Assembly (NCBI RefSeq): GCF_000024025.1
Contig: NC_013131.1
Coordinates: 4,464,001-4,528,000, forward strand
Direction: 5' to 3'
DNA from: Catenulispora acidiphila DSM 44928
Lineage (GTDB): Bacteria; Actinomycetota; Actinomycetes; Streptomycetales; Catenulisporaceae
Length of the DNA: 64,000 bases
The notes under the pieces were generated by a model, which had not been told where the DNA came from, made no database searches, and saw only the letters and a program-made list of their open reading frames with translations. Of the stretch, positions 1-64,000 are shown piece by piece. A program made the position numbers and the translations under genes. Each line of letters starts with the position of its first letter. The first letter of the stretch is position 1.

Positions 1-110
1 GACCTCTCGGACCGTTTCGCGGGATCAGCCCCGCGCCTGCGGGGAGCACACCCGCCACGCTGACCACCGCCCGGGCCGGCTGGGATCAGCCCCGCGCCTG
101 CGGGGAGCAC
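1..110 (-). CRISPR. Edge of a type I-E CRISPR array (two repeats)
   Basis: Two identical 29-nt repeats lie at 21-49 and 82-110, separated by a 32-nt spacer (50-81); bases 1-20 are the end of another spacer. Read on the minus strand, the repeat begins GTGCTCCCCGC and ends GGGGCTGATCCC, with a G/C-rich inverted core, which matches the actinobacterial type I-E repeat family, as does the 61-nt unit. In type I-E arrays the repeat runs in the direction of transcription, so this array should be read leftwards and its leader should lie just right of 110. No cas gene is visible; they, and the rest of the array, would be to the left of the window. Confidence 0.9.
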
Positions 111-936
111 TCTGCTTCACGTGCTTGTCTATCGGGCTGAGATGCGGCTGCCGTTGGGTTCCGCAGATTCGGGCATACGTGTCAATCGGGAAGTCGAGCG
201 AGGCGGAGTAGCCGCTAGTGCGCAGCAGTGCCCTCAGACTATCGGCGCCGGGCCGGATGACGGTCTGGCGTGCTCGGCAGGTTCGCCGCCATGCCGGTGC
301 GCGGCGCGACCCCGGCGGCTGCGCAGCATGCAGGTGGTAGGTGACTAGCTTCTACGGTGGGACGGCCGCAGCTCCCGGCCGGTGGTGACGGCGATGCCGA
401 ACAGCACGGTCAGCGCCGCCTTTCAGTTGACGTCGCCGGTTCTGGTGGCTGGCTGGATGGCGAAGGTGGAGACGACGAAGCAGACGAACCGAAGCGCCTG
501 GGTGAAGACGTGGCAGCGGGCGGAGTCCTCAGCGCGGGGCTTCATGCCGTTTCACAGAAGGGTTCGACGAGCCATGTAAATGCGAAAGGTGCGATAGATG
601 TTAAGTCGCGTATTCAGTACATGACACAGGCTACTGCGATGGAATCTCATCGCGCGATCGAGAACTCGACACCTGCCCGCTGTCTCGGACGCCTTTGAGC
701 GCTTGCGCCCGGCCCGGCTGCACCGTGACGTCGCAGACTGCGACGTCAACCCACCTGAGCCCCGCGAGGAGCAGCTTGCGCTAGCCGCGTCGATCTCCCA
801 GGGTCAGCCTTTAGTACTTCTCATGCTGGTGCGAGCGGCGTCTTGACGATCATCGCCGCGGTCGGGCGCGTCGCGCTCCACAACGACAAGCTCCGACTCA
901 TATGGCGCGGCGAGCCGCCCTGGCAGGATGGTCGCC
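111..936. other. Region without a supported gene (possible CRISPR leader at its left end)
   Basis: I find no convincing protein gene here. The first 200 or so bases adjoin the CRISPR array at the side where a leader is expected. A plus-strand frame from about 624 to 845 is open and has protein-like composition (ending ...EEQLALAASISQGQ, then a stop), but it has no start codon and may be the tail of a decayed gene. It contains the palindrome at 726-748. Confidence 0.5.
726..748. repeat. Perfect 23-bp palindrome
   Basis: TGACGTCGCAG, one central A, then CTGCGACGTCA: an 11-bp perfect inverted repeat. This is longer than expected by chance and resembles a dimeric regulator operator. No gene with a clear start is immediately next to it; the next is the epimerase at 937. 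Confidence 0.7.
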
Positions 937-1962
937 ATGCGAATCCTGATCCTCGGCGGAACGTGGTTTCTCGGCAGGGCGATCGCCGCGTCGGCGATCG
1001 AGCACGGCCATCAGGTGACCGTTTTCAACCGGGGCCGTTCCGGTGGCGACCCTGACGGGGCCGAGGCGATCCGGGGCGATCGGGAGTCCGAAGACGGCCT
1101 GAAGCGCCTGGCTGGGTCCGGGCCGTGGGACGTGGTGGTGGATCCCTCGGGACAGGTCCCGCGCGTGGTTCTCGCGTCAGCGCGCGCCCTGGTCGGCAGC
1201 GGCCGGTATGTCTTCGTGTCGTCGGTGTCGGCATACGCCGGCTGGCCCATCGATCCCCTGACGGAGACCTCGGCGCTGTTGGAGTCACGCGCGGACGCCG
1301 GTCCCGAGTTCGGGTACACCGACCCCCGCGGCTATCCCACCCAGTACGGATTCGCTAAGGCCGGCTGCGAGCAGGCCGTCTTGGACGTGTTCGGCCCGGA
1401 CCGCGCCACCATTCTGCGGCCCGGCGTCATCCTCGGACCTTGGGAGTACGTCGGTCGCCTGCCATGGTGGCTCCGCCGGGTCGCCGAGGGAGGCCGTGTC
1501 CTGGCCCCCGGCGACCCGAACCAGCTGATCCAGCCCGTCGATGTCCGTGACGTGGCGGACTTCGCGACCCGTACCGCCGAGCACGATTTCGGCGGTGCAT
1601 TCAACGTCACCGCTCCTGCGAACCACACTACCTTCGCCGGGTTCCTCGAAGCCTGCCGCCAGGTCACGGGATCAGACGCGGAGTTCGTGTGGGTAGGCGA
1701 CGACCAACTGGCCGCCGTCGGGGTTCGGCAGTGGACGGAGATTCCGCTGTGGCGATCGGTCGGCGCGTTCCCCGGGACGTGGAAGGTGTCCTCGGCGAAG
1801 GCAGCGGCGTCCGGCCTCTCTGCCCGCACCATCCGGGCCACGGTGGCAGACACCTGGCAGTGGCTTACTTCCGGCGGGCAAGCCGTCGCCAGCGCGCGGG
1901 CTTCAGAGCTGGGCATCGATCCCGAGAGGGAAGCCGAAATACTGGCCTGCGCCGGACGTTAG
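937..1962 (+). CDS. NAD-dependent epimerase/dehydratase (extended SDR family)
   Basis: About 341 residues. The N-terminus MRILILGGTWFLGRAIA is the Rossmann-fold dinucleotide-binding motif of extended short-chain dehydrogenases (GxxxxLG variant). A serine-rich strand (YVFVSSVSAY) and a later Y-x(3)-K-like segment (QYGFAKAG) fit the SDR catalytic region. The family oxidises or epimerises nucleotide sugars or acts as an isoflavone-reductase-like oxidoreductase; the substrate cannot be read from sequence. An ATG at 928 is also in frame, but AGGATGG at 925-931 is well placed for 937. The gene stands alone and converges with the regulator downstream, overlapping its end by 4 bp. Confidence 0.85.
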   Translation: MRILILGGTWFLGRAIAASAIEHGHQVTVFNRGRSGGDPDGAEAIRGDRESEDGLKRLAGSGPWDVVVDPSGQVPRVVLASARALVGSGRYVFVSSVSAYAGWPIDPLTETSALLESRADAGPEFGYTDPRGYPTQYGFAKAGCEQAVLDVFGPDRATILRPGVILGPWEYVGRLPWWLRRVAEGGRVLAPGDPNQLIQPVDVRDVADFATRTAEHDFGGAFNVTAPANHTTFAGFLEACRQVTGSDAEFVWVGDDQLAAVGVRQWTEIPLWRSVGAFPGTWKVSSAKAAASGLSARTIRATVADTWQWLTSGGQAVASARASELGIDPEREAEILACAGR

Positions 1963-3296
1963 GACCTGCGAGGTGGCAGCGCCGGGGCTATGGCTCCGGC
2001 CGACCCGGCTGCAAAGGCCTCGATGCGTGCTCCGAGGTCGAGCGCTTCGGACGAGCCCTGATAGGCGGGCAGCGCCAGGGCCTGTCGAGCCTTCACCAGC
2101 CGCTCTGTCACGCCGTGGACGCGCTGGGGCTGAGCGAGGTCGAATACGGTGCCTAGCGTGTCCGTCGCGCTGTCGAGTTCTCCGCTGAGGATCAAGGCGT
2201 GGGCAAGCTCGATCCGGGCCTCGACGGCGACCTTCGGCATGCGCACGATCCGCGCGCCTGTGTCGTAGAGCTCGATAACCTGCCGTGCGTGCTGCGCGGC
2301 CGGCTCCGCCAGCTTCAGGCTGACATACGCCGAGCCCAGACAGCGGCGCAGGCGAGCGCCATCGAAGCTGAACTCCCCACCGATGTCGTCATGCAGCTCG
2401 CACGCCGGTGAGTCGCTGTCGGCCGCAGATAGCGCGAGCCGCGCGGACTCGCTTGCGGAGGCGGCGTTGCCGAGCTGCGCGTAGGCCCGCGCGCCGATCG
2501 CGTGCAGGCGAGCAGTCGGCGTGCCCGCTGGCGCTGTTGCCAGGCCCTTGGCGACCAGTTCCAAGGCCGCCAGCGGGAACTCCGACCAGTTCGCGATCAG
2601 GGCCCGCATGCCCATTGCCCACGCGCACAGTCCCTCATTCCCGACCATCCGGCCGTAGATGAACACTGTCCTGGCCTGTTCGGATGCGGCGTCGGTGTAT
2701 CCGAGGTCGAAGGAGACGGTGGCCAGGATGCCGCACGCCTGCCCGGCGGCGACGTACAGCTCGGATTCCTGCGCGGGCCTGCCGGTGCGGTCCAGCAGGG
2801 ACAGTGCCAGGTCACGGATCCGTTTCGCCTCAGCGAACGACTCGATCGGTGCCTTTTCCGGATACTCCCTGGCGACCTTGGCGACATCCTCTTGGAGCTG
2901 CTCGATCGTCGTATCGTCGACGGCTCGAGCGGCGGCGTAGGCGGCGTGCTCGGATGATTCGTGTGCAGCCATGGTGATCTCGCTTTTCAGGTTGAACGCT
3001 TGTGCTGGCTCCTGGAGATTGGCTTCGCTGGCCGGACCCAGCAGCACATCGACCTCCACGGAGAACATCCGCTGCAGAACGGTCGACGCGTTCGGGTATG
3101 GACGTGTTGTCAACCCGCCGCGGAGCCACCGCTCGAACTGCGTCCGCGACACCGAGAGCGCCGCCATGCGGGGATCGTTCGTCTCAGCCGCGAGCGCGCG
3201 TGCGGCCTCCTCGAAGTGGCGGCGGAACGTCTCGTATGTTCGCCAACGACGCTCAACGACAAGCACGCGAAGGGCAGTCGGTTCGCCTTCGGGCAT
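1959..3296 (-). CDS. HTH-type regulator with C-terminal TPR-like repeats
   Basis: About 445 residues. The N-terminal 80 residues (TYETFRRHFEEAARAL, then SVSRTQFERWLRGG) resemble the DNA-binding region of actinomycete XRE/TPR regulators, and the rest is alanine-rich helical repeat typical of TPR arrays. Such proteins are common next to antibiotic or RiPP clusters in streptomycetes. I chose the start at 3296 because GGAGAAG lies 5 bases upstream; an in-frame ATG at 3314 is less well placed. The lanthipeptide genes begin 2.5 kb away on the other side of two broken genes, so control of that cluster is possible but only inferred. Confidence 0.7.
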   Translation of the reverse strand: MPEGEPTALRVLVVERRWRTYETFRRHFEEAARALAAETNDPRMAALSVSRTQFERWLRGGLTTRPYPNASTVLQRMFSVEVDVLLGPASEANLQEPAQAFNLKSEITMAAHESSEHAAYAAARAVDDTTIEQLQEDVAKVAREYPEKAPIESFAEAKRIRDLALSLLDRTGRPAQESELYVAAGQACGILATVSFDLGYTDAASEQARTVFIYGRMVGNEGLCAWAMGMRALIANWSEFPLAALELVAKGLATAPAGTPTARLHAIGARAYAQLGNAASASESARLALSAADSDSPACELHDDIGGEFSFDGARLRRCLGSAYVSLKLAEPAAQHARQVIELYDTGARIVRMPKVAVEARIELAHALILSGELDSATDTLGTVFDLAQPQRVHGVTERLVKARQALALPAYQGSSEALDLGARIEAFAAGSAGAIAPALPPRRS

Positions 3297-3439
3297 GAGG
3301 CTTCTCCAGGGCAAGAACTGTCGGTCCTGCGTGCTGATGACAGTTCAAGTCCTACCCGTAGATGGCGGAGGCTGTACCGCGAAAATCGTAGAGGGCACAC
3401 AGACGGCACTTCGCAGTGCTCGACGGCACTTAGACGGCA

Positions 3440-4120
3440 CAGCCCCGCGTGGCGTGGGCGATCACCATGGCGCCGGTGAGGTGGGCGGTGAGCGCATCGA
3501 GGCGGTCGGACACGAACGCCCTCGATGGCAGTTCGACGACGTGCGGATGTGGCGATCCAGCGCGGACGCGCCGGGGACGCCGCGTCGAGGTCATGGCGGC
3601 TGCTCCGCGCTCGACGACATCCGCTCGGCGAGGTCGAGCGCGGTATTCCACGAAGCCAAGGCCTCGTCGGCCCTTGCCTGGGCTGCCGGGCAGTCGCCGA
3701 GGTCGGCGTGGGTGAGCATATGTACACGCGGAACTGAACCGGATCCCAGGAGCTGAAGGCGGCGTGGTGACAGGCCTCGGTTCCTGCGTGGTCCCCGATC
3801 GCGGTCAAGGTGCGGGCGGTGTAGGAAATCGATGGTCCCGCCTGCCAGCGCCGGACTATCCGCGTCGCGCAGGCTGAGCTGGGCGCGGGTCAACGTGTCG
3901 GCGGTACCTCCGGGATAAGGCATCGGCCAGGTATACAGCGGTGCGGCCGGCGGGCTCGGTGTCGGCGACCCAGTGCGCGACGGCGGACCTGTTCGTGGAC
4001 AGGACTTCGCCGTTTTCTGCTGCGATCCGTCGCACCGCGCGCTACAGCGTCTTATCCAATGCCGGCCTCGGCGATGACCTCGCGCAGGCGCTCATTGGGC
4101 TGGCGTGACCTCGTGACCAT
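3440..4120 (-). pseudogene. Decayed XRE-family regulator
   Basis: The start at 4120 encodes MVTRSRQPNERLREVIAEAG, the conserved opening of an actinomycete XRE regulator. A stop follows at once, but another frame continues with RAVRRIAAENGEVLS and then NRSAVAHWVADTEPAG, which is the helix-turn-helix. Further on, frames alternate: LRDADSPALAGGTIDFL, then AIGDHAGTEACHHAAFSSWD, then ADLGDCPAAQARADEALASW, the usual TPR-like C-terminus. At least two frameshifts and a stop are needed to join these, so the gene is dead unless the assembly is wrong. It may once have served the lanthipeptide cluster. Confidence 0.75.
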
Positions 4121-4351
4121 GGCGGTGGGGGTCCGTCCGAGGGCTAAGCCGTGTAAGTGCTCTGGCTTACTCTCCACTCGAGCTGCGGCCAGCACCTCTT
4201 CGTTTACTGGTGGTGAGTCAAGAAGGCATACAGAAGGCACTCCCCGACCTCTTGCGAGACGCAAGAAGGTACACCGGCGGGAGTCGAGACGGACATGCGA
4301 TTCGCGGCACCTTCATGGAGCGCTACCCACCGTTTTCGACAGGAGCCTGCG

Positions 4352-4984
4352 ATGGACACGAATCTGGCCGCCAAGCCGACGTCCGCGCGAGCATGCCGCT
4401 CGACGCGACCCGTGGTCTTCTTGCGCATCGTCAACGGTTCTGGCGCCGAGCTACTGCCGTTCAATCACGCCGAGGCTGCTGGAGGAGGTGACCGCGCTCG
4501 CGCTGCCGGCGCATGGCGATCTGGAGCACGGATACGGCTGGCAGGTTGCCGACGCCATCCGGCGCCGCGCGGAGTCGATTCTCCCTTTAGCCGCGCCGAC
4601 CCGGCCCGCGATTTCCTTCACAACTCCGGTGATCATGGAGCTGTGGTGAGGACCCGACGAGGACGGCTACCGCCGGGTCCGGACCTTCACCGAGTTCTTC
4701 GACGACCCGTACGAAATCTACCTCGCGGTCTGCTGCCTGTGGGGCGTCGAGGAAACCGGTCGCGGAGCGCGAGCCGCCTACATCTACAGCTCGGATGGGA
4801 CCACGCTCTACCGCGTGGACGAGATGGCCAAGACCTGCTCGCAACTGCCATCGGCCCTGATTGCCGCGCTCGCGGCAGCGAGGCGGGACCGGTCCACCAC
4901 AGATCCGCTTCCGGATGAGCTCCAAGGAATCCGCGTGCTGAGAAGCGGCAGCACCGCACAAGCCGGTGCGCTCGTCAGCCCCTG
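4352..4984 (+). pseudogene. Broken gene of unknown function (frameshift plus in-frame TGA)
   Basis: A good Shine-Dalgarno (CAGGAG) precedes ATG 4352, which opens MDTNLAAKPTSARACRST, then VVFLRIVNGSGAELLPFNH. Near 4468 the sense shifts to another frame (LLEEVTALALPAHGDLEHGY), which runs to a TGA at 4647-4649 after PVIMELW. The same frame then continues without a break for over 110 codons (GPDEDGYRRVRTFTEFFDDP onward) to a stop at 4982-4984. Codon use is normal on both sides of the TGA. I do not recognise the family. Besides decay, sequencing error is possible; stop-codon readthrough is unlikely given the extra frameshift. Confidence 0.65.
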
Positions 4985-5029
4985 ACGATGGGCCGTCCGC
5001 ACTAGACCGCGAATTCTGAGGAGGAAACC

Positions 5030-5440
5030 GTGCCGTCCGAGGCCACGCCACTTGCCAGCCGCGCTGAGGCTTCGGACGCCACCCCAGACATCACCGCCGA
5101 GCGGGAGGAGCACGGCGGACGCTCCAGAGCGCCCATCCACAACCCGGTCGGGATCCTTAACGCCAACGTCTCCGCGTTCGGGCACCGCATGGTCGCGGGC
5201 ATTGCAGCAATCCCCGAGCTGCCTAAAGAGCAGGACCGAGAACCGTGGAACGGCGCCGTCGCTCAATTCGACGCCTTCGCTGCGGGCAGGGCACACGCAG
5301 CCGAGGAGACCACAAGCCGGACGATCGCGACTACCGTGGCCGCCGCCGCCGAGGTCCGCACCGCCATCCACGCCGGGCACGACATCGTAAGCCGGATCGC
5401 AAGCGTGCAGCTCGTCGGCCCGCAGCACGACAGGTTCTAG
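5030..5440 (+). CDS. Hypothetical protein
   Basis: GTG start preceded by a strong GAGGAGGAAA at 5019-5028. The 136-residue product is alanine/threonine-rich in its second half (helical; TTSRTIATTVAAAAEVRTAI) with a charged, disordered N-terminus. No signal peptide, membrane segment or known domain is seen. It lies between the broken gene at 4352 and the lanthipeptide precursor, on the same strand, and may be an accessory gene of the cluster; that is inference from position only. Confidence 0.6.
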   Translation: MPSEATPLASRAEASDATPDITAEREEHGGRSRAPIHNPVGILNANVSAFGHRMVAGIAAIPELPKEQDREPWNGAVAQFDAFAAGRAHAAEETTSRTIATTVAAAAEVRTAIHAGHDIVSRIASVQLVGPQHDRF

Positions 5441-5442
5441 CG

Positions 5443-5685
5443 ATGAAGGCACTAGTCGTGGTCTCGAGTCGAGGACGGCGCGCCCGCCAACGACCAGCCG
5501 TGATCATCTTCGGACTCAGACGGCTGTTACCGACTCCGGCATCAGAACAGAACCAGGAGATCGGACTCGGCTCACGCCCCGGCGACAAGGACTGGCTGAG
5601 ACGCGAACGCGTCTTCACCGCGGACTACGACATGGGTGAGTGGAGGCCGTCCACCTCCTCGGATCTCGTTAGGAACCCGCGATAG
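5443..5685 (+). CDS. Possible small protein
   Basis: An 80-residue frame starting at an ATG just after the stop of the preceding gene (MKALVVVSSRGRRARQRP...). It has a short hydrophobic start, an Arg-rich stretch and an acidic, Trp-containing tail. No homology is recognised and no clear ribosome binding site is present, so it may be only a chance frame. It could be translationally coupled to the gene at 5030. Confidence 0.3.
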   Translation: MKALVVVSSRGRRARQRPAVIIFGLRRLLPTPASEQNQEIGLGSRPGDKDWLRRERVFTADYDMGEWRPSTSSDLVRNPR

Positions 5686-5839
5686 CGCCGAGATTCTCGG
5701 CCGACCAGATCACCGTGCCTGCCCGTGACCCGATCTCCCGCAGTCATCTGTGATCGGGCAGGCGCGGTGCATCAAGACCACGTGGTTCGCAAACTGCAGG
5801 CCACGGGGGCACAACCAACAACCAGAACAGGAGCACCGC

Positions 5840-6028
5840 ATGACCGCCAGCACCGAAACCATCGAGCGGCCCACCATCGCCGCCTTCACCACCGACACCG
5901 AGAGCCCGTTCGCCGACCTGGACATCACGTTCTTGGAGACCGGGCCATCCGCGGCCCTGCTGGTCGCCTCGACCGACGACAACTGCGGCAGCTCGTGCCC
6001 GAACGCCTGCACCACCTCGTCCAGCTGA
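5840..6028 (+). CDS. lanA: FxLD-type class I lanthipeptide precursor
   Basis: A 62-residue peptide with AGGAG 8 bases before its ATG. The leader (MTASTETIERPTIAAF...) contains PFADLDITFLE, matching the F-x-L-D-type box that class I dehydratases bind in actinomycete FxLD lanthipeptides. The C-terminal core is rich in ring-forming residues: ASTDDNCGSSCPNACTTSSS, with three cysteines and several Ser/Thr that can become dehydro-residues. The paired aspartates just before the first cysteine are notable because the cluster encodes an isoaspartyl-methyltransferase-like enzyme. The LanB, LanC and methyltransferase genes follow on the same strand. Leader cleavage site and final ring pattern cannot be read from sequence. 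Confidence 0.9.
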   Translation: MTASTETIERPTIAAFTTDTESPFADLDITFLETGPSAALLVASTDDNCGSSCPNACTTSSS

Positions 6029-6038
6029 CAACCGTCGC

Positions 6039-6062
6039 GGGCCGCACCGACCGGTGCGGCCC
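6039..6062 (+). terminator. Hairpin between precursor and LanB genes (attenuator-like)
   Basis: GGGCCGCACC, loop GACC, GGTGCGGCCC: a perfect 10-bp GC stem in the 70-bp gap after the precursor gene. There is no U-run after it, so it is more likely a partial terminator or mRNA-stabilising stem, which in many RiPP operons keeps precursor levels above those of the enzymes. Confidence 0.65.
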
Positions 6063-6098
6063 GCCCCACCGCCGCGCGATGGAAGGAGACCACTGACG

Positions 6099-8288
6099 AT
6101 GTCACCCCGCTTGTACCACAGTGCCGACGCTGTGATGCTCCGGGCCGCCGCGCGTGTTGCGGTGCCGCTCCCGCCGTGGCCATTCGCACCGGACGGGCAG
6201 CGCGAGGTCACCGTCGAGCAGTGGCGCGCCTGGCTGGCCGAGGTGTGGTCCGACACGGCGACGGCCGAAGCAGTGCAGTACGCCAGCCCCGTGCTCGCCG
6301 AGCGTGTTCAGGCCGCGGTCGGCGGAGCCGTGCTGTCCGCCAAGCGTGCGCGACGGGCGGCGCTCTCACTGGCCGGGTACGCCGTGCGCGCCAGCTCCCG
6401 CGCAACCCCGTTCGGCACGTTCGCTGGCGTGACCAGCGCGGCGTTCGGCCCTGCCACCAGCGTTCGAGTCGGCCTGCACCACCGCGCCGAGGGCCGGATG
6501 GACCCGATCTTTCTCCAGGCCGCCATCACGAGACTGGAGTCGGACTGCGTCCTGATGGCCGAGGTGAAGGTCTGCGCCAACACGCTGTGCCGCGTCCACG
6601 ACGGCCGGCTGATCGCCCCGGCGTCAGGGACCTCGGAGTTCTCCCTGCGGCTCACCGGCGCACTCGAACTCGTCCTGGAAGCCGCCGCCGTCCCGCTCAC
6701 CTGCGCAGAGCTCGCAGGCAAACTGGCCGCGCAGTTCCCCATAGCAACTGCAGAACACACCGCCAAGCTCCTGGAAGACCTCTTGCATCACCGAGTCCTG
6801 GTCTCCGAGCTGCACGCACCGGCCACTGACCCGGATCCGCTCGGTCATCTGCTGACGGTCCTCACCGCAGCCGGGGCCGATCGTTCGGCGTCCGCTGCCG
6901 CGCTGCTGCACGACCTGGAAGACCTGCGCCAGGCCGTCGCCGGGATCGGCGACGCCCTCGACGCTGACGAGCGCAGCCAGCGCAGCCGGGCCGCGCTACA
7001 CGCCATGAACCGCGCGGTCCCCGAGGCCGGAGGTCATCCGGGCGTCGACCTGCGAGTGGACGTCGACGTGACGCTCCCCGCAGAGGTCGCTTCCGAGATC
7101 GAGACCGCCGCGACCTGGCTGACCCGCCTGGCCGCCTACCCTGCCGGGACACCGGCGTGGGCGAAGTACAAAGCGGCGTTCGCCGACCGGTACGGCGAGG
7201 ACGCCCTAGTCGGTGTCCTGGACCTGACCGACCCCGACACCGGCCTTGGCTTCCCGGTCGAGACGGCCCCAGCGACCTCTGGCCGCGACCGCGCTCTTCT
7301 CGCCCTGGCCGGGACGGCGGCGCTGGAGGGGACCCGTCGGATCAAACTCACCGCAGACCTCGTCAACACCTTGGAAGCCGCAGCGGGAGGACCGGCCAAC
7401 CAGATCGGTCCACACCTGGAGATGTGTGTCCAGGTCCTCGCCGTATCGGCCGAGGCGATCAACCGCGGCCAGTTCCGCATCCGAGTTCTGACCGCATCCC
7501 GCGCGGCTGGGGCCATGGCCGGCCGATTCCTTCCCTTGCTTGACCCCGGCGACCGCCTGCGGTTCACCCAGCTATACGCGAGCCTGCCGACAGTGCAGGA
7601 AGGCGCGGCTGCCGCGCAGCTGTCGTTTCCTCCTGCCCGCATCGCCGCCGATCTGATGACCCGCACCACGCCGATCCTGCCGACGGTCATCAGCGTCGGC
7701 GAACACCGCCCCATCGGCGGCGTACTGCGCCCCGAAGACCTCGCGGTAGGACTGCGCGACGGCAGGCTGTTCCTGGCCTGCCGCGCGACCGGACAGCCCG
7801 TCGAGCCGTTGGCGACGACAGCGGTGAATCTCCGCATGCCCGTCCACACCGCGCCGCTGGCCAGGTTCCTCGCCGAGATCGCACGGTCCGGATGCGCCCA
7901 GGTCACCGGGTTCGACTGGGGAGCGGCGCTGGCGTTGCCGTTCACTCCCGAGCTTCACGCCGGACGCACGACCCTGATTCCTGCCCGGTGGCGGGTCGAG
8001 GCCGCCGAGCTTCCCGGACGCCAGGCGAGCCTGACGGAGTGGACGCGCGAGCTGCACGCCCTACTTCACCGCCGCCGCGCACCGCTGCGCCTGACGCTTG
8101 CCGAGGCCGACCAGCACCTCCAGCTCGATCTGGAAACCGGAGTCCACGCGGCTCTGCTTCGCCAAGCCGTCCATCGCGCCAGCCACGCCACACTCCTCGA
8201 CTCTCCACCAGCGGACGGCAACGGATGGATCGGCGGCCTGGCCAACGCCCTGCTGGTTCCCATGATCGCGACGGAGAACCGACCATGA
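6099..8288 (+). CDS. lanB: Class I lanthipeptide dehydratase, glutamylation (N-terminal) part
   Basis: About 729 residues, cytoplasmic. The opening (MSPRLYHSADAVMLRAAARV) and the SSRATPFGTFAGVTSA segment near residue 110 are typical of the lantibiotic dehydratase N-terminal domain, which uses glutamyl-tRNA to glutamylate Ser/Thr of the precursor. The C-terminal elimination domain of full-length LanB is missing here; it is found fused to the methyltransferase at 9410. This split is usual for FxLD clusters. The start at 6099 is supported by GGAAGGAG at 6081-6088; an in-frame GTG at 6054 lies inside the hairpin. The stop overlaps the LanC start (ATGA), so the two are translationally coupled. Confidence 0.9.
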   Translation: MSPRLYHSADAVMLRAAARVAVPLPPWPFAPDGQREVTVEQWRAWLAEVWSDTATAEAVQYASPVLAERVQAAVGGAVLSAKRARRAALSLAGYAVRASSRATPFGTFAGVTSAAFGPATSVRVGLHHRAEGRMDPIFLQAAITRLESDCVLMAEVKVCANTLCRVHDGRLIAPASGTSEFSLRLTGALELVLEAAAVPLTCAELAGKLAAQFPIATAEHTAKLLEDLLHHRVLVSELHAPATDPDPLGHLLTVLTAAGADRSASAAALLHDLEDLRQAVAGIGDALDADERSQRSRAALHAMNRAVPEAGGHPGVDLRVDVDVTLPAEVASEIETAATWLTRLAAYPAGTPAWAKYKAAFADRYGEDALVGVLDLTDPDTGLGFPVETAPATSGRDRALLALAGTAALEGTRRIKLTADLVNTLEAAAGGPANQIGPHLEMCVQVLAVSAEAINRGQFRIRVLTASRAAGAMAGRFLPLLDPGDRLRFTQLYASLPTVQEGAAAAQLSFPPARIAADLMTRTTPILPTVISVGEHRPIGGVLRPEDLAVGLRDGRLFLACRATGQPVEPLATTAVNLRMPVHTAPLARFLAEIARSGCAQVTGFDWGAALALPFTPELHAGRTTLIPARWRVEAAELPGRQASLTEWTRELHALLHRRRAPLRLTLAEADQHLQLDLETGVHAALLRQAVHRASHATLLDSPPADGNGWIGGLANALLVPMIATENRP

Positions 8289-9388
8289 TCGGCAGCAAGA
8301 CCCAGCAGTGGCCGGGACAGTCACTGGCCGAAGGCGCAGCCGGAATCGCCCTGCTGTACATGGAACGCGGCGACTTCGACGGCGCCAGGGCCCTCATCGA
8401 CCGTGCGGTGGCCGGCGGCGTCAGCGTCGCCGCCAACGCCAGCCTGTTCTACGGCGCACCAGCCCTGGAGTTCGTCCTATCCGCCGCCACCGCGCACGGC
8501 CTGCCCGTCCCCGCCTTGAGCGCGGTGCAAGCGGCCACCGACCGCATCGTCGCCGCGCGTCTGGAGGCGGCGGTGGTTCGCCGATCGCGCGGCGAGCTGC
8601 CGAACCTCTCAGAATTCGACCTCATCAGGGGCCTGGCTGGGTGCGGGGCGCTTCTTCTGCACCGCGGACAGGAGCCCCCGCAGCTCGCGGCTGTACTTTC
8701 CTACCTGGTCGACCTGACCCATCCGATCCGCGACGACGGGGAGGAGCTGCCGGGCTGGTGGGTCCCGACCGGCCCGAACGGCAAGCCATCAGAGGAGTTT
8801 CCCGGAGGCCATGGCAACAACGGGATGGCGCACGGGGTGGCCGGGCCGCTGGCGGTGCTCGCGCTCGCAATGCGCGCCGGGGTGGAAGTCCCCGGGCACC
8901 GCGAGGCCATCGAGCGGATCACAGCCTGGCTGGCCGTCTGGCAGCGCCCGTACTGGGTCACCCGCGAGCAGATCCGCACCCGGCAAGTCAGCGCCGTGCC
9001 GGCGCGGCCCTCTTGGTGCTACGGCGCGCTGGGCCTGGCGCGCGCTGAACAGCTGGCGGCCCTGGCCTTGGGCGACCGTTCTGCCGCTGCGGCGGCCGAG
9101 AATGCGGCCTACGCAGCCCTGACGGACCCGGGCGTTCGCGACCTGACCGGCGACGGCTCGCTGTGCCACGGGTGGGCCGGGCTGATCACTACTGCTGCGG
9201 CGATCGCCGAGGACTGCCCCGGACCTGCGTATCTGGCCGGCCCCATCGCCTTGCTTGCTACAGAACTGTCTGCCGCCGAAGTGGCGAAGGACGGATTCCT
9301 GGAGGGCAGCGCCGGAGGCGCCCTCGCTCTTCACCGCTTGAACAACGCCCCAGCCACCGGCTGGACGCGCGCACTGCTGATCGACTGA
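8285..9388 (+). CDS. lanC: Lanthionine synthetase C (cyclase)
   Basis: 367 residues. LanC proteins use zinc to activate precursor cysteines for addition onto dehydroalanine or dehydrobutyrine, forming the (methyl)lanthionine rings. The expected motifs are present: NGMAHGVAGPLAV near residue 178, PSWCYGALGLAR near 243 and SLCHGWAGL near 293, which supply the Cys, Cys and His zinc ligands. The first ATG overlaps the LanB stop. It should act with the LanB part (6099) and the elimination/methyltransferase protein (9410) on the precursor at 5840. Confidence 0.9.
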   Translation: MIGSKTQQWPGQSLAEGAAGIALLYMERGDFDGARALIDRAVAGGVSVAANASLFYGAPALEFVLSAATAHGLPVPALSAVQAATDRIVAARLEAAVVRRSRGELPNLSEFDLIRGLAGCGALLLHRGQEPPQLAAVLSYLVDLTHPIRDDGEELPGWWVPTGPNGKPSEEFPGGHGNNGMAHGVAGPLAVLALAMRAGVEVPGHREAIERITAWLAVWQRPYWVTREQIRTRQVSAVPARPSWCYGALGLARAEQLAALALGDRSAAAAAENAAYAALTDPGVRDLTGDGSLCHGWAGLITTAAAIAEDCPGPAYLAGPIALLATELSAAEVAKDGFLEGSAGGALALHRLNNAPATGWTRALLID

Positions 9389-9409
9389 CCGATTGCACAG
9401 GGAGAACCC

Positions 9410-11491
9410 ATGGAAACAACGACCTGGACACACGCGACCGTGACGCTCGGCGTGCACGGCCTGACCCCGGCCACCGCTGGCGCCATGTCGGCCGCACTAG
9501 AGTCAGCAATCGAGGACGGCGACATTGTCGGCTTCCACTTCCTGCGTAAGGACGGCGGGATGCGGCTGCGCGCGGCCGGTCCCAAGGCCGCCGACCGGTT
9601 GCCGTCCGTCCTGGACGGCTTGGCGGACCGTGGCTTGATCGCGGGGTGGATCTTCGGGATCTACGAGCCGGAGGTCGAGGCGTTCGGCGGCCCGGCCGGT
9701 ATGGACGCCGCCCACGACCTGTTCTGCGCCGACAGCCGTGCCGTACTGGCCCACCTCGCAGCGGTGCAGGCCGAAGGCCCGGGGGCTCGGGAGGCCGCTG
9801 TGCTGCTGCTGTCCACGCTGCTGCGCGGCGCGCAATTGGACTGGTACGAGATCGGTGACGTGTGGGCCAGGATCGCCGCCGAGCGACCGCCAGTCGACGC
9901 CGTGCCGGCAGGTGCCCAGCTGGCGCAGTCCTGCGCCGCGATGCTGGCCCTGATGCACGCCGACGCCGCGCACGTGAAGGTCGGGACCGGATGGGACACG
10001 CGGGTCCGGGCCTTCGCCGACGCCGGAGTCCGCGTGCGTGCTCTGGCCGACGACGGAACCCTTGGCCGCGGCCAAACGCCAGAGGTCGGGCTGCGAGCGG
10101 TCCTGGCCCACCACGCGATCTTCGCGCTCAACCGAGCCGGACTGACTAGTGCGCAGCAGGCCGAATTGGCGCTGCTGGCCAAGACGGTCGTGTTCTCGCC
10201 GCCGTCCGACGTGTCGCCCCCTGGTGCCGCTGCTCCCGCCGGTAGCGTCGTCCAGATGGAGTCCACCATCACCCCCACCGCCGCCGACCAAGCCTCCGAA
10301 CTGCGCGCCACCCTGGTCCAGAACCTCAAGGACGCGGACGTTCTGTCCGACCCGCGCATCGCCGACGCGTTCCTGGCCGTTGAGCGCCACAAGTTCCTGC
10401 CCGGCGTCGACCTCGCTACCGCGTATGCCGACGACGCTGTCACCGTCAAGACCGCTGACACGGGCATCGTCATCTCCGCCATTTCCCAGCCCACCATCGT
10501 GGCGACCATGCTCCGGCAGCTCGACCCGCAGCCCGGGGACCGCGTCTTGGAGGCGGGCGCGGCCACCGGCTACAACGCCGCGTTGATCGGAAACCTGGTC
10601 GGCCCCGACGGGTACGTGTGGACGATCGACGTCGACCAGGACCTCATCGACGGTGCGAACGCCCACCTGGCCGCAGCCGGGGTCGGCAACGTGACTGCGG
10701 TGCTGGGTGACGGTGGCGTGGGACTCCCCGAGCACGGTCCGTACGACCGGATCATCTTCACTGTCGGCGCGGGCGACGTGCCAGCCGTGATCCTGGACCA
10801 GCTCGCGCCCGGCGGACGCCTGGTTATCCCCGTGCGTATCCGGGGCGGGGTGTCCCGCGCGATCGCGCTTCAGCACAACGGCGACCAGTGGGTGTCGGTG
10901 TCCTCGGAGATGGCCACGTTCATGCCGCTGCGCAAGGGCATCGCCGACGACGAGCGCGTCATCACAGCCTTGAGCGATGACGGCGGCGTGACCCTACACA
11001 CCTACGCCGAGCAGAACGTGGACACCGCCGCGATTACCAAGGCGCTGGACTACCCGGGGTACGAGGTGTTCAGTGGCGTGAAGTTCCGCAAGGGGACGAC
11101 ATGGGAGTGGCTGAACCTGTGGCTGACGTGTGCCCTTCCCAGTGGCATCTCCCGCATGCCGGCATCCGGACCGGAGGTCGAGTCCGGGAAGATCCGTCCG
11201 CAGTTCCCGTGGGGCTCGATGGCCGCCGTCGAGGCTGACACCATCGCCTACCTGTCGATGCGTGAAGGCCAGGACGAGTCCGGCCGCTTCTGGGAGGCTG
11301 CGGTCATCGGCCACGGCCCGAACGCTGCGGCGCTGGCCGAGGCCACGGGCGAGCAGATCCGGGCCTGGAGCGAGGGACATCGCGACACCGTTCCCACGTT
11401 CCGCGTCGCCACCGGCCCCAGCCGGGAAACGCTCCACGGCCGGTTCACGGTCGCCAAGCCCGGAAGCCGGATCGCCCTGGACTGGGCCTGA
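9410..11491 (+). CDS. LanB elimination domain fused to an FxLD-system O-methyltransferase
   Basis: 693 residues. The first ~260 residues (IVGFHFLRKDGGMRLRAAG..., LDWYEIGDVWARI) match the thiopeptide-type/SpaB C-terminal elimination domain that removes glutamate from the modified precursor. From about residue 285 the protein is a protein-L-isoaspartate O-methyltransferase homologue: TIVATMLRQLDPQPGDRVLE then AGAATGYNAAL is the SAM-binding loop near residue 380. The last ~200 residues are an extension found in the 'methyltransferase, FxLD system' family. Related RiPP enzymes methylate an Asp in the cyclised peptide, leading to succinimide or isoaspartate; the two core aspartates of the precursor are the obvious candidates. 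GGGAGAA precedes the ATG. Confidence 0.88.
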   Translation: METTTWTHATVTLGVHGLTPATAGAMSAALESAIEDGDIVGFHFLRKDGGMRLRAAGPKAADRLPSVLDGLADRGLIAGWIFGIYEPEVEAFGGPAGMDAAHDLFCADSRAVLAHLAAVQAEGPGAREAAVLLLSTLLRGAQLDWYEIGDVWARIAAERPPVDAVPAGAQLAQSCAAMLALMHADAAHVKVGTGWDTRVRAFADAGVRVRALADDGTLGRGQTPEVGLRAVLAHHAIFALNRAGLTSAQQAELALLAKTVVFSPPSDVSPPGAAAPAGSVVQMESTITPTAADQASELRATLVQNLKDADVLSDPRIADAFLAVERHKFLPGVDLATAYADDAVTVKTADTGIVISAISQPTIVATMLRQLDPQPGDRVLEAGAATGYNAALIGNLVGPDGYVWTIDVDQDLIDGANAHLAAAGVGNVTAVLGDGGVGLPEHGPYDRIIFTVGAGDVPAVILDQLAPGGRLVIPVRIRGGVSRAIALQHNGDQWVSVSSEMATFMPLRKGIADDERVITALSDDGGVTLHTYAEQNVDTAAITKALDYPGYEVFSGVKFRKGTTWEWLNLWLTCALPSGISRMPASGPEVESGKIRPQFPWGSMAAVEADTIAYLSMREGQDESGRFWEAAVIGHGPNAAALAEATGEQIRAWSEGHRDTVPTFRVATGPSRETLHGRFTVAKPGSRIALDWA

Positions 11492-11492
11492 C

Positions 11493-12602
11493 ATGCCGGT
11501 CGACGCGATAGCACGCCGATTCCCGCTGGTGAGCCGGGTCAAGCCGCCGGGCCGGCCTCTGGCCGCCCGCGTCGCGGCCCTGGGGCGCACCCGGCGGGAA
11601 TCGGCGCCGGACGACCACTACCAGCAGATCGCGCTCGCCTCAGAGGTGTTCAACGTCGCCGCTCTCATCGCCTCGGACTGCGGCATGCCCCAACAGGCCC
11701 GCGACCTGTGCTGGCGTCAGTACGCGGTGTTCAACGCCGCCCGGCCGCTGAGCCCGCAGCTGGCCAAGCTCGCGCTTCAGCCGGTGCTGAACATCCCCCG
11801 GCAGATGATCCGCGACGGCAACGGAGTCGGCGCGTACGACGTTCTCCAAGAACTGCTTCGCGCAGCACAGGAGCGTCGGCAGGCCGACGTCGCCGGGTAC
11901 CGGATCGACATGGCCGACGTCACCCGCGACCAGGCGGACCACCACGCGGTCTGCACGCAGCTGTGGGCTGCGCTCGCGGCAGATGGAAGCCGGGCTCTGG
12001 CACAGGCCGGGCGCTGGGGCGAGGCCGCGGCCGCGCTCGCCGCACACAAGTTGGTCGGCAACAGGCTGCTGGACGGCCGCCAGATCGCGGTCATCTCGCT
12101 GCTGGAAAGGGGTCTCGTCGATCAGGCTGTGGCGATGGTCGACGCCAGCGCCATCACCGAGTCCTGGGAGAAGACGGCCGCGGTGGTCCTGCGTGCCTAC
12201 TGTGCCGCCTGGATGCCTGAAGGCGATCGGCACGTCGATGTTGCCGTGGGCGAGGCACTGACCCTCGTGGAGATCGCTGAGCCTACGACGGTGGTGTTTC
12301 GCGTACGCCTCGGGCTTACTGCACTCGACATCGCACAAGGCCGAACGTCGCTGGCGTCGCGCCTCCAAGCCGCTGTTATCGTCGCCGCCTGCACCGACGC
12401 CTATGCAGCACGAGAGGTTCTTGGCCGCGAAGCGAGCCACAGTTCAATGACCGCTCAAGACGTCAAAGCATTGGCTTCTATCGTCGACGCTTCTGGGTTC
12501 GGGCGGGGTGTGATGCCGCAGGAACAGGCGAGTCAGATGATGGAGTGCGTCGCTTCTGCCGAGGCCGACCTGCGTTCCCTCCTGGCTCGCCAACGCCGAT
12601 AG
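11493..12602 (+). CDS. Accessory helical-repeat protein of the lanthipeptide cluster
   Basis: 369 residues, starting 1 base after the stop of the methyltransferase gene, so clearly in the same operon. The sequence is almost all helical and alanine-rich, like a TPR array (QARDLCWRQYAVFNAARPL; AQAGRWGEAAAALAAHKL). I see no catalytic motif, signal peptide or membrane segment. Proteins of this kind accompany FxLD methyltransferases in actinomycete clusters. A role in holding the biosynthetic complex or in regulation is a guess. No transporter or protease gene is seen in the cluster. Confidence 0.65.
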   Translation: MPVDAIARRFPLVSRVKPPGRPLAARVAALGRTRRESAPDDHYQQIALASEVFNVAALIASDCGMPQQARDLCWRQYAVFNAARPLSPQLAKLALQPVLNIPRQMIRDGNGVGAYDVLQELLRAAQERRQADVAGYRIDMADVTRDQADHHAVCTQLWAALAADGSRALAQAGRWGEAAAALAAHKLVGNRLLDGRQIAVISLLERGLVDQAVAMVDASAITESWEKTAAVVLRAYCAAWMPEGDRHVDVAVGEALTLVEIAEPTTVVFRVRLGLTALDIAQGRTSLASRLQAAVIVAACTDAYAAREVLGREASHSSMTAQDVKALASIVDASGFGRGVMPQEQASQMMECVASAEADLRSLLARQRR

Positions 12603-13190
12603 CCAGCGCCGAGAAGAGTTTCGTTCGTATTCTGCCAGTCTGGTGTACGACATCGTGGCCCCAAGGGTCCGGGCAGCTTGCAACATCTCCTCTTCGTCCT
12701 GACGGCACCGCTCGCGACTAGGCAGGCACCAAGACGTTCGGCTCAACCAGGGAGACGGGCTCTCATTCCCAGTGTTCGAAACTAATGCGGGGACGCCGGG
12801 ACCGAACCATCTCCAGCCTTCGTATCCAGCGCCGAGCAATGACCAGGAGTGCGCGGGTTCTCATCGACAAGTGCGACGGCTCAGCTCGCGATGACCGTAG
12901 CCAGCGTCCCCAACAGCAGTACCAGGCCAGCGGCAACAGCTGATAGTGCTGGCCGCGCCAAGCGAGCTGGCGGACCATGACGTAGGCAGCGGCGGAGACG
13001 AACGCGATCGTCCTACCGCGCAGCAGTGTGTGCCCCGCCCCAGAATTCCCAGGTAGCCGCCGACCAGCCCAGAGAGCTTCACGTTGCCCCAGTGGGCGGA
13101 GCCAGATCAGACGCCTTACTGGGTCCGTTTCAGTTCAGAGTCTCAGAGTCAGCGATTTATACCGCATTTGGTCAGCTCCATACGGTCTCG
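12603..13190. other. Intergenic region, nothing supported
   Basis: 588 bases between convergent genes. Short minus-strand frames occur (for example 12763-13082) but lack ribosome binding sites and recognisable content. No clear terminator hairpin was found by eye. Confidence 0.5.
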
Positions 13191-14018
13191 CTACTGCGTG
13201 AGGTCAGCGAGGGCCGGGTGGTCGTCCAATGCCGGCAGTCCGTAGATGTACAAGGTGCTGAGCACTGTCAGGAGCGGCGTGAACGGGCCTGAGATCATCA
13301 GCGGGGTGGTGTCGTCGAAGGCCATGACCATGCGGTAGGCGGCCGGCTCGGGGTAGAACTCGGTGACGCCGCTGTAGTAGAAGCTCATCCAGCTGCCGTA
13401 GACGCTGCAGATCAGGCGTTCGTTGGTGGCGAGCACACGGGTCTGCTGGACGTCGCGCCAGCGTTGCATCGCTTCGGCCTGAGCTCTTTGGCGCTGTTGG
13501 CGGTTGCCGATCGCGGTCAGGGCGTAGCCGGCGAGCACAAACCCGGCGGACCCCCAGAAGAAGCCGTTGGCCTGGGTATACGAACCGTCTCCGCCGTAGA
13601 AGCGGCCGTAGTGTGCTGGGACGTCCAGGTACACCTCTTCGCCGTCATTCAGGACGATGCCCCATAGCTTCAGAGCTGGCGGCCGGTTCCCGGCTTTGAG
13701 ATCGGCGGCCAGACGGCGGCCGTCGAGCCATGCCTGGTTGGCCGTGGCCTGGAGCTGTTGGTGGTGAAGCTTGGCGGTGAACTGTCCGCGTGAACGCTGC
13801 CGGTCTCGCCGGGACTGCGCTGCGAAGTAGATCGCCGAAACCATTGCCAGCACGAGCACACAGAGCGCGGCAAGCCAGCCGAGGATGAACCCGCCCGCGA
13901 CGTGATGAGTGGCCTTGTATTCGGTGGTCTGCCCTGCCGCTTTGTCGACCGCGACCATGACGGCCAGTGCGGCACATGCCACTGCTCCCGCGGCGATCGA
14001 GCGCCAGAACCGCTTCAT
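13191..14018 (-). CDS. Uncharacterised membrane protein
   Basis: 275 residues. The start at 14018 is chosen because AAAGGCGGGGGC immediately precedes it. There are three likely membrane helices: residues 8-25 (AAGAVACAALAVMVAV), about 43-67 (GWLAALCVLVLAMVSAIYFA) and about 140-160 (FFWGSAGFVLAGYALTAIG). An Arg-rich cytoplasmic stretch (SRRDRQRSRGQF) follows the second. The C-terminal part (SVYGSWMSFYYSGVTEFYPE) is soluble and aromatic-rich. I do not recognise a domain with a known function. Confidence 0.7.
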   Translation of the reverse strand: MKRFWRSIAAGAVACAALAVMVAVDKAAGQTTEYKATHHVAGGFILGWLAALCVLVLAMVSAIYFAAQSRRDRQRSRGQFTAKLHHQQLQATANQAWLDGRRLAADLKAGNRPPALKLWGIVLNDGEEVYLDVPAHYGRFYGGDGSYTQANGFFWGSAGFVLAGYALTAIGNRQQRQRAQAEAMQRWRDVQQTRVLATNERLICSVYGSWMSFYYSGVTEFYPEPAAYRMVMAFDDTTPLMISGPFTPLLTVLSTLYIYGLPALDDHPALADLTQ

Positions 14019-14440
14019 GCCCCCGCCTTTCCTGTTCGAGCCTTGACCTGGAGGTCCGTGCGGCGCAGCAGAAACCCTGTCCACGACGTCAGGATTAACC
14101 TTTCGGCCTTGCTGCTTCGTTGGCTTGTTGTAGTGGCTCGAACGCTCACGAGTAGACAGAGTAGCGACTCGTCCGAGACCCAGATGCGTTAGAGCCGCCG
14201 GTCCTGGGGGATGAGGCGGTGGCATTTGGGCGTGCGAACCGCGCTGGATGCTGTGGAGATCGACTCGGCAGGGCGGTGGTCTGAGTCGTGATATCGGCCG
14301 CGTCCGCCACGGAGGTCACGGGCATGTCGGTGTTCTCGGCCCACAGCCGGGGTCAGCTGTGCTCCTGACGGCAGGCCAGGTTGGTAGCGCTAGAGGTGGC
14401 TGCGCTCGTCGTGGGACTCGGCGCCGTCGCTGCCGCCGTA
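14019..14440. other. Intergenic region
   Basis: About 420 bases between two leftward genes. It should hold the promoter of the membrane protein at 13191. No RNA gene, hairpin or small coding region is convincing. Confidence 0.5.
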
Positions 14441-14757
14441 TTAATCGTCGAATTCGCCGTTTTTGGCACCGTCGATGAAGCATTGCCATTCGAACCGTGA
14501 GAAAGCCAGTATCGACCCGGAGGGATCTTTGCTGTCGCGGACCTCGCGGCGACCGTCTGTGTGGCTCCGCATCTCTACGCAGCCACTGCCGCTACCGCTC
14601 GCCTGGGCCTTGCGCCATGCGCCCCATTGGTCCATTGGTCCATTGGTCCATTGGTCCATTGGTCCATTGGTCCATTGGTCCATTGGTCCATTGGTCCATT
14701 GGTCCCTGCAGAATTATCTATGCTGCCATCGTGAAAGTGGGGGATGTCGGTCGGCAT
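14441..14757 (-). pseudogene. DUF397 protein gene, frame broken by an 8-bp tandem repeat (probable OFF phase)
   Basis: The natural start is ATG 14757, preceded by GAAGGG 8 bases upstream, giving MPTDIPHFHDGSIDNSAG. The frame then enters ten copies of an 8-bp repeat (14624-14703) and leaves it in the wrong frame. In another frame the DUF397 domain is intact after the repeat (GSGSGCVEMRSHTDGRREVR, then DSKDPSGSILAFSRFEW, ending GEFDD). From 14441 to 14757 is 317 nt (317 mod 3 = 2); losing one unit (309 nt, 102 residues) or gaining two restores one frame. Each unit also carries an ATG on this strand, so weak internal starts are possible. DUF397 proteins usually partner XRE regulators; here it lies 58 bp downstream of an NLR-like gene on the same strand. 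Confidence 0.75.
14624..14703. repeat. 8-bp tandem repeat (10 perfect copies) inside the DUF397 gene
   Basis: The unit CCATTGGT (plus strand) is repeated ten times without change, plus two further matching bases. Three units encode a repeating octapeptide (MDQWTNGP). Because 8 is not divisible by 3, slippage by one unit shifts the reading frame. Confidence 0.95.
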
Positions 14758-14815
14758 GTTATTTCCCTTCATCCGAAAGTGTTTCCAGCGCCACGGTCGC
14801 GCCACCATGGTGAAA

Positions 14816-17083
14816 CTAGACGAGCTCGGCACCATTGGATAGGCCCTCGATAGGCAGTCCCAGCGCAGCGTGCAGTGATGAAGCCCAGCGCTCGAAGTCA
14901 GCGGCTTCATCCTGGCGCCCCAAGCTGCGGTATGCCTTCGCCGCGCCAGCGATGGCCCGGGCCTCGTTCACTCGGTCGCCGAGCGTGCGCTGGATCACTG
15001 CGGCACGCTGGTAGTAGGCCAGGGCCTCGTCGGCGCGGTCGACCGCCTGTAGGGATCTGGCGCGTGCGATGAACGCAGCGCCTTCAAAACCACGATTGTC
15101 CAGTTCGTCGGCGACTTCGATGGCCAGTGCCGCGTAGCGCTCAGCTTCGGAGGCATGCCCGGTGCTGAGCTGGGTGTTGCAGATGGAGATGAGAACGTGG
15201 AAGCGACCGACGGCGTCGCCGGCGTCTGTATGCAGCATGAGCGACTGTTGGAATGCTGCGAGCGCCTCGTCGGCGTCCCCGGTCGCGAGCCGGACACATC
15301 CGATTCCCTCGACGGGGTAGCCCAGGAAACTGTTTAGGTGCTCGGTCCGGCACAGGTCGATCGAGGCTTGGAACGTGTTCATGGCTGCTTCGAAATCACC
15401 CGCGTCATGCTGCAGGAACCCGATGAGGTCCAGAAGCCAGGCTTGTCCGTGGAGATCTTCGCGTTGCTCGTGGATCGCGAGGGCGGCGTTGTAGTACCCG
15501 GAGGCCTCATCGAGGCGGTGTGATTGACGGCACGCCATTCCTAGGGAGGCGAGCAGCGCGGCTTGACCGACGAGGTCGCCGCTGCGTTTGGCGGCGGCAA
15601 GGCCGGGACGGGTGATCACGAACCAGTCGTCGAAGTATCCGTTGTCGGCGTATACGAAGCTCAAGGCTGCAGGAAGCTGCCATGCATGGCGGTCGAGTCC
15701 GAGTCGCTCCGCCAGGCGCACCGCCTCGATCAGGTTCGCGCGTTCAGTACGGAACCAGGACAGGGCCGATGGATAGTCGGAGAACGACGGAGGTGCCACG
15801 GCGGAGTCGGGGGCGTCGACCGGCGCGTGATGCGCGGCCTGCTCATAGGGCGCCGAGGCACGGACGGCCTCGGCGCCCTGGACGTACCAGTCCAGCAAGC
15901 GGCCCAGGGCTTGGACATTCTCCTGGTCGGTGTCCGCCTCGTCTGCTTGGTCGGCGGCGTAGGCGTGCAGCAGGTCGTGGACCTGGAATCGGTCCCGGTC
16001 GAGCTGCGTGATCAGGTGTGCGGCAGCCAGATCGTCGAGCAATCGTGCGGCGGCGCGTGGTTGTACGCCGGCCAGCGCGGCCGCCGCACCGACGGCAAAC
16101 TCGGCGGTCGGGTGCAGGCCCAGCAGCCGGAACATCCGCGACGCCGGTTCCCGCAGTGCGCGGTAGGACCATGCGAACACCGTCCGCACCGCGTCCGCCT
16201 CCGCCGCGTCCTCGGAGGACAGGGCGTCCCACATCGAGGATTCGTTGCGCAGATCCGCGATGAGGTCGGTCAACGGCATCCGGGGCCGGGCAGCGGCGCG
16301 TTCGGCGGCGATCCGCAAGGCCAGAGGCAGCCTGGCGCACAAGCCGGCCAACTCCGCGACGTCCGCCTCGTCGTCGGCGCGCTGAGCGCCGATCGCGGTG
16401 GTCAGCAGCATGACCGCGTCGTGTTCGGCGAAGACGTCGGCGGTTATTCGGGCAGCACCCTCCCTGGCGATGAGAGCGGACAGCCGACTGCGCGACGTGA
16501 TGAGGGTGACGCAGCCCGCCGCACCGGGCAGCAAGGGTCTGACCTGCTCACTGTCGGCGGCATTGTCCAACACGATCAGCAGTCGCTTGTCCGCGACCAG
16601 CGATCGGAAAAGCGCGGCCCGTGCATCGGTGTCACTTGGAGTCATAGCCGCAGGAACCCCGAGCGCCTCGATGAAGTGGCCGAGGATATCTGCCGGTGCG
16701 GCCGGTGATCCTTGATCGAAGCCGTGTAGATTCGCGTGCAGCTGGCCGTCGGGGAAGCGATCGCGGTTTCGGTGTGCCCAGTGCAGCGCCAGCGAGGTCT
16801 TGCCTACGCCTGCCGTACCGGAAACGACCATAACAGGACCCTGAGTGCCTGCCACTCCTTCCTCGCTGCCGGCCTCGGGTGCCGGCGCCAACGCGTCGTC
16901 GAGTGCTTTGAGATCGGCCACCCGGTTCACGAAACCTCGCACGTCCCCCGGCAGCTGTCTCGGAGTTGGTGCCGGTGCTCGCGTCGCGGAGTGGAAGTGG
17001 ATGTCGCCGCTGATGTCCCGCGCCTGTATGACGTCGCGCGCCGAACCGCTCATCTCCGACTGCGTGTTGTCGTGACTGCTCAC
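14816..17083 (-). CDS. NLR-like STAND NTPase (NB-ARC plus TPR) with N-terminal amyloid-type motif
   Basis: 755 residues. The N-terminal 30 residues hold SGSARDVIQARDISGDIHFH, of the RHIM-like amyloid signalling type known from bacterial NLR proteins. The NTPase follows: P-loop GTAGVGKTS near residue 90, Walker B RLLIVLDNAADSEQ, a sensor-like LITSRSRL and the GLPL-type LCARLPLALRIAAE. The second half is a TPR array (DEASGYYNAALAIHEQ; ADEALAYYQRAAVIQRTLGD), the likely ligand sensor. By analogy, ligand binding causes oligomerisation and the N-terminal motifs template fibril formation in an effector. The effector at 17144, 60 bp upstream on the same strand, has a related motif. SARP-type regulators share the NB-ARC/TPR layout but this protein lacks their DNA-binding domain. 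Confidence 0.85.
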   Translation of the reverse strand: MSSHDNTQSEMSGSARDVIQARDISGDIHFHSATRAPAPTPRQLPGDVRGFVNRVADLKALDDALAPAPEAGSEEGVAGTQGPVMVVSGTAGVGKTSLALHWAHRNRDRFPDGQLHANLHGFDQGSPAAPADILGHFIEALGVPAAMTPSDTDARAALFRSLVADKRLLIVLDNAADSEQVRPLLPGAAGCVTLITSRSRLSALIAREGAARITADVFAEHDAVMLLTTAIGAQRADDEADVAELAGLCARLPLALRIAAERAAARPRMPLTDLIADLRNESSMWDALSSEDAAEADAVRTVFAWSYRALREPASRMFRLLGLHPTAEFAVGAAAALAGVQPRAAARLLDDLAAAHLITQLDRDRFQVHDLLHAYAADQADEADTDQENVQALGRLLDWYVQGAEAVRASAPYEQAAHHAPVDAPDSAVAPPSFSDYPSALSWFRTERANLIEAVRLAERLGLDRHAWQLPAALSFVYADNGYFDDWFVITRPGLAAAKRSGDLVGQAALLASLGMACRQSHRLDEASGYYNAALAIHEQREDLHGQAWLLDLIGFLQHDAGDFEAAMNTFQASIDLCRTEHLNSFLGYPVEGIGCVRLATGDADEALAAFQQSLMLHTDAGDAVGRFHVLISICNTQLSTGHASEAERYAALAIEVADELDNRGFEGAAFIARARSLQAVDRADEALAYYQRAAVIQRTLGDRVNEARAIAGAAKAYRSLGRQDEAADFERWASSLHAALGLPIEGLSNGAELV

Positions 17084-17143
17084 CGCGCGGGATCCCCGTT
17101 TCGTCGTTGGTGAGATTGAGCCGGACCGCGAGGTTTTGATCGC

Positions 17144-17485
17144 CTAGTTGAAGGTGATGTTCGCGTGGGGGAAATCACGCCCCTGGACGACGCGTTCGGC
17201 GGATCCCGACACGTTGTTCATCGTGTTGTCCGAGCCCACGATCGACTGATGCCATGCGCTTAGATCTCTGGCCAGGGCCGGGTCCTTCTCAGCCGCGGCG
17301 GTGAGTTCGTCGGCCAGCGCTGCCGCTTCTTCAGGATTCGTTGGCTGTTCGGGAGCTTGTCCGCGGTGGCGGGAGACGATGGCCTTCAGCGCGTCCCATG
17401 CTTTCGAACCGGCCTGGGTCGCCGCGCTGTCGAGGAGCTTCGTCAGCGCGGCCGAGACCATGGCCGGGGTGAGTATGGAATCCAT
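17144..17485 (-). CDS. Small effector-like protein with C-terminal amyloid-type motif (Bell/HeLo-like N-terminus)
   Basis: 113 residues. The N-terminal ~85 residues are helical (AALTKLLDSAATQAGSKAWD, later LADELTAAAEKDPALARDL), resembling the short helical 'Bell' domains related to fungal HeLo cell-death domains. After a linker, the last 24 residues (NNVSGSAERVVQGRDFPHAN, then ITFN) match the N-terminal motif of the NLR at 17624 at 13 of 23 positions and share S-G-S-A...Q-x-R-D with the NLR at 14816. Effector with C-terminal motif beside an NLR with N-terminal motif is the arrangement of NLR-amyloid pairs in multicellular bacteria. The expected role, membrane damage causing cell death on infection, is inferred. 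Confidence 0.75.
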   Translation of the reverse strand: MDSILTPAMVSAALTKLLDSAATQAGSKAWDALKAIVSRHRGQAPEQPTNPEEAAALADELTAAAEKDPALARDLSAWHQSIVGSDNTMNNVSGSAERVVQGRDFPHANITFN

Positions 17486-17623
17486 GGCGGCCTTTCGGGG
17501 GCGGGAGCGTGAGTTCTGACATCCTACGCTGCGTGCTTGAACTCTGTCGGAGCGCGTACGCCGGACGTTGTGCGGTCGCGGTGGCTGTGGAAAGTCTGGG
17601 TCCTGTCACCGTACGCTGACCCT

Positions 17624-19774
17624 GTGGCAGAAGGAGACGAACAGACGGACCCGCGGGTGGTCGGCAACGACGTCTCCGGTTCAGTGCACAGCCTCGTACA
17701 GGGCCGAAGCTTCGACAACGCGACGATCAACTTCTTCGGTGGAGTGTCCCGGCTCCCGTTGAGTGCCCCCGCCATGCTGCCGCCGAGTCACGGTCCTTAC
17801 ACCGACCGGCACGCGGTGCACGAACGCCTGGACCAACTCGCCGATCGGGAGGTCGGGATGGTCCAGCTCGGCGGTGTGGCCGGTGTGGGTAAGTCGTCAA
17901 CAGCGATGCGGTATCTGCGCAGCCGCAGCGAGCGCTATCGCGGAGGCGTCTACTATGCAGACCTCGGCGGCGGTCGCGCCGGGCGCGGAGTGTCCGTGGC
18001 CGAGGCGCTGGACGGCTGGCTCGTCGCGAAGGGCGTGCTGTCGAGCGAGGTGCCACCGAGTCTGGCTGCGCGCTCCGCGCTGTTCCAGCGGATTACCGCC
18101 GATGAGCCCGTTGCGGTCCTGATCGACGATCCGGCGAGTGCGGCGCAGGTCGCGGCGCTGTGCCCGACGTCTCAGGGCAGTTTGATCATGGTCACCGGGC
18201 ACCACGAGCTCGCCGGGATCCGGACATCCCACAGTGCGGAGTTCCTGCGCGTGCCCATGCTGGACCATGCATTCGCCTTGGAGCTGCTCACGGACTTGGT
18301 CGGGGAGGATCGAGTCCAGGCCGAACAGGCGGCCTTCGATCAACTGGCGGCGTTCAGCGAGGGTCATCCGCTGATGCTGCGCGTCATCGCCGCAGAGCTG
18401 AGCCGTGGACGGTGGGACAGCGCGGGGGAGTTGGCACAGCGACTGGCCGACACTCGTAGCCGTCTTCGCGCGTCGGACCAGATCATGTCATCGGGGGGTG
18501 ACTACTCCGTGAACGCAGCCCTGGAGTTGAGTGTCAGAGGTCTCCCTGAATCCGGACGGGCCCTTCTGCGTGCGCTGGCATCCCATCCCGGATCCGAGTT
18601 CGGTCCAGACCTGATCGACTTCCTGGGTTCGGACTTCAGCACGTTGGCAGATCTGGTCGAGTCGGGTCTGGTCACCGTTCTCCATGAGCCTGGAACGCCC
18701 CGCTCCTCGCGGCGCTGGCGCCTGCACACGCTGGTGCAGGATTTCATTCGGCGTGAAGAGGCAGCCGACTCGGTGGCCTACGTCAGCAGCCAGAAGGCGA
18801 TCATCGGTTGGTACTTGCGGCGTACTGCGGTAGCTGATCGAGCCCGCTCTCCCCGCTGGCATGTCGGGCCCGATTTTGACGATGAGCCGCCCTTCGGCGA
18901 TGTTGACGCCGCTGTCAGTTGGCTGGAGGCCGAGCAGGCGAACCTCCGAAGTGCGGTGGTCGCTGCGTCAGAACTCGGCGACGACAACACGGTGTGGCAG
19001 TTGTGCGAGGTTTTGTGGGGTTTGTATTTCTGGAGCAATCCTTTCGGGGACTGGATCGACACTCACCACCTCGGCATCGAATCGGCGGTGCGTCTTGGCA
19101 ACCGGGCGGCTGAGGCGCGCATCAGGCTGCAGCTCGGGTTCGCCTACTACAACCAGGACGACATAGAGCAAGCCGCTGCAGAGTTCGCCTCCGCCTTGTC
19201 GCTGGCTGAGGACAGCGGAATGGTCAAAGTGCTTGCGGCCGCGATTGAGTCCGCCGGTTTGGCTGATTTGCGGCTCGGACGTCCAGCCCAGGCTCTTGAC
19301 CGCTTCGAGGAGGTGCTCGCGCTGGTCGAAGCCGATCCTGAGACGGGCCTGGCTGCTGTCGCCAACGCGCAGCGGCATCGGGCCAGGGCTCTCGGCGCAC
19401 AGGGCCGTTACGCGGAGTCGATCGCCGTTTTCACCGACCACGCGATCCCCACTTACCAAGCCGAAGGGAAGAGCAGCTACAACGTGGCTCGGACCCTCGT
19501 CGATCTCAGCGATGTGCTGATCGCGGCCGGTCGTGCTGATGAAGCCGTGGAGCACCTGCACCTCGCGATCGCGGAATTCGGGCGTCTGCGCAATCCGCTG
19601 CAGGGTGCGGTGGCTCTGATCGCGCTTGCCTCCGCGTACGAAGCGTTCGCCGACGTCGGCAACGCGGCGGACGCTTTGACTCGCGCGGCGGAGGTCTATG
19701 AGGCGCTCGGTTCTCTTAAGGCAGCTGACGTCCGCGCTCGTGCCCAGGCACTGCGAGGGGGAACCGAGCGCTGA
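17624..19774 (+). CDS. NLR-like STAND NTPase (NB-ARC plus TPR) paired with the effector at 17144
   Basis: 716 residues. Residues 15-37 contain NDVSGSVHSLVQGRSFDNAT followed by INF, the counterpart of the effector's C-terminal motif. The NTPase follows: P-loop GVAGVGKSS near residue 88, Walker B VAVLIDDPASAAQ and a GHPL box (EGHPLMLRVIAAELSRGRW). From about residue 400 the protein is a TPR array (AAEFASALSLAEDSGMVKVL; DALTRAAEVYEALGS). GTG 17624 is chosen because coding character starts there; TACGCT ends 6 bases before it, so a leaderless transcript is possible. An in-frame ATG at 17537 would add unlikely residues. It is divergent from the effector, sharing a 138-bp promoter region. Confidence 0.83.
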   Translation: MAEGDEQTDPRVVGNDVSGSVHSLVQGRSFDNATINFFGGVSRLPLSAPAMLPPSHGPYTDRHAVHERLDQLADREVGMVQLGGVAGVGKSSTAMRYLRSRSERYRGGVYYADLGGGRAGRGVSVAEALDGWLVAKGVLSSEVPPSLAARSALFQRITADEPVAVLIDDPASAAQVAALCPTSQGSLIMVTGHHELAGIRTSHSAEFLRVPMLDHAFALELLTDLVGEDRVQAEQAAFDQLAAFSEGHPLMLRVIAAELSRGRWDSAGELAQRLADTRSRLRASDQIMSSGGDYSVNAALELSVRGLPESGRALLRALASHPGSEFGPDLIDFLGSDFSTLADLVESGLVTVLHEPGTPRSSRRWRLHTLVQDFIRREEAADSVAYVSSQKAIIGWYLRRTAVADRARSPRWHVGPDFDDEPPFGDVDAAVSWLEAEQANLRSAVVAASELGDDNTVWQLCEVLWGLYFWSNPFGDWIDTHHLGIESAVRLGNRAAEARIRLQLGFAYYNQDDIEQAAAEFASALSLAEDSGMVKVLAAAIESAGLADLRLGRPAQALDRFEEVLALVEADPETGLAAVANAQRHRARALGAQGRYAESIAVFTDHAIPTYQAEGKSSYNVARTLVDLSDVLIAAGRADEAVEHLHLAIAEFGRLRNPLQGAVALIALASAYEAFADVGNAADALTRAAEVYEALGSLKAADVRARAQALRGGTER

Positions 19775-19792
19775 ACGATCGGCGGTCGCGGG

Positions 19793-21655
19793 TCACAGCG
19801 TTGAGGAACCGCGAACGATCTCGTCGTAGACCAGGGACGCCAGCATTGACGGATCCGCGTCCGGGGCGGCGCGGCGGGTGATCTCGGTGCCGTCCCGCAG
19901 GCTGATGTGGCAGACGTCGCCGTCGATCACACCGGCCACGGTCAGGCCCGGCAGACGTTCAAAGGCGCGTCTCGCCCAATCCGAGGGGGCGCCGAGCGAC
20001 TCTCGGACCATGACGTCGGCCATCTCAGCGGCACGACCGGCCGGGTGTGTCGCATCGACGACCACGTGCCCACCGTCCCGCGGCCCGATGGTGTGCGCGA
20101 CATTCAGCGGGAACCGCTCGACCTGGCCGACTTCAACCGTGGCCACCAGCGGCGACACACGCTGCTGGCGGTGATGGAATACGGGGACCGGTTCCGGTAC
20201 GGCCGGCCACGACGGTTCATCCAGACCCAGGCTGCGGTAGAACAAGGTCCTGAGAAGAGCCAGCGAGCGCCCCGGGCAGGAACTCGCGCGGCCTGTCGCG
20301 TCGGTGTACCGGGCAGGTTCGTACGTGGTGATCAGTTTCTCGATCTGGTCCCGTAGGAGTGAGGCCGGTTGAAGGCGCGGTGCTGTTTCAGCGAACTGTG
20401 CGATCGGCGACTCGGGATCCACAGCGTCAGCCGGATAGGTGGCGAGGATCGTGGGTATCCCGAGTGCGGCGCCATAGAAGGTCACCGAACCGTGGTCGCC
20501 GACCACAGCGTCGGCGGCGAGCAGTGCCGCTCGCCAGTCCAGCGGCGGCACGAGTATCAGCCCGCTTCGTCGCGCATGGGTCAGGACGCGCTCGATCTCG
20601 GATCTGCCGTGCGCGTGGATGACGTTCGGATGGATCACGGCAGCCACCGCGTAGTCGTCCACCGGTAGCTCCGCCACCAGCCGTTCGACGAGGTCGACGT
20701 GCCGGCCGAACAGGGACTTCCGGCCCCACGTGGTGTTCACTATGACCAACCTGCGGTTCCGGAGCCCGAGAGCCGAGCGGTAGAGGTCTCGGTCTCCCGC
20801 GCTTTCCAGCAGTCTGTCGAAGCACGGATCACCGGCGACGACGGCGGTGGACACGGCAGCCGGAGCACTCTTGCGAAGGCGGTCGAGCTGTTCTGCATGG
20901 GACAGAATCTGGGCTGTCGCTATCGGCTTGCCCTCATGCAGGAGCCAGGCATCTGATAGGCCGAACACCGACCGGCTCCCGGCTCCCGGCTCCCGGCTCC
21001 CGGCTCCCGGCTCCCGGCTCCCGGCTCCCGGCTCCCGGCTCCCGGCTCCCGGCTCCCGGCTCCCGGCTCCCGGCTCCCGGCTCCCGGCTCCCGGCTCCCG
21101 GCTCCCGGCTCCCGGCTCCCGGCTCCCGGCTCCCGGCTCCCGGCTCCCGGCTCCCGGCTCCCGGCTCCCGGCTCCCGGCTCCCGGCTCCCGGCTCCCGGC
21201 TCCCGGCTCCCGGCTCCCGGCTCCCGGCTCCCGGCTCCCGGCTCAAGGTATTTATTATATCCCATACCATGGGGAAGTATAACTATTGGTGCATGGAGTT
21301 CCCACAGTGGCCCCCCGTGGCTCGCGGATATGGCCAGACCGAACTGCTTGTTGCAGGCTGTTGCCCAGTCGAGCCTGACGAGTCCGTGTTCTGTGAAGAG
21401 CGTGGAGACGCCGTCTCGAAACGGTGATGAGCCTGGACTAGTGAACGCCAGTCCGAGACGGGAATCGCTGGCGAAAGCAGGCAAGACATCTAGGAGCCGT
21501 GTCGCGGAGGTGACATTGTGGACTACCAGTAGGACGGACCGGTCTGTATGCCTTTGGAAGGTGTTCCATGCATCAGCGCCTTGTCCGTATGGAACGCGGT
21601 CCCATTCTGGCAAGTCCACCTGCACCTCGCTCCTCGTCAATGGTCCAGACACCAT
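19793..21655 (-). CDS. Glycosyl/glycerophosphotransferase-like protein with a hypermutable 7-bp repeat linker
   Basis: About 620 residues. The N-terminal part ([34 protein letters not shown]) and C-terminal part ([50 protein letters not shown]) resemble the GT-B-fold proteins related to CDP-glycerol glycerophosphotransferases. [10 protein letters not shown] is followed by a repeating heptapeptide GSREPGA for 91 codons, encoded by 39 copies of a 7-bp unit, before the second domain resumes ([14 protein letters not shown]). The frame is open through the repeat now. No good ribosome binding site precedes ATG 21655; GTG codons at about 21625-21619, behind AGGAG, are alternatives. The 5' end overlies a UbiD remnant. 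It converges with the NLR at 17624. Confidence 0.65.
20972..21244. repeat. 7-bp tandem repeat, 39 perfect copies (273 bp)
   Basis: The unit CCGGCTC is repeated from 20972 to 21244 without a visible change, within the coding region of the gene at 19793. 39 copies equals 91 codons, so the frame is kept at present; any change not a multiple of three copies would break the downstream half of the protein. The repeat is long enough to be at risk of assembly error in copy number. Confidence 0.95.
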
Positions 21656-21985
21656 AGCGCGCGTGGGCCCGGTCCGCGGTTCACGTCGGGGTGTGAGCGG
21701 GTTGCGAAGGCCCAGACGACCTGCTCCAGGTCGGTGATGTCGACGTCGTCCTCGACCAGCAGGATCTTCGGTGCGTTCACTGAGGGCTTGCCGGTGGAGA
21801 TGATGTCCGCGATCTTCTGGACGAGGTCGGTCGAAGACTGGTCTGTGGCGGTGTGCCAGTCCTGGCGGACGGCCAGGGTCAGCCAGTGCACGGCTGCTTC
21901 GTAATTGTGCCAGGCGGAGGAGATGGGGAGGTCTGCTTCGCGCAGCAGATAGAGGATCTCGTTCGAGCTGCGGGCCCGATTGTCG
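21640..21985 (-). pseudogene. C-terminal remnant of a UbiD-family decarboxylase
   Basis: The minus-strand frame reads SNEILYLLREADLPISSAWH, then HWLTLAVRQDWHTATDQSST and APKILLVEDDVDITDLEQVV with WAFATRSHP, the conserved C-terminal block of UbiD/hydroxyarylic acid decarboxylases. The N-terminal two-thirds and the far C-terminus are missing. It shares DNA with the 5' end of the gene at 19793, suggesting that a rearrangement placed that gene here. Confidence 0.7.
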
Positions 21986-22106
21986 GCAGGTCGCGACGAG
22001 CCTCAGCCCGGTGGCCCGGGTCGCGCAGGCAGGAAATGCTGCTGAGCCCGACAGTGCAATGTTTCCTGATCGGTAAGCTGGCTGGCCGCCGCGGTTATCC
22101 GCGCTG

Positions 22107-22247
22107 TTACAGCCAGCTGGCCTCCTCAGCGATCCGCCGGACCGCGTCGACCCGGTTCCTGGCATCGAGCTTGGCGACCGCGAACCCGAGGTAGTTGCGG
22201 ACCGTCCCATGGCTCAGGAACAGCCGGCCTGCGATCTCCAACGGCCG
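22107..22247 (-). pseudogene. C-terminal remnant of a LuxR-family response regulator
   Basis: The frame encodes RPLEIAGRLFLSHGTVRNYL followed by AKLDARNRVDAVRRIAEEAS and a stop, the recognition half of a LuxR/NarL-type helix-turn-helix. The receiver domain and the first part of the HTH are absent; upstream DNA is from a different gene read on the other strand. Confidence 0.7.
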
Positions 22248-22259
22248 CGCACCGGTACC

Positions 22260-22525
22260 GACGCCGACGGCTCCTTCCTCGGCGTCGCCACGGCCCGCGC
22301 GGTCGCCGAAGTCCTGTCCGAAGGCGGACACGACACCGAACCGGTCGGCGAAGTCCTCTTCGTTCCCCAGCCGGTGCACGCCGACAACGACCTGGCCGGC
22401 GCCCTGGCCGAACTGGTGGGGCAACCCCCTCAGGCCTGCCGGTCCTGGACGAGACCGGCACCTGCCTGTCCGGATGGATCACCCATCAGGCCGTGCTGGC
22501 GGCAGTCCATCGAGGTCCAGCCTGA
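22260..22525 (+). pseudogene. CBS-domain remnant, probably from a ClC-type chloride channel
   Basis: One plus frame reads DADGSFLGVATARAVAEVLS, then VGEVLFVPQPVHADNDLAGA and LAELVG; a second frame continues VLDETGTCLSGWITHQAVLA with AVHRGPA and a stop. Together these look like the CBS pair at the end of an actinomycete ClC channel, with a frameshift near 22430. No membrane part is present. It abuts the LuxR remnant, marking a junction of two truncated genes. Confidence 0.55.
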
Positions 22526-22600
22526 TCCCCACCGGGCACCGCGCGGCGAGTGGCACGGATCCGACCACACGGGACCCGCATGGCGACGGTCGGCGTCCCC

Positions 22601-22822
22601 TCAATCGGCGCTGCCGTCCTGCTCCCCCGCGTCGCCGGGCGGGAACTGCTCGCCTGGCGCGGCGGCAGGCAGGGGCGCCGGCCCGGCGTGCAGCTGGTGA
22701 CGTAACCGCTGCACGGCCTCGCGCATCTCATCGGCCGCACGCTGCGGCGTGAACCACTCGGCATCGTCCCCGTGCTCGGCCTGAAGCAGGTGCCCCGGGT
22801 CGTGCAGGTCGCCGGCTTCCAT
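22601..22822 (-). CDS. Small hypothetical protein
   Basis: 73 residues, start at 22822 with GAAGGG about 8-10 bases upstream. The sequence is acidic and hydrophilic (MEAGDLHDPGHLLQAEHGDD; FTPQRAADEMREAVQRLRHQ) with a Pro/Ala-rich tail, and its third codon positions are strongly GC, as in real genes here. No family is recognised. It stands among gene remnants. Confidence 0.5.
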   Translation of the reverse strand: MEAGDLHDPGHLLQAEHGDDAEWFTPQRAADEMREAVQRLRHQLHAGPAPLPAAAPGEQFPPGDAGEQDGSAD

Positions 22823-23321
22823 GTGTTCAGCCCTTCAAGGCAGGTCGCCACGCCGTAGAACGCGTTTGCGTGGTGCAAATAATAGTCATCGGCGCAGAGC
22901 TGCCCGCCAGATACGGAGAGCAGGCGGGTGTCCTTTGTTCTTAGGTGTCCGGTCCTGCTCCGCGACGGTCGAGGTTGGTCTGCAACCGCCTAGGCAGGCA
23001 TGTTGTCATCGATCTGCTCTCGCGCGTACAGCCGGCGCAGCTTTGCGGACGGTGAGGCGGCTTACGCAGAGACTGGTCAAGGACTCCACGAGTCCTGGGG
23101 CGAGCCGATTCCAGGTCGCACCGTATGTTGGCAGCGCCGACCGGATCGGGCCCATAGCAGTCGTCGCGGTGTTGGCCATCGCCAGCCCGTAGCCGACGCC
23201 GAGCTGCTAAGCCCTGAGCGAGGCTGAGGATCGTTGCTGCAGACCCCATCCAGGCCACGCAGCCCGGGCCGCGAGCGGCTGGAAAAGCCGCAGCGGTATC
23301 CCAGTCGGGGCTTGTCTCTTA
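22823..23321. other. Intergenic region left of the IS5-type element
   Basis: About 500 bases. Frames present lack start signals and protein-like composition. It ends at the TA dinucleotide (23320-23321) that flanks the insertion element. Confidence 0.45.
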
Positions 23322-23370
23322 GGGCCTGTTTCAGAAGTGGATCAGGAGTCGTGGTCCGTTGGGCGGGCGG

Positions 23371-24000
23371 TCAGCCGGCCCAGCCGCGGGTCAGGGCGAG
23401 TTGGCCGGATCGGTGCGTTTCGCGTTGTTCGATCACCCACAGCTCGGCCTGCCGCACGGATTGGGTGAGTGGCTTGTCGGTGGTGTCAAGCACGTGAGTG
23501 CGCCAGCAAGGGTGCTGCGCGGTCCACTTGCTCCAGCGGTGCCAGGCCATCTCCGGCCAACTGTCACCGGTGATGACGTCGGGTCGGTGGCGGGGATCGC
23601 GGGCATGCCCGCGGTGCCACGTGGCCCAGCCGAGGAAGGCCTCAACCGCGGGTGTGTTCCAGCGGCCGGGATCGCGCTGTGCGAGCCGGCCGCGACGAAC
23701 CTGGTCGGTGACGTCGACCAGACACACCGCGATTCCGTCCAGCAGCGGGGACGAGGGGGCAGCCAGGATTTCGCCCAGCGGGGACTGCCCGGTCAGCAGT
23801 AGATCGATGCCGCGGTCCTGGTACTCCAGCGCGCGACGCACCCACAGTTCGGTCATGCGATGGCGCCAGTGGCGGTCCGGGTGCTGTGGCACGCCAACCT
23901 CGTCGAAGTCGTGCACGGCGACACCGCGGAGACGGTCGGCCACGGCGAAGGCGAGGGTGGTCTTGCCCGAGCAACTGGACCCGGTCAGCTTGAGCAGCAT
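23371..24000 (-). CDS. P-loop nucleotide kinase-like protein (IS passenger)
   Basis: 209 residues. MLLKLTGSSCSGKTTLAFAV is a Walker A P-loop (GSSCSGKT); the following HDFDEVGVPQHPDRHWRHRM and LLLTGQSPLGEILAAPSSPL resemble small-molecule kinases or chloramphenicol-phosphotransferase-like AAA proteins. A lid-like Arg-rich stretch (DQVRRGRLAQRDPGRW) follows. It starts 55 bp downstream of the transposase on the same strand and lies inside the inverted repeats, so it moves with the element. Substrate is unknown; resistance or nucleotide modification are possible. No ribosome binding site close to the ATG was seen. Confidence 0.7.
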   Translation of the reverse strand: MLLKLTGSSCSGKTTLAFAVADRLRGVAVHDFDEVGVPQHPDRHWRHRMTELWVRRALEYQDRGIDLLLTGQSPLGEILAAPSSPLLDGIAVCLVDVTDQVRRGRLAQRDPGRWNTPAVEAFLGWATWHRGHARDPRHRPDVITGDSWPEMAWHRWSKWTAQHPCWRTHVLDTTDKPLTQSVRQAELWVIEQRETHRSGQLALTRGWAG

Positions 24001-24055
24001 CCGGCCAGGGTGCCAGGCCGGGCTTGATCTCCTCGAATGGATTTCAGTCGGGCGA

Positions 24056-24882
24056 TCACAGCCACTCGTCGATACTGGCGATGACGACGGTGGCCTCGTA
24101 ACGGACGGCGAGCTTGGCGTATCGGGTGGCGATGCCCCGGTGCCGCTTGAGGCGATTGATCCCGCACTCCACGGCGTGGCGCTCCCGATAGTCGATCTTG
24201 CAGAACTTTGGGGGACGGCCGCCGCGAGCACCGCGCTTCAAGCGGTGCCGGATCTCGTCGGCCTTCTCCGGGATCCTGCACGCGATCCCATGTCGCCGCA
24301 ATACTCGCGATTCGCCCAGGAGCCGTAGGCCTTGTCCGCCCGAACCTTGTCCGGCTTGGTGCGCGGACGGCCCGGCCCGAGATGCGGTACCCGGATCTGC
24401 CCCAGGACGGTCTGGAACAGCGGGGAGTCACCACGCTGCCTGGCGGTGATGACCAGCGCGAGCGGCTTCTGCCCCTGCTCCACCGCCAGATGCAGCTTCG
24501 TGGTCAACCCGCCGCGTGAACGGGGCGAGTCCGTGGTCGTCTGGCTCGACGTCGACACCGCCGGGTTTGTCCCGCTGCGGGTCCCCCTTTTCCTGGCCCC
24601 GGCAGCGTGCTGATGGACCCGAGCGATTGCGGAGTCGACGCTGACATCCCAGGTGATCAGGCCCTTTGCGTCGGCCTCGGCCTGGACCCGGGTGAGAATC
24701 CGCTTCCACGTTCCGTCGCGCTGCCACCTGCGCAACAGTCCGTAGACCGTCTCCCACTCGCCGTACCGGGCCGGCACGTCCCGCCACGGAGCACCGGTCC
24801 GGGTCCGCCACCGAATCCCATTGATGAGCTGTCGCTTGGACCAGACCGGAGGCCGCCCCGGCTTCTTGCCGCACGGCAACAA
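24056..24882 (-). pseudogene. IS5-family (IS427-type) transposase in two frames
   Basis: The first frame, from 24882, begins MLPCGKKPGRPPVWSKRQLI and includes WDVSVDSAIARVHQHAAGA (first catalytic Asp) and the second Asp region [11 protein letters not shown]. Near ANREY it shifts; the second frame continues [15 protein letters not shown], then [20 protein letters not shown] (the catalytic Glu region) and ends at 24056. A single T seems missing at the junction (TATTGCGG instead of TATTTGCGG). IS427-group transposases often use programmed frameshifting, so activity cannot be ruled out, but the late position favours a mutation. Confidence 0.8.
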
Positions 24883-24928
24883 CCGCTGATCATCGCATAG
24901 TGCTGATCACATTCTGAAACAGGCCCTA

Positions 24929-25799
24929 AAAGTTGTTGCGTAACTCCTGTCGGGGCGGCGCGTTGGTCAGTGCGTGGGCGGGATATTGCGGGCTGAGCCG
25001 GTGTGGATCGAGCTGTTCACTGGGTTGCGGGTGCGGCAGTTCCGGAAGCTGGTGAAGGTGGTGCGTGAGTGGGGCGGCGCGCACTCGCCGTGGGGTCGGC
25101 CGTGGTGCCTGTCGTTGGAGGACCGGGTCCTGCTTGTGGCCGTGTACTACCGGACGAACCTGATGATGCGGCAGCTCGGGGCGCTGTTCGGGTGCTCGGC
25201 TGGCACGGTGTGCCGGACGGTGGAGCAGGTCGGCCCTTATCTGGCGCTGGAACCGGCCCACCGCAGCGCACCGGCGGTGGACCGGTTGTGGATCGTGGAC
25301 GGCACGATGATCCCGGTCCGGGATCGCAAAGTCGCCGCCTCGTCCCGGAACTACCGGTTCTCGGCGAACGTGCAGGTCCTCATCGATGCCGACACCCGCC
25401 TGGTCGTCGCCACCGGCCGTCCGGTGCCCGGCAACACCGCCGAGACGCACGCGTTGCGCCGGTCGGGGCTGGCCGAGGTCTGTCAGGGAGCAGACGTGCT
25501 GGCTGATGGGGCGTACTGGGGCACCGGGTGCATGGTGCCGTACCGCAAACGTACCGGCCGGCCGCTGCTAGCGATCCAGGAAGCCGACAACGCCGAGCAC
25601 AGACGGGTCAGAGCCTGAGTGGAACACACCTTCGCCCGGTGAAGGACGACAAGATCCTGCGAGACCGCCGACAAAAAGGCGACGGACTGCACCACGCCGT
25701 CCAGGCCGTCGCCCACATGCGCAACCTGGCAATAGCCGCCTGAGCCGCACGAACGCGCCCCCGCCAGCCATCCTGCAGCCAGACTTACGCAACAACTTT
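24929..25799 (+). mobile_element. Second IS5-type element, directly abutting the first
   Basis: Inverted ends AAAGTTGTTGCGTAA at 24929 and its inverse ending at 25799; flanking TA at 24927-24928 and 25800-25801. The left TA is shared with the neighbouring element, so one inserted next to the other. Its right end provides the last base of the stop codon of the ABC permease gene. Confidence 0.8.
24974..25743 (+). pseudogene. DDE transposase (DDE_Tnp_4-like), inactivated
   Basis: The frame encodes LSLEDRVLLVAVYYRTNLMM with RQLGALFGCSAGTV (HTH), then VDRLWIVDGTMIPVRDRKVA (catalytic Asp) and VLADGAYWGTG (second Asp). A TGA at 25616-25618 interrupts RRVRA; the same frame then gives VEHTFAR, with the catalytic Glu, before another stop, and the rest (KDDKILRDRRQKGDGLHHAV, RNLAIAA) is in a different frame. 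One nonsense change and one lost base explain this. It is therefore inactive on its own. Confidence 0.8.
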
Positions 25800-26605
25800 T
25801 AGACGAGTCGGCCGCTGAAACGAGGGCCACGCTTTGCACCCGTCACTGCGAGTGCCATCGACAGTAGGCTGATGCCGATGAGGACGCTGAGCGACTTCGT
25901 GAATACTGCTTGGTCTCCTTCAACGGCCGATTGGAATCCGCGTAGTTCCCAATAGCCTGGGGTCCAAGGTGCGATGTGGGCGACCCAGTGCGGCAGGATT
26001 GCTAGAGGGACGAGGCTTCCGCTCAGGCAAGTCACGGTGAGTGCGCCGATGTCGGCGATCGCCGAAAGCTGGCTTGCGGTTCGAACCCAGGCTCCGATGG
26101 CCAGTCCCAGGCCCGTCACGCATAGGCCCCAGACCACTGTCAGGAGTAGAAGGCGCCAGGTCCCGGCCGCGACATCGAACCCGTATACCGCGGCGGCGAA
26201 ACTGAACAGCGCCGCCTGTTGGACGGTGAATAGTGCCGTGAGCGGAGCCGCCTTGCCGCTCAGGATGGCGAGCGCGCCGGTCGATCCGGCGCGCAGCCGG
26301 TCCCAGGTGTGCCAGGACCGTTCGGACAGCAGGTTTTGGCCGGCGATGTCGAGGGCGAGCAGGGTGAACATCACTACCGTGCCCGGTGCCTCCTGATCGA
26401 TCGCCGGGCCGGTGAAGGTGTCGATCCGCTGGTAGAGCGGTCGCAGCATGGTCAGGAGCACCATTGCCATCATGGTATAGGAGAGCATTGTTCCAGGCTC
26501 GCGGGCCAGCAGTCTGGTGGTGTGTCGGGCGATGGCCGAGGACTGGCGTACGGCGTGGGCGATCGATATGGGCGGGGCAGAGCAGGGTAGGGCTTCAGTG
26601 GACAC
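25799..26605 (-). CDS. ABC-2 type transporter permease
   Basis: 268 residues with about six hydrophobic segments (TMMAMVLLTMLRPLYQRI; FTVQQAALFSFAAAVYGF; LLLTVVWGLCVTGLGLAIG; LSVLIGISLLSMALAV). Together with the ATPase whose gene overlaps its 5' end by 11 bp it forms an exporter, probably of a drug or lipid. The TAA stop is formed at the junction with the insertion element at 25799, so the native C-terminus may be slightly altered. Confidence 0.85.
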   Translation of the reverse strand: MSTEALPCSAPPISIAHAVRQSSAIARHTTRLLAREPGTMLSYTMMAMVLLTMLRPLYQRIDTFTGPAIDQEAPGTVVMFTLLALDIAGQNLLSERSWHTWDRLRAGSTGALAILSGKAAPLTALFTVQQAALFSFAAAVYGFDVAAGTWRLLLLTVVWGLCVTGLGLAIGAWVRTASQLSAIADIGALTVTCLSGSLVPLAILPHWVAHIAPWTPGYWELRGFQSAVEGDQAVFTKSLSVLIGISLLSMALAVTGAKRGPRFSGRLV

Positions 26606-27494
26606 GTTCGGTCTCCGTCGCGGTGCGGGTTAGGTGCCGGTAGAGGTCATCGAGGGTGGGTTCACGGATCTCGACACGCTCGACCTGCTCGGATCGGTCA
26701 CCCAAGGACGTGAGGATCCGGGTGAGGGTTTGAGCGGGCCGGTCGGTGGTGATGCGCAGGGTGCCGTCCACTACCTGTTCGTCGAGTGCGCCCGAGGGCT
26801 CGGCGGCGAAGCCGATCTCCAACAGGCTCGGCAGCCCGGATAGCAGCTTCCTGCGATCCCCGCGGGCGATGATCCGACCTGTCTGGGCCACGGCGATGGT
26901 GGCATCGAGCTCTTCGAGTTCGGGCAGGTAGTGGGTGGTGTAGCAGACTGCCGCGCCCTGCGCGGCACGGTCGCGGACCACGGCCAGCAGCGCCTGCCGG
27001 GTGGTTGGGTCGGCGCCGGCCGTCGGCTCGTCGAGCAGCAGGACCGCGGGCCTGTGCAGCAGCGCTGTGGCGGCCTGGGCGCGTCGTTGCTGGCCGCCGG
27101 AGAGCGTGGCCACCGTGCGGTCGAGGACTTTCGTGAGCATCATCGAGGCAGTGATGTCGTTGATCTCCGCACGCAACCTACTGCGTCCGATGCCGGCGAG
27201 CTGGCCGTAGAAGCGAAGGTTCTCGCGCAGGGTCGCGGTCGGATACAGCGCGATTTCCTGCGGCGCGAGTCCTACCAGCGCATGGGCCGCGCGACAGTCC
27301 GCGTCCAGTCCGCCGATGCGGACACCTCCGGCGTCCGGGTGCTCGAGCCCCGCGCAGATCCGGGCGAACGTGGTCTTGCCCGCGCCGTTGTGGCCGAGCA
27401 GCCCGCAGATCTCGCCGGCTTCGATCCTGAGATCGAAGCCGGCGAGTGCGATCTGGTTTCCGAAGCGTTTGTGCAGGCCGCTGGCCTCCAGCAT
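26595..27494 (-). CDS. ABC transporter ATP-binding protein (DrrA-like)
   Basis: 299 residues. Walker A GHNGAGKTT, Q-loop VGLAPQEIALYP, signature LSGGQQRR, Walker B VLLLDEPTAGADP and H-loop CYTTHYLPELEELD are all present, in the order seen in DrrA/CcmA-type drug export ATPases; a C-terminal extension of about 90 residues is also typical. The start at 27494 has GGGAGG just upstream. It is co-transcribed with the permease and divergent from the TetR gene at 27566. Confidence 0.92.
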   Translation of the reverse strand: MLEASGLHKRFGNQIALAGFDLRIEAGEICGLLGHNGAGKTTFARICAGLEHPDAGGVRIGGLDADCRAAHALVGLAPQEIALYPTATLRENLRFYGQLAGIGRSRLRAEINDITASMMLTKVLDRTVATLSGGQQRRAQAATALLHRPAVLLLDEPTAGADPTTRQALLAVVRDRAAQGAAVCYTTHYLPELEELDATIAVAQTGRIIARGDRRKLLSGLPSLLEIGFAAEPSGALDEQVVDGTLRITTDRPAQTLTRILTSLGDRSEQVERVEIREPTLDDLYRHLTRTATETERVH

Positions 27495-27508
27495 GGCGCC
27501 TCCCAAAG

Positions 27509-27521
27509 TATACGGCGTATA
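27509..27521. promoter_or_regulatory. Likely TetR operator between exporter and regulator genes
   Basis: TATACG, G, CGTATA: a perfect 13-bp palindrome in the 71-bp divergent promoter region. It overlaps an AT-rich TATATATAC run that would supply the -10 region of the leftward exporter promoter, so repressor binding here could block transcription. Confidence 0.7.
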
Positions 27522-27565
27522 TATACAATGAATCCTAACGTAGGAGAGCGACGACAGGAGCACGT

Positions 27566-28117
27566 GTGAGACCACCGCGCATCAGCCGCGCCCAAGTCCT
27601 CGACGCAACCTTCGACCTTGCGTCGGAGGCTGGTCTGGCAGCGGTCACCATGCGTGCCGTCGCCGCCCGGCTCGACGTCACGCCGATGGCTCTCTATCGG
27701 CACGTCGGCGACAAACAGGGACTGCTCGACGGTCTGGTAGAGCGCCTGATGGCCGAGATCACGGTGCCCGATGTGGCGCCGGAGGAGGATTGGCGTGCTG
27801 TGTTGCGGTCCATGGCACGCAACATCAGGGCTGTGGCACGCCGCTACCCGGACGTGTTCGTGCTGCTCTTCCAGCGGCGCGCCGTCACGGAGGGCGCCCA
27901 AGGCCCGCGGCAGGTGGTGTTCCGGGCGCTGCGTGCGGCAGGTGTTCCTGAGGGAGAACTCGCTGGCACGGAGCGCATGCTGTCCACATTCGTCTACGGA
28001 TTCGCCGCTTCAGAGGCCGGAGGTCGATTCGCCGGTCTCAACATCGAGGCCGAGTTCGACTACACGGCGGGGCACGTCGAGAAGCTCATCGAAGCGCTTG
28101 CCGCAGACAGCCGCTGA
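27566..28117 (+). CDS. TetR/AcrR-family transcriptional regulator
   Basis: 183 residues from a GTG with AGGAG 5 bases upstream. The N-terminal HTH is typical of TetR: AGLAAVTMRAVAARLDVTPM followed by ALYRHVGDKQGLLDGLVE. The C-terminal part is the ligand-binding, dimerising region. It is divergent from the ABC exporter genes and likely represses them and itself through the palindrome at 27509, being released by the exported compound. Confidence 0.9.
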   Translation: MRPPRISRAQVLDATFDLASEAGLAAVTMRAVAARLDVTPMALYRHVGDKQGLLDGLVERLMAEITVPDVAPEEDWRAVLRSMARNIRAVARRYPDVFVLLFQRRAVTEGAQGPRQVVFRALRAAGVPEGELAGTERMLSTFVYGFAASEAGGRFAGLNIEAEFDYTAGHVEKLIEALAADSR

Positions 28118-28218
28118 TTCGCGCCATTCACAGGTTCGCCCTGGTGGACTGCACGTAATGATCAAACTTTCAATGATCGCCACAGTTTTGCCACGGTATC
28201 GGATAGTATCGGCATCTA

Positions 28219-29394
28219 ATGCGCATACACTCCATAAGGTCTGTGAGCCTTAATCCAGCACCGACTGGCCCGAAAGAATTCAGGGCCGGGTTGGCGCTAC
28301 TGATAATTGTGTGCGCCATTGTGTTTGCTGATGCGCTGACACCTGCCTGGTTCCACTCCCGGTCGCTGCTCTTGCTGGTACCGGTTGCCGCAGCACTTAC
28401 CTCCTCGGTCTTGATCACCACGCTCACGGTCGCCGGCGCCATGGGCGCCTTCGCCTACCTGGGGTGGTCCAGGCCAGGCGCGGCATTCACCAGCGGATAC
28501 GTCATCTTGTTGGTCGGCTGCCTTGTCGCCGCCTTGTTCGTCGCGGCTGTGCGCGAGCAGCAGCGGCGCCGGTTGGTTGTCTCCGATCAGGTCGCGCGAG
28601 CCGTGCAGCGTGCGGTGCTGCGCCCGCTGCCGAGCATGGTCGCCGATCTTCGTGTCGCTGAGGCCTACCTGCCAGCAGCCGAAGGCGCGCTGATTGGCGG
28701 AGACTGGTACGACGTGCAGCCGTCTCGCTATGGCGTGCGCGTGGTGATCGGAGACGTGAGCGGGAAAGGGCTTGACGCCATTGACGCCTCCGCCGCGCTT
28801 CTGGGCACATTTCGCGATGCGGGATATCACGAAGCCAGCCTCCAGGAGGTGGCGCGGCGTCTGGAGGTTTGCATGCAGCGCCACAACGTCTGGGCCCGGA
28901 CCGTGGAGGGACGTGAGTACGACGGGTTCGCGACGGCGCTGTTGCTGAACTTCAGCGACGGCCACATGGACGTCATCGACTTCGGCCACGTACCCGCGCT
29001 CGTGGTGAACGTGCGGGATGGAGCGCCTACCGAGGTCGAATTCGACTCGGCGCTACCGCTGGGCTTGGGGGAGTTGGCCGTTGGGCCGCCGGCTGTGAAG
29101 CGTTTGCCCTTCAGGGTTGGCGACCTGCTGGTGCTGGTCACCGATGGTGTGACCGAGAGTCGTGACGTTGTCGGGGATTTCTATCCCCTGATCGATCGAC
29201 TGCGGGCCATGGCTGTTGACGGGCCCGGGCCCGACCGCTTGTGCGACGCTCTGATCGCGGACGTGTCCCGGTATCGGCGCAGGGGACCCGCTGATGATGC
29301 CGCGATCATGGTCATCCAACGCGAGGCCGCGGTGATGATCGAGCAGGACTCGGACGCTCGAAGGCTATACGAGGCGCCCCCGATGGACTGGTGA
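28219..29394 (+). CDS. Membrane-bound PP2C-type (SpoIIE) serine phosphatase
   Basis: 391 residues. Three or four N-terminal membrane helices (LALLIIVCAIVFADAL; LLLVPVAAALTSSVL; YVILLVGCLVAALFVAA) precede a SpoIIE domain with the metal-binding acid residues in GGDWYDV (near 162), VVIGDVSGKG (near 175), VTDGVTES (near 307) and DDAAIMV (near 359). Such phosphatases dephosphorylate anti-sigma-factor antagonists in partner-switching cascades; STAS proteins occur far to the right at 60156 and 63159, but no link is shown. A TAGTAT box lies 9 bases before the ATG. Confidence 0.88.
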   Translation: MRIHSIRSVSLNPAPTGPKEFRAGLALLIIVCAIVFADALTPAWFHSRSLLLLVPVAAALTSSVLITTLTVAGAMGAFAYLGWSRPGAAFTSGYVILLVGCLVAALFVAAVREQQRRRLVVSDQVARAVQRAVLRPLPSMVADLRVAEAYLPAAEGALIGGDWYDVQPSRYGVRVVIGDVSGKGLDAIDASAALLGTFRDAGYHEASLQEVARRLEVCMQRHNVWARTVEGREYDGFATALLLNFSDGHMDVIDFGHVPALVVNVRDGAPTEVEFDSALPLGLGELAVGPPAVKRLPFRVGDLLVLVTDGVTESRDVVGDFYPLIDRLRAMAVDGPGPDRLCDALIADVSRYRRRGPADDAAIMVIQREAAVMIEQDSDARRLYEAPPMDW

Positions 29395-29452
29395 GGACCG
29401 CGTCAGCTGTACTCGCTCTACCTTCAGCCATCCGGCCCGGCTCTTGGCTTGC

Positions 29453-29487
29453 CTATCGATTTTCGATAGATTTCGATCGGAGATCGA
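29453..29487. promoter_or_regulatory. Two adjacent inverted repeats upstream of the DUF2975/XRE pair
   Basis: CTATCGA, TTT, TCGATAG (29453-29469) and TCGATC, GGA, GATCGA (29473-29487): two perfect dyads with the common half-site ATCGA, just before the start of the DUF2975 gene. They are good candidates for the binding sites of the XRE regulator encoded at 29993 (autoregulation). Confidence 0.65.
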
Positions 29488-29501
29488 TGGAGGGATGGGT
29501 C

Positions 29502-29993
29502 ATGGGGATGCTGACAGTGCGTGTGCTGCGCGCCGTGCTCGCGGTACTGCTCACCGGTGCGGTGCTCGTGCAAGCGTTGATGGTGTGGGCTTTGGCCAGT
29601 GGAAGCGACCCGGAGGACGGGACGCTTCCACTGACCGCGCTGCGCGTGATCACGATTCTGGGCATCGGGACGATCCAGGTCGCCCTGGTCTGCGTTTGGC
29701 GGCTGGTGGTGATGGTGCGGCGCGGAACCGTGTTCTCACACGCCGCCTTCCGGTACGTCGACGGTGTGATCGGCGCGATCGTCGCGGCCGCCCTGGTGTG
29801 GTTCACGGTCACGGCCGTCAACGCGCCTCGCCAGCGAGACGACCCGGGCGTCACCGGCATCATGGCCGGCATCGGAGTGGGGATCTTGGGAGTCGCGCTC
29901 ATCGTGCTCGTGCTGCGGATGCTGCTCGTCCAGGCCGTCGCCCGCGACGGCGAGGCGGCGCAGCTGAAGGCCGAGCTCGACGAGGTCATCTAA
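29502..29993 (+). CDS. DUF2975 membrane protein
   Basis: 163 residues with four membrane helices (LRAVLAVLLTGAVLVQALMV; VITILGIGTIQVALVCVW; VDGVIGAIVAAALVWFTV; GIGVGILGVALIVLVLRML). GGAGGG lies 8 bases before ATG 29502; in-frame ATGs at 29487 and 29508 are alternatives. The stop overlaps the ATG of the XRE gene (TAATG). DUF2975 proteins are nearly always paired with such a short XRE protein; the function of the pair is not well defined. Confidence 0.85.
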   Translation: MGMLTVRVLRAVLAVLLTGAVLVQALMVWALASGSDPEDGTLPLTALRVITILGIGTIQVALVCVWRLVVMVRRGTVFSHAAFRYVDGVIGAIVAAALVWFTVTAVNAPRQRDDPGVTGIMAGIGVGILGVALIVLVLRMLLVQAVARDGEAAQLKAELDEVI

Positions 29994-30277
29994 TGCCGAT
30001 CGTCGTCGACATCGACGTGATGCTGGCCAAGCGGAAGATGTCGGTGGGCGAACTCGCGGACCGTGTCGGGATCACGCCCGCAAACCTGGCGGTGCTCAAG
30101 AACGGCCGTGCCAAAGCAGTGCGCTTCACGACGCTCGCCGCGCTCTGCGAGGCGCTCACCTGCCAGCCGGGCGACCTGCTCCGCTGGGAGGCCGATGACG
30201 CCAGGGGGGATGAACCGGGGTCGCTGACGCCAGCGAACAACACAAGGGGCGCTGTGGATCAAGGTGTGATTGCCTGA
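29993..30277 (+). CDS. Short XRE-family regulator (YozG-like)
   Basis: 94 residues. MSVGELADRVGITPANLAVL then KNGRAKAVRFTTLAALCEAL and CQPGDLLRWE is the classic single-domain HTH of the DUF2975-associated regulators. It overlaps the DUF2975 stop and is translationally coupled to it. It probably binds the dyads at 29453-29487. Confidence 0.9.
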   Translation: MPIVVDIDVMLAKRKMSVGELADRVGITPANLAVLKNGRAKAVRFTTLAALCEALTCQPGDLLRWEADDARGDEPGSLTPANNTRGAVDQGVIA

Positions 30278-31439
30278 AGAGGTGAGGCTGTGGCGTCCCA
30301 AGGGTGAACGGGAACTGGTTGTTCCCGTCGCCCTGGCTGGGGCGGCGACGTCTGGGCCTGGGCCGCCTGACCGGGTTCCGGAGCCCGCTGTGGGGCGGAT
30401 CGGTGGGGGATTACTGCTGGCCGGCTCGCTTCTCGTCGCGGGCGTGACCTTGTTGTCCTATATGCGGGACCGGGATCTTCCGCCTCCTGATTCACGCCCC
30501 ATCTCGCTGATCTTGTGTCTACCCGCCGTGATCGTGGGAGTCTTCCTCGTTCTGAGCCGCGCGTCCGTGCCCGGCTGGTTGGTGAACATCGCGCCGGGCC
30601 TGGCGGCGGTGTTGATCTGTATCCCGACAGTGGTGGACGGGCGCCCCGGACCCTTGGGCCCGGTGTTGTTGACCTGGACCGTGGTGTACTCGGCCTACAT
30701 GCTCGCGATCCATGTCGCTTGGATGACCATGGGGGTGGTCGCGGCATCGTTCGCCGCCGCGGCGTTCGCCAGCCGCGGAGTGGACGGCACCGACCTGTGG
30801 ATCGCGGTGACCTCCGCGATTTTGGTGGTGTTCATGCTGGTCATCCGTCTACGAAGCCAGTCGGATCGGCTGAGCGCACAGCTGATCGCGCTGGCGCGCG
30901 CCGACCCGCTCACCGGTCTGGTCAACCACAGGGGCTTTGAGGAAGCGCTGGGCAGGGCCCAGGTGCGCCACTCGCGGGATGGTCGGCCAGTGTCGCTGCT
31001 GGCCATCGACATCGATCGGTTCAAGGACGTCAACGACACGTGGGGTCATCCCGCCGGCGACGCGGTGCTGCAGGAGTTGGCCAAGCTGCTCGCCGCCTAC
31101 TTCCGCAGCGGCGACGTGATCGCCAGGGTCGGGGGCGAGGAATTCGCGGTCCTGATCAGCGACTGCGGCGTGCACGAGGCGCTCAGGCGCGCCCAGGGTT
31201 TGCTGGGGCGCGTCCGCGAGGATTCGCTGACGTGGGACCACCGGATCACGGTGAGCATAGGCGTGGCGACGGTTCCCGATCAGGTCGAGGATTTCGATGG
31301 TCTGCACCGTAGCGCCGATCGCGCTCTGTACCGGGCGAAGAAGGCCGGCCGCGACGGGGTGGTCAGCGCGAACAGCGGCAATCTCGTCACCGGTTCGGAT
31401 GAGGCGGACGCGGGGCGCCGGAATCCGTTAGTCCGATAG
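30270..31439 (+). CDS. Membrane-bound diguanylate cyclase (GGDEF)
   Basis: About 389 residues. Six or so membrane helices (IGGGLLLAGSLLVAGVTLL; ILCLPAVIVGVFLVLS; LVNIAPGLAAVLICIPT; WMTMGVVAASFAAAAF and others) are followed by a GGDEF domain from about residue 210 (ADPLTGLVNHRGFEEAL; IDIDRFKDVNDTWGH). The active-site motif is GGEEF (near 288), preceded five residues earlier by RSGD, a canonical RxxD inhibitory site, so the enzyme should make cyclic-di-GMP with product inhibition. The start is uncertain: TTG 30270 overlaps the XRE gene; GTG 30282 is an alternative. Confidence 0.9.
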   Translation: MPEEVRLWRPKGERELVVPVALAGAATSGPGPPDRVPEPAVGRIGGGLLLAGSLLVAGVTLLSYMRDRDLPPPDSRPISLILCLPAVIVGVFLVLSRASVPGWLVNIAPGLAAVLICIPTVVDGRPGPLGPVLLTWTVVYSAYMLAIHVAWMTMGVVAASFAAAAFASRGVDGTDLWIAVTSAILVVFMLVIRLRSQSDRLSAQLIALARADPLTGLVNHRGFEEALGRAQVRHSRDGRPVSLLAIDIDRFKDVNDTWGHPAGDAVLQELAKLLAAYFRSGDVIARVGGEEFAVLISDCGVHEALRRAQGLLGRVREDSLTWDHRITVSIGVATVPDQVEDFDGLHRSADRALYRAKKAGRDGVVSANSGNLVTGSDEADAGRRNPLVR

Positions 31440-31732
31440 CTTTTCCTGATCTGGGGTCTTGCCCTTTACGCGATGCGCGCATCCCTTATCACGCGACAGC
31501 ATCGGTCGGTGAGAGCGAGTTCGGATACAGGTTGAGGCACACCTTGATCGGATGTCGAGCGCGTCGTGTGGTTGTTTGACAGTCCGAGACATCGTTGACC
31601 AGGCTGCCGCGCGCTTCAATCCCAGCCCTAAAGTTCGTCGTTGCCGTACTAGGTTGGCTGCGCGGCGAGCCGGCCGTGCTCGACAGGGGTGCCTGTATGA
31701 AGGGATTGATAGGGGGTCAGGCGGGAGTCGAG
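31440..31732. other. Intergenic region
   Basis: About 290 bases after the diguanylate cyclase gene; nothing recognisable apart from the fading C-terminal end of the methyltransferase remnant to its right. Confidence 0.45.
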
Positions 31733-32303
31733 CCGGCGCAGGATTTTCGTCCGACACCGGCGTACAGCGATGTCGTCCGGGGTGAGGGCGCCAGGTCCAT
31801 GGCCGGACCAGGCTGGCCGGGGTTTATGAGTTCGTAGCTGTCGAGCCGGTTCCGGATTTCGCTCTCGGTGCGGAACGCCATGGGGGAGGTTGCACTTTCG
31901 AATGCTGCTTTCCCGGAGCGCGGCCACGATCCGAGCGGGGTGTCGGCGAGCAGTGCGTGTCTGTGTGGCGACGATCGGGTCGTAGCCGACGTAAGCGACG
32001 CGGGCGGTCGGGATTCGATTGCAACGCGTTTTGTTGAGTGTTGCGCATGGTCGGCAGACCGGAGCCGATGTCCAGGAACTGGCGGGCGCCGCACGGGTCA
32101 GCCAGGTGCTTTACTTCCCGGCTGAGGAAGCGCCGGTTCTCGAGCGCAGTGCTGTGTACCGAGGTCTCGCCGATCCGCGAGTAGAGCCGGGCATTGGCTT
32201 GGCGGTCGACGCGGCACTGATCTTTGCGGTGCAGGGCCTCGTCGTACGTACGGGCTAGCGTCGCAACACCGAGCGAGACCCCCACCAATTCGTCAGCAGT
32301 CAC
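31733..32303 (-). pseudogene. Decayed SAM-dependent methyltransferase (Methyltransf_19/DUF574 type)
   Basis: The opening frame gives ENRRFLSREVKHLADPCGAR then QFLDIGSGLPTMRNTQQNAL, the SAM-binding start of the actinomycete DUF574 methyltransferases. Sense then moves to another frame, the central ~100 residues are missing, and the C-terminus reappears as RTESEIRNRLDSYELINPGQ with YAGVGRKS. The gene has thus suffered frameshifts and an internal deletion. Members of this family often sit beside XRE/DUF397 genes. Confidence 0.7.
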
Positions 32304-32634
32304 CGAGGTTTCTCATGTCAGGAGGGGCGGCCTGCCCGCGAGGTGGTCTGGAACCGGAGAATCAGGTGGCCACACCTCACTAGGTGCTCTGAGAGTCGCG
32401 CCTGCGTTCACGCCGTCTGGGCCTAATGGAGGGCCCTGACGCGTTGGGAAGCGGTTGCTGCGGTGGTTGGCGGCATGGATGGGGTGAGTTGGCCGCTGGA
32501 CTGTGCTGGAGTATCGACCGGTCCTCGCTCAGGGCATCCATTTCAGAATGAGCCACCTACTTCGCAGGCATTTTCTCGCGCCAGACAGTCTCGGTCCGTA
32601 ATGCCACCGGGGGGCGTTCGAAAGCTAGTGCTGC
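32304..32634. other. Intergenic region left of the IS630 element
   Basis: About 330 bases with no gene or RNA that I can support. Confidence 0.45.
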
Positions 32635-33837
32635 GTCAGGCAACGTTCGCCCTGTCGGCGTGGTGAGTCTCGCCGACGGGGCGGATGTATCAGACTTGGA
32701 CGATGGCAGAACGGGTCCAGGTTCGTGAGATCGATGACGACGAGGGTCGTCGGCTACTGCGGATCGTGCGGCGGGGTGCCGGTTCGGTGGTGACCTGACG
32801 TCGGGCGCAGATGGTGTTGCTGTCGGCACAGAAGATGCCGGTGGCGAAGATCGCCGAGGTGACGTTCACCAGCGAGGACCGGGTCCGGGACGTCATCCAC
32901 AACTTCAACGCCGATGGGTTCGACTCGCTGTACCCGAAGTACGTCGGCGGCCGACCGCGCACGTTCAACCTGCCTGAGCGGCGGGAGATCAAAAAGCTCG
33001 CGAAGTCGAAGCCGGTTGAGCACGGCCTGCCGTTCTCCACGTGGAGCCTGTCCAAGCTCGCGGACTTCCTGGTAGCCGAGGGGGTGGTCGACGACATCTC
33101 CCACGAGGGCCTGTGGGTCCTGCTCCGTGACGAAGGCGTCTCGTTTCAACGCCTGAAGACCTGGAAGACCTCCAAAGACCCGGACTACGCGGTGAAGAAG
33201 GCCCGGGTCGAGCACCTGTACGCGATCGCCGACGGCGAGGTGATACCCGAGCCTGGCGAGCCGACGGTCGTGTTCTGCCTGGATGAGTTCGGGCCGCTGA
33301 ACCTGATGCCGCACCCGGGCCGGCACTGGGCCGCGATCGCTGGCAAGAACAAGGACCCCGACCGAGAACCACGACCGCGCCGCCGGGCCACCTACAACCG
33401 GAACGACGGCGTCCGGCACCTGTTCGCCGCCCACGACCTGACCCGGGACCGACTGTTCGGGCACGTCAAACCTCGTAAGAAGCGCACCCAGTTCTTGGAG
33501 CTCTGCCGCTATCTGCGCAGTCTCCACCCCGCAGATGTACGAATCGCGATCGTATGCGATAACTACTCGCCGCATCTGACGACCAAACGCTGCCGCAGAG
33601 TGTCCGGTTGGGCCGAGGCCAATAATGTCGAGATCGCCTACACCCCGACCAACAGCTCATGGATAAATCGCATCGAGGCCCAGTTCACCGCGCTGCGCTA
33701 CTTCGCCCTGGACGGCACCGACCACCGCAGCCACCGTGAACAGGGCAGCATGATCCGCCGCTACATCATCTGGCGAAACCGTCACGCCGACGACACCCGG
33801 CTACGCCGAATAGTCGCCAAGGCGAACGTGGCCTGAC
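32635..33837 (+). mobile_element. IS630-type insertion element
   Basis: The inverted ends GTCAGGC-A-ACGTTCGCC (32635-32651) and their inverse (33821-33837) differ at one of 17 positions. They enclose a single transposase gene. The target duplication is not clear; TA at the expected spot was not seen on both sides, so the true ends may lie a few bases further out. Confidence 0.7.
32703..33836 (+). pseudogene. IS630-family transposase with premature stop at codon 32
   Basis: From ATG 32703 the frame reads MAERVQVREIDDDEGRRLLR, then GAGSVVT, a TGA at 32796-32798, and RRAQMVLLSAQKMPVAKIAE in the same frame. The rest is complete: HTH region, VVFCLDEFGPLNLMPHPG (first Asp), IAIVCDNYSPH (second Asp) and TPTNSSWINRIEAQFTALRY (Glu). 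The expected codon at the stop is probably TGG (W). A shorter product from ATG 32811 (341 residues) would keep the catalytic domain but lose part of the DNA-binding N-terminus. Confidence 0.85.
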
Positions 33838-33851
33838 CCGCGCGGCAGGAC

Positions 33852-34211
33852 TCACGCTTCCGGCAGATACGCATCACCGGACTGCGGATCCCACAAGGCC
33901 AGGCGGTACTCCTTGGCGAGGTTCCCGATCACCTCAATTGCCGGAGTGCAGCGCGAGAAGCTCAGGTTCATGAACACATGGTCAATGCCCACCGCCAGGG
34001 GTGTCGACATCCACGGCGAGTCCGGACCGTAAGGCGGACGATCGGGGAACGTCGCTCGAACCCGTTCATAGAACCCGACGATTCGATGATCGAATTCCCC
34101 CTCGACATGACTCCCCGACCGACAACGCTCAAACATGGCCGGAACAGCCACGGCGTCGGCTGAGTCGTCCATAGCAAAGACCGCAAGATCGAAACTCACA
34201 AACGCCATCAT
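33852..34211 (-). CDS. Hypothetical protein
   Basis: About 119 residues (MMAFVSFDLAVFAMDDSADA; EFDHRIVGFYERVRATFPD; SPWMSTPLAVGIDHVFMNLS; ALWDPQSGDAYLPEA). The 'FDLAV...YDPQSGD' pattern is that of a small cytosolic family common in streptomycetes whose function is not known; an immunity-protein-like role has been suggested to me only by its size and acidity. It starts near the IS630 end and may be complete; the ribosome binding site is weak. Confidence 0.6.
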   Translation of the reverse strand: MMAFVSFDLAVFAMDDSADAVAVPAMFERCRSGSHVEGEFDHRIVGFYERVRATFPDRPPYGPDSPWMSTPLAVGIDHVFMNLSFSRCTPAIEVIGNLAKEYRLALWDPQSGDAYLPEA

Positions 34212-34631
34212 CCACGGTCCACGCACAACCGATCCACAGGGCAGACGTTGCCTGCTACGGCACTAGCTAGTCCTGGCAGTCGCGCGCCGCGATCAAGATA
34301 CCAGTCCAGCCGCTCCTGGAGACCGGGGTCTGGCTACTCGGTTCCGGTCGGGTGTGCGGCGCGCCAGCTCTGAGCGCGGCTCGGCCGGCGAGCGTGTCGT
34401 CCCCGCGGCGGAGGCAGCCACCGCCACACACTCGCCGGCCGAGCGCGTCGAGGGAGGACTCGACTCGCGCGTAAACTCACCGCGATTAGACGAATACCCC
34501 GCGCACGCGGCCCACCAATCCCGTAGGCGTCAGGGAAATCAGAGTCTTGCATAGCAGTTGTTGGATCCTGGTTGCCTCCGGTTGAGGTCGGACAGGATGG
34601 TGGCCATTGGGGTGGTGTAAACGATCTCTGA
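34212..34631. other. Intergenic region
   Basis: About 420 bases; no gene, hairpin or repeat that I can support. Confidence 0.4.
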
Positions 34632-35322
34632 TCAGGCGGTCTTCCAGCCGCGGCGCAGGAGCGCGGCTGACCCGGTGAAGGTAGCGATGCTGTCGGTGCT
34701 CAGTAGCTCGGGCATGGACGCTTCCGACAGGTAGCGGCGGTCAGCGACCTTCCACTCGCCGTGGAGTTCGGCCAGGACTGCGCCGGTCAGCCTGGCCAGG
34801 GCGGCGGAATCCAAGCAGCCGGACAGCCAGTCGCGGAACCCGCGCAACCCGTGAGAGCCCAGATCAGCCTCGGCGAGGTGTATGTGCAGCTCCTTCGGCG
34901 CCTGGCAATACAGTGTGGCAGCATCCAGCATCCTGCACCGCCGACAGTTTCCCGGCGTATTCCAGACGACGGCGAACCAAGGCCATTGAGGCGCTGAACT
35001 TGGTCATCTTCTTGTTCAGCGCAGTGCCGTCCAGGTCGCGGAATACCCGCTGCCGGTATTCGACCTCTTCCGTACTGCGCCGCGGTCGGCCGAACAGACC
35101 GGTCAAGTCGTATTGGTCCAGCCCGGCCAGTACCGAGGCCACGGCCTCATCCAGATGCAGATCAGCGAAGAACGCCGTAGCACCCTGACCGGCATCGGCA
35201 GTTCAGGACCGGCCGGGGCGCAGGGACAGGATGCTTGTGAACAGCGTCGCGGCCAGCGGCCGCGGGCTCGGCCCGGCAGCGGCCGGTGGCAGCAGCTCGT
35301 TGCCCGTGGTGAATGTGCGCAT
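34632..35322 (-). pseudogene. Decayed MutS-like protein gene
   Basis: ATG 35322 with GGGAGG upstream begins MRTFTTGNELLPPAAAGPSP then ATLFTSILSLRPGRS and a stop. Other frames continue AFFADLHLDEAVASVLAGLD, QYDLTGLFGRPRRSTEEVEY then RQRVFRDLDG, and further on LDAATLYCQAPKELHIHLAE with LGSHGLRGFRDWLSG. These match the lever/clamp part of MutS-related proteins found in actinomycetes. At least two frameshifts and one stop are present and the C-terminal ATPase domain is missing. Confidence 0.65.
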
Positions 35323-35770
35323 GGCGGCCTCCCGATAAGAAATCGGTGGAGGCCATCAGCACCGGCTGGTGCGGTTAAGGGCGAGCCTCGTCGCCTCCGA
35401 ATATCACTGTCCCCCGACACCGTCCGAATACGCGGTCCAGCACGATCGACGTGTTCGGCGCGGAGTTGGGAGCTTCACCAGGAGCACAGTGCTTCGGCCG
35501 CTACAGCAATCAGGCGATCGCTCCGGGCGCTCGCGGTGACCTGGTGCTGACGAGGCAGGCCGACAAACCAGGTCGCGGGTCCCTACCGCCACGTCCCGGC
35601 CGAGTGTTGTTCTCGGTGCTGGTGATAGCCGCGGGGTCACCGCCCGCCACCCCTAACGGCCCGGTCGCCGAGAAACCACCCGGCCGGCTCAGCCTGCCAA
35701 CACGCCGATAGGTGAGACGCACCACTGGCAGAACACCGTACTCACGCTATGCTGGCTGGGTATCACCACC
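35323..35770. other. Intergenic region with the promoter of the fluoride operon
   Basis: No gene is supported. TATGCT near 35752, just before the riboswitch, is a plausible -10 element for the operon that follows. Confidence 0.45.
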
Positions 35771-35826
35771 GGCGGTGGGGCCCGCCGTATAAACCGCCGT
35801 CCTTGCGACGGCCAACGGTCCCTACT
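35771..35826 (+). ncRNA. Fluoride riboswitch (crcB motif)
   Basis: The RNA begins GGCGGTGGGGCCCGCCGTAT, goes on AAACCGCCGT, has a hairpin (GCCGTCCTTGCGACGGC) and ends CAACGGTCCCTAC. The order GGCG-x-UG-GGGCC-CGCC, AAAC, GC-rich hairpin, and a terminal GG-UCCCUAC pairing back to form the pseudoknot matches the crcB-motif consensus closely. It lies 57 bp upstream of two FluC fluoride-channel genes, which is the usual setting. Fluoride binding should raise expression of the operon. Confidence 0.88.
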
Positions 35827-35882
35827 TCACCTTCAGCGACGCCATATTCGGCGCCGTCGACCGAGAAGTAGGAGCCGTGCGC

Positions 35883-36422
35883 ATGACCTCCGACGTCGAT
35901 CTGACACCGGCAGACAACCTCCCCATCGATCCGGACGCGGCCAAACTCGAGCGCCGCTGGGCCGGCGCGCCCGCCTCGGAGCTGGGCGCGATTGCCGCCG
36001 GCGGCGCGTTGGGCGGGCCGACCCGCTACGGGCTGGGCCTGGCGTTCCCGACCGCGCCGCACACCTTCCCGCTGACGACCTTCGTTATCAACGTCTCCGG
36101 GTCCTTCGTGCTGGCGCTGCTTCTGGTGTTCATCTTGGACATCTGGCCGCCCAGCACCTATGTGCGGCCGTTTTTCTGCGTCGGGTTCCTAGGTGCCTAC
36201 ACCACGTTCTCCACCTGGATGGTCGACACCGACCGGCTCATCGCCGCCGGCACCTGGGGCCCGGCCGCAGGGAACCTCGCCGGAAGCCTGATCGCCGGGG
36301 TGGCGGCCACCAGCCTGGGTCTTCTGTTGGGCCGTGGCATCGCCGAGCGGCGCCACAAAGACCCGCCCGAGGACCGCCTCTCCGCTCTTGCCACGTCCCA
36401 GAAGATCGGAGGACGGCCGTGA
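35883..36422 (+). CDS. crcB: Fluoride ion channel FluC, subunit 1
   Basis: 179 residues with four membrane helices. The family signatures are present: GGALGGPTRYGLGL (GxxRY), FVINVSGSFVLALLL (TxxxN region) and CVGFLGAYTTFSTWM (GxxGAxTTFSTF). Fluc channels are dual-topology or heterodimeric and export fluoride. An N-terminal hydrophilic extension of about 35 residues is unusual. AGGAG at 35870 suits ATG 35883. The DUF190 gene starts within its stop codon. Confidence 0.92.
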   Translation: MTSDVDLTPADNLPIDPDAAKLERRWAGAPASELGAIAAGGALGGPTRYGLGLAFPTAPHTFPLTTFVINVSGSFVLALLLVFILDIWPPSTYVRPFFCVGFLGAYTTFSTWMVDTDRLIAAGTWGPAAGNLAGSLIAGVAATSLGLLLGRGIAERRHKDPPEDRLSALATSQKIGGRP

Positions 36423-36811
36423 AGCTGTCCGGACCCGCACGGCGCCTCTCCATCTTCATCGGCGAAACCGACCAGTACCACCACCACGCGCTCTACCACG
36501 AGATCGTGACCCGAGCGAAGGAAGCAGGACTGGCCGGGGCCAGCGTGTTCCGCGGCATGGAAGGTTACGGCGCCACCTCGCGCATCCACACCACCGCCAT
36601 CTTGTCGCTGACTGAGGACCTGCCACTGATCATCATCATCGTCGACACCACCGAGAAGATCGACGCCTTCCTGCCGCAGCTGGACGAGCTGATCGGCGAG
36701 GGACTGGTCATCATCGACGACGTCGAGGCCATCACCTACACCGGCCGCAGCCTGGAAACGCCCCGCGAGGGCGAGGCCGACCACCGCAAGCACCGATGGG
36801 GCCACTCGTGA
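36419..36811 (+). CDS. DUF190 protein
   Basis: 130 residues, GTG start overlapping the stop of the first FluC gene. RLSIFIGETDQYHHHALYHE then IVTRAKEAGLAGASVFRGME and GYGATSRIHT is typical of DUF190, a ferredoxin-like/PII-like fold often encoded with FluC genes. It probably tunes the channel or senses a ligand; the exact role is unknown. Its 3' end overlaps the second FluC gene. Confidence 0.9.
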   Translation: MKLSGPARRLSIFIGETDQYHHHALYHEIVTRAKEAGLAGASVFRGMEGYGATSRIHTTAILSLTEDLPLIIIIVDTTEKIDAFLPQLDELIGEGLVIIDDVEAITYTGRSLETPREGEADHRKHRWGHS

Positions 36812-37179
36812 TCACCCTGATCGCCGTCTCCGTTGCCGCCGCGATCGGCGCCTCGGCTCGCTACCTGTTGGACAAAGCCCTCACCGGCCGATGCGCCTCG
36901 ACCCTGCCGATCGGCACCCTGACCATCAACATCACTGGCGCGTTCCTGCTGGGCCTGCTGACCGGCCTGGCAGCCCACCACGGCATGCCGAAGAACGCCC
37001 TGACCGTGCTCGGCACCGGATTCTGCGGCGCCTACACCACCTTCTCCACCTTCTCCTATGAGACCATGCGCTTGGTCGAAGACGGCTCGATCGCCGAGGC
37101 CACAACGAACGTCGCGGTCAGCCTGACCGCCGGCATGGCCACCGCAGCCGCTGGCCTCGGCGCGGCGCTGCTGCTGTGA
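36796..37179 (+). CDS. crcB: Fluoride ion channel FluC, subunit 2
   Basis: 127 residues with four membrane helices and the FluC motifs ASARYLLDKAL (xxRY), GTLTINITGAFLLGLLTGLA (TxxxN) and GFCGAYTTFSTFSYE. The first gene overlaps the DUF190 gene by 16 bp. The pair of unequal FluC genes suggests a heterodimeric channel, as in many Gram-positive bacteria. Confidence 0.92.
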   Translation: MGPLVITLIAVSVAAAIGASARYLLDKALTGRCASTLPIGTLTINITGAFLLGLLTGLAAHHGMPKNALTVLGTGFCGAYTTFSTFSYETMRLVEDGSIAEATTNVAVSLTAGMATAAAGLGAALLL

Positions 37180-37480
37180 ACCCACCCCACGCCGGCCAAG
37201 CGCCCAACGGCTACCGCACCTCAACTCCATGGCTGTCCCCAGCCCGGCACGAGCAGCCCACCAGCGCCGCAGGAACGTGCTACGCCCGCCCGCACCGCGC
37301 AGCACCACCCCGGCCGCCTTTAAACCGCGCGAGATGGTCATCGCCGACTGGTCTGTGAGCAGCCGAATGTGCTCCACACCGACCCCCGCACGCCGGTACA
37401 GATCTCGGACCAGCGTGTCGGTCGACGCCACCGACACCGGCAGCCGCCGCCACAACAACGGCCCCGCCTCACCGACCGAG
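37180..37480. other. Region between fluoride-channel genes and the enolase remnant
   Basis: About 300 bases. Frames are open on both strands but none has start signals; it may hold scrambled sequence from the missing N-terminal part of the enolase gene. A minus-strand frame ending at 37503 has no recognisable match. Confidence 0.4.
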
Positions 37481-37935
37481 TTGAGTAGCAGCGAGCTGAT
37501 CACGCGCTACGCCGCAATGATCGACCAGTTCGGCGTTTACAGCATCGAAGAGGCAGGCTGGATCGAGATGACCGAGGCCCTGGGCGACCGGGTCCAGTTG
37601 GTTGGCGAGACATCTTCGTCACCGACGCCGGCACCATCACAGCCGCGGCGGCCCGCGGCATCGCCAACTCCGCACTGATCAAAGCCAACCAGATCGGCAC
37701 CGTCACCGGCACCCTGGACGCCCTGGCCGCAGCCCGTACCGCCGGCTACACCGCGATGATCTCCCACCGCTCCGGCGAGACCTGCGACGACTTCATCGCT
37801 GACCTGGCCGTGGCCAGGCCAGGGGTTGCGGGCAGATCAAATCCGGCGCCCGCGCGCGGCGAGCGGCTGGCCAAATACAACCGGCTCCTGGCCATCGCCG
37901 CCGCCAACTCCGAATTCCCTGCCCGCCACCGCTAA
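37481..37935 (+). pseudogene. eno: C-terminal remnant of an enolase gene in the fluoride operon
   Basis: One frame reads SSSELITRYAAMIDQFGVYS then IEEAGWIEMTEALGDRVQLV; after a one-base shift, DIFVTDAGTITAAAARGIAN then SALIKANQIGTVTGTLDALA, SHRSGETCDDFIADLAVA, and GERLAKYNRLLAIAA to a stop at 37935. These are the catalytic Asp-Glu-Lys barrel blocks of enolase, including the IKxNQIGT and SHRSGE motifs. The N-terminal 250 residues and the 'DPxAEDDW' part are missing. Enolase is a known target of fluoride and is sometimes under fluoride-riboswitch control, so a second, fluoride-induced enolase fits here; this copy is broken. Confidence 0.8.
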
Positions 37936-37948
37936 GGGGAAACACACC

Positions 37949-38554
37949 ATGACCGCCACCACGAAAAAGCGCCACCAAAGCAGCCCCACAGCCAGAGCTC
38001 GCCACGTCGCAGAGTCCTTCAGCAGTCGCCTTGCAGCGGCTGACCGGGCTCTGGCCGCACAGGCTGTCAAGCACCGAGGACCGGCTACGGTCGCCCTGGC
38101 CCGCGCGCTCAGCGACGGCGCCGAGCCTCACGTCATCTACCCGGTGCTGGCTATCGGCGCTTTCATCTCCCGCACCGGCGCAAAAGACGCAGGCCGTGCC
38201 GCACTCACCATCGCCACCGGCATGGCCGTCCGGCGAGCCGTTGCCCAGGCAGTCCGTCGGTCCCGCCCACCAGCTTCCCGCTGGCTGGCCGAACCCAACG
38301 GGTTCTCGCTGCCCTCACGACACACCGCCGCCGCCGCCCTGGCCGTCGGCGCAGCCTGCCAAGCCATGCACATCCCCAGTTCGGCCCGAACCTGCGCCGT
38401 CGCCGCTGCATCGGTCGGCGTCGGCGCCTCCCGAGTCATCCTCGGCGTGCACTGGCCCGGCGATGTTGCTGCCGGCTGGCTACTAGCCAAACTATGGCTA
38501 CGAATGTTCGAACGCACCGCCCCGCCCATCACCGCCACCTACCCAACTCGGTGA
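37949..38554 (+). CDS. PAP2-family membrane phosphatase
   Basis: 201 residues from ATG 37949 with AGGGGAAA upstream. Phosphatidic-acid-phosphatase motifs: RRAVAQAVRRSRPPAS (KxxxxxxRP-type), LPSRHTAAAALAVGA (PSGH-type with Arg for Gly) and GASRVILGVHWPGDVAAGWL (SRxxxxxHxxxD). Several membrane helices surround them. It should remove phosphate from a lipid or isoprenoid pyrophosphate. It follows the enolase remnant by 13 bp and is likely the last gene of the fluoride operon. Confidence 0.83.
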   Translation: MTATTKKRHQSSPTARARHVAESFSSRLAAADRALAAQAVKHRGPATVALARALSDGAEPHVIYPVLAIGAFISRTGAKDAGRAALTIATGMAVRRAVAQAVRRSRPPASRWLAEPNGFSLPSRHTAAAALAVGAACQAMHIPSSARTCAVAAASVGVGASRVILGVHWPGDVAAGWLLAKLWLRMFERTAPPITATYPTR

Positions 38555-39083
38555 CCAGCGATGCGACTCCGCTCGCGTCCGACAGCCGGTGCCGGAGTAA
38601 CGAAACCCTCGACCGTGAGCCCTGCCGACGGCGCGCTCGATCTGTTCGGCGACAATCGGCCTTTTGATCTCAGCCTTCTTGCTGCCAATCCCGAGACTGG
38701 GCTCAAGCTCGCGGTCCGGGGCCGCTTCTCGAAGCTGATTCCGGCGTCCTCGATGAGCTCGCCGACGAGGGCGTTGAGACCAGTAGACATATCCCGGGAT
38801 ACGGCCGAGTTCTCCGCTCACGGGGTGATGGCGGGGCCGAACAGGTGAGACGCCGAATGGGCGATCGGCGCCAGGGGCCCGCTGTAGCCTGTCTGTCGCC
38901 ATACCTGCTGTGACGTGGGAAAACGGCATGCAGTCATGCCGGTCGATCGGCTTCCGGCAGATTTATTGCGATCCCATGCGTTCGGAGGTTTTCCGTCCAG
39001 GGGGTTGGGTTCGGTCGGGAGTTGGCAGGACGCCAAGCGGTGGTCCCAAGCCGAGGACCGGTGCCTTGAGAGGAAGCGCGTTC
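38555..39083. other. Intergenic region before the DUF262 gene
   Basis: About 530 bases. A minus frame (38539-38790; MSTGLNALVGELIEDAGISF) is open but has no recognised match. The promoter of the DUF262/helicase pair should lie near its right end. Confidence 0.4.
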
Positions 39084-40694
39084 GTGGCCGAGCAGTCGAC
39101 GTTCACTGTTGCCCAGTTGATCGATCAGGCGGAGCGGTTCGACGTCCCGGAGGTACAGCGCCTTTTCACCGCTCGACCCGAGTGGGTCGTCCTGCTCATT
39201 GACTCCCTTTACCGAGGGATCGGGGTTGGCGCGCCTCTCCTGTGGAGTCCGCGCGAGGGTGCCCCAGATTCCCGCTATCGGTGTGAATCGACAGCCGATT
39301 ATTGGATTATCGACGGGCAGGGGCGCCTTACTGGAACGCTGGCCGCCTTCGGGATCCGGCCGCCGTGGATCGCCGGCGAGCAGTGGGAAGCCATGGGTGG
39401 TCCGGAGCGCGAGGTGGCGGTGGCGTTCACCCCGCTCGGCCAAACTAATTTCGTACAGTACAAGCCTGGTGAGCGTTGCCAGATCCGGCTTCGCGATCTG
39501 CTTGATCCGGGGCCAGGGGGACTGTCAAAGCTGCTGCGTGAGACGACTGGGACTATGCCGGACGCTGTGATGATCGAGACGCTCGCCGTACTCGCTCAAC
39601 GGTTGCGCGATGCGGCGTTCCATGTGTACTGGCAGGACGGTGGTCTGCGCAATGTCGTCGACGCGTTCATCCGGCACAATCAGAGGGGCTCGGGGCGATT
39701 CCTGTCCCGTGAAGAGTGTGACCTGGCAGTTCTGGCCCTATCGTGCCCAGGGCTGCAACGGGACATCATCGACCCGGCTGTGGCTGATGTCGCCGCTGCC
39801 GGCTTCCCCCTGACTCTGGATCGGCGCCGCATCTTCGCAGTCATGAAGGTCCTGACGCCGGTGAAACTACGCATGTGCATGGCGGACAACCCCGATCGGC
39901 TGCGGGCTGTCGCATATACCGCCGTAGCCGGGGCCCGAGCTGTAGCCGAGTACCTATCGCGCTGCGGGATCGCGGGCGACGAACTGTTCGCCCGCCGTCC
40001 ACTGGCGTTGGTACTCGCGACGTTGTTCGCCCGCTTCCCGCAGTCTGCCTCACGCGACTTCGCCCGACGCTGGCTGGCCCAGGCGCTGGCCTCAGGACGA
40101 TACGACTTCGGAGGCAACCAGTTCGCCGACAGCGACGCCTCCGCGGTCGCCCGCTGTACGACTCTGGACGACGCCGAAACCGTCCTGGCGGCTCGGATCG
40201 CGCAATTCACTGAACCGCAGCTTGACCCGGAGGACCTGACCACCAGCCACTCCGCCGCCGGCAAGGCCTGGACACTTTACGCTCTGGCCTGCCACGCACA
40301 GACCTGCGGCCCGGTCAGCGATCTGGCCGATCCCACGATCGGCGCCGGCGACCCGGCACTGCAGTTGCACCCCTTGTGGCCACACACAGCCAGCAGGACT
40401 CGCCGCACCTTGGCCGCCTACGCGATGATGACCGAGGCCAGCGCGGAGCGCATCGCGGCGGTCGGAGGGTTCACCGTAGATGCCTACCTGGACCTTCGTT
40501 GCTCGGACCAATCACTACACGCCCAACAAATCTGTCGCCCCAGCTCCGATACCGACGTCGAGGAAGTGGTTCGTCACCGGACGGTCGCCCTCGTCGACAT
40601 GATCGGCGGCTTTCTAGCGCGACTTGAACCGCTGGCACCCCCACCCTTGGTCGGCGCGGACGTTGCACTGCCACGCGCGCTGGAAACCGCGTGA
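39084..40694 (+). CDS. DUF262-domain protein (first gene of a putative defence pair)
   Basis: 536 residues from GTG 39084, with GAGAGGAAG upstream; an in-frame ATG at 38910 would add non-conserved residues. FTVAQLIDQAERFDVPEVQR then EWVVLLIDSLYRGIGVGAPL and ADYWIIDGQGRLTGTLAAF (near residue 75) is the DUF262 (ParB/sulfiredoxin-like) domain of GmrSD-type restriction proteins; the usual IDGQQRL is IDGQGRL here. The remaining 400 residues are helical and carry no HNH (DUF1524) motif that I can see. DUF262 proteins use nucleotide hydrolysis to control DNA cleavage in defence. The stop overlaps the start of the helicase gene, so the two are coupled. Confidence 0.8.
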   Translation: MAEQSTFTVAQLIDQAERFDVPEVQRLFTARPEWVVLLIDSLYRGIGVGAPLLWSPREGAPDSRYRCESTADYWIIDGQGRLTGTLAAFGIRPPWIAGEQWEAMGGPEREVAVAFTPLGQTNFVQYKPGERCQIRLRDLLDPGPGGLSKLLRETTGTMPDAVMIETLAVLAQRLRDAAFHVYWQDGGLRNVVDAFIRHNQRGSGRFLSREECDLAVLALSCPGLQRDIIDPAVADVAAAGFPLTLDRRRIFAVMKVLTPVKLRMCMADNPDRLRAVAYTAVAGARAVAEYLSRCGIAGDELFARRPLALVLATLFARFPQSASRDFARRWLAQALASGRYDFGGNQFADSDASAVARCTTLDDAETVLAARIAQFTEPQLDPEDLTTSHSAAGKAWTLYALACHAQTCGPVSDLADPTIGAGDPALQLHPLWPHTASRTRRTLAAYAMMTEASAERIAAVGGFTVDAYLDLRCSDQSLHAQQICRPSSDTDVEEVVRHRTVALVDMIGGFLARLEPLAPPPLVGADVALPRALETA

Positions 40695-43600
40695 GCCATA
40701 CCCATACTCCGAAGCCGCCAGCGGTTGTCACCAACGGCGACGGAGCCTCCGTCCTTACCGCGGCGGGGAACTGGCTGTCCGATATGGCTCCTGGATCGCA
40801 AGGCTCAGTCGTATCACTGGCCGCCGGATACCTGAGCATCCACGGCCTGATGCTACTGACCGGCCGGCTGAGGGCTCTGCTGGACAATGGGGCAACGCTT
40901 CGGCTGCTGTTCGGTGTCGCCCCGACCGGCACGGCAGCCGTCACCGTCGATGCTGGGGACAAGGACATCGCCGACCTGCCCGAGCTGCTGGCCGCGGACG
41001 AAGGCGCGCTGCGCGCCGAGATCGCAGGGATCCCGATGTCAGCGGCCAACGCCAGCCGCCTGGCTGACTTGCTCAGCGTGCTGTCCCACAAGGATGTCGA
41101 GATCCGACGATTTGAGCGTGGCTTCTTTCACGCCAAGGCTATTGTCGCGGACTATCCAGTTGGCGCGGTTGCCCTAGTCGGTTCCTTCAACCTGACTCGT
41201 GGCGGCATGCTCAGCAACATCGAACTCGGTGTCGGTGTCGCTCGTTCCCAGGGCCGGGCGGTGGCCGAACAGGTCCACGGCTGGTGGAACCAATCCGAGC
41301 CCTACGACCTCAACGAACTCATCTCCACTCTGTTTCTGCTGGCTCCCATCGAACTCGTGTATCTACGGATCCTCTCCGCGCTGTTCGCCGAGGAACTCGC
41401 GGTGTGTGCCTCGCCGATCGGGCTTACCGGTTTCCAGGAGGCAGCGGTTGCCAAAGCGCTGCTCACACTTCGCCACCGTGGCGGCGTGCTGCTGGCTGAC
41501 GACGTCGGCCTTGGCAAGAGCTATATCATCGCCGACCTCGCCCGTCGTGAAACGATCGCCGAAGTAGGCACTGCCCGGATCGCGCTATTCTGCCCCGCGC
41601 ACCTGAAACCCATGTGGCTGGCCTACAAGAACCGTTGGAATCTGCATGTTGACATCCACAGCTACAACGCTCTGTCTGATATGTACAAGAAGGTCCGCCG
41701 TGGCGGCGGAGTCTGGCATCAATATTCGATGATCATCTGCGACGAGTCGCACTACTTGAACAATCGCGACCGCAAGCGTTACAAAGCACTGGTAGACCTC
41801 CTTGCGGCCAAGGGCAGACGCCCAAAGATCATCCTGGCCACTGCCACGCCAGCCAACAACAGTGGCGAAGATTTGGCAACGCAACTCAACCTCGCCTGCC
41901 CGTTCCCAGAGACCGGACGTCCCCGCGCCCATGGCTGGTCGCCGTGGCCGACCGTGCGCATGTCCAGAACTCGGCTGTTCGACCTGTGCCGCCATGCGAC
42001 CAAGCTGCCGAAGCCCGTCTTGAGGGACCTCCACGCTGAGATCGATGCCCTCACCGTGCGGCGCACTCGCCCGTTCATCAAGGCGACATGGGCCAGTCCC
42101 GCCAAAAGCCTGCAATTCCCTGTCGTGCGGCAGCACGCCCTCTACTACCAACTCGGCGACCAGATGCGCGACCTGTTCGCCGACGTGCTGGACGCAGCAA
42201 CCATCGGGCCGGCGGCCAAGGACGATCAGTTCCGAGCCGCCATGCGAGACCTGCGCGGACCGACCGCGCGGGTCAGGCCACTGACGCTGGCGGCGTTCAT
42301 GCCCCAGTGCTACGCACTCGACGAGGCGCCGCCATTGTGGACCGATCTCCTGCCGGCCCTGATGAAGATCGCCCTTCTGAAACGGATCGAATCTTCCACC
42401 GCGGCCTTCGCTGTCACCGCCGCTGTCCTGGCTCAACGTACCCAGGAAGCAATCGACGAGCTCGATCGGCGTGACCGCGTCCGCATTACCATTGGCCGCG
42501 AACGCCGCGATCGTTTGCAGGACCTCATGGCTGCGCTGCTCGACCAAGGCGCGGACCGGGAGCGCATCGACGCCATCTTCACAAACCTGCTAGATGGGGA
42601 CAGCAAGCTCGGACCGGCAGGCGGCATCCCGCACTCGATGTACCGTGCCGCGCACCGATTCGACCGCGAACGCTTGTCGCAGGACCTGCAGGCCGACCGG
42701 GACACGCTCGAACAGTTCGCTGCACGCGCCGCCGCTGCGACGGCCGCTGGCGATCCCAAGGCCGACGCGTACACCACGTTGCTGGACGCCATCGCTGGTA
42801 AGACGCTCACCTTCGCTGCGGCCCGGGCCACGACCGCCGACCTGGGATTGCGTATCGATGCCCACCTCGGCGCCGGCGGCGCGCCGCACTACGCTGGACG
42901 TTTCGCCACTATCGGTACGAAAGACCCGCCGACCAAAGCAACAGTTGCACGGATCCTGGCTGGCTACTGTCCCAAAACCGCCTCCGCAACGGAGGCCCTT
43001 GGGACTCGCCGCTCCCGTGACGAGTACGACTTATTGCTGGCCGGCGACGGAATCTCCGAAGGCGTCAACCTCCAGCAAACCCGCGTCATCATCAACTACG
43101 ACCTGCCCTGGGCCCCCGGTCGACTCGCCCAGCGCATCGGACGTGCCGATCGCATTGGCTCACCCCACAAGGTCATCGACGTCTACACCGTTCTGCCAGA
43201 CCAGGTGCTGGACGCTTACCTGCGGCTAATGGACACCCTTGCCGCTAAGGCCGAAACTGCCGCCGTCCTGGTCGGCTCCACCACCGCACTGTTCCCCGGA
43301 GCTGCCATTCGGCCGCTGAACTTCACTGCCATGTACGAAGATCTCGTCAAGCCCGACAGCGAGCCCGTCATCGATGTACCGCCGTCAGAAACGCGCCGAG
43401 CAGTTGCGCGGCGCGCGCACGATGAACCGACGGTCGCTCGCCGGTTGGCCGAAGCGACCACATGGGCCGGAGCAATTCACCCTGAACCTGCCGATGACCC
43501 AGTCGCAGTCTTCTGTTTTGAGCTGCACGGCGTCGAAGGTCAGGCCGCGGTGCCGGTCCTGTGCCTGGTTGGAGCCGGACGCCGCCTCGGCTTCATCACT

Positions 43601-43873
43601 ACCGACCCCGAAGTGTGCTTGGCCGAGATCGAGGTTGATCCCACAGACTGGATGGAGCAGGTCGCAGCCGGCACGCATACCGACCTGCGAGTGCCGACCC
43701 CACCTGCTGCCCACCAGCTCATTTTCGAGCTGTGTGCACGGGCCAAGTCAGACCTGGCGTCCACCTATGGAATCGACCACGATCACCTCGACGAACGTCT
43801 CCGGCTCGTCGGCTGGATCCTGCGCCCCGACAAGAACATGGCACGGGCCGCCCGTGACAAGTGCTGCTACTGA
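40691..43873 (+). CDS. PLD-domain/SNF2-type helicase fusion (second gene of a putative defence pair)
   Basis: 1060 residues. An N-terminal phospholipase-D-like nuclease domain has one HKD motif: FHAKAIVADYPVGAVALVGS then FNLTRGG near residues 145-170 (H-x-K-x4-D...GS-x-N). A SNF2-family helicase follows: motif I LADDVGLGKS near 270, motif II ICDESHYLNN near 349, motif III LATATPANN, a long insertion of about 250 residues, then motif V GDGISEGVNLQQTRVIINYD and motif VI QRIGRADRIG near 790-820. The single HKD suggests dimerisation for cleavage. GTG 40691 overlaps the upstream stop by 4 bp. Translocation coupled to DNA cleavage, licensed by the DUF262 partner, is my inference. Confidence 0.85.
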   Translation: MSHTHTPKPPAVVTNGDGASVLTAAGNWLSDMAPGSQGSVVSLAAGYLSIHGLMLLTGRLRALLDNGATLRLLFGVAPTGTAAVTVDAGDKDIADLPELLAADEGALRAEIAGIPMSAANASRLADLLSVLSHKDVEIRRFERGFFHAKAIVADYPVGAVALVGSFNLTRGGMLSNIELGVGVARSQGRAVAEQVHGWWNQSEPYDLNELISTLFLLAPIELVYLRILSALFAEELAVCASPIGLTGFQEAAVAKALLTLRHRGGVLLADDVGLGKSYIIADLARRETIAEVGTARIALFCPAHLKPMWLAYKNRWNLHVDIHSYNALSDMYKKVRRGGGVWHQYSMIICDESHYLNNRDRKRYKALVDLLAAKGRRPKIILATATPANNSGEDLATQLNLACPFPETGRPRAHGWSPWPTVRMSRTRLFDLCRHATKLPKPVLRDLHAEIDALTVRRTRPFIKATWASPAKSLQFPVVRQHALYYQLGDQMRDLFADVLDAATIGPAAKDDQFRAAMRDLRGPTARVRPLTLAAFMPQCYALDEAPPLWTDLLPALMKIALLKRIESSTAAFAVTAAVLAQRTQEAIDELDRRDRVRITIGRERRDRLQDLMAALLDQGADRERIDAIFTNLLDGDSKLGPAGGIPHSMYRAAHRFDRERLSQDLQADRDTLEQFAARAAAATAAGDPKADAYTTLLDAIAGKTLTFAAARATTADLGLRIDAHLGAGGAPHYAGRFATIGTKDPPTKATVARILAGYCPKTASATEALGTRRSRDEYDLLLAGDGISEGVNLQQTRVIINYDLPWAPGRLAQRIGRADRIGSPHKVIDVYTVLPDQVLDAYLRLMDTLAAKAETAAVLVGSTTALFPGAAIRPLNFTAMYEDLVKPDSEPVIDVPPSETRRAVARRAHDEPTVARRLAEATTWAGAIHPEPADDPVAVFCFELHGVEGQAAVPVLCLVGAGRRLGFITTDPEVCLAEIEVDPTDWMEQVAAGTHTDLRVPTPPAAHQLIFELCARAKSDLASTYGIDHDHLDERLRLVGWILRPDKNMARAARDKCCY

Positions 43874-44239
43874 TGCGGCCGAATGTAATCAACCGCCCCA
43901 GTGCCGAACACGTCATCGTACCGGGTCAAGGTGATTTTGTCGGCGGCATCGAACGCTGTATGCGGCGTTCCTCTGAGGCGCTGGGCCAGCTGCGTAGCGG
44001 GGAGGCGGCGGGGACGACGGTGGTGCGAAGTGGACCTGGACGGCCGGGCGCTGCGGATCGGCTATCAGAGGTGATGCCAGGAGGGGGTTTGACGCTCTGT
44101 CCAACCAACACGAAGTCGGACCAGCGTTGTGGCGTTGGGCTCGTTGGCTGTACAGGTGCTGCGTGCCCTCGCCGGGACCTCCGCCGGTGGACAGCCCGAA
44201 ACTCCACGGAGGCCGTCGACGACGTCGACCGGGTCTCCC
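43874..44239. other. Intergenic region
   Basis: About 365 bases after the helicase gene with no supported gene. Confidence 0.4.
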
Positions 44240-44690
44240 GAGGTCGGGCTGACCGCGTCCCGGTCACTGACCGCGGTCGCGGCGTGTTCCCTGGACGACG
44301 TCGAGGACTCCCCGTCCCTGCCGCAGTTTCGTGCGCTGGTCGTCCTCGCTCGCGTGGGGCCTGCGACTGATCCAGCTTGCCGAGCAACTGGCCGTAAATC
44401 CTTCGGCTGCGATGCGCGTGGCCGAACGCCCCAACAGTGCTGGGATGATCGACCTCTCAACCCCGACGACCGCCGCCGCGAGTCGATCCTGTCCTTGACC
44501 GCTATCGGCCGTCGTGTCGTCGAACCAGTCACCGACCGCCGACGTGCTGAGATCGCCGATATCGTCGAGCGGATGCCGGAAACGCACCGTGATCGCTCAT
44601 CGAGGCGATGCAAGCCTTCAACGCCACGGGCGGTGTGCCGCTGGCCGGACATGACCCCATCCCGCTGGGCTGGCAGGAGCAGCCAGGTCG
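44240..44690 (+). pseudogene. Decayed MarR-family regulator
   Basis: Three frames together give a MarR sequence: ACSLDDVEDSPSLPQFRALV with VLA, then LIQLAEQLAVNPSAAMRVAE, then NPDDRRRESILSLTAIGRRV with VEPVTDRRRAEIADIVERM, and last AMQAFNATGGVPL. The HTH and the DRR wing are recognisable, but at least three frameshifts separate them. Confidence 0.75.
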
Positions 44691-44747
44691 ACTGTCACGT
44701 AGCGAGCCTGGCTGGCATTGCCACGGGTCATTTAGATCCTCGGGTTT

Positions 44748-46445
44748 TCACCGGATGGTGATGGGGATCTGGACGGTTGTCTCGTCCACGTCGTCGGTGC
44801 GCAGGGTGACGGCTAGGCGCCAGGTGCCGGCGAGGGGGAGGGAGGCGTTGCCGATCAGGTGGCCGGCTCCGGCGGTGCGCAGCGTCATCGGCAGCGGGCC
44901 CAGGGCGTGGGAGGCGAGGGTGAAGGATGCCTGGACCTGGAGGACCTGTTGCTGCTTGCCGGTCGGGCCGAGGGTGTAGAGGTGGACCGTGTCGGAGCCG
45001 GTCTTGGCCGGGTCGACGGTGACCTGGACGGTGCCGCTGCCGCCGGGACCGCCGGTGTCGAACGCGGCGGAGGCGCTGGCCGGTCCGGCGGAGGCTGCGT
45101 GGGCGGTGCGCGCGGGTGGGGCGTTGACCAGGGCGGCGGTCAGTGCGAGGACACAGACTCCCACGCCGACCTCGCCGGCGACGGAACGGCGCAGGCGGGA
45201 GATCGCGGCGCGGTCGGTGGTCCCGGTGTTTCGGTCCTCGCGGTGTCGGGCGATCCAGGTGCGCGCCAGGTAGCCCAAGCCGATCAGGATGGCCACGCCG
45301 AGCAGCTTGAGCAGCAGCAGCCTTCCGTACGCGGTGCCGGTGAGCGCGGGCACGGAGCCCACCTGCCGCCAGCTTTGGTACGTGCCGGTGCCGACGAGCA
45401 CGATCACGCACCACAGCGCCACCGGCGAGAACCGGCGCACCATCCGTGCCCGCTCGCTCGGCGTTTCGCGGCCGCTGCGGCGTAGGACGATCGTGGCCAG
45501 GATCGTCAGCCCGCCGAGCCAGACGGCCATCGCGCACAGGTGCGTGACGTCGACCGGCACGGCGAGCGCCACCTGGATCCCGGTGCTGGCATGTCCGGAC
45601 ACGGCCCAGGTCGCAGCGATGCCCACGGTCAGCAGCGCACCGGCGACCGCGACCAGAATCCGGGCTCGTCGCGAAGCGTCGGGCAGGCGGGTGAGGAGCC
45701 AGGCGAGCAAAGCAGCGGTGAGCGCCAGCAGAATCAGTCGTATCGACAGCGCTGCACCGAGGCGCGTCGACAAGGTGGTGCGCAGCACACCGGTGTCCAG
45801 CGCGCGGTTGATGTCGAAGCCCGCACCATAAGGGCCCTGCAACACCAGCACACCGGCGGTGGCCACAGCGAGGCTGCCCCACGCCGACGCCACCAGGATC
45901 CGCACCGCTCTGGTGCGTGCGCCGTTCGGCCACCACGCGAACAGGAACACCGCCGCGCCGACCAGGACGGCGAACGCGGCGTAGGCGACGAAGCGCGCGA
46001 CCCCGTAGAGCGCGCCGACCGTCTTGCTGCCCGAGGTGCTCAGCGTTGTGGAGTTCACTGTCGAGGCGGAGGCTTGGCCGACGCTGAACGTGAACGCTCC
46101 CTGCACGGGATGGGAGTCGTCGGAGATGACGCGCCAGGACACCGTGTACGTGCCCTGTTTCAGTCCGCTCGCCAGATCGACGGCGACCTCGTCGGCGTGG
46201 CCGGTGGGGTGGGCTGGGCTGCCCTCGTCCACTCGCGCGCCGCTGGGGTCGAACACCCGCAGGGCACCGAACTGGAGGGACACCGGCTCGTCGAAGGTCA
46301 CCGACGCCTGACGCGGCGCCGAGGCGACGGTCTGCCCGTCGCCGGGGGAGGTCGCGACCACCGTGGCGTGCGCGAAGGCGCCCTGCGCGGTGAGCAGGAT
46401 CAGACAGATGACCAGGGCCGGAATCGCCAGCAGCCGACGGAGCAC
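44748..46445 (-). CDS. CopC/CopD-type copper resistance protein
   Basis: About 565 residues. A signal peptide (VLRRLLAIPALVICLILLTA) is cleaved before HATVVATSPGDGQTVASAP, so the mature protein begins with the CopC copper-binding His; the CopC beta-barrel runs to about residue 125. Then come about eight membrane helices of CopD (GVARFVAYAAFAVLVGAAVF; LCAMAVWLGGLTILATIVL) and a C-terminal extracellular domain of FixH/YtkA type (VTVDPAKTGSDTVHLYTLGP). GTG 46445 has GAGG 7 bases upstream; GTG 46454 is an alternative. It likely handles copper import or delivery, with YcnI 10 bp upstream. Confidence 0.88.
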   Translation of the reverse strand: MLRRLLAIPALVICLILLTAQGAFAHATVVATSPGDGQTVASAPRQASVTFDEPVSLQFGALRVFDPSGARVDEGSPAHPTGHADEVAVDLASGLKQGTYTVSWRVISDDSHPVQGAFTFSVGQASASTVNSTTLSTSGSKTVGALYGVARFVAYAAFAVLVGAAVFLFAWWPNGARTRAVRILVASAWGSLAVATAGVLVLQGPYGAGFDINRALDTGVLRTTLSTRLGAALSIRLILLALTAALLAWLLTRLPDASRRARILVAVAGALLTVGIAATWAVSGHASTGIQVALAVPVDVTHLCAMAVWLGGLTILATIVLRRSGRETPSERARMVRRFSPVALWCVIVLVGTGTYQSWRQVGSVPALTGTAYGRLLLLKLLGVAILIGLGYLARTWIARHREDRNTGTTDRAAISRLRRSVAGEVGVGVCVLALTAALVNAPPARTAHAASAGPASASAAFDTGGPGGSGTVQVTVDPAKTGSDTVHLYTLGPTGKQQQVLQVQASFTLASHALGPLPMTLRTAGAGHLIGNASLPLAGTWRLAVTLRTDDVDETTVQIPITIR

Positions 46446-46455
46446 AGCGGACACC

Positions 46456-47268
46456 TCAACCCGGAGGAGTGGACGTGGGGGCGGATGTGGAGGTGGCGCC
46501 TGAAGTGGAGTCGGAGCTCTTGCGGCGCGCCCTCGACACGCCGAACGCGCCCACCGCCAGCCCGGCGACGCCGACCACGATGCCTGCGGTCCCCAGCGTC
46601 CGTGCGGTTGTGTCACTGCTCGCTGAGTTCGGTGTTACCGGGGCGGCGGTGACCGACGGTGTGCTGGCCGCAGTGTCCGCGGTGTCCGAGGTTTGCGAGC
46701 CGGAACCGGGCGCGGTCAGCACCAGGACCGGAGCCGGATGCTCCGGCGCGGGCTGACTGGGCTGCGCCAGATCGATCCAGCGCACCACGTCGCCGTTGGA
46801 GTACGTCTGAACAGCCTTGAAGACCAACTGGTTCGTGTCGTCGGGCAGCTTGCCCAGCATCACCCGGAAGCCCTGGTACTGCCCCGGCGCCGTTGCCCCG
46901 CCGGTCCAGGTGAGCTTCGAGACGGCCTGGCTGACGGTGCCGTCGTCGGCGGTGACGGGTTTGGGCAGCGTGGAGTTCGTCACCGCGACCGTCCAGCCGG
47001 GAGTGGATTCGGGCAGCACGCCGGTGACGGGGTGGTCGGTGGGGAAGACGACTTCGACCTTCGTGGTGGTCGCCGTGGCCTCCTCGTCGGGGACCCGGAA
47101 GGTCAGCTCCACATCGCGGCCGCCCTTGGCGGTCGCGTCGGGCCCGATGGTGACGTGTGCCGAAGCCGCGCCGGCGGAGCCGAGAATGGACAACGCTGTG
47201 CCGGCTAGGACCGCTGCCAGCGGTTTCCTGGCTCTGACAGCGCGTGAGGATCGTTGATGACCTGACAT
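46456..47268 (-). CDS. YcnI-family copper-binding protein (DUF1775)
   Basis: 270 residues. Signal peptide (PLAAVLAGTALSILGSAGAA) followed by SAHVTIGPDATAKGGRDVEL; the first mature His is the YcnI copper ligand, with Trp (PGWTVAV, DVVRWIDL) as further ligands. A low-complexity Ser/Thr/Ala linker leads to a C-terminal membrane anchor (GIVVGVAGLAVGAFGVSRAR). AAGGAG precedes ATG 47268. YcnI with a CopCD (YcnJ) protein downstream is the standard arrangement for copper acquisition. Confidence 0.9.
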   Translation of the reverse strand: MSGHQRSSRAVRARKPLAAVLAGTALSILGSAGAASAHVTIGPDATAKGGRDVELTFRVPDEEATATTTKVEVVFPTDHPVTGVLPESTPGWTVAVTNSTLPKPVTADDGTVSQAVSKLTWTGGATAPGQYQGFRVMLGKLPDDTNQLVFKAVQTYSNGDVVRWIDLAQPSQPAPEHPAPVLVLTAPGSGSQTSDTADTAASTPSVTAAPVTPNSASSDTTARTLGTAGIVVGVAGLAVGAFGVSRARRKSSDSTSGATSTSAPTSTPPG

Positions 47269-47334
47269 CAGGCTTCTCCTTTCCATGCTCCAATCCGATC
47301 CGGCACGCAGTCGCCAGGCAGGGTGTCGGCCGCG

Positions 47335-47754
47335 TCAGCCGGCGGTCGGAGCTTTGGCGCCGATCCGGTGTGGTCGGATGATGAGCGGCGTCAGCGTGGC
47401 CACGGCGGCGGCCTGGCTGATCAGGGCCCAGACTTTGTCGGCGTACCAGATCGGCTCGTACATGTCGGGGAGCGGGCCGATGGCGCCGGGGTTCGCGTAG
47501 CGGTACAGCAGGATCGCCGCCAGGCCCGCGGCCGCGGTCAGCCAGGCGAAGGCGTCGCCGGGGCGGCGTCGCCACAGCACCACCAGTACAGCAGCGGCGA
47601 TCGCGGCGGCTGCCTCGATGCGGAACAGTGTGCCCTGGCTGATGACGGAGGAGGTGACCGGGTCGTAGCGGTGCGCCAGATTCAGGTGGATCCCGGCGTC
47701 GACGGCCAGGCCGGCGGCGGCGACCGCACGCAGGACGATGGGCAGGAACGGCAT
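47335..47754 (-). CDS. Small four-helix membrane protein
   Basis: 139 residues, four membrane helices (IVLRAVAAAGLAVDAGIHL; IEAAAAIAAAVLVVLW; AFAWLTAAAGLAAILLYRY; ALISQAAAVATLTPLII). It is part of the leftward copper/envelope gene row, between the cupredoxin and YcnI genes. Proteins like it occur with YcnI/cupredoxin genes in actinomycetes; the function is not known. Confidence 0.8.
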   Translation of the reverse strand: MPFLPIVLRAVAAAGLAVDAGIHLNLAHRYDPVTSSVISQGTLFRIEAAAAIAAAVLVVLWRRRPGDAFAWLTAAAGLAAILLYRYANPGAIGPLPDMYEPIWYADKVWALISQAAAVATLTPLIIRPHRIGAKAPTAG

Positions 47755-47764
47755 CAGAGCCTCC

Positions 47765-48214
47765 CTATCCGACTGTCAGCGTGCCGTGCATCGATGCATG
47801 GATGCTGCAGACGTATGGATATGTGCCTGCGGTGGCCGGAGCCGTGATCGTCGCGGACTTGCCGGGGTTGATGGCTCCGGTGTCGAAGGCGCCGCCGGAG
47901 CCGGCTGTCAGGGTGTGGGTCGTGGAGTCGTGGTTGACGACCGTGATGCTCTGTCCGGGATGCACGGTGAGGTTCGCCGGGCTGAACGCGAAGTTGTCGA
48001 TGACGATCTGCGCGGCCGTTGTCGGTGCTTGACTCGGGGCTGTGGTCGTCGAGGGCGCGGACGGCGAGGCCGGGCCCGTCGTCGAGGGCGTGGTGGGGGA
48101 GCTCGGCGGTGTCGTGGGTTGCGAGTTGCCGGTGGACGCGGTTGAGGAGCAGCCCGCAGCAGCGAGAAGCAGTGCCGCGGCCGGGATCGCGACGCGTCGC
48201 AGGGTTCTGAGCAT
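47765..48214 (-). CDS. Cupredoxin-domain lipoprotein (plastocyanin-like)
   Basis: 149 residues. A lipoprotein signal (AIPAALLLAAAGCSS-like lipobox AAGC) is followed by a Pro/Ser/Thr linker and a cupredoxin domain. Type-1 copper ligands are visible: His in HDSTTHTL, then Cys, His and Met in YPYVCSIHASMHGTL. It should sit outside the membrane and carry copper or electrons. GAAGGGAAG precedes the start. A paralogue is at 54096. Confidence 0.92.
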   Translation of the reverse strand: MLRTLRRVAIPAAALLLAAAGCSSTASTGNSQPTTPPSSPTTPSTTGPASPSAPSTTTAPSQAPTTAAQIVIDNFAFSPANLTVHPGQSITVVNHDSTTHTLTAGSGGAFDTGAINPGKSATITAPATAGTYPYVCSIHASMHGTLTVG

Positions 48215-48226
48215 GGCACTTCCCTT

Positions 48227-48826
48227 CTACTTGCCGGTCCAGCAGCCCAGGATGTCGGTGGTGACCTCGTAGGCGACGTCGGCGCGGCTGAGTTTGCTCG
48301 GGCCGGATGCCGCCGCCAGTCCGGTGGCATCGACGTGCAGGGTCTTGTCGTCCTTCAGGACCACGACGTTGCCCGCGGCGTTCTGGAATCCGGGGTTGCC
48401 CAGGCCTTCGCTGCCGGTGAGCGGGGTCGTGGAGCCCAGCTGGCGCTGGAGTGTCGCGAGGTAGGTGTTCGCGGACGCGGTGTCCGGGGACTCCTTCACC
48501 GACAGCACGAGCGTGCCGGAGGCGAGGTGGTAGGTGCAGGTGTAGAGGTGATCGGTCCAGGTGGTGGTCGTCGTCGGAGCCGGCGAGGCGGCGAGGATCG
48601 TCTCCACGGCGCCCTGGATCTCCGTCCCGCAGACCATCAGCGCGGATGCCGACGGACCGGCCGCGGACGAGCCGGCGGTGGGAGCCGTTGTGGCTCCGGC
48701 CGCTGCCGACGGGCTGGACGACGTGCTCGGAGCAGAGGCGCCTGGAGCCGCTGTTTTCGCCGACGCGCAGCCGGCCGCCATCGCCGCCGTCACGGATACG
48801 GCTGCGAGCAGTCGCAGTGCCCTCAT
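48227..48826 (-). CDS. Putative lipoprotein
   Basis: 199 residues. Lipoprotein signal peptide (LLAAVSVTAAMAAGCASAK), Ser/Ala/Thr-rich linker, then a globular domain with three cysteines (MVCGTEIQGAVETILAA; HLYTCTYHLASGTLVLSVKE; TTDILGCWTGK). No family is recognised. It lies between the sortase and cupredoxin genes, all on the same strand with short gaps, so it is probably exported with them. Confidence 0.75.
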   Translation of the reverse strand: MRALRLLAAVSVTAAMAAGCASAKTAAPGASAPSTSSSPSAAAGATTAPTAGSSAAGPSASALMVCGTEIQGAVETILAASPAPTTTTTWTDHLYTCTYHLASGTLVLSVKESPDTASANTYLATLQRQLGSTTPLTGSEGLGNPGFQNAAGNVVVLKDDKTLHVDATGLAAASGPSKLSRADVAYEVTTDILGCWTGK

Positions 48827-48849
48827 GATGTCTTCCCGCCCTTTCTCGG

Positions 48850-49593
48850 CTAGGCCGGGTGGATCGCGGTCAAGCTGGCGTAGACGACGATGTCGTCCAG
48901 GTAGTGCTGGTTCTGGAACGGTCCGGCGCAGGTGATCAGCCGCAGCTGCGGGTTGGTGGTGTTGCCGTAGACGGTCGCGGTGGGGAAGGCGCTCTTGGCG
49001 TACTTGTTGATGCCGTCGATCCGGAACACGGCCACGGTGTCGTCGCTGCGGCTGACGTCGACGGTGTCACCGGGACGCAGCGCGCCCAGGTTGTAGAAGA
49101 CGCCCTTGGCGCCGGTCGTGCCGTCGATGTGTCCGACGATGACTGACGGTCCCACCTGGCCCGGTGCGGGGGAGTAGCGGTACCAGCCCGGAATCGAGGG
49201 GTCGGTCAGCGGCGGTGTCTGGATGGTGCCGTCGGAGTTCTGGCCGAGTTGGATCAGGGTGTGGTGCACGCCGATCTCCGGGATGCTGATCGCGGTGGGT
49301 GCGGCGGTTGGAGTGGCTGGAGCGGCTGGCTTCGTCGGTGCTGCGGGCGTTGCGGGCGTTGCGGCGGGCGAAGGCGAGGCCGGCGCTGGTGAAGTGCTCG
49401 GCGTCGTTCCGGCGCTCGCCGCGTTCGGCACTCCCGCAGCCGGCAGCGCGGCCGAAGCCGGAGGCTGCGGCGGGTGGTGCTGCGCCGCGAACCCGAGCGC
49501 CAGCCCTCCCGCCGAAGCCAGCAGCAGGACGGCGGCCGCCGACGCCAGCAGACGCCGGCGGCCACTTCCGAACAGCCTTGTCAGCCAGGACAT
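48850..49593 (-). CDS. Class F sortase
   Basis: 247 residues. One N-terminal membrane anchor (LLASAAAVLLLASAGGLALG), a Pro/Ala linker and a sortase domain with the catalytic His (VIVGHIDGTTGAKGVFYNLG), Cys (PQLRLITCAGPF) and a downstream Arg-free tail; the usual catalytic Arg of sortases follows the Cys in most families and I cannot place it with confidence here (R in LRLITC precedes it). Class F enzymes are typical of actinomycetes. The adjacent CHRD protein has a C-terminal membrane anchor and could be its substrate, although no LPxTG motif is seen. Confidence 0.85.
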   Translation of the reverse strand: MSWLTRLFGSGRRRLLASAAAVLLLASAGGLALGFAAQHHPPQPPASAALPAAGVPNAASAGTTPSTSPAPASPSPAATPATPAAPTKPAAPATPTAAPTAISIPEIGVHHTLIQLGQNSDGTIQTPPLTDPSIPGWYRYSPAPGQVGPSVIVGHIDGTTGAKGVFYNLGALRPGDTVDVSRSDDTVAVFRIDGINKYAKSAFPTATVYGNTTNPQLRLITCAGPFQNQHYLDDIVVYASLTAIHPA

Positions 49594-49602
49594 GACCGCT
49601 GC

Positions 49603-50403
49603 CTACTTCTGGTCGGCGTTCCGGCGCCGCAGGTACAGCGCGCCACCAGCGGTGGCCGCCAGGCCGGCGCTCGCGGCGAACATCCACGGCTGCTGCAGAC
49701 CGGAGGTCCCGCCGCCGCCGGTGTTCACCCCGCCGCCGGGCACCGCAGCCATCTGCGACACCTGCAGCGGACCGCACAGCGCCGGCGAGGTCGCGGCCAG
49801 CGGCAGCGAGGGCACCAGATCACTGGGCTCGGCCTGCGCCTGGGCGCTCAGCGTCGTCGGGTCCAGACCGTGGACCACGATCACGGCCTTGCCGGACTCG
49901 ATCGAGGACACGGTCGCCGAGTCCAGGGTGATGGTGCGCGAGTAGTCGAACGACCCGCCGGACGGAGCGATCTTGACGTCGGTGCCGGCCGCCGGACTGG
50001 TGTCGCCGCTGACGGACAGGGTGGTGCCGATGCCGCCGTAGAACGGCGCGCCCTCGGTCGTGCTGATCACGCCGTCGCCGTTCTTGTCGGCGGAGGTGCC
50101 GCTCGGGCAGGCGCCCGCCGCGCCGATGTGGATGTGCTGGACGTGCGGGTACGCCGCGCCCATGAAGGTGGTGGCCAGCCCGTGCACGTTCTCGGTGATG
50201 ACGGCCTTGTCGCCGGTCAACTGGAGCATCAGCGACCCGGAGCCGCCGGCGTGGTTCAACGGGTTCAGCGTCGCCATGTAGGTGGCGCTGCCGGACGACT
50301 GCGCGCTCGCGGTCGACGCGGTGAAAGCCAGCGGGAACGCCAGCAGGGCCGCGGGGGCAGCGGCCAGCGCCATGATCCTGGTCGTTCTTTTGGCATGCGT
50401 CAT
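49603..50403 (-). CDS. Secreted CHRD-domain protein with C-terminal membrane anchor
   Basis: 266 residues. Signal peptide (MALAAAPAALLAFPLAFTAS) then a CHRD-like domain (ATYMATLNPLNHAGGSGSLM; VHGLATTFMGAAYPHVQHIH) with two His clusters. The C-terminus is Gly-rich (VPGGGVNTGGGGTSGLQQPW) followed by a membrane helix and RRRNADQK, like a cell-wall sorting tail but without LPxTG. GGAGGAG precedes the start. It is the first gene of the leftward envelope/copper row, 247 bp from the RskA gene. Confidence 0.82.
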   Translation of the reverse strand: MTHAKRTTRIMALAAAPAALLAFPLAFTASTASAQSSGSATYMATLNPLNHAGGSGSLMLQLTGDKAVITENVHGLATTFMGAAYPHVQHIHIGAAGACPSGTSADKNGDGVISTTEGAPFYGGIGTTLSVSGDTSPAAGTDVKIAPSGGSFDYSRTITLDSATVSSIESGKAVIVVHGLDPTTLSAQAQAEPSDLVPSLPLAATSPALCGPLQVSQMAAVPGGGVNTGGGGTSGLQQPWMFAASAGLAATAGGALYLRRRNADQK

Positions 50404-50649
50404 CGTGCTCTCCTCCAGCTAGTGGTGCTGATGACGTCTCTGACCTGTGAACAGGTGCTGCCCTGCTCAACCCAGGGACATAAGGAAGACATGCGCCGAA
50501 GCTTTACGGCGGCTCGAATCGACCTTCTCCAGGGATTCGGAGACAGTGCGCCGACGGATTGGTCGAAGTTTGAATGCGAGGAGAAAACATTCTTTGAGGC
50601 GCTTGCGCCATGCCCGACGATGCGCCGATCGCGCTGGTGGCCACGCTTT
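50404..50649. other. Promoter region between RskA and CHRD genes
   Basis: About 245 bases without a gene. It should contain the promoter of the leftward row from 50403 to 44748; a match to a sigma-K-type promoter was not established by eye. Confidence 0.45.
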
Positions 50650-51399
50650 TTAAGCGGGCATCGGCAGCAGCATGATCGGCGTGGTCGTCGGCTGAGCCGA
50701 ACCACCGGTGGGTTCGACGGTGAGCCCGATGGTCTGCGCGTCGCCGAGGCCGCGTGCCAGGACCGAGTCAGAAGACCGAGACCCCGGCGGCAGCAGTCCG
50801 CCGGAGCGGGTTCCCGACGGTCCCATCATCCACAGCTGGTAGGTGTGGCCCGGTGATAGCTTCGCCAGTCCGCTGACGGTGATGGAGGCTTCGTCGTTGG
50901 ATCGGGAGAGGAGTACCGTGCCGGTTCCGCCGGTGCTCACGATCACCCTGCCGGTATGGACGTCAGGCGCGGACAGCAGTGTCGTGATCGTGATGTTCTG
51001 CTGGTGGGCCTGGTCGATCCGGTGCTGCTGGTCGTCCATCCGGACGCCCAGTACTGCTGTGACCGCGGCCAGACTCACGGCCAGGCCCCAGCCCAGAGCG
51101 GTGAACCAGCGACGCTTGGGTCGGGTGACGGCTGGGCGTGCCGGGGCGTGGACGATGATCGGGGGGATCTGCCGGGTAACGGCGATTCGTGCGTCGACCG
51201 CGGTCTTCAGCCGGGCCGGTGGGGTCTGGGCCGTGGCCGAGGCCAGCAACGCCGCTGTCTCCTGCAGCTCAGCCACTTCCTGCGCGCAGGTGGCGCACTG
51301 GGCCAGATGGCGTTCGAAAGCAGCGCGCTCTGCGGGTTCCAGCGCGTGGCAGACGTAGGCACCCGTCAGTGAGTGGACTTCCGGGTCCATCGTGCTCAT
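50650..51399 (-). CDS. rskA: Anti-sigma-K factor RskA-like
   Basis: 249 residues. The N-terminal zinc-binding anti-sigma motif is AFERHLAQCATCAQEVAEL (H-x3-C-x2-C), followed by one membrane helix (ALGWGLAVSLAAVTAVLGVR) and an extracytoplasmic RskA domain (LSPGHTYQLWMMGPSGTRSG). It would hold the sigma factor encoded upstream until an external, possibly redox or metal, signal leads to its cleavage. Its ATG overlaps the sigma-factor stop (ATGA). Confidence 0.92.
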   Translation of the reverse strand: MSTMDPEVHSLTGAYVCHALEPAERAAFERHLAQCATCAQEVAELQETAALLASATAQTPPARLKTAVDARIAVTRQIPPIIVHAPARPAVTRPKRRWFTALGWGLAVSLAAVTAVLGVRMDDQQHRIDQAHQQNITITTLLSAPDVHTGRVIVSTGGTGTVLLSRSNDEASITVSGLAKLSPGHTYQLWMMGPSGTRSGGLLPPGSRSSDSVLARGLGDAQTIGLTVEPTGGSAQPTTTPIMLLPMPA

Positions 51400-51980
51400 C
51401 CTCCCACCCCCAGACAGTCTCGGAGCCGGGTCAGACCGTCGCGCAGCCGCGTCTTCACGGTACCCAGTGGGGTATCCAATTGGTTCGCGACCTGCGAATA
51501 CGTGTATCCGCCGTAGTAGGCCAACGTCACAGACTGGCGCTGCAATTCCGTCAGGCCTTCCAGGCAGCGGCGCACTCGCTGCCGGTCCAGTCGCGCCTCA
51601 ACGGCCTCGACGACCTGGTCGAAGGGCTGCTCGACCATCAGCTCGGCGGCCCGCGCTTCCCGGCGGGCGGTCGCGTCGGCCGATCGCACCCGGTCCACAG
51701 CGCGGGCGTGTGCCATGGTCAGTGCCCAAGCCCGCGCCGAACCACGGGTCGGATCGAAACGGCTGGCGGTACGCCAGATCTCGACCAGAACCTCCTGCGT
51801 GACCTCTTCGGCCTGCGCGGGATCGCGCAGCACCCGGCGCGCCGTTCCGAGAATCGGGCCGGCAAGGTGCTCATAGACGGCGTCGAACGCCTCGCGATCG
51901 CCGAGCGCGACGCGGTGCAGCAACGTCTCGACCGACGGCCGCTCCTCATCGAGGCTCTTCGAACCGGCACGTCCGAGCAT
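51396..51980 (-). CDS. sigK: ECF sigma factor, SigK family
   Basis: 194 residues. Region 2 (GPILGTARRVLRDPAQAEEV then TQEVLVEIWRTASRFDPTRG) and region 4 (LTELQRQSVTLAYYGGYTYS then QVANQLDTPLGTVKTRLRDG) are complete. ATG 51980 has GGAG about 10 bases upstream; a longer frame from 52112 lacks conserved content. It is coupled to RskA and divergent from the ferritin-like genes at 52295; both gene rows are candidates for its regulon. Confidence 0.92.
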   Translation of the reverse strand: MLGRAGSKSLDEERPSVETLLHRVALGDREAFDAVYEHLAGPILGTARRVLRDPAQAEEVTQEVLVEIWRTASRFDPTRGSARAWALTMAHARAVDRVRSADATARREARAAELMVEQPFDQVVEAVEARLDRQRVRRCLEGLTELQRQSVTLAYYGGYTYSQVANQLDTPLGTVKTRLRDGLTRLRDCLGVGG

Positions 51981-52294
51981 GGGCTGTCGTCTCCAGTCCT
52001 GGAAGCCATCGGCGTCGCGGCACCGCTGTGCGTCCTCCGATTCTCGCCTCACGGACCCTATTCGGTGCCGGATACGGCTCGGATTGGTCCCGGAGTGTCT
52101 GGCGCCGACCATGATGTCCGGAAGTTGGCGCTGCCGACCAGGACAGCCGGCTGGTAGGCCGGCGACTCACCCGAACGAGTGGTTGTTGATGGGGTGCGGG
52201 TGGACTTTCAAGTCGCACCAATCCAGCGGACTAGCGGCGGCGAACGTATGCCAGGCGTCCGTTTCCGTTCGGGCGCATGGAGAGATGGGGCGTG

Positions 52295-53092
52295 ATGGCT
52301 GAAGAGCTCATCGATACCCGGTTGTTGGAGCAGTTGACCGAGGAATCGCAGGACTTGAACAGCGACGCGGTTCGGATCACGCGGGAGGCGCTGGCCGAGT
52401 ACGCGCAGGCCGGGCCCGAGCCCGAGCTGCGGCGCCGCAGGTGGCGTCGGGGCGGTGCGCTCGCCGGGGCGGCGGCCGGCGGCGCGGTGCTGCTGGGCGC
52501 GGCACGCGCGGCGGCGGCCAGTCCCAGTGACGACATCATGGCGCTGCAGACGGCCGCGTCGATCGAGAATCTGGCGGTGAGCGTCTACACCACCGCGGCC
52601 GGACTGCCGTTCATCAAGAACGGCAACGCCACGGTGGCGGCATTCATCGCCAAGACGACGAGCCAGCACACGGCACACGCGCAGGCCTTCAACGCGGCGG
52701 CCACCCAGGCCGGCGGCAAGGCTCAGACCGCTGCCAATCCGAAATACGCCGCTGTGGTGCAGCAGATGCTGCCCTCGATCAAGGCGCCCGCCGATGTCGT
52801 CAAGCTGGCGATCACGCTGGAGGATGTCGCGGCCCAGACCTACACCGCCAACGTCGCGCAGGTCAGCACTCCGGAGCTGCGCAAGCTGTTCGGCTCGGTG
52901 GCGCCGGTCGAGGCTCAGCACCGGGCCACGCTGCTGGCCGTACAGGCGCTGCTCGCCGGCGGCGCACCGGAGCTGATCGCCATCCCGACCGACGTGGCGA
53001 AGCTGCCGGCCGCTGCGGGCAGCGTCGGATTCCCCGACGCCTTCTACCCGACCAAGAACGCCTCGCCGATCAGCGAAGGGGCCGTGAAGTGA
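52295..53092 (+). CDS. Secreted ferritin-like domain protein
   Basis: 265 residues. An Arg-rich start with a hydrophobic stretch (RRRRWRRGGALAGAAAGGAV) suggests Tat-type export or a membrane anchor. The rest is a four-helix ferritin-like domain with paired E/H motifs (ASIENLAVSVYTTAAG; TTSQHTAHAQAFNAAATQ; ITLEDVAAQTYTANVAQ; APVEAQHRATLLAVQALL). An ATG at 52277 is also possible. Function is unknown; metal or oxidative-stress binding is likely. Its stop overlaps the next gene's GTG. Confidence 0.82.
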   Translation: MAEELIDTRLLEQLTEESQDLNSDAVRITREALAEYAQAGPEPELRRRRWRRGGALAGAAAGGAVLLGAARAAAASPSDDIMALQTAASIENLAVSVYTTAAGLPFIKNGNATVAAFIAKTTSQHTAHAQAFNAAATQAGGKAQTAANPKYAAVVQQMLPSIKAPADVVKLAITLEDVAAQTYTANVAQVSTPELRKLFGSVAPVEAQHRATLLAVQALLAGGAPELIAIPTDVAKLPAAAGSVGFPDAFYPTKNASPISEGAVK

Positions 53093-53940
53093 GCACCGTC
53101 AACGGTGGCTGGGAGCTGCCGATCAGCGAGGGCGAGCTGTCCCGCATGACCCGGGACCTGGACCAGGCGCACCGCGAGTATCTGCCGTCGATGCACGCCG
53201 CGGCCGCCGACCTGTCCGAGCAGCTGCGCGACTCCGACGTCCTGGCCGAGGCACGACAAGAACAGCTGCGCGTGGCCTCGCGGCGGCGGTTCCTCATCGG
53301 AGCCGGCGGAGGCGCCGCCGCCCTGGCGCTGGCGGCCTGCTCCAGTAGCAAGTCGACCAAGGCGGCCCCCGCCCCTGGCAGCAGTACCGCCCCGACGCCC
53401 TCGACGCCGATGTCGTCCTCCTCCAGCGCCAGCGTCTACACCGGAGACCTGAAGGTGGTCGCGCTGGCCACCGCGCTGGAGAACCAGGCCGTGGCCGCCT
53501 ACACCGCGGCGCTGGCGGCGGCGAAGGCCGGCAAGCTCGGCACGGTACCGCCGGCGGTCGGCACGTTCGCGACCACCGCGATGAGCCAGCACACTGACCA
53601 CGCCAAGGCCTGGAACGCGGTCCTGACCGGCGCCAAGGTGCCCGCGATCACCGACGTGCCGCTGTCCAACCAAGCGGCGACCCTCGCGGCTCTGGGCGCG
53701 GTCACCGACGTCGGCGGCGTGGCCAAACTGGCCCTGCAGCTGGAGCAGCAGGCCGCTGAGACCTACCTGTTCGCGGCTGCGAACGTCACCAGCCCCGGTG
53801 GCATCGCCACCGCCGCAAGCATCGCGCCGGTAGAGGCCATGCACGCCGCCATCCTGAACTTCGTCATCGGGCAGTACCCCGCCCCCGACGACTTCCTCGG
53901 CACCGACAAGGCCGCCAGCCCCACCCTGCTGACGGTCTGA
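53089..53940 (+). CDS. Ferritin-like Tat lipoprotein
   Basis: 283 residues. About 60 cytosolic residues precede SRRRFLIGAGGGAAALALAA followed by C, a twin-arginine signal with lipobox. After a Ser/Pro/Thr linker comes a ferritin-like domain (ALATALENQAVAAYTAALAA; TTAMSQHTDHAKAWNAVLTG; LQLEQQAAETYLFAAANV; IAPVEAMHAAILNF). It is a paralogue of the preceding gene and overlaps it by 4 bp, so they are expressed together. Confidence 0.85.
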   Translation: MSTVNGGWELPISEGELSRMTRDLDQAHREYLPSMHAAAADLSEQLRDSDVLAEARQEQLRVASRRRFLIGAGGGAAALALAACSSSKSTKAAPAPGSSTAPTPSTPMSSSSSASVYTGDLKVVALATALENQAVAAYTAALAAAKAGKLGTVPPAVGTFATTAMSQHTDHAKAWNAVLTGAKVPAITDVPLSNQAATLAALGAVTDVGGVAKLALQLEQQAAETYLFAAANVTSPGGIATAASIAPVEAMHAAILNFVIGQYPAPDDFLGTDKAASPTLLTV

Positions 53941-54095
53941 CGGAGCCGCCGCCGGGTCACGGATCGGGCCGGCGGCACAACGGTGGTGCGCCGTCCCCGC
54001 GCTCACGGCGGCGCACCATCGCCCTGCACGCACACTCTCAGATCCCGGTCACATCCGAGGATCACTCACCCGATTAAGTAAGACAGGACGCTGCT

Positions 54096-54515
54096 GTGTT
54101 CCGCCTCTCCGGCAAAGCCGCCGCCGCGATGTGCCTGGCCGTGGCGACCGCGTGCGCTGTGACCGCCTGCTCCGACAACGGCTCCCACCCGGTCGCCGCG
54201 CCGAACAGCGTCCCCGCCGTATCGAATTCCAGTCCCAGTTCTGGTGAAACCGGCGTTTCGAACGGCGCCGCACAGGTCGTCATCACCAACTTCGCTTTCA
54301 GCCCGACGACCCTGACCGTGACGCCCGGCGAGACGGTCACCGTGCTCAATAAGGACTCCACCGCTCACACCCTGACCGCCACCGGCAAGGCGTTCGACAC
54401 CGGCGACATCACGCCGGGCAAGAGCGGGAGCTTCATCGCACCGACGATCCCTGGTACGTACTCTTACATCTGCATGATCCACCAGTTCATGCATGGCACG
54501 CTCACCGTCAAGTAG
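54096..54515 (+). CDS. Second cupredoxin-domain lipoprotein
   Basis: 139 residues. Lipobox signal (AVATACAVTACSDNG), short Ser/Pro linker, cupredoxin domain with His (KDSTAHTLTA), Cys, His and Met (YSYICMIHQFMHGTL). It is a close paralogue of the protein at 47765 but lies in the rightward row, next to a second ECF sigma factor. Confidence 0.92.
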   Translation: MFRLSGKAAAAMCLAVATACAVTACSDNGSHPVAAPNSVPAVSNSSPSSGETGVSNGAAQVVITNFAFSPTTLTVTPGETVTVLNKDSTAHTLTATGKAFDTGDITPGKSGSFIAPTIPGTYSYICMIHQFMHGTLTVK

Positions 54516-54525
54516 GGACCTGCTG

Positions 54526-55131
54526 ATGGCTGCCGCCCTGAACGGCTGCTGCGGCAATCCGATTCCGAACCGGTTCCGAACCTTCCCCGTGGGCGGAACA
54601 CAGGAGAGTCCTGATCCGGGCAGCGGTCTCGGGTCCGGCGAGCGCTTCGAGGGCCAGGTGCGGGAGTTGGCTCGTCCGATGGGCGAGCAGGCATATCGCA
54701 TTCTCGGCGACCGGTCGCTGGCCGAGGAGGTCGTGCAGGAGGCGTTGCTGCAGATGTGGCTGCATCGCGACGGCTTCGACTCGGCCCGCGGCTCGCTCGG
54801 GGGATGGGCGCTGGCCATCGTCCGCCATGTGGCGGTCGACCGCGTACGCAGTGAGCAGGCCGCGGCACGGCGCGAGGCGTTGTTCGCCGTCCGCCACGCG
54901 GCCACCCCGTACGACGAAGTCGTGGACGCGGTCGAGCGCGTCCAGGACTACGCGCGGATCCGCACGCTGTTGGACGACCTCACCGCGGTGCAACGTGAGG
55001 CGATCCGCCTGGTCTATTTCGACAACCTGAGTGCCGCTCAAGCCGCCGAGCGCCTCGGAATCCCCGTGCCGACGCTGCGAACCCGTCTCCGTGACGCACG
55101 CCAGGCGCTGGAGTTGATACTCGGCTCCTGA
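54526..55131 (+). CDS. Second ECF sigma factor (SigK-like)
   Basis: About 201 residues. Region 2 (EQAYRILGDRSLAEEVVQEA then LLQMWLHRDGFDSARGSLGG) and region 4 (LTAVQREAIRLVYFDNLSAA then QAAERLGIPVPTLRTRLRDA) resemble the product of 51396. No anti-sigma gene follows it; the next gene is DUF4331. It may share RskA or be controlled in another way. ATG 54526 follows the cupredoxin stop by 10 bp. Confidence 0.9.
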   Translation: MAAALNGCCGNPIPNRFRTFPVGGTQESPDPGSGLGSGERFEGQVRELARPMGEQAYRILGDRSLAEEVVQEALLQMWLHRDGFDSARGSLGGWALAIVRHVAVDRVRSEQAAARREALFAVRHAATPYDEVVDAVERVQDYARIRTLLDDLTAVQREAIRLVYFDNLSAAQAAERLGIPVPTLRTRLRDARQALELILGS

Positions 55132-55142
55132 TGACTCGCAGG

Positions 55143-55168
55143 TTGACAAACACACAACCCCTGTTTGT
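55143..55168. promoter_or_regulatory. Inverted repeat over a -35-like element upstream of the DUF4331 gene
   Basis: TTGACA at 55143-55148 overlaps the left arm of ACAAACA (55146-55152), N9, TGTTTGT (55162-55168). This lies 12 bp after the sigma-factor gene and 144 bp before the DUF4331 start, and could be an operator over a promoter. Confidence 0.5.
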
Positions 55169-55311
55169 GTCATCCTCACACCTTTTCGGCCGAATAGGCG
55201 ATCTGGCAAGCACACGGCAATCAACGGCGCTGTCTGCCCCGAACCACGATCGGGTGCTCTTGTCAGGGTGCTCCTTCACACGCACACGCCTATTCGACGG
55301 GGAGCTCGTCC

Positions 55312-56808
55312 ATGGCTCGCAGAAGCCGATTCAGAACACTCATTCCTGGCCTAGCCGCCGCCGCCTGCGTCGCGGTGCTCGCCGCGGGTCTGGGCGCCGG
55401 GGCGCCGACCGCCTCGGCGTCCAGCCACCGGGAGGCGCCGCTCATCGCTGGCGACCCTCAGGTGGACAACACAGACGTTTACGCGTTCTCCAGCCCCGAC
55501 CGGCCGGACACGGTGACCTTCCTGGCGAACTTCACGCCGTTCGAGGAGCCGGTCGGTGGTCCGAACTTCTACCCGTGGGCCACGGACGCGCAGTACGACA
55601 TCCACGTCGACTCGCACGGCACGGGAAAGCCGGACCTGACGTTCCGGTACACCTTCACCAACGAGGACCACCGCGGGACCGACACGTTCCTGTACGACAA
55701 CGGTGTGGTGCGCTCGCTCGACGACCCGCACTTGCTGTTCCGCCAGCACTACAAGCTGGAGGAGATCAAGGCCGACGGCAGCAGCAAGGTCCTGGTGGCC
55801 GACGGTATCGCCGCGCCCTCCGACACCGGCGCGGTCTCCATGCCCGACTACGGCGCCCTGCGCCGCCAGGCGGTCACCGGTTTCGCCGGCGGGCAGACGC
55901 TGGTCGGGCAGGCCGCCGACCCGTTCTTCCTGGACCTGCGGATCTTCGATCTGCTGTACGGCAAGAACTTCTCCGAGGCCGGGCACAACACCCTGGCCGG
56001 CTACAACGTGAACACCATCGCGCTCCAGGTGCCCAAGAGCGAGCTGGCGCTGGACGGCAATCCGGCCCGCAACCCGGTGATCGGCCTGTGGTCGACCGCG
56101 CAGCGGCGCACCATGAAGCTCACCCCCGGCGCGCAGACTCCGACCGGTGGCTGGGTGCAGGTGTCACGGCTCGGCAACCCGCTGGTCAACGAGGTCGTGG
56201 TCCCGGCCGCGCTGAAGGACGCGTTCAACGGCCTGACCCCGGACAAGGACCACACCATCGCCCCGGTGGTGCAGCGGGTGCTGGATCCCGAAGTGCCCAA
56301 GCTGGTCCAGGCCATCTACGGCATCCCCGCCCCGGTGGCGCCGCGCACCGACCTGGTGGAGATCTTCCTGCAGGGCATCGCCAAGGCCACCGGCGGTCCG
56401 ATCCAGGCTGACCTGAACTCCCAGCTGCTCAACGCCGACGCGAACGCCGCCGCGTTCACGCCCGCCGAGGAGCTGCGGCTGAACATGACCGTCCCGGTCT
56501 CGGCGCGCCCCAACCGGCTCGGCGTGATCGGCGGAGACCTGCAGGGCTTCCCGAACGGCCGCCGCCTGAACGACGACGTGGTCGACATCGCCCTGCAGGC
56601 GATGGAGGGCGCGGCCCGCACCGGGCAGATCGTGCAGCCGCTGGCCAACGGTGACGGCGTCAACCGGCCCGACCGGCGGGTCTCCGACCGCTTCCCCTAC
56701 GTCGCGCTGCCGTACGACCAGGCGGTGAACACCGACCGCGACCGGCACGGCAACTACCGCCACGCCGGCGGTATGGGCGGTCTGCTGTCCGGTCTGTTCG
56801 GCCGCTGA
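55312..56808 (+). CDS. Secreted DUF4331 protein
   Basis: 498 residues. Signal peptide (LIPGLAAAACVAVLAAGLGA) then SSHREAPLIAGDPQVDNTDV, the hallmark start of DUF4331, and DVYAFSSPDRPDTVTFLANF. The mature protein has many Asp and aromatic residues and ends in a Gly/Arg-rich tail. The function of DUF4331 is not known; it often co-occurs with TPR and NicO-type genes, as here. GGGAG precedes the ATG. Confidence 0.9.
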   Translation: MARRSRFRTLIPGLAAAACVAVLAAGLGAGAPTASASSHREAPLIAGDPQVDNTDVYAFSSPDRPDTVTFLANFTPFEEPVGGPNFYPWATDAQYDIHVDSHGTGKPDLTFRYTFTNEDHRGTDTFLYDNGVVRSLDDPHLLFRQHYKLEEIKADGSSKVLVADGIAAPSDTGAVSMPDYGALRRQAVTGFAGGQTLVGQAADPFFLDLRIFDLLYGKNFSEAGHNTLAGYNVNTIALQVPKSELALDGNPARNPVIGLWSTAQRRTMKLTPGAQTPTGGWVQVSRLGNPLVNEVVVPAALKDAFNGLTPDKDHTIAPVVQRVLDPEVPKLVQAIYGIPAPVAPRTDLVEIFLQGIAKATGGPIQADLNSQLLNADANAAAFTPAEELRLNMTVPVSARPNRLGVIGGDLQGFPNGRRLNDDVVDIALQAMEGAARTGQIVQPLANGDGVNRPDRRVSDRFPYVALPYDQAVNTDRDRHGNYRHAGGMGGLLSGLFGR

Positions 56809-56896
56809 CCCCCGCATGACCCCCGGGGCGTGGCGGCATCGGACCTTGTTGCGCCGCCACGTCCCGGGCCCTTCCGCCCTCTGCACGGAGTGAGAG

Positions 56897-58213
56897 ATGA
56901 AGAAGAAGAGGCTGGCCGTCATCGGTATCGGGGTGGCGACCGCCGGCATCTCGGTCCTGATCGGCCAAGACTTCCATGACGTCGCGCCCGCCTTATGGCC
57001 TGCCGCCGTCGGAGAACCGGCGGAGCATCGCGCCGCCACCGACGCCATCACCCAGGCGATCGCCACAGCACAGGCAGCGCTGAAGGACACCCCGAACGAT
57101 GCCGCGCAGTGGGCGACGCTGGGCAGCGCCTACGTCGAGCAGGGACGCGCCACCGCCGACCCGTCGTACTACCCCAAGGCCGACGGAGCCCTGCACAGAT
57201 CCCTGACACTGAGCCCCGACCAGAACCTCCAGGCCATGGTCGGCATGGGCATGCTCACCAACGCCCGCCACGACTTCGCCACCGCCAAGGACTGGGCGGA
57301 CAAGGCATTGGCCTTCGATCCGGACAACGCCACCGCGGTGGGCGTCCTGGTCGACGCCGAGACCCAGCTCGGTGACTACGACGCGGCTACCGCCGCGGCG
57401 CAGCGCATGCTCGACCTGCAGCCCGGCGTCGCCTCCTTCACCCGCGCGTCCTACGACGCAGAGCAGCATGGCCACGACGCCATCGCCGCCGAGGCCCTGC
57501 GCCGTGCCCTGGGCGATGCCACAGCCCCCGCCGATCTGGCCTTCTGCCACCACTACCTCGGAGAGCTGTCGTTCAACGCCGGCGACCCGACCACCGCGCT
57601 GCGCGAATACCGCCAGGGGCTGCACGACGACCCCACCTACACACCCGCGCTCGCCTCGGCCGCCAAGGCCGAAGCAGCTCTCGGCGACACGGCTGGCGCG
57701 CTGCGCGACTACGCTGAGGCCACCGCTCGGCTTCCGCTGCCGCAGTACGTGCTCGAATACGGCGAACTTCTCCAGTCCCTGGGCCGCACGAGCGATGCGG
57801 CGGCGCAGTACACGCTGCTGGACGGGGAGCAGAAACTGTTCGCGGCCAACGGTGTCCTCGACGACCTCACCACCGCACAGGTTCTGGCGGACCATGGCGA
57901 TCCTGCGCAGGCGGTGGAGCACGCGCGCACCGAATGGGGCCGTCGGCACAGCGTCCTGGTCGCCGATGCCTTGGCTTGGGCTCTGCACAAAGCTGGCCAG
58001 GACGGGGAAGCCCTTACCTACGCACGTCAGGTCGCCGCGCCCGGCTGGCACAATGCGACGTTCGCCTATCATCGGGGCGCGATCGAGGCGGCGCTCGGCA
58101 TGACCGGCGCAGCGCGGGCTGACCTGGGCACGGCGCTGTCCACGAACCCGTATTTCTCACCGCTTCAGGAGCCGCAGGCCAAGGCACTCCTCGCGCGTCT
58201 CGGGTCGTCTTGA
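56897..58213 (+). CDS. Membrane-anchored TPR protein
   Basis: 438 residues. An N-terminal signal anchor (KKKRLAVIGIGVATAGISVL) is followed by TPR repeats (AAQWATLGSAYVEQGRATAD; TALREYRQGLHDDPTYTPAL; LQSLGRTSDAAAQYTLLDG). Probably exposed outside the membrane and acting as a scaffold. Its stop overlaps the ATG of the NicO gene, coupling the two. GGAGTGAG precedes the start. Confidence 0.85.
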   Translation: MKKKRLAVIGIGVATAGISVLIGQDFHDVAPALWPAAVGEPAEHRAATDAITQAIATAQAALKDTPNDAAQWATLGSAYVEQGRATADPSYYPKADGALHRSLTLSPDQNLQAMVGMGMLTNARHDFATAKDWADKALAFDPDNATAVGVLVDAETQLGDYDAATAAAQRMLDLQPGVASFTRASYDAEQHGHDAIAAEALRRALGDATAPADLAFCHHYLGELSFNAGDPTTALREYRQGLHDDPTYTPALASAAKAEAALGDTAGALRDYAEATARLPLPQYVLEYGELLQSLGRTSDAAAQYTLLDGEQKLFAANGVLDDLTTAQVLADHGDPAQAVEHARTEWGRRHSVLVADALAWALHKAGQDGEALTYARQVAAPGWHNATFAYHRGAIEAALGMTGAARADLGTALSTNPYFSPLQEPQAKALLARLGSS

Positions 58214-59718
58214 TGCGCCGCCGACCATACCGGGCCGCCGCCTGGATCAAGGCGTCTTGCGCCCTGACCTTCGCCCTGGCCGCGCCGATCCTCGCCGCCG
58301 CCCCGGCTTCCGCCCACCCGCTGGGCAACTTCACCGTCAACCACTACAACGGGATCACGGTGCGTCCCGACCGCATCGACGACCTCTCCGTCGTGGACAG
58401 CGCCGAGATCCCGACGCTTCAGGCCCAGGCAGGCAGGGATGCCTCACCGGCGGGCGTTGCCCGTTCCTGCACCGAGGTCGCCTCACACGTAGCGGTCACC
58501 GTTGACGGGCATCGCGTGAAGTGGGTGGTGACCAGCAGCGCCCTGATCTTTCCGCCGGGTGCTGCGGGACTGCCGACCAGCAGACTCACCTGTGCGCTGA
58601 CCACTGCGTTCACGGCCGGAAAGAGCGTCGCAGTGGTCGATGACCAGGACCCCGATCGCATCGGCTGGCAGGAGATCACGGCGATCGGAGTCGGTGTCCA
58701 CCTCACTGACTCCACGGTCCCCACCCAGACCATCAGCGACGAACTGCGCCACTATCCCAACGATCTGCTCGCTTCGCCGCTCGGCGTGCGGGATGCCTCC
58801 TTCACCATCGGCTCCGGTGGAAACGCCGCGCTCAGCGCGCCCGCCGGATTCGTGGTCAGCGGCGCGGGCCCGGCGAGTCGTGCACTGGAGAAGCTCAACA
58901 CCGAAGTCGACTCGCTCATCGGAGTCCGGCACCTCACTGTGGGCGTTGCGGCGTTGGCGATCCTGCTGTCGGTCGTGCTGGGCGCCTCCCACGCGGCCCT
59001 GCCCGGGCACGGCAAGACCGTCATGGCCGCGTATATGGCCGGACGCGGGGGAGGGATTCGCGACGCGGTGATCGTCGGCGCCACGGTCACAGCGACCCAT
59101 ACGTCCGGAGTGATCGTCCTGGGCCTGCTGCTGAGCGCTTCGGCGGGGCTGGCGGGGGAGAGCTTGCTCGCCGTGCTCGGCGTCGTCAGTGGGCTGCTGA
59201 TCGTCTCGATCGGCGCCGGGTTGCTGCGCACGGCGTGGCGGGGTCGAACCGCACACCATCATGGCCATTCCCACGGCCACAGCCATTCCCATCACCACGA
59301 CCACGGTGGCGCGCATGATCACCACCCACACCATCACCATGAACACGACGACGACCGATCCAGCCAACCCGATCGTGCCCCACGGCGTGCCGGCCGCCGC
59401 GCTCTGATCGGCATGGGCGTCGCCGGCGGCCTGGTTCCCAGCCCGTCCGCGCTGGTCGTCCTGCTCGGCGCGGTTGCCCTCGGCCGTACCGTGCTCGGGA
59501 TCATCCTGGTCCTGGCCTACGGCCTCGGCATGGCGGCGACGCTCACCGCCGCCGGCCTGGCACTGGTCATGCTGGGGCACCGGATGCGGCGGGAGCGACA
59601 TGCGCGCTTCGCTACGGCGACCGCCTGGCTCAGCCGGTCCGCACCGGTGGCGACCGCAGGCTTGGTGCTGGTGGTGGGTTTGGGATTGACCGCGCGATCG
59701 CTTGCCGGCGCGGCGTGA
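58213..59718 (+). CDS. NicO/RcnA-type nickel-cobalt (or other metal) transporter
   Basis: 501 residues. Signal peptide ending in ASAHPLGNFTVNHYNGITV, a ~170-residue extracellular domain, then six or so membrane helices. LGASHAALPGHGKTVMAAYM carries the HxxxxxGH metal motif of NicO exporters. A long His-rich loop lies in the middle (HHHGHSHGHSHSHHHDHGGA, continued by DHHPHHHHEHDDD), as in RcnA. It should export Ni, Co or a similar cation, with the TPR and DUF4331 proteins as partners. Confidence 0.9.
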   Translation: MRRRPYRAAAWIKASCALTFALAAPILAAAPASAHPLGNFTVNHYNGITVRPDRIDDLSVVDSAEIPTLQAQAGRDASPAGVARSCTEVASHVAVTVDGHRVKWVVTSSALIFPPGAAGLPTSRLTCALTTAFTAGKSVAVVDDQDPDRIGWQEITAIGVGVHLTDSTVPTQTISDELRHYPNDLLASPLGVRDASFTIGSGGNAALSAPAGFVVSGAGPASRALEKLNTEVDSLIGVRHLTVGVAALAILLSVVLGASHAALPGHGKTVMAAYMAGRGGGIRDAVIVGATVTATHTSGVIVLGLLLSASAGLAGESLLAVLGVVSGLLIVSIGAGLLRTAWRGRTAHHHGHSHGHSHSHHHDHGGAHDHHPHHHHEHDDDRSSQPDRAPRRAGRRALIGMGVAGGLVPSPSALVVLLGAVALGRTVLGIILVLAYGLGMAATLTAAGLALVMLGHRMRRERHARFATATAWLSRSAPVATAGLVLVVGLGLTARSLAGAA

Positions 59719-60155
59719 CGCCCGGGCGGTGAAGCACCACAGCACCAATCCGAGGAGCCCGCGGCGACGAATGCCGGTTAATGACCGTCGCCGAAAGGAC
59801 TCACACGTGGAGCAATCCCTGGACAACCCAGCCGTCGGCGTCACCGCGGCGCGCCAGTCTGTACCGTTCGCCGTGGACGCCCAGCCTGGTGGTGGGCTGC
59901 TCTGAGCGAAACTGGCCTAGCGGTAGTTCCGCTCGGGGACGGCCCGATTGCTATCGACAGTCCGCTACCCAGGCGGTCACGTTGAGCATCGGCGGACCGC
60001 ACGATCGGGGAGTCTGCCAGCACCACCAGGCCCTGGCCGGCTGCAGAGCGACGGACCCTATCCGGGGCGGATGAGATTATGTGGTGTATGGATATGCGAG
60101 GCGGGCGCCATGGAGGGCTTCTGAGTATATTTCGCCCCGACGACCGAAAGCGGTC
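59719..60155. other. Intergenic region
   Basis: About 435 bases. A short frame from GTG 59806 (MEQSLDNPAVGVTAARQS...) is open for about 32 codons but lacks support. Confidence 0.4.
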
Positions 60156-60509
60156 ATGACACTCTTGCGTATCGACCTGAGCATCACTGAACGCGGGCCA
60201 AGGCTGACCTTGGCCGGTGAACTGGACTTCCATACAGCACCTGAAGCCCGCGAGGCCTTGCGGCTGCTGACCCTGAAACAGGGCGGATACCTGGTCCTCG
60301 ACCTCGGCGACGTGGCCTTCTTCGACTCGTCTGGCGTGGCCACCCTCGTCCATGCCTACCGGCTGGCCACCCAGGCGGGCGCGACGTTGGAACTGGTGCG
60401 CATTCCACCCAAGATCGCGCGGGTTCTGAGGATGGTCGGCGTCTATGACCTGCTGAACGCATCCGGACCGACTGCGGTTACCGCCCCGGCCGATGAACAA
60501 ACCACCTGA
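60156..60509 (+). CDS. STAS-domain anti-sigma-factor antagonist
   Basis: 117 residues. LTLAGELDFHTAPEAREALR then LVLDLGDVAFFDSSGVATLV is the STAS fold, with the phosphorylatable Ser in DSSG. Such proteins bind anti-sigma kinases when dephosphorylated and so release a stress sigma factor. ATG 60156 is chosen where conservation starts; an in-frame upstream start at 60081 would add unlikely residues. Confidence 0.88.
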   Translation: MTLLRIDLSITERGPRLTLAGELDFHTAPEAREALRLLTLKQGGYLVLDLGDVAFFDSSGVATLVHAYRLATQAGATLELVRIPPKIARVLRMVGVYDLLNASGPTAVTAPADEQTT

Positions 60510-61074
60510 TCGACAGCCAGCCCTGGGCCACCCCCGCTACGCCACCATGCATTGATTCGCGCCTGCACCGACTCGACACGGCCTTCGGTTGGGTACTAGT
60601 AGCGATCCAAAGATGGTCTAACGCTCACCGCCTGCATGGCCGTCACACACGGCCGCACACTGCGCCGCCGTCATCGCGCTCGTGACCCACCACGCCACGA
60701 CCGCCGACATGACACGACCACGCCCCGAGCCGTGGGCAACGAGCACCATCGCCGGCGCCGCCGACGGTGGCCTGATGTCTAGCCCACTGCTCTCGTGGTC
60801 CCGCTCGGCGCGGTGGCCTCGAACCGCCTTGGCGCTAGGAGCTGGTCGTCGCGTATCGGCCGAGCATGGCCGAGGGCCTCAACGCAGCGGGATCGGCGTT
60901 GATCAAGCTGAGCGATTGCCTCCGGTCGTCGCCACGACCCCGTCGGGACCGGATTAACCATACGGACGCTGCCAGTCGTCCAGTTGAAATGCGTCTACGA
61001 GCAATCCGGAAGTGTTCAGGCAACGAACACCGGGGGAGAGCCATTCGCGGTGACCCGACAGGGAGAGAACTCAG
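60510..61074. other. Intergenic region upstream of the fatty-acid synthase gene
   Basis: About 565 bases without a gene. A short dyad GTGTTC, N7, GAACAC lies at 61012-61030, 45 bp before the next start, and could be an operator. Confidence 0.45.
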
Positions 61075-62361
61075 ATGACCATCGACTCGGGCCGGACGGC
61101 CCCGCTGAGTTCCGTCGCGGCCGACAATGGCGTGGCGTCCACGTTGTCCGGCATGTTCCTGCACCTCACCGGGACGCCGCTGCCAGTGAGGCTGCGAGCG
61201 TGGGACGACAGCGTCGCCGGAGCACAAGACGGCCCCGAAGTAGTTCTACGCTCACCAGCTGCGCTACGCAGGCTGCTGTGGCACCCGAGCGAGCTCGGGC
61301 TGGCCCAGGCCTACGTCACCGGCGAGCTGGACGTCATCGGCGATGTCACCGAAGGGCTGCGCGAGATCTGGCGCGTCGTCGGCCGGGAAGACCTTGGCGC
61401 GCCGACCGCGCTGCGAGCGTTGCGGCCACGGACCCTGTACCAGGCTTGGCGGCTCGGCGCGGTAGGCCGGCGGCCGGCGCCGCCGACAACCCAGGCGGCG
61501 ATGGACGGGCGCCTGCATTCGAAGTCACGCGACCAGGACGCGATCGCCTTCCACTACGACCTTTCCAACGACTTCTACGCGCTGATCCTGGACAAGTCGA
61601 TGGCGTATTCGTGTGCGTATTGGCCCGCCAACCAGCCTGCACTGACGTTGGAGCACGCACAGACTGCCAAGCTGGACCTGATCTGCCGCAAACTCCAGCT
61701 GCAGCCGGGCCAACGACTCCTCGACGTCGGCTGCGGCTGGGGAGCGTTGGTGCTGCATGCCGCCGAGCACTACGGCGTGCACGCCGTCGGCATCACGCTG
61801 TCTGCTGCACAGGCTGCGGTGGCCCACGAACGGATCCGCGATCGAGGCTTGTCCCATCAGGTGGAGATCCAGACCCGGCACTACCAGGATTTCATCAGCC
61901 CGGCGCCGTTCGACGCGGTGGCCAGCATCGAGATGGGTGAGCACGTGGGCCAGGCGGCCTATCCCGGGTTCGTGCAGCGGCTGCGGGAGCTGGTCACTCC
62001 CGGCGGACCTCTGTTGATTCAGCAGATGTCGCGGCGCGATCGGGCTCCAGGCGGTGGAGCTTTCATCGAATCCTTCATCGCCCCCGACATGCATATGAGG
62101 CCGCTATCTGCGACCTTGGCGATGATGGAACAGGCCGGTTGGGAGGTTCGGGACGTGGAGGCGATGCGTGAGGACTACGTCCGCACGGTACGGCAGTGGC
62201 TGACCACTCTCGAAGCACGCTGGTCGCAAGCAGTCGACCTCGTCGGCGTCGAAACCGCCCGGGTATGGCGCCTCTACTTGGCCGGCGGGGCGCTCGCTTT
62301 CGAGCAGGGTCGCATGGGTGTGGACCAGATCCTGGCCCGATCCGCCGGAGCCGGTTCTTGA
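61075..62361 (+). CDS. cfa: Cyclopropane-fatty-acyl-phospholipid synthase family methyltransferase
   Basis: 428 residues. An N-terminal ~150-residue cap (FLHLTGTPLPVRLRAWDDS; LGLAQAYVTGELDVIGDVTE) is followed by the methyltransferase: AIAFHYDLSNDFYALILDKS, SYSCAYW-like MAYSCAYWPANQ, SAM loop LLDVGCGWGALVL near residue 215 and the EMGEHVG active-site region. These enzymes add a methylene or methyl group to unsaturated membrane lipids, often in stationary phase or under stress. GGGAGAG precedes the ATG. Confidence 0.92.
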   Translation: MTIDSGRTAPLSSVAADNGVASTLSGMFLHLTGTPLPVRLRAWDDSVAGAQDGPEVVLRSPAALRRLLWHPSELGLAQAYVTGELDVIGDVTEGLREIWRVVGREDLGAPTALRALRPRTLYQAWRLGAVGRRPAPPTTQAAMDGRLHSKSRDQDAIAFHYDLSNDFYALILDKSMAYSCAYWPANQPALTLEHAQTAKLDLICRKLQLQPGQRLLDVGCGWGALVLHAAEHYGVHAVGITLSAAQAAVAHERIRDRGLSHQVEIQTRHYQDFISPAPFDAVASIEMGEHVGQAAYPGFVQRLRELVTPGGPLLIQQMSRRDRAPGGGAFIESFIAPDMHMRPLSATLAMMEQAGWEVRDVEAMREDYVRTVRQWLTTLEARWSQAVDLVGVETARVWRLYLAGGALAFEQGRMGVDQILARSAGAGS

Positions 62362-62465
62362 AACCAGCCGCCATCGGAACCTGACGCGGTGCTCGCATAC
62401 GGTGAGGGCGCTAGGCGACTGAAGGACAGGTGCGTCCGTCTGAAAAGACTCGCGTAAAGCCGTCG

Positions 62466-62633
62466 TCAGCGGCCAGGTTTCTTGCCTCCACGGCGCAATT
62501 TCACGGCCCCTAGGACGAGCGCAAGCACGAAAACGACTACACCGATGATCAGAAGATAGAGCAGGCCTTTGGCGACGGTACCGACGATTCCCAGCACGAT
62601 TGCGAGAATCACCAGCAGCAGCAATACCACCAT
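62466..62633 (-). CDS. Small hydrophobic membrane protein
   Basis: 55 residues with two membrane helices (VVLLLLVILAIVLGIVGTVA; LLYLLIIGVVVFVLALVLGA) and a basic tail (KLRRGGKKPGR). AAGGAGAT lies 7 bases before ATG 62633. Small proteins like this are common stress-induced membrane proteins in actinomycetes. It follows the PRC-barrel gene on the same strand by 17 bp. Confidence 0.78.
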   Translation of the reverse strand: MVVLLLLVILAIVLGIVGTVAKGLLYLLIIGVVVFVLALVLGAVKLRRGGKKPGR

Positions 62634-62650
62634 CGTGGATCTCCTTGTGG

Positions 62651-63025
62651 TCAGCGACGGGCCAGGCGCCGTTCGCCGGCGGCGCCCGGGGTGTAGGTCA
62701 GCTCGTAATGCACGAAGATCGGCTGCTCGTCCTCGACCGGCAGCTCGTCGTCGGTGCCGATCGCCGGCGAACCCTTCACCTGGGCCTTCGGGTGGGCGAC
62801 CTGCACGTAGCCTGGCCCCACCACCGCCCCGGTCAGGGGTACGAAGACCAGGCGGTGTCGGGTGGGCAGCCCGACAGTGACCGCGGCGAAGTACGGTTCG
62901 TCGGTCGCGACGTCCACATACACGGACTCCAGCGTCCCGATCTTGTGCTTTCCCGGGTCGACCACGTCGTGGCCGCGCCACTCTCGGATGTCGCCTACCT
63001 CGATCACAGCGGCCCTCTCAGTCAT
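62651..63025 (-). CDS. PRC-barrel domain protein
   Basis: 124 residues. IREWRGHDVVDPGKHKIGTL then ESVYVDVATDEPYFAAVTVG is a PRC-barrel, a small beta-barrel fold for RNA or protein binding. In actinomycetes such proteins are often part of general stress regulons, in keeping with the STAS and cyclopropane-synthase genes nearby. It is likely co-transcribed with the small membrane protein gene. Confidence 0.88.
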   Translation of the reverse strand: MTERAAVIEVGDIREWRGHDVVDPGKHKIGTLESVYVDVATDEPYFAAVTVGLPTRHRLVFVPLTGAVVGPGYVQVAHPKAQVKGSPAIGTDDELPVEDEQPIFVHYELTYTPGAAGERRLARR

Positions 63026-63158
63026 GCGGCGGTGTGATCTCTATCCTGCCCCGGCCAAGGGCATACATCTTGGTGACAGGGCCGCAAGCGGCGGGATTGG
63101 CCCAGGGCGCCCGCGATCATTGGCGTCGCAGTGGTGAAGCCCCGGTAACGCCGCCGCA

Positions 63159-63512
63159 TTAGAACAGCGTCGATGACGAGCACCGACAGGGTGCATACGC
63201 CCGAGCGCTGGGTGGTCGGGCGGACATTCGGACGTCCGCGAAGCGCGCGACGACCTCAGTCATTCCGGTCAACTCCAGGACCCGGTCGACATACGCATTG
63301 AATCCGATCAACGCGAAGAACGCCTGCTGCTCGGCGGTGTGGCGATGCGCGCGCATCACCGTCTGGAGCCCTATTGAGTCCATGAAGGTGATCCCGACGC
63401 AGTCCAGAGCCACCGCCGACAATGGCGTGAGCTGCACGGAAAGTTCGTTCCACAGAGCGTCGGCCGTTCTCGGCATGCGCGGGCCTCGCTTCTCCGCTCG
63501 ACCCGGCCCCAC
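63159..63512 (-). CDS. STAS-domain-like protein, N-terminus degraded
   Basis: About 117 residues. LSAVALDCVGITFMDSIGLQ then TVMRAHRHTAEQQAFFALIG and VDRVLELTGMTEVV matches the second half of STAS anti-sigma antagonists; the phospho-acceptor position is DSIG (Ser present). The expected first strands are not recognisable before DALWNELS, and the C-terminal tail after FADV is unusual, so the gene may be decaying. ATG 63476 is an alternative start. Confidence 0.55.
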   Translation of the reverse strand: MGPGRAEKRGPRMPRTADALWNELSVQLTPLSAVALDCVGITFMDSIGLQTVMRAHRHTAEQQAFFALIGFNAYVDRVLELTGMTEVVARFADVRMSARPPSARAYAPCRCSSSTLF

Positions 63513-63815
63513 GCCCGCGTCTGGAGGATCCGCGACAATCTCATCGCTGTATCGCCAGGGCCAAAGGCGAAGGCTTGCTGGGGGAAGTCGAAGGGCTCCG
63601 CGTCAGCTTGGATGGTGCCGAGGACAAGCTCGGCCAGATCGACCGCCGCATACCGAGGACCGTTGACCTCGCCATGCCCACCTTCAGCCAGATCGCTGAC
63701 CGCGCGAACGGCTAGGCAATCAGTGCACAATCGACCTCTCGACCTGACCAAGACCCCGGCGAGCTTCAGCCCGCCGACGCAGGCACCCCTTGGGCCACAC
63801 CATCAGGAGGAACCA
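63513..63815. other. Intergenic region
   Basis: About 300 bases. A minus-strand frame (63371-63751) reads LAVRAVSDLAEGGHGEVNGP, faintly like the end of a nucleoside phosphorylase domain, but nothing else supports a gene. Confidence 0.4.
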
Positions 63816-64000
63816 GTGTCATATCCGCAACTGCTCACCCCTGAGGAGAAGCTGGCCGAAGCGAAGAAGCTGTTGAGCCTCCCGCATATCGTCGTGATCT
63901 GCGGCTCCACCCGCTTCATGACTGAGATGGCCGAGGCCGATCTGCGGGAGACCGAAGCCGGGAAGATCGTCGTCAAGCCGGGCTTCGACATGAAGTCGCC
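63816..64000 (+). CDS. Hypothetical protein, partial (runs off the window)
   Basis: GTG 63816 with AGGAGG 5 bases upstream. The visible 61 residues are SYPQLLTPEEKLAEAKKLLS, then HIVVICGSTRFMTEMAEADL and KIVVKPGFDM. The ICGSTRF start is typical of small phage- or actinomycete-borne proteins with a nucleoside-deoxyribosyltransferase-like fold; function is unknown. The 3' end lies outside the window. Confidence 0.75.
   Translation, partial: MSYPQLLTPEEKLAEAKKLLSLPHIVVICGSTRFMTEMAEADLRETEAGKIVVKPGFDMKS

What the first reader, a model, noticed from the sequence alone, without database searches (positions are those of the whole stretch)
39084..43873. DUF262 plus PLD-SNF2 helicase: candidate unnamed two-gene defence system
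A DUF262 protein (IDGQGRL variant, no visible HNH nuclease) overlaps by 4 bp with a 1060-residue protein joining a one-HKD phospholipase-D nuclease to a full SNF2 helicase. The nuclease missing from the first protein may be supplied by the PLD domain of the second. I cannot match this pair to a named system; DISARM and Mokosh use PLD and helicase parts but with different helicases or separate genes and no DUF262 partner. It lies amid gene remnants and IS elements, as defence islands do.
Basis: partly seen in the sequence, partly recalled or inferred. Interest (0 to 1): 0.82.

Follow-up and report, generated by a model that had tools for sequence, protein, structure and literature searches.

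The report
Split GmrSD/PLD-SNF2 two-gene defence module
A rare two-gene unit of soil actinobacteria pairs a DNA-modification-sensor protein whose own DNA-cutting domain has lost its active site with a DNA motor carrying a different DNA-cutting domain; it is most likely an unnamed anti-virus system in which sensing and cutting are done by separate proteins.

Summary
A 536-aa DUF262 protein (39084-40694) overlaps by 4 bp a 1060-aa PLD-SNF2 protein (40691-43873). All six full-length DUF262 homologues found (27-44% identical to the window's) have the same helicase as the next gene on the same strand, and the two gene trees have the same topology. In four of the five other genomes Qat, DISARM plus GmrSD, Wadjet or a NACHT gene lies nearby; the window itself is not a tight island.

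Gene 1 is a full-length GmrSD/BrxU homologue whose DUF1524 region has lost all three His-Me finger catalytic residues in all six members, while the DUF262 motifs are mostly kept. The helicase is a divergent clade of a PLD-SNF2 family whose other members nearly always carry an Eco57I-type methyltransferase (75/80 loci); the paired clade has none in its operon (0/6).

Best reading: a nuclease-dead GmrSD sensor drives a PLD-SNF2 translocase/nuclease in trans, like a split SauUSI, against modified DNA. One member (Actinoplanes) has lost the PLD HxK motif, so the cutting step is inferred. No model in PADLOC-DB, NCBIfam or Pfam covers the pair, and no paper found describes it. New variant of a known kind.

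The parts
39070..39076 (+). Shine-Dalgarno-like GAGGAAG, 7 nt before the GTG start of gene 1
   Evidence: read directly from the sequence
39084..40694 (+). gene 1: GmrSD/BrxU-like DUF262 protein, 536 aa, nuclease-dead
   Evidence: Pfam GmrSD_N, BrxU profile match, end-to-end hhalign with DUF262-DUF1524 proteins
39312..39326 (+). DGQGR, the DUF262 NTPase motif (DGQQR in relatives)
   Evidence: alignment of six members
39666..39680 (+). FxxxN motif of DUF262 (FIRHN)
40221..40643 (+). pseudo-DUF1524 (His-Me finger) region with all three catalytic residues lost
40691..40694 (+). 4-bp stop/start overlap GTGA coupling the two genes
   Evidence: same 4-bp overlap in L109 and L059
40691..43873 (+). 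gene 2: PLD-SNF2 protein, 1060 aa
   Evidence: Pfam, AlphaFold2 model pLDDT 81, RapA-like motor
40691..41305 (+). N-terminal PLD nuclease domain, one HxK site
   Evidence: Pfam PLDc_2 residues 79-186; model
41129..41152 (+). HAKAIVAD, the HKD motif
   Evidence: kept in 5 of 6 pairs and 46 of 47 family rows, lost in L059
41408..43285 (+). SNF2 motor (Walker A VGLGK, DESH, motifs V and VI)
   Evidence: Pfam SNF2-rel_dom and Helicase_C; motifs conserved in 6/6
43373..43870 (+). C-terminal alpha+beta domain, unassigned
   Evidence: confident part of the model after residue 895; no Pfam hit

Best explanation
The pair is a two-protein, methyltransferase-free, modification-dependent (type IV-like) restriction system. 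Protein 1 keeps the DUF262 sensor/NTPase module and the overall length of GmrSD/BrxU but has lost its nuclease site; it recognises invading DNA, most likely through a modified base, and switches state by NTP binding or hydrolysis. It then recruits or licenses protein 2, an ATP-driven SNF2 translocase with an N-terminal PLD nuclease, which moves along the DNA and cuts it as a dimer, much as SauUSI does with its sensor built in. Shown here: homology, catalytic-residue states, conserved pairing and co-inheritance, absence of a linked methyltransferase, defence-island context. Inferred: the defence role itself, recognition of modified DNA, physical contact of the two proteins, translocation and cleavage.
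For: Same order and strand in 6/6 homologues down to 27% identity, with translational overlap or near-overlap in five; identical tree topologies of the two genes and one clade each; purifying selection on both. Gene 1 is BrxU/GmrSD-like with DUF262 motifs mostly kept and the DUF1524 His, Asn, Asn lost in 6/6. Gene 2 keeps ATPase motifs in 6/6 and HxK in 5/6. Methyltransferase found at 75/80 relatives' loci but in no pair operon. Qat, DISARM plus GmrSD, Wadjet or NACHT near four of five other copies. Precedents: SauUSI couples a reader, an SF2 motor and a dimeric PLD nuclease (PMC7913695); Menshen pairs a DUF262 protein with a separate nuclease (PMC10952713).
Against: The Actinoplanes member has lost HxK while its motor motifs are intact, so PLD cutting cannot be essential there unless that copy is decaying or uses another nuclease. 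No test of contact between the two proteins or of any activity was possible. The ligand (a modified base) is inferred from the DUF262 family only. The window copy itself is not in a defence island.
Confidence: 0.58

Rival explanations
1. Defence module in which the SNF2 motor, not the PLD nuclease, is the working part: it engages replicating or damaged phage DNA, and DUF262 is an NTP-dependent regulator; any cutting is done by other nucleases, including those of neighbouring systems.
For: Motor motifs are kept in 6/6 but HxK in 5/6; the copy without HxK sits about 430 bp from a complete QatABCD with its own nuclease QatD.
Against: HxK is kept in 46 of 47 rows of the wider family and 5 of 6 pairs, and the PLD part evolves under purifying selection (dN/dS 0.26 between L110 and L147).
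Confidence: 0.2
2. The pair is a cut-down restriction-modification system that relies on a host or neighbouring methyltransferase for self-protection and attacks unmodified DNA, with DUF262 as a reader of self marks.
For: Its closest helicase relatives are linked to an Eco57I-type methyltransferase at 75 of 80 loci; one pair lies beside a DISARM locus with DrmMI.
Against: No methyltransferase match near the other five pairs. DUF262 proteins studied so far read modifications on invading DNA or phosphorothioate marks (PMC10952713; PMC11411939).
Confidence: 0.12
3. Not defence: a DNA repair or housekeeping pair.
For: The window copy sits between ordinary genes; SNF2 motors also act in transcription and repair (RapA is the best sequence match).
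Against: Patchy distribution (below about 0.5% of genomes searched), absence from nine other genomes of the genus, and named defence systems beside three of five other copies plus a NACHT gene beside a fourth.
Confidence: 0.08

Closest known systems
GmrSD family type IV restriction enzymes (Eco94GmrSD, BrxU, SspE; two-gene TgvAB and GrwAB)
   Same: DUF262 module with its motifs, helical middle and C-terminal DUF1524 region, full-length homology to gene 1
   Different: gene 1 has no catalytic residues in DUF1524 in any of six members, and its partner is a PLD-SNF2 motor; in TgvAB and GrwAB one partner still holds an active DUF1524 (PMC11411939; PMC12137116)
SauUSI
   Same: N-terminal PLD nuclease with one HxK site plus an SF2 motor, modification-dependent; a Foldseek match to gene 2 (7clg)
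   Different: single chain with its own SRA reader; here the motor is SNF2 type and the presumed reader is a separate DUF262 protein
Type-2 BREX-related (BR) systems: DUF499, N6-methyltransferase, DUF3780, HKD-SNF2 helicase (PMC12839542)
   Same: HKD nuclease fused N-terminally to an SNF2 helicase as the proposed effector
   Different: those carry a methyltransferase, DUF499 and DUF3780; none of these was seen beside the pair, and DUF262 replaces them
Eco57I-type methyltransferase plus PLD-SNF2 loci (L002-L081)
   Same: nearest relatives of gene 2, about 30% identity, same domain order
   Different: paired with a methyltransferase instead of DUF262; the DUF262-paired helicases are one separate clade on a long branch
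Menshen
   Same: DUF262 protein without a DUF1524 nuclease, working with a separate nuclease gene (PMC10952713)
   Different: partner is an OLD-family nuclease, not a PLD-SNF2 motor
DISARM
   Same: DrmD is an SNF2 helicase and DrmC a PLD nuclease; shared motor motifs
   Different: parts on separate genes, other partners, no DUF262; a full DISARM occurs beside one pair as a separate system

Membership tests
GmrSD type IV restriction enzymes | DUF262 with QR, DGQQR and FxxxN motifs | tested here: met
   6/6 keep DGQ(Q/G)R or NGQQR; QR and FxxxN in 5/6 each, L157 departs in both
GmrSD type IV restriction enzymes | active DUF1524 His-Me finger (H...N...N/H) | tested here: not met
   all three residues lost in 6/6
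GmrSD type IV restriction enzymes | cleavage of DNA with modified bases | not testable with these tools
   needs biochemistry
SauUSI-type PLD helicase type IV enzymes | PLD nuclease plus SF2 motor in one chain | tested here: met
   Pfam, model, Foldseek 7clg
SauUSI-type PLD helicase type IV enzymes | SRA-type target recognition domain in the same chain | tested here: inconclusive
   no Pfam domain in the C-terminal region; a confident alpha+beta domain of unknown kind is there
Type-2 BREX-related systems | HKD nuclease N-terminal to an SNF2 helicase | tested here: met
Type-2 BREX-related systems | linked N6-methyltransferase, DUF499 and DUF3780 | tested here: not met
   no methyltransferase match beside any pair (queries from the Eco57I-type family only); immediate neighbours of the window pair are CrcB/PAP2/copper genes
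DISARM | drmA, drmB, drmC plus a methyltransferase and drmD in one locus | tested here: not met
   absent around the window pair; gene 2 scores at most 82.5 bits with DrmD models against 1060 for a true DrmD in L149
Menshen | OLD-family nuclease partner | tested here: not met
   partner is PLD-SNF2 in 6/6
Any named system in PADLOC-DB 2.0.0 or NCBIfam 20.0 | full-length match above cut-off | tested here: not met
   current DefenseFinder models were not available

The most novel reading that the evidence does not exclude
A new type of two-component type IV restriction in which a nuclease-dead GmrSD acts purely as reader and NTP switch and commands a separate translocating PLD-SNF2 nuclease, with no self-modifying enzyme: sensing and cutting divided between two proteins whose relatives are built differently.
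Probability: 0.5. Interest if true: 0.75.

Novelty: new variant of a known kind. Interest (0 to 1): 0.62.

Why it matters
It extends to SNF2 motors a theme known from Menshen: DUF262 sensors that work through a separate effector rather than an attached nuclease. Because reader and cutter are on two genes, the role of DUF262 NTP hydrolysis (switch or fuel) could be tested apart from the motor's own ATPase. It also gives annotation pipelines a two-gene rule that the models tested here miss, and names a candidate restriction barrier in actinomycetes.

Tried and rejected
Plasmid records with the DUF262 protein: no match. Viral contigs with protein and profile: none. Plasmid hits for the helicase are distant, at most 73% of the query covered. 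Hypothesis that the pair's DUF262 descends from the GmrSD genes found next to methyltransferase/PLD-SNF2 loci: not supported, those lie in other branches of the DUF262 tree. The sister group of the pair's DUF262 clade (support 93/91) includes several DUF262 proteins without an HHxFP motif, one beside an OLD-type ATPase-like gene, but no SNF2 gene was seen in their 1.5-kb flanks. A longer start at 38910 for gene 1 was rejected on ribosome-binding-site and homology grounds. Structure prediction of protein 1 with five rows was too poor (pLDDT 54.5) for detailed fold claims. Paper searches gave no description of a DUF262 plus PLD-SNF2 pair.

Full report
OBSERVATION. The window lies in a single-contig genome of 10,467,782 bases; that size matches Catenulispora acidiphila from memory, which is a lead, not a test. 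Gene 1 (39084-40694, GTG start with GAGGAAG 7 nt before it) and gene 2 (40691-43873, GTG) are intact and share the four bases GTGA. Pfam finds GmrSD_N (DUF262) in gene 1, slightly under cut-off, and PLDc_2, SNF2-rel_dom and Helicase_C in gene 2.

CONSERVED PAIR. Searching overlapping samples of genomes, about 1,770 genome searches in all, plus one scan with gene 2, I found five more full-length gene 1 homologues: L109 (same family as the window's genome), L110 and L147 (the genus of most of that order, taken to be Streptomyces), L059/L148 (Actinoplanes rectilineatus) and L157 (another family of the class). Every one has the gene 2 homologue as the next gene on the same strand. The genes overlap by 4 bp in the window, L109 and L059, are 1 nt apart in L110 and L147, and about 100 nt apart in L157. 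Identity to the window's proteins is 27-44% for gene 1 and 32-43% for gene 2, so chance synteny is not an explanation. Separate trees of the two genes have the same topology (one split of the gene 1 tree is weak, 46%). Both genes are under purifying selection between L110 and L147 (dN/dS 0.21 and 0.24). Prevalence is low (below about 0.5%); the large profile searches scored only the best few first-look candidates per genome, so this is a lower bound. Nine other genomes of the genus lack it.

GENE 1. A profile of the family aligns end to end with DUF262-DUF1524 proteins (hhalign 99.7%, E 1.3e-26, 492 columns), matches BrxU by sequence (E 5.4e-11, residues 9-308), and its rough model matches BrxU and nothing else (E 3.3e-5, TM 0.31). 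The DUF262 motifs are mostly kept (QR 5/6, DGQ(Q/G)R or NGQQR 6/6, FxxxN 5/6). The C-terminal region is a DUF1524 remnant: its profile score against active relatives is 25.0, against 13.4 (sd 2.3, maximum 20.4) for column-shuffled versions, 0 of 200 reaching it, and the model shows strand, strand, helix there (427-430, 446-449, 451-459). Where active relatives read LQVHHIFP...ANFCFLTQDTN, the six members have no catalytic His and have lost both Asn. Mutating the corresponding His or Asn abolishes activity in TgvB (PMC11411939). So the nuclease is missing in function, not in outline. The C-terminal match on its own is weak (hhalign probability 4.7%, P 0.008); it rests on the full-length alignment and the shuffle test.

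GENE 2. The model is good (pLDDT 81, pTM 0.80). Residues about 1-205 form a PLD domain with one HxK site and GSxN, 240-865 an SNF2 motor closest to RapA and chromatin remodellers, and about 895-1060 an unassigned alpha+beta domain. SauUSI, a type IV enzyme with PLD and SF2 domains, is among the Foldseek matches (7clg, E 3.5e-12). HxK is present in 46 of 47 family rows and in 5 of 6 pairs; the acid of HKD varies; in SauUSI it is Glu (PMC7913695). The Actinoplanes copy lacks HxK while keeping Walker A, DEAH and motifs V and VI.

RELATIVES OF GENE 2. The 80 best relatives elsewhere (about 30% identity, many phyla; L059 is one of them) nearly all have an Eco57I-type methyltransferase (PADLOC REase_MTase_IIG, 853 bits for L030), as a rule directly upstream: 75 of 80 loci score with those methyltransferases, against 0 of 6 pair neighbourhoods; the only match near a pair is DrmMI of the DISARM locus beside L109. 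The paired helicases are one clade on a long branch, so their exact place in the family is unsure. Five methyltransferase loci also carry a DUF262/GmrSD gene after the helicase (L002, L006, L013, L046, L158). The three checked have intact HHxFP motifs, and the four placed lie elsewhere in the DUF262 tree, so PLD-SNF2 helicases have met GmrSD proteins more than once.

CONTEXT. A full QatABCD ends about 430 bp upstream of the Actinoplanes pair. GmrSD and a complete class 1 DISARM lie beside the L109 pair. A complete Wadjet JetABCD lies about 5.6 kb from the L147 pair (L153). A divergent NACHT gene is next to L110. No system was recognised by eye beside L157, whose neighbours were not scanned. 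The window copy lies between CrcB/PAP2 genes and a copper operon; transposases are at 24.2-25.6 and 32.8-33.8 kb and an NB-ARC-TPR gene at 14.8-17.1 kb. Third-position GC of the pair is 0.73-0.75 against mostly 0.8-0.9 around it, which fits acquisition by transfer. No random-locus control for island enrichment was run.

MECHANISM. DUF262 in GmrSD, BrxU and SspE senses modified DNA and uses NTP to control the attached nuclease (PMC10952713; PMC11411939). SauUSI shows that a reader, a motor and a dimeric PLD nuclease make such an enzyme (PMC7913695), and Menshen shows a DUF262 protein with a separate nuclease (PMC10952713). Shown: homology, residue states, pairing, context. Inferred: everything biochemical. 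The Actinoplanes copy is the main point against cleavage by this pair alone.

KNOWN OR NEW. No PADLOC-DB 2.0.0 or NCBIfam model matches either gene over its length above cut-off, and no paper found describes the pair. Type-2 BREX-related systems (PMC12839542) and the methyltransferase/PLD-SNF2 loci share the HKD-SNF2 order but include a methyltransferase; GmrSD enzymes have an active DUF1524. The pair probably works like a type IV system but fails a defining feature of each known family, so I file it as a new variant of a known kind.

Noticed in passing
L002-L081: A widespread two-gene arrangement of an Eco57I-type methyltransferase (about 1350 aa) followed by a PLD-SNF2 helicase (about 1130 aa), in many phyla, sometimes with an active GmrSD gene after it. 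PADLOC calls the methyltransferase IIG-like; the helicase has no full-length model.
   Followed up: partly
window 44744-50421: The copper-resistance segment starting 870 bp downstream of the pair has a 98-99% identical second copy in the same genome near 3.98 Mb; its boundary at 44744 looks like a recombination junction.
   Followed up: partly
L099, L102, L108, L126, L135, L138, L140, L118: DUF262 proteins of about 550-580 aa without the DUF1524 HHxFP motif, sister to the pair's DUF262 clade; L118 lies beside an OLD-type ATPase-like gene (Menshen-like). Loss of the DUF1524 site may be common in this part of the family.
   Followed up: partly
L159 near 8958-9654: A broken DUF262 gene (G1552) related to gene 1, matching in two pieces, with no SNF2 gene within about 9 kb.
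   Followed up: no
window 14816-17083 (-): NB-ARC plus TPR protein with a small upstream gene, of the STAND conflict-system kind.
   Followed up: no
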